A stretch of DNA of 27,923 nt from a virus, in the IMG/VR virus record IMGVR_UViG_3300036823_000052, positions 1 through 27,923 of that record; one strand, 5' to 3'. Under the pieces are notes generated by a model. That model had not been told where the DNA came from. It worked only from the letters and a program-made list of their open reading frames with translations, and did no database searches. Within the stretch, counting starts at the first letter, position 1, and each line of letters opens with the position of its first letter. The position numbers and the translations under genes were made by a program. Below are positions 1 through 27,923 of this stretch, one piece after another.

Positions 1-1182
1 AGTCACCGTAAGACTCGCCCCGAAGATCTGCTGCGATGTCGGCCACTGGCTGCTGTCATAGCCCGGAGTGAAGTTGACGGTCCCAGTTCCCACTAGCTCG
101 CCGCCGGTCTGCGGGCTCAGCGTGCAGTTCTTTGGGATATTGACCGTCCCACTCACCACCTCGCCCGTTGTGATCTGGATGATTGTCGGGTTGGTGTTGC
201 AGGTCGCAACGTCGGTTGCCAGATCGCCCGTGTTGATGAAGGCGGCCGCTGCGAGCGTGCAGGCCGCGTTGCTACCGGTGGTCGTGCAGGTGCCGCTGAG
301 GCCATTCGCCGCCGGCACGCTGACGGTGGTGAGCGTGCCAGCTCCCCCACATGTCAATACTCCAGCTGTCACTGTGCACGTCGTTCCATCCGGCTTTACT
401 GCCCCAAACGTCGTATTTGTCGCGAAAGGGAGATCTGTCCCCACGATCGTGCGAAATCCCGGGACGCCAGCAGATCCGGACGGCGCCGCAAAGAACGAGT
501 TAGCTGCCTGGTTGGCCAGCCCCACATTGATCGTTCCATTTGACGTCAGGGGCGAGCTCGTCACAGAAAACACCGACGCAGGCATCGCAAGCCCCACACT
601 GGAGAGGCCCGTGCTCGACGCCGGCGTGGAGTAGTAGCCCGCGCCGTTCAGATACTGAGTTGGGGACCCGGTGTTCCCAGGCAGCAAATGCGTGTTGTCG
701 GTACTCAACGTGAGCTGCGGGTTCGTCGTCGGGCTCGTGATCGTCCAGGCAAAGCCGTTCGCATTCACCCCAGAGACGCTCTGCACGCTTCCCGAGCCGC
801 CCCCGCCAGCGCCCCCGATGCTGAAGATATAGCTCCCCAGGAACCGCCCTGTCGGCGAGACGACGCTATAGCTGTAGTTCCCTGCCGCGATCCAGAAGCC
901 GAATTTGCCCTGGGAGTCGGTCGTGATCGGGTTGTCGATCGCCTGCGTCAGCGCCACATCGCTGTAGACAGTGACCGTGTTCGTGCAGCTCGTCGACGTC
1001 GACGGCGCCGCCGGGTACGCACACACCGTCACCACTGAGTAGGGATAGGTAAACAGCGGCGCCTGGGCGTTCGGTGGCACGGCTGTCGACGTCGTCAGCA
1101 CAGACGAATCGAACCAGACGCCCTGCGCCCCCGCGGCCACCGTCCCCGCCAGCATCACCAATAACATCAGAATCTTCCGCAT
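1..1182 (-). CDS. Tail fibre / tailspike protein with Sec signal peptide (3' end beyond window)
   Basis: The frame is open for all 394 codons from ATG at 1182 to the left edge, so the C-terminus is missing. Upstream of the ATG is a GGAGTGGGGAAA ribosome-binding region. The N-terminus is a textbook signal peptide: Arg-Lys, a hydrophobic core (ILMLLVMLAGTV), then a likely cleavage site after AGA (residue 19 or so). Next comes a small beta-sandwich-like domain, an AGGGGSGS linker near residue 120, a fibre-like repeat region ending in an FRTIVGTDLP motif of the kind seen in many phage fibres, and, at the visible end, a Cys/Thr/Gly-rich stretch with IPKNCTL and repeated short beta strands that resembles the start of a right-handed beta-helix. 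I infer a receptor-binding fibre or depolymerase spike. It is the last gene of the leftward structural block, where P22-like phages carry their tailspike. A secretion signal on a virion fibre is odd. No catalytic domain is visible in the part present. Confidence 0.72.
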   Translation of the reverse strand, partial: MRKILMLLVMLAGTVAAGAQGVWFDSSVLTTSTAVPPNAQAPLFTYPYSVVTVCAYPAAPSTSTSCTNTVTVYSDVALTQAIDNPITTDSQGKFGFWIAAGNYSYSVVSPTGRFLGSYIFSIGGAGGGGSGSVQSVSGVNANGFAWTITSPTTNPQLTLSTDNTHLLPGNTGSPTQYLNGAGYYSTPASSTGLSSVGLAMPASVFSVTSSPLTSNGTINVGLANQAANSFFAAPSGSAGVPGFRTIVGTDLPFATNTTFGAVKPDGTTCTVTAGVLTCGGAGTLTTVSVPAANGLSGTCTTTGSNAACTLAAAAFINTGDLATDVATCNTNPTIIQITTGEVVSGTVNIPKNCTLSPQTGGELVGTGTVNFTPGYDSSQWPTSQQIFGASLTVT

Positions 1183-1197
1183 CGTTTCCCCACTCCC

Positions 1198-1225
1198 AAA
1201 TCAAAAGGCCACCCGAAGGCGGCCT
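1198..1225 (-). terminator. Intrinsic terminator upstream of the tail fibre gene
   Basis: Read on the minus strand, AGGCCGCC, a TTCG tetraloop and GGTGGCCT form an 8-bp stem with one G-U pair, followed by TTTTGATTT. The hairpin lies between the end of the structural operon (2475) and the fibre start (1182), only about 16 nt before the fibre ATG. Transcripts from the operon must pass it to express the fibre. The U tract is on the minus-strand side, so it is unlikely to serve the plus-strand acyltransferase, which points away from it. Confidence 0.7.
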
Positions 1226-1243
1226 GCTGATATCACAAAATTG

Positions 1244-1271
1244 TTATGTCGCTCACATGCGCGTATTGCTC
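1244..1271 (-). promoter_or_regulatory. Candidate control element (copy A) upstream of the tail fibre gene
   Basis: On the minus strand this contains GAGCAATACGCGC, then 9 nt, then ACATAA. The same 13-mer followed by ACATAA (6-nt gap) occurs in another intergenic gap at 11625-11649, also upstream of a minus-strand gene. It could be a phage promoter or processing site. No sigma70-like -35/-10 pair is clear. Two copies are weak evidence, since a single shared 13-mer can arise by chance in a window of this size. Confidence 0.3.
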
Positions 1272-1330
1272 ACTAAACCCTGCAGCTGCTGATACTCTCT
1301 AGGCAGCGCAACCGCCGAGCATTTTGAGCT

Positions 1331-2467
1331 ATGTCTAAACTTCGTTGGCACCTGGGACAGCTGGACGCACTGCGCGGCATCGCCGCCCTCGGCGTAGTCG
1401 CAGCTCATTCCGTTTATCTATTCCCTGCCAGCCATCTCACCATTCCGCTATTCGCGGGCCAGCGTGGCGTTCAACTCTTCTTTATCGTCAGCTCGTTCAC
1501 ACTGTTCCTGAGCTTCGAGAATCGACGCGACGAGGAACATCCCACTCGTAATTTCTTTCTCAGGCGATTCTTCCGCCTCGCGCCGCTGTACTACATATTG
1601 CTCATCTTCACGCGCTTCACATACCCCGAGTTGAGCGGGTCTTGGAGCACGACCGCCATTTGCGCTCTCTTTCTGCAGGGGCTTACACCGACGCTAGTAG
1701 TTCACGGCGTTCAAGGTGGCTGGACTCTGGCTTGTGAGGCATTCTCCTACGCTTTACTGCCAATCGCTTTTAGGTACATCCGCTCCCTCACCGCGGCGGT
1801 GAAGGTCTTCATCGCGACGGCAGTTATCTGCGGGATCGGCAGCTTCTTACTCGCTCACATGTACCCGAGCTACCATGAGTTCTTCGAATTCCTCTGGTTT
1901 CCATGCGAATTGCCCGTCTTCTGCCTGGGAGTGGTGTGTTACTGGATCAAACGAGAGCTTATTCACGATGAGAATAAGCCAGTATCGCTGCTAATCCTCG
2001 CCGCTGTTGTGCTCGGCGGATGGGCCATGCTTCCCTTCGACGACGGAGGCCTTTATGCAACCTCTCTACTCGCTGGTGCTCTCCTTATCGCTGTCCTGCT
2101 CCACCCGTGGCGAATGCTCGTAAACCCCTGCACGATATTCCTCGGCCGCATTTCCTACAGCGTTTATCTGCTGCACGGCTTTGCCCTGCATTTAGTCGCT
2201 CAGCCGCTGTTGGAAATGCTTATAAAACATCATGTTCTGTCCGGACGCCCCATTCAAGGCGATCTCCTAAGGGTTGTGTTCACACTGATCGTCACTATCC
2301 CCGCGGCCACACTGACCTGGTGGCTCATAGAGGAATCGGGAATCCGCGTCGGCCGACGTCTCATCTCACGGTTTGAGCCAGCCCCCGTCCGCAAGGCGGC
2401 GACTACCATCCCGCTGCCGGCTGCGGCGATCGGCGCGCAATCCAACTCACCGGATGCGCAGTTTTAG
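1331..2467 (+). CDS. Acyltransferase family 3 integral-membrane protein (OafA/Oac-like)
   Basis: A 378-residue protein with about ten hydrophobic segments and the family hallmarks: QLDALRGIAALGVVAAHS at residues 10-27, with the conserved Arg15 and His26, then GVQLFFIVSSF near 46-56 and a LRRFFRLAPLYY motif near 77-88. Members of this family (OafA, Sf6 Oac, NolL) transfer acetyl or other acyl groups to sugars at the cytoplasmic membrane. The likely role is modification of host surface polysaccharide, as in phage-encoded O-antigen conversion. It is the only long plus-strand gene among leftward structural genes, sits between the ejection-protein block and the tail fibre, and its stop lies 7 bp from the convergent stop at 2475. 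Base composition looks less G+C-rich than its neighbours by eye, suggesting separate acquisition. The ribosome-binding site is weak. Family assignment is secure; substrate is unknown. Confidence 0.9.
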   Translation: MSKLRWHLGQLDALRGIAALGVVAAHSVYLFPASHLTIPLFAGQRGVQLFFIVSSFTLFLSFENRRDEEHPTRNFFLRRFFRLAPLYYILLIFTRFTYPELSGSWSTTAICALFLQGLTPTLVVHGVQGGWTLACEAFSYALLPIAFRYIRSLTAAVKVFIATAVICGIGSFLLAHMYPSYHEFFEFLWFPCELPVFCLGVVCYWIKRELIHDENKPVSLLILAAVVLGGWAMLPFDDGGLYATSLLAGALLIAVLLHPWRMLVNPCTIFLGRISYSVYLLHGFALHLVAQPLLEMLIKHHVLSGRPIQGDLLRVVFTLIVTIPAATLTWWLIEESGIRVGRRLISRFEPAPVRKAATTIPLPAAAIGAQSNSPDAQF

Positions 2468-2474
2468 GCAGCCA

Positions 2475-4952
2475 CTACTGCTGGCGCGCCGGATAGAGCG
2501 TCGACGCCGGCGGTGGAATGAATCGAGGCGAGCTAGCCAGAGACTTGGGCTTCATCAGCCAATCCACGAACTTCGGGGAGTTCATCAGCCTGGAAACTCC
2601 ATATTCTGCCCCGTTATAAAGAATGGGTGCTGCGATCGTCGCCGCACCAGCTATCGGATGCCCGAGGACCGCTTCCGTGATCCCGCTGGGGATCGCAGCA
2701 GCGCTGGTGCCGATGTCACCGATCTTGCGCGCCAACGTCGCCGTGCCGCTTCGGTTCAAATTGGTATCGAGCGTGTTGGCGGCCGTCGCGATATCGTTCA
2801 ACCTCTGCGTCCCGCCAGGCGATTCTCCAAACAACGCTCCGTGATAGTCCGCCGGCTGCATTGCCAGCTTCCTGCCAAACGTTGGGAAGTTAGGTTGCCC
2901 TTCGCGATCAACGCCCAGAAGGTTGGAGATCTCGCCACGCTGGATCGCTCCGACTCCCTCCGGACCAATCCTCGGCGCCAGGTCACGGAAGGAAGCACCC
3001 GTACGGGCTCCGATTCCCTTCGTCAACGTCACCGGATCGTCATCGAATGCAGCCTTCTCATATGGCTGCATATCGCGGTACTTTTCGCCGACATCCCGCA
3101 ATGTGTCCAGGTTCGGGCCGAACAGCGCCTGAGCGCTATCCTCAGGAATCCGAGCCAGTGGCGCGCCCAGGTTGCGGAGATCATAGTAGCCTTCGGGCGT
3201 CTTACCCAGCAGCTTCTCCGCATTGGCGCGAGCCGCGATGCCAACGCCTTCGTCGCCGGTGATGTCCTTCAACTGGCTCACCGCTGCTGGTGATGTACCG
3301 CCGATCCCTAGTTTCAACGTGGCCGGGTTCGTTGTGCGCACAGCGTTGTAGTAGCCACTGGTGGGATTGTCGAAGGTGTTCTTCATCGACTCCCATTGCG
3401 CATTCGCCGCACGCCACGCTTCCTGCCCGTCCTGAGGCAAGCTGTCCATGATCGCCTGGTCGTGAGCAGCGATTAGACGCTGAATGTCGCCGCCATAGGA
3501 GCTCTTCACGATCTCCGGATCGCGCGTGAGATCCAGCAGCGCAGAACGGCTCCGGATCAGGTCGCTGACGGTTGGCGCTCCGAGATAGGCGCGCTGACTC
3601 TCATTGCCCAGTTGGGCCGCATCGCCCACCACGCTCATCATCCGCTTCGATTCGAGCGATGGGAATTGTTGCCCGAAGCGATCATTCTTCGCGCCGATAT
3701 CCTCAGCCGTCTTATTAATCAGCGAAGCATTGTTTGCGGGAAGGGCGCCATAGTCACCTGCGACATCCTTGTACCCTTGCTGCGCCTTGTCATAGATCTC
3801 GTCCATCTTCGCCTTTGCGAGACCCTGCAGGCGCGCACCACCAGCCTCATCCTGCAGCGGCGACATCGATCCCAGCGTGTCATGTACCTGGTCCTGCAGC
3901 CCGACAAACGGAGCTTTCAGTGCACTCTGAATCCCCGCTCCGGCGACCTCTGGGGATACTGGCGATGCAGCATCCTGGAGATCCTTCGCCGTGTCGCTGA
4001 GGGAAGCAATGTTTGCTCCCTTCGCACTCTCATAGGCTCCGCTTCCGGCCGCAGTTGCCTGGTTGTGATTCTTGATCGCGGTCAATAGGGGGCTGTTCGT
4101 CGCCTCGGCCGCATCAGGCTGCACACCGGTACGCTGCAGCGCAGCAAAACGGGTATTCGGTGTCATGCCTCCTGTCCCGGCGATCGGGGCGTCGAGATCT
4201 CCAGACAGTTTTCCGCGGACGAACTCCAGCGCGCGCGGCGCCACCATTGGAGCCGCGAGTGTGCCGGCCTGAAGGAGGCCTTGTGCAACCGCATCTCCAG
4301 GGCGTCCGGCGTCCATATCCGCATTGATTCCAGCAGCTCCGGCGGGATCAATCGGATTCACCATCGAAAGCGCGCTCAGGCCTGTGCGTGCCCCATTCAA
4401 TAGAGTAGGCACCACTCCGCTCTGCTTGGGGTCCATAGTGTCGTGGGCATACTGAGCCGTCTGCTGTGCGGCGAGCTTTTCACCGCCGATGACTCCCTTA
4501 GCCATACGGTAGATCGGGAGTGCAGCAGGTCCCCCCAGTGAGATCGCGTGCTCTGTCGTAGTCCCCGGAGGGGCGGCCAGACCCACCAGACCCTTTCCTG
4601 CATTCCAGATCGTGGAAGGGAGAGCCTTCAACGTGTCCCCTGCAGTGCTCAGCGCAACCTGCCCCAGTGACGGGCCAGGGAGCGGTGCACCCTGGTAATC
4701 CTTGGAGAACCGGTCGTGATCACCGGCGTCGAGTTTGTAGCCAGCCTTCTCCGCATGCAGCACATTGCTGAACGGCACACCCACTGTGCCGCTCGGCCCC
4801 TGCATCTTATAGACGCCCTCGTTATTGGGGTTCGCCGTCAGGTCTGGCGCAGTGGCAGCAGGTGCAGCCGTGGGGTTGCCATTGTCATCGAGATACACCT
4901 TCGCAGGTGCAGCAATCGGGTTCCCCTGCGCGTCTAGATATTGCTTCGGCAT
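2475..4952 (-). CDS. Large internal virion / DNA-ejection protein (candidate)
   Basis: An 825-residue, Ala/Gly/Pro-rich protein, the last and largest of three adjacent genes. The N-terminus holds two copies of a short motif, YLDAQGNPIAAPA and YLDDNGNPTAAPA (residues 5-32), followed by a PFSNVLHAEKAGYKL segment and then long predicted helices with some hydrophobic stretches. There is no recognisable lysozyme or transglycosylase motif. The ATG directly follows the TAA of the upstream gene (TAAATG), so translation is probably coupled. Position and size order (170, 492, 825 residues) match the three ejection proteins of P22-like phages (gp7, gp20, gp16), which are packaged in the head and form the DNA conduit across the cell envelope. 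The function is inferred from position and composition only. Confidence 0.6.
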   Translation of the reverse strand: MPKQYLDAQGNPIAAPAKVYLDDNGNPTAAPAATAPDLTANPNNEGVYKMQGPSGTVGVPFSNVLHAEKAGYKLDAGDHDRFSKDYQGAPLPGPSLGQVALSTAGDTLKALPSTIWNAGKGLVGLAAPPGTTTEHAISLGGPAALPIYRMAKGVIGGEKLAAQQTAQYAHDTMDPKQSGVVPTLLNGARTGLSALSMVNPIDPAGAAGINADMDAGRPGDAVAQGLLQAGTLAAPMVAPRALEFVRGKLSGDLDAPIAGTGGMTPNTRFAALQRTGVQPDAAEATNSPLLTAIKNHNQATAAGSGAYESAKGANIASLSDTAKDLQDAASPVSPEVAGAGIQSALKAPFVGLQDQVHDTLGSMSPLQDEAGGARLQGLAKAKMDEIYDKAQQGYKDVAGDYGALPANNASLINKTAEDIGAKNDRFGQQFPSLESKRMMSVVGDAAQLGNESQRAYLGAPTVSDLIRSRSALLDLTRDPEIVKSSYGGDIQRLIAAHDQAIMDSLPQDGQEAWRAANAQWESMKNTFDNPTSGYYNAVRTTNPATLKLGIGGTSPAAVSQLKDITGDEGVGIAARANAEKLLGKTPEGYYDLRNLGAPLARIPEDSAQALFGPNLDTLRDVGEKYRDMQPYEKAAFDDDPVTLTKGIGARTGASFRDLAPRIGPEGVGAIQRGEISNLLGVDREGQPNFPTFGRKLAMQPADYHGALFGESPGGTQRLNDIATAANTLDTNLNRSGTATLARKIGDIGTSAAAIPSGITEAVLGHPIAGAATIAAPILYNGAEYGVSRLMNSPKFVDWLMKPKSLASSPRFIPPPASTLYPARQQ

Positions 4953-6431
4953 TTAGTGGGCCACCCAGCCCGTCCCATCCCAAGTGCCCTGCTTCCCGTT
5001 CGGGAATGTCTTCGTATCGCCTACCTTCGGCGCGTTGCCGTTACCGTTGCCGCCGAAGTTTGCCTGTCCCTTCTTTGCCGCATCGAACTGCGATCGCAGG
5101 GCAGCGCTCTTCGTGTCCAGCAAGTGTGAATAGGACGCGACCACGTCATGGAGCTCTGACGGCGAGTTCGCATCGTTGATCGACTGGCGAATCTGGTTGA
5201 TCTCATCGACCGTCGCGCCCGCGCCTGTGAACGCCTTCGCGATCTCTCCTGATACGGCCGTTTTCACTCCCTGGAAGACAACCGGCGCCGACTGACCTGT
5301 CGCAACTCCATAGGAGTTAGCCAAGCGATTGAGCCCCTGGATGTCGCCATTCTGGAGCGCATCGCCTGCGATGGCGAGCTGCTGAAGATGCCCCTTTGCC
5401 GTGTTGAACGCGGTGAGCGTATGGGAGTCGCTGCCGGACGTGAAGTCCTTCAGGGCAGCTCCTTCCGCCTTATAGGTGTTATCGCCAAGCCCCTGCGCTC
5501 CGCTCTTTTCAGCCTGCCCGGCCTGCATGTACCCAGCCTGTCCACCAGGCAGCACTACCTGCAAGGGTCGCGCGTTTGCTCCGGCAACAGCCCTTGCGAC
5601 GCCGGGATCTGTCTTCGTCGTCTTCACCCAGCTCTGATAGGCCTTCACAAATGCCGCGTCATCAGGAGTCCACTCCTCCTGAGGCTTGCTGGTGATGGCA
5701 ATAAATTCGTCATCGCGCTGCTTCGGCTTGGCCTGCAGAGCATCCAGCTTCGCCTGCGCAATAGCCTCGCGGCTGGTATTGCTGGCTGCATTATTGTCCG
5801 ATCGCGTGTCGTTCGTATTCAGATTGCTGAAGTACTTCTGGCGATCGCGTGGAGACATCATTAGCCCTTGGAGCTCCGGGTGCCCGATCGCTGCAGCATC
5901 GTCGGCCCCGAGTGGCGCCGGCGTATCTGAGCCAGCCATAGCGATTGCTTTGGAAGCTTCCGCCAATGCCTGATCGTTCTGTATCTGCTGATCGTTCTGG
6001 GCCTGCTGCTGGCTATTCGCGATCAATCCTTCCTGCTGACGGACCAGCAGGTTGTGGTGCGCCGTCGTTCCCGGCAGCGCTACATCCAACACATGCGCCA
6101 GCGGCGACATAGCCCCAAAGACACTCAACGCGATGTCGCCTGTTTTAGCGATCCCGCGCAGGAGTGGGTTCTTGATCTGGTCGACGCCTGCGCCGTCCTG
6201 CGTCATCTCATTCAGCTTCGCCTGATGTGTCAGGAGTGGGCTGGAGAACGCCTGAGGCAGAGTCGGCATCGGCACCTGCGACGGGTCGGAGAGCGGCACA
6301 GCCTGGGTGCCCATCGGGGTGGCATCCAGTGTGGGTGCAGCAAGCGCATTCACAGCCGCCTGGTTCGCCGCTCCCTGGGCCAGCATCGCCGGGATCTTCG
6401 CTGTGAGGTTGGGTATTGGTGCTGTCGTCAT
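4953..6431 (-). CDS. Internal virion / DNA-ejection protein (candidate)
   Basis: A 492-residue Ala/Gln/Asn-rich protein of largely helical character. Residues around 90-115 form a hydrophobic stretch (GDIALSVFGAMSPLAHVLDVALPG), followed by a Gln/Asn-rich helix near residue 140. A GDTKTFPNGKQGTWDGTGWV tail at the C-terminus looks like a small beta unit of the sort found at the ends of many phage structural proteins. The ATG follows the TAA of the previous gene directly, with a GGGAGG ribosome-binding site inside that gene. I place it as the middle ejection protein by analogy with P22 gp20 (similar length, same order). No family is recognised with certainty. Confidence 0.55.
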   Translation of the reverse strand: MTTAPIPNLTAKIPAMLAQGAANQAAVNALAAPTLDATPMGTQAVPLSDPSQVPMPTLPQAFSSPLLTHQAKLNEMTQDGAGVDQIKNPLLRGIAKTGDIALSVFGAMSPLAHVLDVALPGTTAHHNLLVRQQEGLIANSQQQAQNDQQIQNDQALAEASKAIAMAGSDTPAPLGADDAAAIGHPELQGLMMSPRDRQKYFSNLNTNDTRSDNNAASNTSREAIAQAKLDALQAKPKQRDDEFIAITSKPQEEWTPDDAAFVKAYQSWVKTTKTDPGVARAVAGANARPLQVVLPGGQAGYMQAGQAEKSGAQGLGDNTYKAEGAALKDFTSGSDSHTLTAFNTAKGHLQQLAIAGDALQNGDIQGLNRLANSYGVATGQSAPVVFQGVKTAVSGEIAKAFTGAGATVDEINQIRQSINDANSPSELHDVVASYSHLLDTKSAALRSQFDAAKKGQANFGGNGNGNAPKVGDTKTFPNGKQGTWDGTGWVAH

Positions 6432-6944
6432 TTAGCCTCCCAGATTCCCCGTTGCGGCCTGCCCTGCACTCTGCATCCCCTGCAGCAGAGCCTGCTGCCA
6501 GAAAGGCTTCGCCGCATTGTTGGCAGCTCCGAGCGACTGCATCGCCGTCTGATCGCCGGTCTGGTAGATCCCGTTCAATCCAGAGAGCCCCTGCGATTGC
6601 TGCGCACGTTTGAGCGCCGCATCCTGCGTATCCACGCCCAGGGTATTGTCACTCTGCTGCCTCATCGAGCCACGCGCCGAGGCGTCGATCGCCGGCGCAT
6701 ATCCGCCGACATTGCCTGTCCGGGCCGCCATCAGGTTTGCCTGCCCCACAGCTCCGGCCTGGCTGCCGCCGAGACTCTGGGCCCCTTGCGTCACCATGTT
6801 GGCCTTCTCCTGCGGGGTATAACCCTGCGGGTTCGTCGCCATCTGCGTATAGATTGGGTTCGCTGTCCCATAGGCCTGATTTGCCTGCGCGGTCCCAGTC
6901 CCATAGCTTGCGAGCGCGTCTCCCTTGACCCCTGAACTGCCCAT
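6432..6944 (-). CDS. Small Ala/Gln/Gly-rich internal virion protein (candidate)
   Basis: A 170-residue protein very rich in Ala, Gln and Gly, with little hydrophobic core and repeated AQ/QAG patterns, typical of phage internal virion proteins. The start at 6944 is preceded by AAAGGCGGT. It is the first of three abutting genes ending at 2475, consistent with the smallest DNA-ejection protein of P22-like phages. It could equally be a head-filling or tail-interior protein. No catalytic motif is seen. Confidence 0.5.
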   Translation of the reverse strand: MGSSGVKGDALASYGTGTAQANQAYGTANPIYTQMATNPQGYTPQEKANMVTQGAQSLGGSQAGAVGQANLMAARTGNVGGYAPAIDASARGSMRQQSDNTLGVDTQDAALKRAQQSQGLSGLNGIYQTGDQTAMQSLGAANNAAKPFWQQALLQGMQSAGQAATGNLGG

Positions 6945-6956
6945 TACCGACCGCCT

Positions 6957-7328
6957 TTACCTGAGTACCTTGATGTAAGAAATCTCACTGCTCCGGAGCC
7001 ATCCCCACCCCAGTAGCCGCCTGCAGAAACGTTCCGTCCCCGCGAACCACGTCACCACGCGCCGCACGCTGTGCGCCTTCACCTGGATCTCCATGGCTCG
7101 GTGCAACGTCTTCAGTGCTGCCTCGCGAGCCCCCGGGGTCTTCCACGCCGGATCAACCAGGCAATGGACCTCTGCCAGGCGCCACGCCCCCGCACACAGC
7201 ACCGGGCGGTCGTCCTCATCGGCCATTACCAGCGCGTCCATGAAGTCCTCGCCGAACTCCCAGCGATGATGGCCTTCGATCTCCCGGAGCCGCGGTATAT
7301 CGTCCGGCCGTAGTGGACGGATCGTCAT
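6957..7328 (-). CDS. GNAT-fold acetyltransferase-like phage protein
   Basis: A 123-residue protein beginning MTIRPLRPDDIPRLREIE, the beta1-alpha1 start of GNAT N-acetyltransferases, with a middle strand (RPVLCAGAWRLAEVHCLVDP, about 41-60), a helix rich in Ala/Lys/Arg (68-87), a VVTWFAGTERFCRRLLGWG strand-helix unit (91-109) and a final strand. The acetyl-CoA-binding Q/RxxGxG/A loop is not clear, so catalysis is uncertain. Its ATG overlaps the stop of the upstream structural gene (ATGA), implying translational coupling. Similar small GNAT-like proteins occur among virion genes of podoviruses; T7 gp13 is a related case. I infer a virion assembly or ejection-associated protein rather than a metabolic enzyme. 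Confidence 0.65.
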   Translation of the reverse strand: MTIRPLRPDDIPRLREIEGHHRWEFGEDFMDALVMADEDDRPVLCAGAWRLAEVHCLVDPAWKTPGAREAALKTLHRAMEIQVKAHSVRRVVTWFAGTERFCRRLLGWGWLRSSEISYIKVLR

Positions 7329-7840
7329 GCTCGCACCGGCGGCTTCGGCGTCGTATAGGCCACGCTCCCGAACCCTGCCAGGCCTGTCCCACTGCCCTGC
7401 CCTGCCTGCATGGGCGGCTCTGTAGCTCCGGTGGTGTCCACCGCTGCGTGATACAGTGGCGAGCTCGGCGTGCTTGAGCTCGGATACTGCGAATAGGTCC
7501 GCACGGCGAACGTCCCGCTGCCTTTCGAGCCGCGCCAGTTCTTCGCGGGGCCCATCGGCTGCGTGTGCACCGTCTTCCAGCCGTCGTTCGAGTAATCGAA
7601 GAAGTGCTGCAGCCCCTGGTACTGCGGTGAGTTGTCCGTAACCTGAACGTCCAGGATGCCAGCTCCCCCCACTACCGAGTTCGCGGCGTGCGGAGAGGGT
7701 GCCGGCAGCGTTCCAACCGGCGCGGCGTTGCCCTGCTGCCCCATATTGTTCGCCACGTTCTGCAGGTACTCGAGTGCTCGGCCGAGATCTGGATCACGTA
7801 GCTTGATCGCCGCCAGCTGGGGCACATTCGCGTTAGACAT
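7325..7840 (-). CDS. Small phage structural protein with Fn3-like domain
   Basis: A 171-residue protein. Residues 1-35 are helical (a head or tail attachment-type segment), residues 36-55 are a flexible Pro/Ala/Gly linker, and residues 58-130 look like a fibronectin type III or similar beta-sandwich (GILDVQVTDNSPQYQGLQHF, KNWRGSKGSGTFAVRTYSQYPSS). The ATG lies 8 nt inside the end of the giant tail gene and its stop overlaps the next start. Position suggests a tail or head-tail decoration component. I recognise the domain style from phage structural proteins but cannot name an orthologue. Confidence 0.55.
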   Translation of the reverse strand: MSNANVPQLAAIKLRDPDLGRALEYLQNVANNMGQQGNAAPVGTLPAPSPHAANSVVGGAGILDVQVTDNSPQYQGLQHFFDYSNDGWKTVHTQPMGPAKNWRGSKGSGTFAVRTYSQYPSSSTPSSPLYHAAVDTTGATEPPMQAGQGSGTGLAGFGSVAYTTPKPPVRA

Positions 7841-10800
7841 TGGGCTTATTCCATCCCGTCACCGGGCTATAGGGGTGCGTCACCACGGCCACCGTCAGCA
7901 GCGAGATCCGGAAGCCTGCCTGTCCCCCATTCGCCGCCGGCTGGCAGCCGATCTGATAGAAGACGCGGTCCGCGGCTGCCTCCAGCGCAAACAGCAGATC
8001 GTTCGCCATCGGAGTACTCATCGGCACAGCGCGCGTGAGTCGCCCTGGAGTCGACAGGTTCCCTAGGAAGGGCTGCAACCGCACCAGCCCGTTGCCGGTC
8101 ACCTTCATCGTCGCGAGGCAGTGCAGCAACCGATGCGTCCCCAGCTGCTTGCCCTGCGCCTCGTCCGGGCTGACGAACCCATAGGTCGTATAGAACGAGG
8201 TATCCCAGTAAGAGCCATAATCGGCATCGATCCCGGAGAGGCTGTCCTCATCCAGCGTGTAAGTCGTCGAGTTCGCCGGAGCCGACGTGGCAAAGCCCGC
8301 AGCCCCACAGAACCCCATCACCTCTTCGCCAGAAGCCAGCGTCAGGAGACCGCAGTAGTTCACGAAGACTGTCCAGGGCGTCCACTTGCGCGTCAGGTCG
8401 GTGGTGATCATCTTGCCCGTAAAGCTGATGCGCAGCGTGCCGGCGCTTGCTAGTGCGCTGGAGGTGTTCAGGTCGCGGTAGTCCAGCACATAGGTCGTAT
8501 TCGTGATGGCCTCATCCCCAGTCGCGGCCAGGATGTAGATCCGGCGACGATAGGGATCGTTGCGCACCACCGTCAGCTGCTTCGCGTCAGGATTGATCGA
8601 GTCCCAGAAGGTCTGCTCCTCCTGCGACATCTTGTCGACCGAGCCGCCGTCGTAGATCCGCAGCCCGGTATCCGAGGCCCATACCTGCCAGTCCTCGAAC
8701 TTGTCATCACCCCACACGCTGATCGCGCCGCACCTCGACGCCACATGCGACACCGACCAGGTCCCCGGTTCGCCGCTGGAAGTGTCCTGCGAGTCATAGA
8801 GGTTGCCCTCGGGTCCCGCAGTCAGCAGGTGAAGCACATCCTTGCGCTCGAACAGCGCGCGGACCTCGTTCGGATCACTCGCGGGGCCCAGCACCCCGGT
8901 AACGCCGTCGAAGGCCTCCGGATTCTGGATATAGCTCGCTCGCACGCTGCGCAGGTAGGGGTTCGCTGTGTAGTACAGCTCCATCTCATCGAGGGTTTGC
9001 ACATCGCCATCGCCAAGCCCCGTAGCGAAGATCCTCAGCACTGTGTCTGCCGGGATCACCGCCGGCGTCTCGGCCGAAAGAACTACTTCGCCAAAACCTC
9101 CAGCCATCGTCGCCGCGACCGTCCCCGTCGCCAAGATCGTGTTCGTCGACGGCGAGTAGAGCTGCACGGTAGTACTTCCCAGCCCCTGATTCCAGAGCCG
9201 GAAGGTGTACTGAGTCAGCGGTTGTAGGATCGCCACATTGTAGGCATCCTGGAATGCTGGCTGGGTGATCGTGCCGTCTGTCCCAGTCCCGCCACCGGTG
9301 ATCTGCCAGGCGCAGCCATAGTCGCCGCCCGTCACCACGGCGCCGGCGCCCGCCGTTGCCATCCAGCCCAGCGGAAGTACCGATCCGCTCAGCGTGCCGC
9401 CTTCGAAGCCCATATTCAGGAACTGCTGGATCTTGTTCCGCTCTCCCCAGGCAAACAATCGGCCCGCATAGCTGAAGAAGCCCAGCACGGGGCCCAGCAC
9501 GACCTGGTTGAACAGGTCATTGCCTGGGATGTCGATCGCCGTCGCAGCCAGGAGCGACTGATCTGTGAAGTTGAAGGTCGCAGAGGTCGACACGTTGTCG
9601 CTGACAACGGTCGAAGTGCCATAGGTCACGCCCAGCAGCTGCGCAGCCACCGGCAGATAGAAGAATGTGCCGCCATTCGCGCCCGTGAAGGCCACCCCGC
9701 GCGCCACAACGTTAGCTGGCCCGATCGCAAGGTTGGACACTGTGATGCCGTTGCAGTTCTGCGGCACAGTGAACGTCACCGGTGGGCTCGGGATGGTCAG
9801 GTAGCCGGAACGCGTGATGAAGAACTCCACGCCCTGGCGCACACCCGGTGCCACAAAGTCATTCGCTCCGATGAAGGTCAGCGTGCCGCCCGTCGCATCG
9901 CCGAAGATGGGCGTATTCGTGGGCTGCAGCCCCAGGTACTGCGGACCCGGATCGATAGTGAACTCGGTCCCCGCCGTCACGCCGGTCCCGCTCTCGGCCA
10001 CAAACGCATAGTCTGTGCCGGTTTCGAAGCCGTTGATGGTGAAGGTGCCCGGGGTGCCACCGGAAGCCGTCGCGATGGTGAAAGTGGGATTGGCGGCCGT
10101 GTTGTTCAGGATGTTATCGCCGTTCAATAGCCCGGCCAGGGTCACCAGCTGGCCAGCCGTCGGCGGCGTGCCGCTGCTCACCGTGTAATGCAGCGTGGCC
10201 ACGCCCGCGGTGATGGAGCTGCCCGTGATCGCCAGGACACCGGAGTCCAGCTGCTGTGTGATCTGCCAGCTCGAATCCCATGCCGCGACGCTCGATCCGG
10301 CGATCTCCGCCGTGTCACCCACACTCAGGTCAGGGACCTGCTCCGTCGTCGTCACCGTCGCCAGCGTGCGCTGGTACGTTGTCACGTTGTCTGGATGACC
10401 GGAGCCGGGCGCAAAAACATAGTCCGAGGTCGCAACGGTGAAGGTGAAGTAATAGAACTGGTGGGGCTGGTCCGGAGGCCCTCCCAGCCCGATATTCGTC
10501 ACCAGCACCACAGCAGGGCCATAGGTGGGCAGCCCATAGGGGTTGGTGAAGTTGAAGTACAGGTAAACCGGGTTGCCGGAGTTGAACGCCGCGACCAGGT
10601 CCGCGTCCTCGCTCGCTCCGTCCGACTTATCTGCATAATAGGCCGTTGCTGTGGTGCCCGGCGCCGTCGATCCTGGCGCGGCCGACTGCAGGAAGTAGGA
10701 GCTTCCCCACACCTGCTGCGCCGGCTGGGTGATCGTCTCGATCGGGAAGCTGTCTGTGGTGATCGAACTCGCCGAGAACACCGGCGGAGCTCCTGGGCCA

Positions 10801-11219
10801 TCCTGCGAGACGCGATCGAGGTTCGTTCCATCGAACTGCAGAGGCACATCGGCCCCATGCAGCCCGTCACTGGTTGCGATGTAGATCTTGCCAAACGCGG
10901 CCGCCGTGAAGAACCGATTCCCCGCGGCCGTCGAGCCGATCACCTGGCCGTTGGCATACATCTTGCCGTCGGCAGTAAAGCGCAGCTGCACCACCGTGCC
11001 ATCGTTCTTGGCGAAGCTGGTGGCGTAGAGCACCTGCGACGTCGTGCCGAGAGTGTCGTTCACCTGCAGGGGCGGCCGTGTATACACCTCACCTGGCTGG
11101 AACGCGACATCGCTGCAGCCCGGCGACAGGCCTTGCGCCAGGTCGCTGGGCGCCAGCTCCGTGTTCTCTCCCGCAAACACGCTCAGCGGGAACTCGACGC
11201 ACCCTTCCGTGTTGTTCAA
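7833..11219 (-). CDS. Very large tail protein, nozzle/stabilisation-protein-like
   Basis: An 1128-residue beta-rich protein. The N-terminal part (residues 1-60) reads as a virion-attachment segment with GCSDVAFQPGEVYTRPPL, and is followed by repeated blades of beta structure. The middle (about 290-500) holds Gly/Thr-rich Ig-like stretches, and residues 560-640 have FAWGERNKIQQFLNMGFEGG. The C-terminal 350 residues are Trp/Tyr/Asp-rich and propeller-like (for example AVLGPASDPNEVRALFERKD, WGDDKFEDWQVWASDTGLRIYDGG). In P22-like phages a beta-propeller tail protein (gp10, about 470 residues) caps the connector at this place in the order; this one is more than twice as long. The start is TTG at 11219 with AAGG upstream; no earlier ATG exists and GTG at residue 14 is an alternative. 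Structural role likely, exact role inferred. Confidence 0.55.
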   Translation of the reverse strand: MNNTEGCVEFPLSVFAGENTELAPSDLAQGLSPGCSDVAFQPGEVYTRPPLQVNDTLGTTSQVLYATSFAKNDGTVVQLRFTADGKMYANGQVIGSTAAGNRFFTAAAFGKIYIATSDGLHGADVPLQFDGTNLDRVSQDGPGAPPVFSASSITTDSFPIETITQPAQQVWGSSYFLQSAAPGSTAPGTTATAYYADKSDGASEDADLVAAFNSGNPVYLYFNFTNPYGLPTYGPAVVLVTNIGLGGPPDQPHQFYYFTFTVATSDYVFAPGSGHPDNVTTYQRTLATVTTTEQVPDLSVGDTAEIAGSSVAAWDSSWQITQQLDSGVLAITGSSITAGVATLHYTVSSGTPPTAGQLVTLAGLLNGDNILNNTAANPTFTIATASGGTPGTFTINGFETGTDYAFVAESGTGVTAGTEFTIDPGPQYLGLQPTNTPIFGDATGGTLTFIGANDFVAPGVRQGVEFFITRSGYLTIPSPPVTFTVPQNCNGITVSNLAIGPANVVARGVAFTGANGGTFFYLPVAAQLLGVTYGTSTVVSDNVSTSATFNFTDQSLLAATAIDIPGNDLFNQVVLGPVLGFFSYAGRLFAWGERNKIQQFLNMGFEGGTLSGSVLPLGWMATAGAGAVVTGGDYGCAWQITGGGTGTDGTITQPAFQDAYNVAILQPLTQYTFRLWNQGLGSTTVQLYSPSTNTILATGTVAATMAGGFGEVVLSAETPAVIPADTVLRIFATGLGDGDVQTLDEMELYYTANPYLRSVRASYIQNPEAFDGVTGVLGPASDPNEVRALFERKDVLHLLTAGPEGNLYDSQDTSSGEPGTWSVSHVASRCGAISVWGDDKFEDWQVWASDTGLRIYDGGSVDKMSQEEQTFWDSINPDAKQLTVVRNDPYRRRIYILAATGDEAITNTTYVLDYRDLNTSSALASAGTLRISFTGKMITTDLTRKWTPWTVFVNYCGLLTLASGEEVMGFCGAAGFATSAPANSTTYTLDEDSLSGIDADYGSYWDTSFYTTYGFVSPDEAQGKQLGTHRLLHCLATMKVTGNGLVRLQPFLGNLSTPGRLTRAVPMSTPMANDLLFALEAAADRVFYQIGCQPAANGGQAGFRISLLTVAVVTHPYSPVTGWNKPNV

Positions 11220-11231
11220 CGGTCAGTGGCC

Positions 11232-11579
11232 TTAGTACTTCTGCATGTCGATCGCAGCCAGGATGCTCGCATCCGGGACCGCAGTCGTGTTCGCCAGCTC
11301 CGTGCCCGGCGCGGAGAAGATCTTCGTCGTCACCGTCGGGATGCCGCCGCTGAACGTGATCGTCGAGACATAGAGGTAGCCGGTCGGCGAAAACCACTGG
11401 AAGGCGATCGGGTTCTTCGACACAAAGGCCGAGGTACCAGGGCCGGCCGTGACGGAGCTGAACGGCGTGGTAAAGCCGCCCGTGGCATACGTGCCGGTGA
11501 GCGCATACTTCACAAATGCGCGCGTCTCGCGGCTGCTGAAGGTGTCGTGAATACGGGTTCCTGTTGCAACAATGGCCAT
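11232..11579 (-). CDS. Phage structural protein of unknown function
   Basis: A 115-residue protein, mostly beta, starting with MAIVATGTRIHDTFSSRETRAF and containing FSSVTAGPGTSAFVSKNP and YLYVSTITFSGGIPTVTTKI. It has a strong AGGAGGG ribosome-binding site and sits between the connector-like gene and the giant tail protein. The size and position fit a head-completion, stopper or decoration protein, but I do not recognise the family. The gap before it (11580-11665) carries copy B of the shared control element. Confidence 0.5.
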   Translation of the reverse strand: MAIVATGTRIHDTFSSRETRAFVKYALTGTYATGGFTTPFSSVTAGPGTSAFVSKNPIAFQWFSPTGYLYVSTITFSGGIPTVTTKIFSAPGTELANTTAVPDASILAAIDMQKY

Positions 11580-11624
11580 GATGGCCCTCCTGTAGAAACT
11601 TGGTGAAATGTGGGATTTAGAGAC

Positions 11625-11649
11625 TTATGTGCGCACGCGCGTATTGCTC
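11625..11649 (-). promoter_or_regulatory. Candidate control element (copy B)
   Basis: On the minus strand GAGCAATACGCGC is followed after 6 nt by ACATAA, matching copy A near 1244-1271. It lies in the 86-bp gap between two genes, about 58 nt before the start at 11579. Function is unknown: internal phage promoter, RNA-processing site or chance match. Confidence 0.3.
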
Positions 11650-11665
11650 TCGAAATTGCGACGCG

Positions 11666-12451
11666 TCAGTTGCCCGGCACGGGCCAGAAGCCCCAGCCGC
11701 CGCGGCGTCCGCCGGAGTAAGGCCGTCTGCGCAGAGTCTGCCGCTGTTTGCGCCTGCTGGTGCGCGTGGCCGCGCCGTTCATAAAGGCGCTTTCGGCCCA
11801 CGCTTCCATCGCTGGAGCCTGAGCTGAACCGCGCGCACTCGCATACTCAAACGCCACCCGCGCGCCCAGGCAGTCTCTGCAACGCATCATGGGCACAAAC
11901 ATCGTCGGAACCAGCACGTTCAGATCCGCACGATATGCCGCGTAGCGGATGCGGAAGTCCTGCGCGAAGGTCGGGGCATAGAAGTACACCCCGTCATCGC
12001 GCCAGTCGAATACGTTGGGATCTCGCCCGATCGGCAGCCCGTCCTCGGCCTGGCGCATCAGCGCGAAGGCATTCGTCGTCTGCGTCTGACGGCGCCAGAT
12101 CGATAGCGGCTGAATCAGGTCCTGCGGCAGCTGGGGCAGGTCAAATTGGTTCACCCCATCGGAGCAGCCCAGCCATGTCAGCCACGCCTGGTCTGCCGTG
12201 TCGCGGCTTGCCGTCGCCGGCAGCCCCTGCAGCACCACTTCCTTGATCAGCGTCTCCACGCCCACGTCGGCGCAGCGGTCCTGATACCACGTCCAGGCAT
12301 CGCTCAGGTACGTCTGCGCATAGGGAGCGTCGTTGGTCAGCAGATCCCCATCCACGTCGTTGATCATGTCGTTCACGCGCGATCGCGCGGTGTTCATGAT
12401 GTCGGAGATGCGGGGATAGGGATTGCCGCCAGCAGGAACGATTGTTCCCAT
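11666..12451 (-). CDS. Head-tail connector / adaptor-like protein (P22 gp4 position)
   Basis: A 261-residue protein whose first half is helical (ISDIMNTARSRVNDMINDVDG, LSDAWTWYQDRCADVGVETL) and second half beta-rich, ending in a basic tail (RRKQRQTLRRRPYSGGRR). The helical N-terminal half with conserved Trp/Tyr is the pattern of portal-adaptor proteins that dock under the portal. Its start is immediately after the TAA of the upstream gene, with AAGG as ribosome-binding site. It is placed after the coat gene and before the giant tail protein, where P22 carries tail-accessory factor gp4. Assignment is by fold pattern and position; sequence identity to gp4 is not evident. Confidence 0.5.
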   Translation of the reverse strand: MGTIVPAGGNPYPRISDIMNTARSRVNDMINDVDGDLLTNDAPYAQTYLSDAWTWYQDRCADVGVETLIKEVVLQGLPATASRDTADQAWLTWLGCSDGVNQFDLPQLPQDLIQPLSIWRRQTQTTNAFALMRQAEDGLPIGRDPNVFDWRDDGVYFYAPTFAQDFRIRYAAYRADLNVLVPTMFVPMMRCRDCLGARVAFEYASARGSAQAPAMEAWAESAFMNGAATRTSRRKQRQTLRRRPYSGGRRGGWGFWPVPGN

Positions 12452-13258
12452 TTACTTGGCCTTGGTCCCCGGCTTCCCTGTGGCCTTGGCAGCCTTCGGG
12501 GCAGGAGCCTCTTTGCGCGGAGCCTTCGCCTCATGCGCATAAAGGTGCGGGAAGAGCTTGCGTGCACGCTCTTCATCCAGGATGGCTCCGCAGCCGCCGT
12601 GATGACAGCGCACAGCATCCACGGCCACAGGCTGACCGCAGCCCTCGCACGGCACCATCTTGGCGTTCTTGCGCGCCCAGGGACGGTCCAGGCCCAGCGC
12701 ACGGCAGGCATTGATATGGTCCCGCGTGATGCCGCTGTAGCTCTTGCCGTTGTCGCCGACCTCCATGCCGCCATTCACCTCGAACGCCCCATCCGCATAG
12801 CGGACGAGCTTGTCGTAGTGAGCGTTCAGCTTGTCGTGGGCAGCTTCGATCTCCTCCTCGGTCGGTTCAGCGCCAGCGGCGATGAACACACCATACTGGG
12901 TCAGATTGTCAGAGCTGTCGCGGAACGCGCTGACACCGATAATGTCGCGGGCGAGCTTCGCACCCTCGGTCGTCAGGTCCCATTTGTACGTCACCGTGCG
13001 GCCGTCGACGGCATCCACGATCGACTCTGGCAGAATGCTCGGCAATCCGGGCTTGCCCTGGTAGGTCAGAGGACCGCTGCAGTCATCGTCCTCGGAGCAG
13101 CCCGGGATGAAGAATGTCCCTAGTGACCCCATCGGCCGGGTGTAGCTCCATGGGCCCACGTTGAAGATGTGGATTCGGTTCTGGTCCATCATCGACCGGA
13201 TCGGCCCTGGCAGTGCGGCGATGCTTCGTGAAATCTCATTGCGGTGGTCAGGCAGCAT
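12452..13258 (-). CDS. Phage protein with C-terminal zinc-ribbon-like motif, unknown role
   Basis: A 268-residue protein. The N-terminal part (25-130) is globular with YTRPMGSLGTFFIPGC and a Cys54/Cys60 pair, then a helical EPTEEEIEAAHDKLNAHYDKL segment (131-152), and a four-cysteine motif Cys204, Cys207, Cys218, Cys223 (CEGCG then CHHGGC) that should bind zinc. The last 30 residues are Lys/Ala/Pro-rich and basic. The ATG overlaps the previous stop by 11 nt with GAGAGG upstream. It sits in the run of genes after the coat protein, so a virion or assembly role is likely, but I do not recognise it. Confidence 0.5.
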   Translation of the reverse strand: MLPDHRNEISRSIAALPGPIRSMMDQNRIHIFNVGPWSYTRPMGSLGTFFIPGCSEDDDCSGPLTYQGKPGLPSILPESIVDAVDGRTVTYKWDLTTEGAKLARDIIGVSAFRDSSDNLTQYGVFIAAGAEPTEEEIEAAHDKLNAHYDKLVRYADGAFEVNGGMEVGDNGKSYSGITRDHINACRALGLDRPWARKNAKMVPCEGCGQPVAVDAVRCHHGGCGAILDEERARKLFPHLYAHEAKAPRKEAPAPKAAKATGKPGTKAK

Positions 13259-13754
13259 GGATCGTATTTCCTCTCGTCAGTGCGGTCTTGATGATCTCGG
13301 TCTTCAGCGCGTCGGCATCGAACGCCTTCCTCTCGGCCGACTTCTTCAGTGCGACCGCGCGCTCGGCATCCGTGAAGTTCAGCTTGCCGAACTGGATCAT
13401 GGCGCAGATCGCATGCGCCTTCCCTGGATCGACAGAGTCCTCGAATTTGTAGCTGAGCTCGTAATCGCCATCCGTGGGGTAAGCCATCTCGGCCGAGCCG
13501 AAGATCTGGGCCGCCAGCATCGCCGCATACTGCTCCGGCGTCATCTGTGTCAGATCTTCGGCACTCAGCCATTTCTCCAGCACCCACTTGTTGCCGACCT
13601 CATACCTCGGCAGCTCGTGGATGCGCCCCTCGAACTTCACCTTGTCCAGCCGCGTATCGCCCTGCACGATCCGGAACAATGGGAGTCCCGTGGGGGTTTT
13701 ACCGTGCTCGATGAGATCGAGCGGATGGAAGGTGATCTCGCGATCAGGCTGCAT
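13248..13754 (-). CDS. Conserved-looking phage protein of unknown function
   Basis: A 168-residue protein starting MQPDREITFHPLDLIEHG. The longer open frame upstream is an Arg/Ser-rich shadow of the preceding gene; ATG at 13754 has AAGGTGAG just before it and overlaps the previous stop by 11 nt, the same overlap as the next junction. Middle residues (PRYEVGNKWVLEKWLSAEDL, then MTPEQYAAMLAAQIFGSAEM) are mixed alpha/beta. It belongs to the coat-to-connector gene run and may be a head-assembly or head-completion factor. No motif that I recognise. Confidence 0.5.
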   Translation of the reverse strand: MQPDREITFHPLDLIEHGKTPTGLPLFRIVQGDTRLDKVKFEGRIHELPRYEVGNKWVLEKWLSAEDLTQMTPEQYAAMLAAQIFGSAEMAYPTDGDYELSYKFEDSVDPGKAHAICAMIQFGKLNFTDAERAVALKKSAERKAFDADALKTEIIKTALTRGNTIHAA

Positions 13755-14430
13755 GCTCACCTTCGGGCTTGGCAGCCGTGTCGGCCTGCTCTGGCTCCGG
13801 CGCGGGCTTGTCAACCTCACCAGCCTCCGGATGCAGGCGCTTGTACTCACCGAACGCGGCATTGATGGTGTCGGAGTGCTCGAGTGCAGCAGTGAGCTTC
13901 GTCTTCCACTCCTCGACCTCACCCTCCGCCTCAGTCACCTTCGCCCATGCAGCAACAGCGGATTCGCCCGCCGTTTTAGCGCTGGCCTCGAACTCGGTGG
14001 ATTGCTTCTGAGCTTCGGTAATCTGAGCCTCGAGGCCATCGACCTTCGTGTCATAGCCCTTCAGCACGTCGCGGGCGGAGGCCAGCTCCTTCTGCAGCTC
14101 GGCGAGAGCGGGATCAGACACGGGCGCGGAGGCTGGCTCCGGCGCGGGCGCGGGCTGCTCCCCAAAGCGCTCCTCGATCAGGTCGGCGATCACCTCGCGA
14201 GCCAGGTTGGAGTTCGATCCAACCGCGCCCAGAAAGCTCGATAAATCGTCATGCCCATACCGCTGCAGGAACGGCTTCGCGCGTTCACTCATGGCGACGA
14301 ACGCGCCACGCGCCACGACAGCCCGCGGAACGCTCACACCCTCCGCCACTTCGATCGCCGCGCGGTCCTGGGCGTCCTTCTCCAGGCGAGCCTGATGCTC
14401 GGCTGTTTCCACGTTCAATTCGTCTGCCAT
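13744..14430 (-). CDS. Acidic coiled-coil protein downstream of the coat gene
   Basis: A 228-residue acidic protein. Residues 1-90 include a helical unit ending in LAREVIADLIEERFG, 92-108 is a Pro/Ala linker (EQPAPAPEPASAPVSDPA), and 109-190 is a long predicted coiled coil with repeated Glu/Lys/Ala heptads (LAELQKELASARDVLKGYD). The C-terminus is again Pro/Glu-rich. GAGGAAAA precedes the ATG. Possible roles are a second scaffold-like or capsid-associated protein. A hairpin lies between this gene and the coat gene and may reduce its expression relative to coat. Confidence 0.5.
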   Translation of the reverse strand: MADELNVETAEHQARLEKDAQDRAAIEVAEGVSVPRAVVARGAFVAMSERAKPFLQRYGHDDLSSFLGAVGSNSNLAREVIADLIEERFGEQPAPAPEPASAPVSDPALAELQKELASARDVLKGYDTKVDGLEAQITEAQKQSTEFEASAKTAGESAVAAWAKVTEAEGEVEEWKTKLTAALEHSDTINAAFGEYKRLHPEAGEVDKPAPEPEQADTAAKPEGEHAA

Positions 14431-14452
14431 CGTGTTTTCCTCGTAAATTGCA

Positions 14453-14480
14453 ACGGGGCTGCCGGCGCCGGCAACCCCGT
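14453..14480 (-). terminator. GC-rich hairpin after the coat gene, probable attenuating terminator
   Basis: CGGGG/CCCCG outer arms flank a 2x2 mismatch and the palindrome GCCGGCGCCGGC, giving a strong hairpin in the 79-bp gap after the coat stop. On the minus strand it is followed only by GTTGCAATTT, so the U tract is poor. It is best read as a partial terminator or 3'-end stabiliser that leaves more coat mRNA than downstream mRNA. Confidence 0.5.
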
Positions 14481-14509
14481 CAGGTTGTGGTTGTGCTGGA
14501 GACCGCGGC

Positions 14510-15766
14510 TTAGTAGCCGGCCGGGATCGCCAGGGAGCTGATGAACGCGTTGGCGCGCGGGTTATCGCACACCACGTTGCCCATCCAGTACAGGTAGCTC
14601 AGCATGGAGGCAGCGACGCCGCCGCTGTCACCCATCGGCCAGAAGGTGCGCTTGCCGTCGACCTCGTAGAAGTCGAGAGCCTGCACCTCGGTCCGATACC
14701 ACGTCTTGAAGTCCAGCAGATCGATGCGACCCGGGATGGCCTTCAGGTTCGTGATGATCTCGATGCCGCCGATGGTCGAGATCTGCTCTGTTGCGAGCAT
14801 GTCTCGGGCCGTGGCGTTACCGGACTGGATGTTCTGCGTGACGTTGATGCCGGTGTTCTCCCACGCGGTCTGCTGATCTAGGCCCATGTGGAACTTCACG
14901 CTGTCGCCGGGCTTGGTGTTCACACCGCGCGCCAGCTTGAGCTGGGCGAGGAGCAAACGCGCCACCTGGGGTGTCAGCGTTGTGTTGCCGGCGTTGACCG
15001 TCGGCGTCGAGAACGCGCCTGGATACGCGGCCACAGAGACACCCGTGTAGGTGCCGGTGGTACGCGCAGCCTGGTACGCCAGGATGCCGTTGAGGCCGGA
15101 GTTGGCGGTGCCGGCCGAGGCGTTCTCGAGCAGCAGGCCAGTGGCGACCGGGTTGGTGCCCGGGTTGGCGGTGAGGTACAGCGCCTTGGCGGTGTTATCG
15201 ACGCCGAGGATGGTGATGGTCTCGGTCACGGCTGTACCGAGGCCGCCGGCGTAATAGTCGACGTCCTGGCCGGCATAGAACCGGGCCGCGTTGTCGACAT
15301 AGATGATGAAGTTGGTGTCGTCGTAGCTGGTGACGATGCCCAGCGTGTTGGCGCCGTCACCGTAGCTCAGCAGCGAATCGATGTTGAAGGCCGCGATGCG
15401 CGTGTGGTCCTTCAGGATCTCAGCCATGTAATCGACCACGGCCTTCTCCCGGCTGTCCGAGGAGATCTCGGCAAGCTTGGTCCACTCCATCACCCAGTCA
15501 AAGCTGACTGGTGCGATGTTGCCGAACGCATACTGCGGAGCTCCGCCGCGACCCATGTCGCCGCCGTCCAGGTTCACCACACGCGACTTGCCGCCGGTGT
15601 AGGGCTTGTAGACGATGCGCTCGGGACGGGTGGAGACCGTGTCCTTCGGACGGGCCTTGATGTACTTCCAGAAAATGGAGTCGAGCGCAAACATCTCCTC
15701 GAGGTCAGGCGAATGCACCTTCTCGAGCTGCGCCGCAAGAATGGCGGAATTATTACCTACAGGCAT
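14510..15766 (-). CDS. Major capsid (coat) protein, HK97-type fold inferred
   Basis: A 418-residue protein directly after the portal/scaffold block, with features of an HK97-fold coat protein: a helical N-terminal arm (residues 1-40, AILAAQLEKVHSPDLEEMFA), an extended loop with Gly-rich YTGGKSRVVNLDGGDMGRGG (56-75), a spine-helix-like SSDSREKAVVDYMAEILKDH (102-121), a beta/Gly/Thr-rich insertion (about 135-265) and a C-terminal domain ending in a hydrophobic strand-turn (YLYWMGNVVCDNPRANAFIS). AGAAGG precedes the ATG at good spacing. A 190-nt leader separates it from a terminator and a tRNA, so its mRNA may be produced or processed separately from scaffold mRNA. Length is close to P22 coat (430 residues) and gene order agrees. 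I do not see a protease-cleaved N-terminal delta domain. Confidence 0.8.
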   Translation of the reverse strand: MPVGNNSAILAAQLEKVHSPDLEEMFALDSIFWKYIKARPKDTVSTRPERIVYKPYTGGKSRVVNLDGGDMGRGGAPQYAFGNIAPVSFDWVMEWTKLAEISSDSREKAVVDYMAEILKDHTRIAAFNIDSLLSYGDGANTLGIVTSYDDTNFIIYVDNAARFYAGQDVDYYAGGLGTAVTETITILGVDNTAKALYLTANPGTNPVATGLLLENASAGTANSGLNGILAYQAARTTGTYTGVSVAAYPGAFSTPTVNAGNTTLTPQVARLLLAQLKLARGVNTKPGDSVKFHMGLDQQTAWENTGINVTQNIQSGNATARDMLATEQISTIGGIEIITNLKAIPGRIDLLDFKTWYRTEVQALDFYEVDGKRTFWPMGDSGGVAASMLSYLYWMGNVVCDNPRANAFISSLAIPAGY

Positions 15767-15957
15767 GGGAAACCTTCTTTTGAGTGAGCTCTCCCGATAC
15801 CCATTTGCCCGAAGGCCAGCGTGGGCGCTGCTGAAGCGTCATCGTGAGGCGGGTACTGCGTCACTCAAGCCGGTTTCCGGTTGCGCGCCGGGAAGGCGCC
15901 CTGGTGTCCGATCCAGGCAAAGGGCTTGTGTCTTGTTGCGGTGCTGCGGTGAAACAC

Positions 15958-15982
15958 GAAAGCCGCCCCGAAGGACGGCTTC
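15958..15982 (-). terminator. UUCG-loop terminator between the tRNA gene and the coat gene
   Basis: On the minus strand GAAGCCGTCC, a TTCG loop and GGGCGGCTTTC form a 10-bp stem with one G-U pair, followed by GTGTTTC. The gap from 15767 to 16118 has no coding frame that I trust: it holds the tRNA, this hairpin and a 175-nt coat leader with smaller inverted repeats (GCGCC...GGGAAGGCGCC on the plus strand near 15883-15900). No sigma70-like promoter for the coat gene is clear. Confidence 0.65.
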
Positions 15983-16035
15983 CATTGCCGGGGATTTCGT
16001 CAAGAACCGCTACGGTGGCTCCCCTGGTTCACACT

Positions 16036-16110
16036 TGGCTGAAGAGATAGGATTCGAACCTATGGCCGCCCGCTTAACAGGCGGGAGCTCTACCGCTGAG
16101 CTACTCTCCA
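16036..16110 (-). tRNA. tRNA-Asn (anticodon GTT), CCA encoded
   Basis: A complete cloverleaf on the minus strand: acceptor TGGAGAG pairs with CTCTTCA (one G-U), D arm GCTC-AGCGGTA-GAGC, anticodon arm CCCGC-CTGTTAA-GCGGG with anticodon GTT at 16078-16076, a five-base variable loop, T arm ATAGG-TTCGAAT-CCTAT, discriminator G and an encoded CCA end. It starts 8 nt after the stop of the scaffold-like gene and must be co-transcribed with it. It supplies Asn decoding (AAC/AAU). No tmRNA or other tRNA was found nearby. The location inside a head-gene operon is unusual. Confidence 0.95.
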
Positions 16111-16118
16111 AAACTTGA

Positions 16119-17369
16119 TTAGCGCGCGAGCGCTCTGCGCAGGATGGCATCGCGGGGATCGATATCCCGCTGCGGCTGGCGTCTCTGCTGCTGCTGTTGC
16201 TGCTGGCGTCCACCTGCAGTGGCCGCATCGGCGTTCTTCTTCGCCGCGCCCGGGTTTCCGAAGATCGTGCGTCCTACCTTCGGCGCAATCTCCTGGATTG
16301 CCGCCGTCTCGCGGCTCTGGATCAGCCGCATTGCGCCGGTCTTGTCCTTGCGCGCACACAGGCCGTTCAGATCCTTCTGGAACTTCGAGTCGGCCGACAT
16401 CTTCTCGATCACCTTCGACCGCACCGTGTCGATCGCCAGCGATGCCGCTTCCTTGTCCTCAGGACGCCGCGCAATATAGCTGCCCAGCTCCTTCGTGATC
16501 AGCGGATCGCGGAAGTTGGTCACATCGCGGTTCAGATCCTGCGTAAACAGGTTCGCTTCGCGCTGGTCCAGCTCCTGCACACGGGCATCGACCTTGCCGG
16601 CGCCCGGCTGGGCCTGCCGCTGCAGCGCCTTGCCTGCCTTCTCCGCAAACGAGCCCGTCCAGCCCTTCAGCGTCTGGATCTGCTGGCTCAGCTGGTTGTA
16701 GACGGCCACCAGTGCCGGATTCTGCATCAGCTGCGGGTTGCTCTCGAGCACATACTTCATCTGCTCCATCTGCAGGCCCATGCGGTCCAGGTGCATCGGC
16801 ACGCCGCTCTGCTGGATGGTCGCGTTGAAGACGCCGCTCATCGCATGATCCCATCCCTCGGGATCGACCTGCGCCCACTTCTCGGCCACCGCCGGCGCCA
16901 GCTTCGCAAAGCCCTCCGGAGAGGACGTCGCCATCTGCTCGACGAGCGTGCGATCGCCCGCGGCCACAGCCTGGTTGATCTGCTCCAGCTCTGTCTGCGC
17001 CTGGCGCATGTCGCCTAATGCCGTCGCCAGCGCCTCACGGCCGCCATGCTCCTCGAGGAAGCTCTTCGTGCCATCCAGGTCGAAGTCCTTCAGCTTGTCA
17101 TCGATCGCAAGCTTGCCGAAGAACTGGCCTTTCGCCTCTTTGAAGGCGGCCTGATTCACGCCCTTCAAATCCTTGATCCACTGTGGGAGCTTGCGCTCGT
17201 CCTGCCTTACCTCGCCCCCGGCAGCCGCGGCCGCTGCAGCAGCTGCGTCGCCGTCACCACCACCGGCGCCATCGCCAAGGTCGTCGTCGATGATCTCGTC
17301 ATCTACATGCTGGTCCTGCACATCATCGAGAAGGGGTGCGTCAATCACTGCGCCGTCAAGGTCTGGCAT
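16119..17369 (-). CDS. Scaffold-like protein
   Basis: A 416-residue, predominantly helical protein between portal and coat, the standard place for a capsid scaffold. The N-terminus is strongly acidic (LLDDVQDQHVDDEIIDDDLG) followed by an Ala tract of nine. The middle (about 55-290) is helix-forming and Gln-rich, and the C-terminal end is basic with a run of seven Gln and RRQPQRD before RDAILRRALAR. An acidic N-terminus plus a basic C-terminal helix is the pattern of P22 scaffold, whose C-terminal helix-turn-helix binds coat. TAGGAG gives a good ribosome-binding site. Family membership was not confirmed; role is inferred from position and charge pattern. Confidence 0.65.
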   Translation of the reverse strand: MPDLDGAVIDAPLLDDVQDQHVDDEIIDDDLGDGAGGGDGDAAAAAAAAAGGEVRQDERKLPQWIKDLKGVNQAAFKEAKGQFFGKLAIDDKLKDFDLDGTKSFLEEHGGREALATALGDMRQAQTELEQINQAVAAGDRTLVEQMATSSPEGFAKLAPAVAEKWAQVDPEGWDHAMSGVFNATIQQSGVPMHLDRMGLQMEQMKYVLESNPQLMQNPALVAVYNQLSQQIQTLKGWTGSFAEKAGKALQRQAQPGAGKVDARVQELDQREANLFTQDLNRDVTNFRDPLITKELGSYIARRPEDKEAASLAIDTVRSKVIEKMSADSKFQKDLNGLCARKDKTGAMRLIQSRETAAIQEIAPKVGRTIFGNPGAAKKNADAATAGGRQQQQQQQRRQPQRDIDPRDAILRRALAR

Positions 17370-17384
17370 TTAAATCTCCTAAAA

Positions 17385-18086
17385 TCACCGAACTAATTTC
17401 GATTTATTCGCATACCCCAGCGCCACGCTCGGTGCTGACGGTACTGGCTGAGGCTGTGTCTGCAGCGCCGGCGTCTGGATCTGTCCCAACAGCCGTGAGA
17501 ATGGATGGTCAAGGTACTTGCCAAGCGGCCGCTCGGCCAGCCACTCATCCGCCTTCCCCGCCAGCGATGTGTCTGGAGGAGGAACCGCCATCAGCTGCCG
17601 GATCGGCCGCTCCAGCGCATTCTTCGTCTCATCCCACTTCGCCAGCTGCGGCGGGCTCATCTTTGCCGGAAGCGCTCCCTGCGCCGTCGCCAGGTCTTCC
17701 ACCATCTGCGCCTGCTGCTCGGGGTTGTAGTTCCCGATCGACCGCTGCGGGTTCGCCTCCAGCCCAGGGATGCCGCCGTAGTCGTAATCCTTCGCCGACT
17801 GCGCTCCCCCAGGCAGCAACGCCTGCGAGGCCCGCTGAAAGTCGCCATTCTTCGACTGCTGGGCAATATGGGTCGATTCGTGCGCCGCGACAGGTACCGT
17901 ATACATCCCCGGCTGCATGACTTCGATCTGACGGGTCCCTGGCTGCACGTAAGCGATCGCACCCGAGCCCGGGTTCGACTCCGCTCCACCTGGAGTACTT
18001 CCCTGTACTGTCGGCGCAGGCGGTCCCGTCCAGTACGGCGCGGCAACGTTGGTCACACCCTGCAGGTTCGGCCTGGTCGTCGACAT
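17385..18086 (-). CDS. HExxH putative zinc metallopeptidase in the head module
   Basis: A 233-residue protein with a Pro/Gly-rich N-terminus (1-45), a short beta segment, then VPVAAHESTHIAQQ, where His69, Glu70 and His73 make an HExxH zinc-peptidase motif embedded in a hydrophobic helix. Downstream are YDYGGIPGLEA (101-111) and NYNPEQQAQMVEDL (119-132), which resemble the third-ligand and substrate-side region of small peptidases of the DUF4157/eCIS-core type; Glu110 or Glu123 could be the third ligand. The C-terminal 50 residues are Pro/Gln-rich and disordered. It is between portal and scaffold, starting 2 nt after the portal stop. It could process a head protein, act on the cell envelope at entry, or be an inactive structural protein. 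The motif is clear; the function is inference. Confidence 0.6.
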   Translation of the reverse strand: MSTTRPNLQGVTNVAAPYWTGPPAPTVQGSTPGGAESNPGSGAIAYVQPGTRQIEVMQPGMYTVPVAAHESTHIAQQSKNGDFQRASQALLPGGAQSAKDYDYGGIPGLEANPQRSIGNYNPEQQAQMVEDLATAQGALPAKMSPPQLAKWDETKNALERPIRQLMAVPPPDTSLAGKADEWLAERPLGKYLDHPFSRLLGQIQTPALQTQPQPVPSAPSVALGYANKSKLVR

Positions 18087-18088
18087 CT

Positions 18089-20422
18089 CTACACCGTCCT
18101 CGCCGGCGCAGCAGCTTCCTTCGCAGCCAGCACTGACTTATGCTGTGCATTTGCAGCCTTGTCCTGCGTGTCGGCGGCCTTGTTTTGCGCGTCCGGAACC
18201 ATAGAAGCTTCCACCGCATCCGGAGTCGTCTGCGCCCCTGCTTCGTTCAGCAGCTGCGCAATCGCGGCCGGATCTGTGATCTGTGCAGTCAACGTCACAT
18301 TCGGTGGCTTCGTCTGCGGCTTCGGAGCGGCCGCAGCGATCGCTGCCTCATGCTGGTCTGCATGCAGTTGCACATTCTGGACACCCGCCTGGTTCCCCTG
18401 CTGCAGCTGCTCACGGCACGCCGTGGATGACAGCCATTCGACGATCTTGTCCAGCTCCGGCTGGTGATAGTCGCGCTTGCCCACCGGGACCGAGCTCGTC
18501 ATCGGCTGTGGCGGCGGTGGTTGGCCCGCAGCAGCGGCCTGTTGTGCCGCTTGCTGCCATGCCTGCACCTTCGCCGGATCGTCGTCCGGCACAGGCGGCT
18601 CGCGCAGCAGCTGCTCGATCTCCCAGAGCTGTTTATCTCTGGCCTCGGCCCCCGGAATAATGAACTCCGAAAGCCCACCGAGCTGCGCGCGCAGCTTCAA
18701 ATTGTCGGGCTGCGTCAATACAGCCAATCCCGCATCGCCGCCCTGGCTCAGGTCGGTAGTCATCTGCGCCAACGCGGCACGCTTGTCGGCCGTCGTCTGC
18801 GGAAAGCTCGAATCGGTGTCCGGATAGCAGCCCCAGTTACCGTCCAGGATGGCCGCCGGATTGAACTGCTCCTGCTGACCCTCCCCCTGCACAGCAACGC
18901 TGGCGCCTTCATCCACGCTCATCTGCGCGGCCAGCTTGCAGGTGATCGTGTAGATGCCCGCAAACAGCCACTGAATCCGTCCCCAAGGGTAGGAGAGCTG
19001 CCCCTTTGCCTGGTTGTTCAGCAGCTTGTTCACGCCGACGGTATCCTGCCCCGGCGTATCGCCACCATATTGCGCTGGAAAGTCGCCGGTCGTGAACTGC
19101 GCATCCTGCAGCAGCTTATCCAGCATCGCCACCGTCTGCTCGGAGATCTGCGCCGGCTGCTCCTGGAACACGCAGTCCTGGATCGATTTGTTCTGCCCCG
19201 GCGTCATCACATGGATTGCGCCTGGCTCTGATCGCTCCTCGGGGATCGCCTCGGAGTCCAGCGCACCCCCATCGATCCAGGTCGCCGGGATGCCGTAATC
19301 GGCATTCTCGCGCTGCTGGTTCTTGATGTCGTTGTAGGCTTCCTGGATCGGGACCACATCATGCAGCAGGCTCGGGCGGCTGCTCCCTTCGCCGTCGATT
19401 GCCCACTCGCAGCGCAGCTGGTCCTCGATCGTGCCGCCCTCGCAGTCGCAGCAGACCTCACCGATCACCGTCGCGTGCAGCCCCTTCGGGAAGAGCTCCT
19501 TCAGCTGTGCCTGGACCGCATCAGTGGCCTTGCGATAGCGCGACGGCCGCACCCACGCTTCATGCCGGGTGACCAGATTCTTCAGCGTCTCGCCATAGCC
19601 GCTCGATCCGCGCCGGTTCGCCAGGATGCCCAGCCGCGCGAGGCGCTCATAGCTGGCCTCAGCGTTGCTGTTGTCCCCACTCTCGATGTCGTCAGCGTCG
19701 TCCGGGAACTCGTCCTTTGCCTCATACAAATCCTGCTCGACAGAGAGGATCGCATAGGGCCACCGGAGCATCGTGCGCGCGAAGATCGGCACCTTCGACT
19801 CAAGCACGCCGAACATCGCGGTCTGCAGCTTGCCGTCCTTATCGATCCACGATCGCGAAACCACGCGGCCGTCCGTGCACAGGTACCCCGAGGCCTCGGC
19901 CTGCAGGTCCTTCATGTTCACCAGACGATCGACCCGGTGACGCATCTTCTCGGCATAGGCTGCAGCCGTAATGTCCCGCGAAACCGTCAGATCGTCGGGC
20001 ACAAAGTTCACGCCCGGAGGGTTCTGGCTCAGGATCGACACAAACGACCGGCGGTGCGGCGTGTAGATGTTGTACACGTCCATATATGCCGGCAGCTCTT
20101 CCCCACTCGCCTCAGGCAGCGCATAGGTGTAACTGCGACTGTCGTACCAGAGATGCTGGATGCCGTTCTTGAAGCTCCGCTGCTTCCACGCGTCCTTGAC
20201 CTCGGACCGCCGTGAGCTTAGCTCTTCCTTGAGTGCGCCCTTGACCAGGTCAACAACGGCTGTCTTCGCCTCAGCCGTCATCCGCTTGAAGAGCGAGTCA
20301 TCAGCAGTTTCCTCATCGTCGTCGAGGGGCGGCTTCTCAATGCCTGTAATCGCGGCATTCGTCTTAGGCCGTTGACTCGCTGCAGCCATCGCAGACTGCA
20401 GTACTGCAGCGGCCGCGCTCAA
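18089..20422 (-). CDS. Portal protein, P22-type
   Basis: A 777-residue protein similar in size to P22 gp1 (725). It has an N-terminal helical region, then DVYNIYTPHRRSFVSILSQNPPGV (about 115-138), a central domain with Trp/Tyr-rich strands (WIDKDGKLQTAMFGVLESKV), the LLHDVVPIQEAYNDIKNQQRENADY wing-to-stem helix (about 353-377) and a PGQDTVGVNKLLNNQAKGQL crown-side segment. The C-terminal 100 residues are Ala/Gln/Lys-rich with repeating seven-residue units (ADTQDKAANAQHK), fitting the long helical barrel of P22-like portals. It forms the dodecameric ring through which DNA is packed. The start is TTG at 20422, overlapping the upstream stop (TTGA) with AAGG before it; ATG at 20389 has no ribosome-binding site. 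Confidence 0.8.
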   Translation of the reverse strand: MSAAAAVLQSAMAAASQRPKTNAAITGIEKPPLDDDEETADDSLFKRMTAEAKTAVVDLVKGALKEELSSRRSEVKDAWKQRSFKNGIQHLWYDSRSYTYALPEASGEELPAYMDVYNIYTPHRRSFVSILSQNPPGVNFVPDDLTVSRDITAAAYAEKMRHRVDRLVNMKDLQAEASGYLCTDGRVVSRSWIDKDGKLQTAMFGVLESKVPIFARTMLRWPYAILSVEQDLYEAKDEFPDDADDIESGDNSNAEASYERLARLGILANRRGSSGYGETLKNLVTRHEAWVRPSRYRKATDAVQAQLKELFPKGLHATVIGEVCCDCEGGTIEDQLRCEWAIDGEGSSRPSLLHDVVPIQEAYNDIKNQQRENADYGIPATWIDGGALDSEAIPEERSEPGAIHVMTPGQNKSIQDCVFQEQPAQISEQTVAMLDKLLQDAQFTTGDFPAQYGGDTPGQDTVGVNKLLNNQAKGQLSYPWGRIQWLFAGIYTITCKLAAQMSVDEGASVAVQGEGQQEQFNPAAILDGNWGCYPDTDSSFPQTTADKRAALAQMTTDLSQGGDAGLAVLTQPDNLKLRAQLGGLSEFIIPGAEARDKQLWEIEQLLREPPVPDDDPAKVQAWQQAAQQAAAAGQPPPPQPMTSSVPVGKRDYHQPELDKIVEWLSSTACREQLQQGNQAGVQNVQLHADQHEAAIAAAAPKPQTKPPNVTLTAQITDPAAIAQLLNEAGAQTTPDAVEASMVPDAQNKAADTQDKAANAQHKSVLAAKEAAAPARTV

Positions 20423-20751
20423 GCCTGCACCTTCTGCGGCTCATCGGCCCGGCGCTCGACCATCTCGCGGATCTGCGACCAGCGCCGCTGGACTGGCTTC
20501 GCCTGCGCCTTCGCAGGCACAACCGGCTTCGCCTTCTCGATCGCCACCAGCAGCTCAGCGTGGCGCTCGTCCTCCTGCAGCTTCAGGGCCTCGAGCTCCT
20601 TGCGCAGCGACTGGTCCACAGTCATGCGCTGCTTCCGTTCCATCTCGACGCGTCTGACAGCTCGCGCGCGCATCTGCTGCAGCTCGCGACGCAACCACCA
20701 GATCACGCCACCTTCAGCCATCAAACCCAGTCCCACAACAGCCCAGATCAC
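20419..20751 (-). CDS. Small membrane-anchored coiled-coil protein
   Basis: A 110-residue protein beginning MIWAVVGLGLMAEGGVIWWL, a single transmembrane segment, followed by a basic region and a long coiled coil (LRRELQQMRARAVRRVEMERKQ to ERHAELLVAIEKA) and an Arg/Lys-rich C-terminus. I chose GTG at 20751, directly after the upstream stop; the longer frame is an antisense-free but ribosome-binding-site-less extension of the overlapping gene. Architecture recalls inner-membrane spanin subunits (Rz) or small virion proteins, but no endolysin or holin is adjacent, so the role is unknown. It is wedged between an exported protein and the portal gene. Confidence 0.5.
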   Translation of the reverse strand: MIWAVVGLGLMAEGGVIWWLRRELQQMRARAVRRVEMERKQRMTVDQSLRKELEALKLQEDERHAELLVAIEKAKPVVPAKAQAKPVQRRWSQIREMVERRADEPQKVQA

Positions 20752-20753
20752 GG

Positions 20754-21209
20754 TCAGTATGCCGCCCAGGTGATGCGCACCACCGCGCCGGTTGGGGTCC
20801 CGCTCAGCACCAGGCACACGTTCTGCCCTGCCGGCACGTTCAACGCGCTGCCCGCGCTGAAGCTCTCAGCCACCAGCTGCACCGCCGACGTGGCGCCCAG
20901 GTACTTAGGAGTCACGAGCGCCTGCCCTGTCGCACATACCGAGCCTGTCCCGCTCACCAGCCCAAAGGTCACTGCCGTCGACGTCTGGCTGATCTGCAGC
21001 GCATAGCTGCAGATGTGAACCGCCAGCCCCGAGATGTTCGTCGGCACCGTAATCACCTGCGTGTTCGCGGTCAGCGTGGCGCTCGCATAGATCTGCGCGT
21101 TATTGCAGGTGTTCTGCGTCTGCGCCGCTGCCGTCTGGGCGCATCCCGCTGCTGCTAGCGTCAGTGCGCTAGCGAGAAACCACTTCAATCGCCGCTTTAA
21201 CATCTTCAT
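20754..21209 (-). CDS. Exported cysteine-containing phage protein (signal peptide, possible lipoprotein)
   Basis: A 151-residue protein with a clear signal sequence: MKMLKRRLKWF, hydrophobic ASALTLAAA, then Gly-Cys at 22-23. The Cys gives an imperfect lipobox (AAGC rather than LxGC), and an AAAQ site at about 27-30 offers an ordinary signal peptidase I cut. The mature part is a beta-rich domain with several cysteines (NTCNNAQIYASATL, VHICSYALQISQ, GSVCATGQALV, QNVCLVL), the type of pattern found in many exported proteins of soil bacteria and their phages. ATG at 21209 has GAGG upstream. Placed between terminase and portal, it could be a periplasmic exclusion factor, a receptor-masking protein or a virion protein. 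Export is well supported; function is unknown. Confidence 0.6.
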   Translation of the reverse strand: MKMLKRRLKWFLASALTLAAAGCAQTAAAQTQNTCNNAQIYASATLTANTQVITVPTNISGLAVHICSYALQISQTSTAVTFGLVSGTGSVCATGQALVTPKYLGATSAVQLVAESFSAGSALNVPAGQNVCLVLSGTPTGAVVRITWAAY

Positions 21210-21226
21210 TGCCACATCCTCACGCA

Positions 21227-21270
21227 CTTACATCGCGTACTTTGCGTTCTTACTTCGCGTCCGTTGCGTT
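21227..21270. repeat. Two-copy 22-bp tandem repeat upstream of the exported-protein gene
   Basis: Unit 1 (21227-21248) and unit 2 (21249-21270) agree at 19 of 22 positions; each begins with CTTAC[A/T]TCGCGT and ends TTGCGTT. They lie in a 116-bp intergenic gap, with unit 1 starting 18 bp before the ATG at 21209. The exact two-turn spacing fits a repeated protein-binding site (operator) or iteron. No third copy follows. Confidence 0.6.
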
Positions 21271-21325
21271 AGTCGTTGCTGCTGCCCTCAACCCGCGGCA
21301 CGGGGCTTCAAAATGCGCGATGGAA

Positions 21326-21673
21326 CTACCGCGCGCCTTTACTCGTCCGCCGGCTGCCCGTCCGTCGATTCTCATAACAGGCGTGTCCAACGAACTGTCC
21401 GCGCGGCCACCCCGTAACGCTTTTACCCGTCTCAGCGCACGTCCCGGGGAAACCCCAGATGCTGACGAGCCGCTCCCGCCGATCAAACTTCTCCCGCTGA
21501 AAGTGCGCGCAGGTATTGCAGCTCGCATCGAACGCATCCGTTCCATCGGGACCCTCCAGGTGATCCATCAACCAGGTCAACCCATCGTTCAGTCCATGGA
21601 ATGCTTGCGCGATCCCGGCAAGACCTCCGTCTGCCCCAGATATCTGCTCGATCTCGACAAAGCCGCTGCTCAT
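21326..21673 (-). CDS. Small four-cysteine phage protein
   Basis: A 115-residue protein starting MSSGFVEIEQISGADGG, 1 nt after the large terminase stop. The first half is helical (GLAGIAQAFHGLNDGLTWLM) and the second half holds Cys52, Cys55, Cys79 and Cys99 with CNTCAHF and GWPRGQFVGHAC, a probable zinc-binding knuckle. The longer frame reaching back into the terminase gene is rejected because this start fits the operon spacing. It could be a DNA-binding or packaging accessory factor, but there is no recognised family. Confidence 0.5.
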   Translation of the reverse strand: MSSGFVEIEQISGADGGLAGIAQAFHGLNDGLTWLMDHLEGPDGTDAFDASCNTCAHFQREKFDRRERLVSIWGFPGTCAETGKSVTGWPRGQFVGHACYENRRTGSRRTSKGAR

Positions 21674-21674
21674 C

Positions 21675-23282
21675 TCACCCACCCCTATGCCAGCGCTTCT
21701 TCTTCCGGCGCTCGCTTTCCATCCGCATCCGCACCATGTTGGCCCCGGTCGGCCCAAACTTCTTATTTGCTTCCTCGACGGCCTCGGCCAGCACCACCGC
21801 AAACGGCTTCGGCACAGTCCCCACCATCGACTTCAGGCCGTACCGCGACGTCTCACTAACGTCCTGCTCGAGCTTGGCCTGCCCTTTGTCGGTCTTCAGC
21901 ACCACGTCCAGGTCCTTCGGGTCGCGCATCAGCAACGGGATAGCATCCAGCACCTCGGGGCACTCACTACTGATCAGCCAGACAGTATCGCCGGTAGTAC
22001 CGTGGCTCTTCGTGTTCCACAGCATGGAGTGCATCAGCGACCAGCCGCCCGACCGGTCCGTATCGGCCCACTCCGGCGCCGGCATGTGGCCTTTGCGCAT
22101 CTCGGCCGCCTGGTTATCGGCGATCGTGTTCGCCGAGTCCCGCTCTCCGAACGCATCCGGGCTCAAAAAGAAGTTCTTGACCCGCCGGCGTTCAGCCTCC
22201 GGCGTCGCTTCCACGATCCGCTGCCCAACCTGCGTGCTGGTGAGCTCGCTCACAATCAGCCGGCGATAGGTGATCACTACCTTCAGCGGCTTCGTCACAT
22301 CCCAGCCCAGGATCGCCTTCGCGTCCCCAGGGCTCAGCGTCGACATTGAATGCCACTGCGTGCAGCAGTAGTGGGCTTTTCCCCAGTCCTGGCTGATCCA
22401 AAGCTTGTCCCAGGGCTTCTGGATCGCCGCGATCGTGTCGCGGTCCACCATGGTCGAGGCCTTGTCGAAGACGCGCCCAAAGTAGGCGCCCTCCATCGAG
22501 TCCCAGGAGCTTTCCCAGTCCCGGTTCCGGATCGCCTCGTCGTCCGACGCCAGCATCTTCGTATACTCACCGCGCGTCGCTGCATACTTCTTGCGCTCGG
22601 CGTCGCTCCACCGGTAGTAATCCTTCGGCGTCAGCTCGTCTTGAACGAGTGCCGCGCGAACCCACTCGACGTTGTCCCACGGGTAGAAGTGGATGAACGC
22701 ATAGTCATCCGGGTCTTCACCCTCGTTGTACTCATGCGTATCGAACCACTTGCGCAGGTCCTGGATCGAAGCCCCGCCCATGTTGAACAACAGGATTGTG
22801 ACGGCCTTTTCGCCCCCTGGCCACCTGCATGCCTTGCGGATCTCGTTGATCTCCGCCTTGGTGAACTGCTCGGCCTGGTCAATGATGATGAACTTGTAAC
22901 TTGCCGAGCGGAACCGCGTCTCAATATCCGCGAGGTTCTCTCCGTAGCTGAAGTCCAGCTGCGAGAAGATCTCCGTCCCATCCTTCGCAGTACCTGTTGG
23001 AATGATCAGGTTCTGGTTGGAGACAGACATGTACTGCTTCAGCTGCGGCCACGTTCGCTTGATGGGCTCGAAGTGATATTTCTTCACCTGCGCCCAGTTG
23101 CGCATCACGAAACAGCCCAGAATCCCCGGCTGTTCCAGCAGCAGCGAGAGCGCAATGCGGTCCGCTCCGCCAGACTTAGCCGCTCCTCGACCGCCGCCGC
23201 CACCGATACACTTCGCAGGTCCGTCCGTGACCAGGTCCCGCAGCCTGAACTGCTTTGGCTGCAGCCTGATCTTGAGATCCAC
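21675..23282 (-). CDS. terL: Terminase large subunit (packaging ATPase and nuclease)
   Basis: A 535-residue protein. The ATPase domain shows a Walker A-like Gly-rich loop (GGGGGRGAAKSGG, residues 27-39), and a Walker B strand FIIIDQAEQF (131-140). The C-terminal nuclease domain has the RNase H-like acidic residues Asp299 (WISQDWGKAH), Asp376 (FFLSPDAFG) and Asp474 (QDVSETSRYGL). It cuts concatemeric DNA and drives it into the prohead through the portal. Walker B reads Asp-Gln rather than the common Asp-Glu, with Glu138 three residues on. Start is GTG at 23282, overlapping the small subunit stop (TAGTG) behind a strong AGGAGGAA site. The cluster of basic residues at the end (RRKKKRWHRGG) may contact DNA. 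The identification is strong. Confidence 0.93.
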   Translation of the reverse strand: MDLKIRLQPKQFRLRDLVTDGPAKCIGGGGGRGAAKSGGADRIALSLLLEQPGILGCFVMRNWAQVKKYHFEPIKRTWPQLKQYMSVSNQNLIIPTGTAKDGTEIFSQLDFSYGENLADIETRFRSASYKFIIIDQAEQFTKAEINEIRKACRWPGGEKAVTILLFNMGGASIQDLRKWFDTHEYNEGEDPDDYAFIHFYPWDNVEWVRAALVQDELTPKDYYRWSDAERKKYAATRGEYTKMLASDDEAIRNRDWESSWDSMEGAYFGRVFDKASTMVDRDTIAAIQKPWDKLWISQDWGKAHYCCTQWHSMSTLSPGDAKAILGWDVTKPLKVVITYRRLIVSELTSTQVGQRIVEATPEAERRRVKNFFLSPDAFGERDSANTIADNQAAEMRKGHMPAPEWADTDRSGGWSLMHSMLWNTKSHGTTGDTVWLISSECPEVLDAIPLLMRDPKDLDVVLKTDKGQAKLEQDVSETSRYGLKSMVGTVPKPFAVVLAEAVEEANKKFGPTGANMVRMRMESERRKKKRWHRGG

Positions 23283-23965
23283 TATTCCTCCTGGTCGACG
23301 CGCTCGAGCTTAAACACCACAGGGCCACCATTCGGTCCGGTCAGTGTCGTGTCCACCTTGTTGCCGTAACGTTTCGTGAGGATCTTCGACATTGCCCATT
23401 TGCGGACATCTGTGCGCAGCTTCGAACGCTGGATCAGCTCATAATTCGGGGCTTCGTAGGGCATCCCGCTAGCGCTGTAACGCGTCATCCAGTCATTCGA
23501 GCCGTCGTCCGCAATCTCCACCAGCTCGTCGTAAAACGTCTCAGCCTGGATCTCGCGCGCCTGCGCGTACTGCTCACTAAAAGCCGTGTCATTCAGTCGC
23601 CAGCGGAGGACAGTCGCCATCTCTGGCATGGCGTCATCGCGGCAGATCGCCCTCAGGCTCTCACCACTTGCGATCCGAATGCAGATCTCTTCCGCCATCG
23701 CCTTCGTCAGCAGGCCAGGGCGACCTACTTTCCGTCCAGCCACCTTCGGAGCCTCAATAGGAGGCAGCTCGAGTTCCGGAATAATCTGCGGATGATTTTC
23801 AGCATTTTTGCACGATCGCTTCGATGCGGCCTTATCTGGAGAGGCTTTTATCGCTTCCAGCTCGGCCGCTTTTTGTGCGGCAGCGATAAACTTCCGCACC
23901 TTCGCAGCGCGCGCCCGGTCCTTAGGCGGGTCGCCCTGGGTACTGGTCACGGATGTATTGCGCAA
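23282..23965 (-). CDS. terS: Terminase small subunit
   Basis: A 227-residue protein. Residues 1-78 are Ala/Lys-rich and probably flexible. Residues 81-126 (GRPGLLTKAMAEEICIRIAS then GESLRAICRDDAMPEMATVL, RWR) match the helix-turn-helix region of phage small terminases in which a GRP tract is followed by SLRxICRDDxMP and an RW pair. EIADDGSNDW and the RSKLRTDVRKWAMSKILTKRYG segment (about 179-202) are also typical. It recognises the packaging site and recruits the large subunit. The start is TTG at 23965 with AAGGGGAAG before it, overlapping the upstream KTSC gene by 44 nt; GTG at 23950 is an alternative without a site. Confidence 0.88.
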   Translation of the reverse strand: MRNTSVTSTQGDPPKDRARAAKVRKFIAAAQKAAELEAIKASPDKAASKRSCKNAENHPQIIPELELPPIEAPKVAGRKVGRPGLLTKAMAEEICIRIASGESLRAICRDDAMPEMATVLRWRLNDTAFSEQYAQAREIQAETFYDELVEIADDGSNDWMTRYSASGMPYEAPNYELIQRSKLRTDVRKWAMSKILTKRYGNKVDTTLTGPNGGPVVFKLERVDQEE

Positions 23966-24125
23966 TGAACTTCCCCTTGCTCGGCGCGTCCATCAGCCGC
24001 TTATGCAGCGCTGCCGGCACACCCGGATGCACATAGGTCCGGCCGCCACGGTAGGTCACATGCAGGTTCTGGCCGTCATGCCCAATCGCCTCGGCCGCCT
24101 CGCTCGTTACCGGTGTCATGTTCAT
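23922..24125 (-). CDS. KTSC-domain protein
   Basis: A 67-residue protein consisting of one KTSC domain: MTPVTSEAAEAIGHD, strand LHVTYRGGRTYVHPGVP and helix-turn DAPSKGKFIAQYIRDQYP (46-63). KTSC domains are named from the C-terminus of some lysyl-tRNA synthetases and are frequent as tiny proteins in phages and mobile elements; a nucleic-acid role is supposed but not established. ATG at 24125 overlaps the previous stop (ATGA), so the long upstream extension is a shadow. Located directly before the terminase genes. Confidence 0.82.
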   Translation of the reverse strand: MNMTPVTSEAAEAIGHDGQNLHVTYRGGRTYVHPGVPAALHKRLMDAPSKGKFIAQYIRDQYPGRPA

Positions 24126-24550
24126 GCGGCGATGGCCCTCAGGAGCGCCGATCGCTGCCGTCGCCATTGCCGCGAACTTATGGTCTTGTCCCGCTTCGGC
24201 TTCAGGCGCTTGTAGGTTGCCGGCGTGACCTTCGCGTCGCGTAAGGCCTTCGCCTCGTCCTTCGAGAAGGAAAGCCCTCCGAAGACGGTGGCCCGCTTCA
24301 GCCAGCGCGGCATACTGCCCTTCTCGCGTAGCTTCGTGATCCAGCGCCCGCGCCGCGGCCACCAGTTCCGCTTCTTACTCGTGCGCTCCATCGCGGAGGG
24401 CGTCTCGCGCCGCTGTACCGGCGCCCATGCCGCCTCAAATGCAGCCTGGACGCGAGGATGGAGGTTCCACAATGCCGGCTTAGGCTGCGTCGCATCGAAG
24501 GCCGAAAGCATGCGCCGGCACAGACCCCGTAGGGCCGTCAAAAGGTTCAT
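24122..24550 (-). CDS. Small basic phage protein of unknown function
   Basis: A 142-residue, strongly basic protein. ATG at 24550 has CGGAGAAA before it. The N-terminal helix MNLLTALRGLCRRMLSAFD is amphipathic; the middle and C-terminus are Arg/Lys/Trp-rich (RTSKKRNWWPRRGRWITKLR and RRQRSALLRAIAA), suggesting nucleic-acid contact. Residues GLSFSKDEAKALRDAKVTPA may form a helix-turn-helix-like unit, but this is weak. Translationally coupled to the KTSC gene. Family not recognised. Confidence 0.5.
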   Translation of the reverse strand: MNLLTALRGLCRRMLSAFDATQPKPALWNLHPRVQAAFEAAWAPVQRRETPSAMERTSKKRNWWPRRGRWITKLREKGSMPRWLKRATVFGGLSFSKDEAKALRDAKVTPATYKRLKPKRDKTISSRQWRRQRSALLRAIAA

Positions 24551-24713
24551 CTGTTTCTCCGGATGATGGGTCTATCGAACGTAGGCGCGAATCTGATGGA
24601 GGTGACACCGCTGACACCAGCGGGAATGCCAAATATGACTGGGGCTATCTCTCCGAATCCGGAGATATGGCTTCCACTCGCCCCAGCGATGCCACAACCA
24701 GCACATTCAGGAA

Positions 24714-25043
24714 CTACTCGGTTACGAGCGCCCGTGCAGACTGCAGCGGCCGGAAGCGCAGGTCGACGCGAATCAACCCCAGCAACTCGATGAACTCCTC
24801 GAACTCCGGATGACGCTCAAGAATGATCTTCGCGCGCACGCTGCGGTCCAGCTGGCTGGCGAGGTTCTGCACATCGCCATCCAGGCGGTTGCGCAGGGGC
24901 GAAAACGCCTGGGTTCCACCAGAAGCAACGCCCTGAACGCCTGCCTGTCCGGCGCCCATTGCCGCACCCGGAATCGGCCGGTCCTGATAGGCCTTCTCGG
25001 CTGCCGCTTTGTTCATACACTCATCACCCATGTGCTGGCTCAT
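24714..25043 (-). CDS. Small phage protein of unknown function
   Basis: A 109-residue protein starting MSQHMGDECMNKAAAEKAYQ behind AGGAGAAA. A Gly/Ala-rich linker (AAMGAGQAGVQGVASGG) is followed by a helical segment FSPLRNRLDGDVQNLASQLD and HPEFEEFIELLGLIRVDL. The longer frame upstream is a shadow of the gene to the right. The 163-bp gap between its stop and the next gene (24551-24713) holds no gene and only a small inverted repeat near TCCGAATCCGGA (24649-24660). Confidence 0.5.
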   Translation of the reverse strand: MSQHMGDECMNKAAAEKAYQDRPIPGAAMGAGQAGVQGVASGGTQAFSPLRNRLDGDVQNLASQLDRSVRAKIILERHPEFEEFIELLGLIRVDLRFRPLQSARALVTE

Positions 25044-25075
25044 ATCTCTTTCTCCTGTCAAATCTCGGTAGTTCT

Positions 25076-25600
25076 TTACTTCGCCGGCGTAGGCGTTACA
25101 ATCTCCACCTTCAACGACGGCACCTTTGGCACAGGCTTCGAGCACAGCGCCAGCAGGATCACAATGCGGCTCAGCATGCGGGCTCCCACATTCAGCTTCT
25201 TCACCGCTTCCGCAGGGTCGTCGACGAGCTGGTAGGTCACCGTCTCGGTGAACAGCTTCTCGCGCAGGCCTACGATCTCCTGTTTCTCCAGGAAGGCCTT
25301 CAGCTTCTCGACAGCGTCATCGTCCACGATGTTCGAGGTTCCGATCGTGATCGTCGCCGTGTTGCGCACGCCAGTCAGCCGCTTCGATTTCTCGGCGTGC
25401 TTGGCTCCATACGCCTTCACCTGGGCGATGATCTCTTCCTTCAGCACCCTCAGCTCTGCGGCGATCGGCTTGGCCTGTGTCGCCAGCTTCTCGATCTCCG
25501 CGTCCTTCTCGGAGTACTTCAGCAGCAGCTGGTCCAACTTCGCCGGCGTCAGCCGCTCAATCGTTACCGGCTCCTGCGCCGGTGTCTCTGCCATCGTCAT
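25076..25600 (-). CDS. Coiled-coil protein, possibly Gam-like (host-nuclease inhibitor)
   Basis: A 174-residue protein. Residues 12-75 form a long Lys/Glu-rich coiled coil (LDQLLLKYSEKDAEIEKLAT, AKPIAAELRVLKEEIIAQVK), followed by a beta hairpin (TGVRNTATITIGTSNIVDDD, about 79-98) and a helix VEKLKAFLEKQEIVGLREKL. This layout (N-terminal paired helices, a short sheet, then a helix with a C-terminal tail) resembles Mu Gam/Ku-type end-binding proteins that guard phage DNA from host nucleases, and lengths agree. Similarity is structural only. The C-terminus ends with a hydrophobic ARMLSRIVILLALCSK segment, odd for Gam, which might be a membrane helix. ATG at 25600 overlaps the upstream stop (ATGA). 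Confidence 0.4.
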   Translation of the reverse strand: MTMAETPAQEPVTIERLTPAKLDQLLLKYSEKDAEIEKLATQAKPIAAELRVLKEEIIAQVKAYGAKHAEKSKRLTGVRNTATITIGTSNIVDDDAVEKLKAFLEKQEIVGLREKLFTETVTYQLVDDPAEAVKKLNVGARMLSRIVILLALCSKPVPKVPSLKVEIVTPTPAK

Positions 25601-25854
25601 CTGCGTCCCCCGCCGGCACGGCAGCGCCGCTCGGCCTTCTTTGTCTCTCGGCGCATTCCCACAATCCACGCCCGCTCAGCCTTCGCCCGCTCCGGATCGT
25701 CGGCAAACGCCTCGCACCCCGCGTGGTCGGTCGCCATCTCTTCCTTCTTCACCAGCAGCGCATGCTGATCGCGCATCGTGATGCGCATCACCTCCTGCAG
25801 CTCCCCACAGATCGAACACTCCAGGGCCTGCAGCGCATCGTTTGTCTGGATCAC
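25597..25854 (-). CDS. Small CxxC-HxxC phage protein
   Basis: An 85-residue protein with a putative zinc knuckle: Cys13, Cys16 (ECSICGELQ) and His44, Cys47 (DHAGCEAF), separated by a helix rich in Met/Arg. The C-terminus is basic (RRETKKAERRCRAGGGRR). I start at GTG 25854, which overlaps the upstream stop (GTGA); the longer frame is a shadow. Likely nucleic-acid binding; no recognised family. Confidence 0.5.
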   Translation of the reverse strand: MIQTNDALQALECSICGELQEVMRITMRDQHALLVKKEEMATDHAGCEAFADDPERAKAERAWIVGMRRETKKAERRCRAGGGRR

Positions 25855-26372
25855 GCGGCCAGCTTCACCGCGGGATAAACCACCCCGCCCAGCAAGTTCT
25901 CGGCGTGAGCACGCTCTTCCGCGCTGATCCTCGGCCGGACGGCCACAGCCTTGTTGTCCCCCACCAAGGCCCAAACTTTGAACTTCTCCACTTGCCGCTC
26001 TGCGCCATAGCTCAGCCCCATATCAGGGCGCGTGCCATTGACCATCGACGGAATCACCGCAGCCTTCGCCACCGCATCCATCGTTCCGAACGTCAGGCAC
26101 GACGGGCTTGGCTTCGATTGCCGGACCGGTTGCAGGGCGCTATACCCCACGATCTCGACCGCACCGTCGACCATCCGGGTTACAGCAATGGCTTCGCCGG
26201 TCAGTACGTAGGTCTGCGCCTGCTTCAGGCTCACCGTACGAAAGGTCCAGTCCTTCCATGTCGACCCCGCCGGCTGGATATAGCTGAACAGCTTCACCAG
26301 CGTCGTGCTTGCGTGGCGTACAACGTGCCCGCGGCTGCGTTGCCGCGTCTTTGTGCTGTGCGTGCGTGGCAT
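25851..26372 (-). CDS. First gene of the leftward operon, unknown function
   Basis: A 173-residue protein with a basic N-terminus (MPRTHSTKTRQRSRGHVVRH) and a globular remainder including FRTVSLKQAQTYVLTGEAIA, SCLTFGTMDAVAKAA and AVRPRISAEERAHAENLLGG. ATG at 26372 has GGGAG six nt upstream; the earlier ATGs at 26414/26411 overlap a terminator and lack a site. It begins the long leftward gene run. No known motif; N-terminal basic stretch could bind nucleic acid. GTGA overlap couples it to the next gene. Confidence 0.5.
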   Translation of the reverse strand: MPRTHSTKTRQRSRGHVVRHASTTLVKLFSYIQPAGSTWKDWTFRTVSLKQAQTYVLTGEAIAVTRMVDGAVEIVGYSALQPVRQSKPSPSCLTFGTMDAVAKAAVIPSMVNGTRPDMGLSYGAERQVEKFKVWALVGDNKAVAVRPRISAEERAHAENLLGGVVYPAVKLAA

Positions 26373-26416
26373 TCGTGCTCCCAAGAAAGAGAAAACGGAA
26401 AAGACGTTCATCATGC

Positions 26417-26452
26417 CAAAGCAAAAGCCCGGACCTCATGGGTCCAGGCTTT
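26417..26452 (-). terminator. Intrinsic terminator in the leader before the leftward operon
   Basis: On the minus strand AAAGCC-t-GGACC, a 5-nt loop, GGTCC-g-GGC then TTTTGCTTT: an 11-bp stem with one mismatch and a U-rich tail. It lies 45 bp before the start codon at 26372, about 200 nt downstream of the candidate promoter, so transcripts must pass it to reach the operon. Confidence 0.7.
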
Positions 26453-26622
26453 CGCTAGGCAACTGTTTTTAGGCGCACGGAATCGTTCGCAATTGGCCTA
26501 CTCAGGAGCGAGGCCGTCGCAATCCGGTGTTCCGGGCGCACTCGTACAGGTTTGCTTGCTTACCCACCGACCATCTCTGCAGACCCCATCTGCAGCGTGG
26601 CTGTTATTGAAACGTATCGCCT

Positions 26623-26653
26623 ACTATAGGGGCGACCCCCCACCGGTTGTCAA
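26623..26653 (-). promoter_or_regulatory. Candidate sigma70-type promoter for the leftward operon
   Basis: On the minus strand TTGACA (26653-26648), a 19-bp spacer rich in G, then TATAGT (26628-26623). Both hexamers are near consensus; the spacer is 2 bp longer than ideal. The predicted start is near 26616, giving a leader of roughly 240 nt. The surrounding gap 26373-26793 has no trusted gene; a minus frame at 26604-26846 is rejected. Confidence 0.5.
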
Positions 26654-26753
26654 ATGGCTTTACCCATCGTTGCCTGTTTTCAACAATTTGTCCACGGTAC
26701 CAACGCATCTTCGCGTGCAAAAGACTGGTCGCATTCCCGCGCAGGAATTTAGA

Positions 26754-26783
26754 TTGACAGAAACAGCATAGGGGCATGACAAT
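26754..26783 (+). promoter_or_regulatory. Candidate sigma70-type promoter for the plus-strand genes
   Basis: TTGACA at 26754-26759, an 18-bp spacer, then GACAAT at 26778-26783 (4 of 6). It faces away from the leftward promoter. If used, transcription starts near 26790, just before the first plus-strand coding frame. The -10 lies between two copies of a 10-bp direct repeat. Confidence 0.5.
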
Positions 26784-26793
26784 AACAGCATAG
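26762..26793. repeat. Paired 10-bp direct repeat at the plus-strand promoter
   Basis: AACAGCATAG occurs at 26762-26771 and 26784-26793, exactly 22 bp apart (about two helical turns), in the spacer and just after the -10 hexamer. This is the layout of an operator bound by a dimeric or cooperative regulator. Confidence 0.5.
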
Positions 26794-26952
26794 ATGGTTC
26801 GCAAACTTACATCTCGAGAGGCTCGCAAGATGAGTGCCTCCCGCAAAACCTACGGCGCCGGTCCGGGACGGCCGCCCGTTCTTGTCCCTTGTCCCAAGTG
26901 TGGCGTTCAGGTGCGCAAACGCGCGCTCGATCGCCGCGAACATAAGTGCTGA
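26794..26952 (+). CDS. Tiny zinc-finger-like phage protein
   Basis: A 52-residue protein if started at ATG 26794, or 40 residues from ATG 26830. The core is CPKCGVQVRKRALDRREHKC: Cys-x2-Cys, then His-x-Cys at the end, a compact zinc finger, preceded by a TYGAGPGRPPVL linker of AT-hook-like character. The longer form adds VRKLTSREARK, a conserved-looking basic helix, but would be almost leaderless; the shorter form has GAGAGG before it. Likely nucleic-acid binding, perhaps regulatory. It is too short for most gene callers. Confidence 0.6.
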   Translation: MVRKLTSREARKMSASRKTYGAGPGRPPVLVPCPKCGVQVRKRALDRREHKC

Positions 26953-26990
26953 GCAGCCGCGTCAACGGCTTCGCAGCACTGAAATCTAAC

Positions 26991-27006
26991 GCGGGCCTCG
27001 GCCCGC
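26991..27006. other. Short perfect hairpin between two plus-strand genes
   Basis: GCGGGC, CTCG loop, GCCCGC: a 6-bp perfect stem in the 78-bp gap between the two plus-strand genes, 24 bp before the next ATG. There is no U tract, so it is a weak terminator at most; it might regulate translation or RNA stability. Confidence 0.4.
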
Positions 27007-27030
27007 ACAACAGCCTTTCTGGAGGCCATC

Positions 27031-27318
27031 ATGCCCACTCGTCAAAGTGGTGCTGTACCCGCGCTGTCTCAGGATATCTTCAATCTCACCCCGCAGGACC
27101 CGCCGCGTATGTACGCGCGCGAGACTACTGCGGACGGCCTCACCAAGCACTCCCGTCACTGCCAGGCCCTCTTCAGCCGCCGCGACTGGAAGTGCCACCG
27201 ATGCTGCGAACTCATGATTGAAGCTGCCCCGCGCGACGGCTGGCAGCATGAGTACTTCAGCCGCAAGATGGGCCAGGTCCAGCGCAAGCTAGACTTCGAG
27301 TTCGAAACCAATCACTAG
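27031..27318 (+). CDS. Small cysteine-rich phage protein
   Basis: A 95-residue protein with a strong ribosome-binding site (CTGGAGG). It contains His40, His43-Cys44 and Cys55, Cys58, Cys59 (HSRHCQALF and WKCHRCCELM), a probable zinc-binding module, followed by EAAPRDGWQHEYFSRKM. Similar small cysteine proteins with a PRDGWQ..YF motif occur in other phages to my recollection, with no assigned function. Its stop TAG shares the CTAG tetranucleotide 27315-27318 with the stop of the opposing gene. Confidence 0.65.
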   Translation: MPTRQSGAVPALSQDIFNLTPQDPPRMYARETTADGLTKHSRHCQALFSRRDWKCHRCCELMIEAAPRDGWQHEYFSRKMGQVQRKLDFEFETNH

Positions 27319-27524
27319 TTCCTGCTGATCAACCCACGCTCTTCCAGCTCCCGCTGATCGGGCGTTGTCCAGGTCTGCGTCAGCGGCACGCGCTCGATCG
27401 CGCTGGCGCGGCCGGCCAGCTTCAGACGCACGCGCGTATTCATCGCAGCCCGGAGAAACGGCGTCTCCGCGTGAATGTGGAACTCCCGGCAGTTCCTGCA
27501 CCACGCCCACACTCGCAGCTTCAT
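27315..27524 (-). CDS. Small phage protein of unknown function
   Basis: A 69-residue protein starting MKLRVWAWCRNCREFHIHAE, with Cys9-x2-Cys12 and His16/His18 that could bind zinc. The rest (LKLAGRASAIERVPLTQTWT, REELEERGLI-like end) is unremarkable. It shares one base with the upstream stop (TGATG), so it is coupled. It runs convergently into the plus-strand gene ending at 27318. Confidence 0.5.
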   Translation of the reverse strand: MKLRVWAWCRNCREFHIHAETPFLRAAMNTRVRLKLAGRASAIERVPLTQTWTTPDQRELEERGLISRN

Positions 27525-27742
27525 CAGTTGAAGCCTTCCACCCAGTCCAGCAGGTCAGCTGGAGTCTTCAGGCCGTACGTCAGGCCGATAGCCAGGAGCG
27601 TCGCCATCTGCACCGAACTCTCTGTCTCCGGATGCTTCCCCAGGTCGGAGATCATCGAGGTGACCGTCTTCGTCAGATCACCCCGGCGCGCGAACTCTCG
27701 CGCGCGCTCCTTACACCACTCCAGGTGCTCCCCGCGCGTCAC
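27524..27742 (-). CDS. Conserved small phage protein (MTRGEHLEWCKERA family)
   Basis: A 72-residue protein with start GTG at 27742 overlapping the previous stop (GTGA). It has the MTRxEHLEWCKERA start, a SMISDLGKHPET middle and a WVEGFN end that I recognise from a widespread family of small phage proteins without known function. All-helical by eye. Family recognition is from memory and should be checked by search. Confidence 0.75.
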   Translation of the reverse strand: MTRGEHLEWCKERAREFARRGDLTKTVTSMISDLGKHPETESSVQMATLLAIGLTYGLKTPADLLDWVEGFN

Positions 27743-27923
27743 TCCGTCACCGCCTTCATCTGGACGGCTTCTACCGTCCCGGCCAGCACCATGTCTGTCA
27801 CGGCGCCGACCGCACGCTTCAGCCCGGCATCCAGCTCAGCCTTCGTGGCGTACACAAACAGCTCCGGCTTGCCGCCATCGGTGCGTGACATCCTCGCATA
27901 CCACTTCCCATTGCGCTCGTGCG
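27739..27923 (-). CDS. Partial gene at the right edge, unknown function
   Basis: The frame is open from the window edge to TGA at 27741-27739; 60 residues are visible, including ERNGKWYARMSRTDGGKPEL and a helical KAELDAGLKRAVGAVTDMVL stretch. The true start is outside the window. Overlap with the next gene (GTGA) shows it is part of the same operon. No motif recognised. Confidence 0.5.
   Translation of the reverse strand, partial: HERNGKWYARMSRTDGGKPELFVYATKAELDAGLKRAVGAVTDMVLAGTVEAVQMKAVTE

Follow-up and report, generated by a model that had tools for sequence, protein, structure and literature searches.

We found a gene for a putative tailspike or fibre that begins with a predicted Sec signal peptide at one edge of a virus record of 27,923 bases (here called the window, the whole stretch of DNA that was analysed), in which most genes lie on the minus strand (Table 1). 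The 3' end of this gene is located beyond the window edge; thus, 394 residues are visible and the C-terminal part of the protein is unseen. An in-frame stop six codons 5' of the ATG at position 1182 makes a longer start impossible, and a Shine-Dalgarno-like GGGAG is placed 10 nt before this ATG. The first-pass annotation had considered that the true start might lie downstream of the hydrophobic segment. However, no conserved internal start exists: a start codon with a Shine-Dalgarno sequence near the cleavage site is found in just 4 of 40 family members, and an ATG in 7 of 40. A wrong start codon can therefore be ruled out on the basis of the upstream stop, the GGGAG and the non-conserved internal starts.

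A terminator-like hairpin with a T-run lies just upstream of the spike gene, at the same place as in relatives. Such hairpins precede the spike genes of 9 of 15 contigs, compared with 14 of 459 other genes. They end 18-35 nt ahead of the spike start codon, and are also found upstream of the first spike genes in G003, G004, G006, G009, G010, G013, G001 and G549. Since the hairpin is too near the spike start for an intervening promoter, it may act as an attenuator or a partial terminator. A divergent gene for a membrane O-acyltransferase stands between the spike gene and the structural operon, and its product could modify the receptor of the spike. A similar acyltransferase gene (509-1600) adjoins the spike cassette of G010. 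In the structural and packaging block, no convincing signal peptide was found apart from that of a small, likely exported protein (20754-21227, minus strand) encoded near the terminase-like gene, which has a signal peptide or lipobox and four cysteines in the rest of its sequence. No relatives of this small protein were found. The block also contains a tRNA gene (16039-16110, minus strand).

Table 1. Features of the window around the predicted exported spike gene
Feature	Position	Strand	Basis
Predicted exported tailspike/fibre gene	1..1182	-	Family membership, E 3e-39
Predicted Sec signal peptide, residues 1-19 (MRKILMLLVMLAGTVAAGA)	1126..1182	-	Rule-based scan; leaders of this type in homologues
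Gln20, predicted first residue after cleavage	1123..1125	-	Invariant in family alignment
Predicted virion-docking (head-binding-like) domain, residues 20-123	814..1125	-	AlphaFold, fold match, profile match
Cys54, first cysteine of the conserved hairpin pair	1021..1023	-	Family alignment
Cys66, second cysteine of the conserved hairpin pair	985..987	-	Family alignment
Gly-rich linker, residues 124-132	787..813	-	Sequence
Tail-fibre repeat region, residues 193-252	427..606	-	tblastn
Fibre repeat with Cys269/Cys278 (DGTTCTVTAGVLTCGG)	343..390	-	Putative disulfide, inferred from the family parity rule
Fibre repeat with Cys299/Cys308 (GLSGTCTTTGSNAACTL)	253..303	-	Putative disulfide, inferred from the family parity rule
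Shine-Dalgarno-like GGGAG	1193..1197	-	10 nt before the spike start codon
Terminator-like hairpin with T-run	1206..1225	-	Same place in relatives
Membrane O-acyltransferase (Acyl_transf_3; phrog_3333)	1331..2467	+	Pfam E 8e-31, PHROG E 6e-48
Structural/packaging block (terminase-, portal-, scaffold- and capsid-like proteins, 7833-11219 structural protein, others)	2475..23965	-	Named mainly from position and weak matches

The spike leader is composed of an n-region (MRK), a 15-residue hydrophobic core and A-G-A preceding Gln20, where the predicted Sec/signal peptidase I site (MRKILMLLVMLAGTVAAGA followed by Q) is located; a docking-type domain is fused directly to it. Our scan and the family alignment bear out the first-pass annotation, which had described a charged tip, a hydrophobic core and an AGA site. 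The scan, which is our own rule-based one and not SignalP, was positive for 3 of the 33 ORFs of the window: the spike, a multi-pass membrane acyltransferase that is probably a false call, and a second likely exported protein. AlphaFold places a helix at spike residues 2-18, followed by a beta domain. Synonymous and non-synonymous substitutions counted in the leader are very few.

The domain that follows the leader was modelled alone from 23 relatives with a pLDDT of 90. In comparison with the PDB, it scores Z 10.3, 9.0, 8.3 and 8.1 with the tailspike head-binding domains of Pan3, Pam1, Sf6 and P22, respectively. The E-values given by Foldseek are modest, between 1e-3 and 2e-2, and Z values of 7-8 are also reached by immunoglobulin-like pilin and CnaB domains, which means that the fold alone is not decisive. 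In an independent comparison by sequence profile, E was 2e-4 for the Pan3 tail spike (from a cyanopodophage) and 0.0018 for Pam1 (entry 7eeq, 'tailspike head-binding domain'); signal-less relatives match tail-protein families. Profile, predicted fold and the tail-protein families of signal-less relatives thus agree in suggesting a head-binding domain. Further along the protein, residues 193-252 match the tail fibres of cyanophages and an Achromobacter phage in tblastn searches (E down to 2e-7), confirming the typical fibre repeats that had been noticed earlier. The beta-helix-like region proposed in the same annotation fared less well, as Pfam, PHROG and PDB searches gave no hit for the visible part of the body, and the AlphaFold model of all 394 residues has a low pLDDT of 45 beyond the N-terminal domain.

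Direct searches of viral contigs found no relatives with the whole fibre, its first 141 residues or the portal-like protein as a query, and neither Pfam nor PHROG gave a match for the fibre. We scanned the viral contigs with the motif D-x2-G-x-F-x-F-W-x3-G-x-Y, which derives from the middle of the domain and has no N-terminal content, and obtained 35 loci. About two-thirds of them encode the same domain, mostly preceded by a leader. A wider pattern and genome searches enlarged the family to 117 non-redundant members. A signal peptide is present in 42 of them, whereas the other 75 have a Met directly at the start of the domain. Six leaders with a long n-region (L132, L133, L141, L183, L201 and L211) were missed by the rule and accepted on inspection, L201 and L211 less surely, while those of L127 and L137 were discarded as false scan calls. 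The leader-bearing members include a group of short proteins (about 330 residues) with four domain cysteines (L116, L118, L121, L123, L146, L157, L160, L182 and others). Some relatives contain GDSL hydrolase-type domains and one signal-less relative has a pectate-lyase domain; no hydrophobic anchor was found at the C-terminal ends of complete relatives.

The sharing of the leader by homologues answers the homologue comparison proposed in the first-pass annotation. Gln20 is invariant in 15 of 15 aligned members, and Gln follows Ala/Gly in all 27 complete leader-bearing members, as read by eye. Because most of the relatives found by the motif, which is blind to the N-terminus, have the same kind of leader, the leader is not a chance feature. 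On the sequence evidence as a whole, we are highly confident that the spike is exported by Sec.

The cysteines of the family appear to follow the leader. Among the 15 aligned members, Cys54 is invariant and Cys66 nearly so. This hairpin pair is present in 40 of 42 signal-bearing and 0 of 75 signal-less members (Fisher 2.6e-29, computed on 117 related sequences that are not 117 independent draws). In the two leader-bearing exceptions, both from one Granulicella MAG, the pair is displaced. A domain tree built with the cysteines masked, which has few columns and is poorly resolved, indicates about five leader switches and about six cysteine-pair switches; the independent contrasts are few and go the same way. 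The spikes L037 and L053, from Granulicella-type prophages, group among leader-bearing spikes in this tree, yet have neither a leader nor the cysteine pair.

The number of cysteines in the predicted mature protein is even in all 27 complete non-redundant leader-bearing proteins (p = 7.5e-9), as against 20 of 38 signal-less relatives, which is the chance level. An exception is G587, a complete relative outside the set of 27, with 11 mature cysteines. In 12 of the 27 leaders the cysteine count is odd, and the full-length count is consequently even in just 15 of 27. As the evenness is lost when the leader is counted, the leader does not belong to the paired set, which strongly implies that it is cleaved and that the spike is disulfide-bonded. 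Periplasmic oxidation of the spike cysteines is likewise implied. The median cysteine content is 2.1% in leader-bearing and 0.63% in signal-less members, compared with 0.28% in the core virion proteins and packaging proteins that these phages encode. At 32% identity, the spike of G003 and gp12 of phage Tunturi_1, both with leaders, have 13 cysteine positions in common, whereas a leader-bearing and a signal-less body at 34% identity have none.

The contigs of relatives share their structural genes with the window; behind these lies a cassette containing between one and four large spike genes, almost all of which encode leaders. The leader-bearing genes include some that are unrelated to the window spike family, while the core virion proteins lack leaders. 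Cassette genes of G005, G006 and G010 that had seemed to be signal-less were ruled out as such, their starts having been mis-chosen; in one cassette gene of G009 (37617-40286), a leader is not obvious. We saw no large signal-less gene of the spike type in phages such as G003, G004 and G013, nor within the set of spike-like genes in Tunturi_1. In two Granulicella-type prophages, on the other hand, the same locus holds a spike that lacks both the signal peptide and the hairpin cysteines.

A similar cassette exists in a cultured phage. We compared Tunturi_1 and Tunturi_2 (PP887698, PP885685), both grown on Tunturiibacter psychrotolerans X5P2, the former of which is a plaque-forming podovirus of Tunturiibacter (PMC11924767). 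Like the phages related to that of the window, Tunturi_1 has a spike cassette (gp12-gp17) with signal peptides: leaders are found on gp12, gp13, gp14 (annotated as a tail spike) and gp17 (annotated as a virion structural protein), and the mature cysteine counts are all even (20, 10, 20 and 32, respectively). Its gp12 is homologous over about 1000 residues to the G003 spike (26039-29485; E 1.7e-92), a relative of the window gene, but lacks the window-type N-terminal domain. Tunturi_3 and Tunturi_4, which also infect Tunturiibacter, have signal-less fibres, suggesting that export is a trait of phage lineages that is not imposed by the host. In the paper describing these phages, a search of the text for signal peptides and mass spectrometry found neither term (PMC11924767).

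Matches in bacterial genomes fall in Granulicella and other genomes of the same family. The host of the window phage, as judged from these relatives, is thus very probably a member of Acidobacteriota (Terriglobia, for example Granulicella or Tunturiibacter). Gln at +1 is also favoured by host leaders in Granulicella-type genomes (L093-L112), with 13 of 40 at the best site, a glutaminyl cyclase (PF05096, E 7e-89 or better) is encoded in four of four Acidobacteriaceae genomes, and the host genomes encode DsbA-family proteins as well. The +1 Gln and the host glutaminyl cyclase match the Bacteroidetes Q-rule, although the host phylum is not Bacteroidota. This suggests a Q-rule-like habit in Acidobacteriota, outside Bacteroidota; the Q-rule has been termed Bacteroidetes-specific in a paper that does not mention Acidobacteria (PMC5837995).

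Taken together, the window gene probably encodes a receptor-binding tailspike (fibre) which belongs to a podovirus-like Acidobacteriota phage and is made as a Sec preprotein and docked at lysis. The leader would direct the spike through SecYEG, as is strongly supported by sequence. Signal peptidase I would then cut after AxA/AxG and leave Gln at +1, a step that is well supported, and the host glutaminyl cyclase may convert this Gln to pyroglutamate. Folding in the periplasm with the cysteines in disulfides is strongly supported by their parity and co-occurrence with the leader, and the spike may then stay in the envelope up to the time of lysis. As capsids are filled in the cytoplasm, the exported spike and the particle must meet at lysis, when the spike would encounter filled, spike-less particles and dock through its N-terminal head-binding domain. 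Three observations lead us to infer this docking, which we consider rather likely: the docking domain itself, the lack of any large spike without a leader in these phages, and the occupation of the same locus by signal-less spikes in two prophages. Tailspike addition concludes the assembly of P22 and can be carried out in the test tube; late docking is thus plausible. A point against it is that docking after lysis, at dilution, could be inefficient.

The main rival to virion docking is a secreted free depolymerase or decoy, which would be exported, released or kept in the envelope and would strip or mask surface glycans, for instance to prevent superinfection or the binding of competing phages, but would never be part of the virion. 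The export signal and the disulfide signature are in keeping with such a protein, as are the GDSL hydrolase-type domains of relatives and the surface-modifying acyltransferase encoded next to the spike, and the export of periplasmic exclusion proteins by phages is known, for example that of T4 Spackle (PMC7650644). However, a virion-docking domain right after the leader would be of no use to a free enzyme, the cassette closes the run of structural genes, and the spike-like genes of G003, G004, G013 and Tunturi_1 include no large signal-less receptor binder that could serve the virion instead. We regard the free enzyme or decoy as unlikely, though well ahead of the remaining alternatives. It was one of three options in the first-pass annotation. 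Another, an assembly route across the membrane, is now the best supported of the three by the docking domain after the leader, the cysteines, the exported cassettes and the signal-less versions at the same locus in two prophages. The third, an uncleaved N-terminal anchor that stays on the virion protein and inserts in the membrane at entry or anchors the spike, agrees with the predicted hydrophobic helix at residues 2-18. It is very unlikely in view of the cleavage motif with its invariant Gln at +1, the pairing rule, which needs the leader removed, and the signal-less versions at the same locus.

The same parity bears on the idea of a dual product, in which an internal start gives a cytoplasmic signal-less virion spike and the exported form has another job. 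Some members do have downstream GTG and TTG codons, but the rarity of suitable starts described above (4/40, or 7/40 for ATG) and the fact that a cytoplasmic form would not favour even cysteine numbers make this highly improbable. That there is no functional export at all, the leader being degenerate or misread from the sequence, might be argued from the use of a simple rule in place of SignalP; it is hardly credible given that many diverged relatives have kept the leader and that their cysteines vary along with it.

The general view is that the virions of tailed phages are completed in the cytoplasm, and to our knowledge the tailspikes of the P22/Sf6/Pam1/Pan3 type are made and attached there without a signal peptide. 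The window spike resembles these podovirus tailspikes in its N-terminal docking-domain fold, its position after the structural genes and the variable bodies, but differs from them in the Sec leader before the domain and in the paired cysteines. The pIII (G3p) protein of the filamentous phage M13 is likewise an exported receptor-binding virion protein, with a Sec leader and periplasmic folding (PMC8310372). Unlike the window spike, pIII has a C-terminal membrane anchor and its virion is assembled at the membrane, whereas the window phage is tailed and no anchor was seen at the C-terminal ends of complete relatives. Among tailed-phage proteins, T4 Spackle (gp61.3) has a cleaved leader and a periplasmic disulfide (PMC7650644), but it is a small inhibitor of the gp5 lysozyme and not a spike. 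Phage proteins of Porphyromonas gingivalis that obey the Bacteroidetes Q-rule (PMC10367356) are, like the window spike, phage-encoded and exported with a Gln exposed after cleavage; they belong to another phylum, have no assigned function and are not shown to be spikes. The capsid 'signal peptides' of P. gingivalis phage reported in the same paper are cut by the prohead protease and represent a distinct phenomenon (PMC10367356). Exported virion proteins are thus already known in filamentous phages and small exported proteins in tailed phages, while in the open-access literature that we searched we found neither a tailed phage reported to export its tailspikes by Sec nor a description of such a route.

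These observations may point to a lineage of tailed phages with two-compartment assembly, for and against which we are evenly divided. In such phages, capsid and tail would be built in the cytoplasm and disulfide-bonded spikes in the periplasm, to be joined at lysis, and docking domains of cytoplasmic spikes would have been converted by the joint gain, and sometimes loss, of leader and disulfide. If this is true, the receptor-binding step would be uncoupled from packaging, spikes could bear disulfides for stability in acid soil, and the spikes of co-infecting phages could be swapped outside the cell. Most genes of Acidobacteriota phages are without function calls and cultured phages exist; a leader together with an even number of cysteines would provide a simple signature for receptor-binding proteins in these phages.
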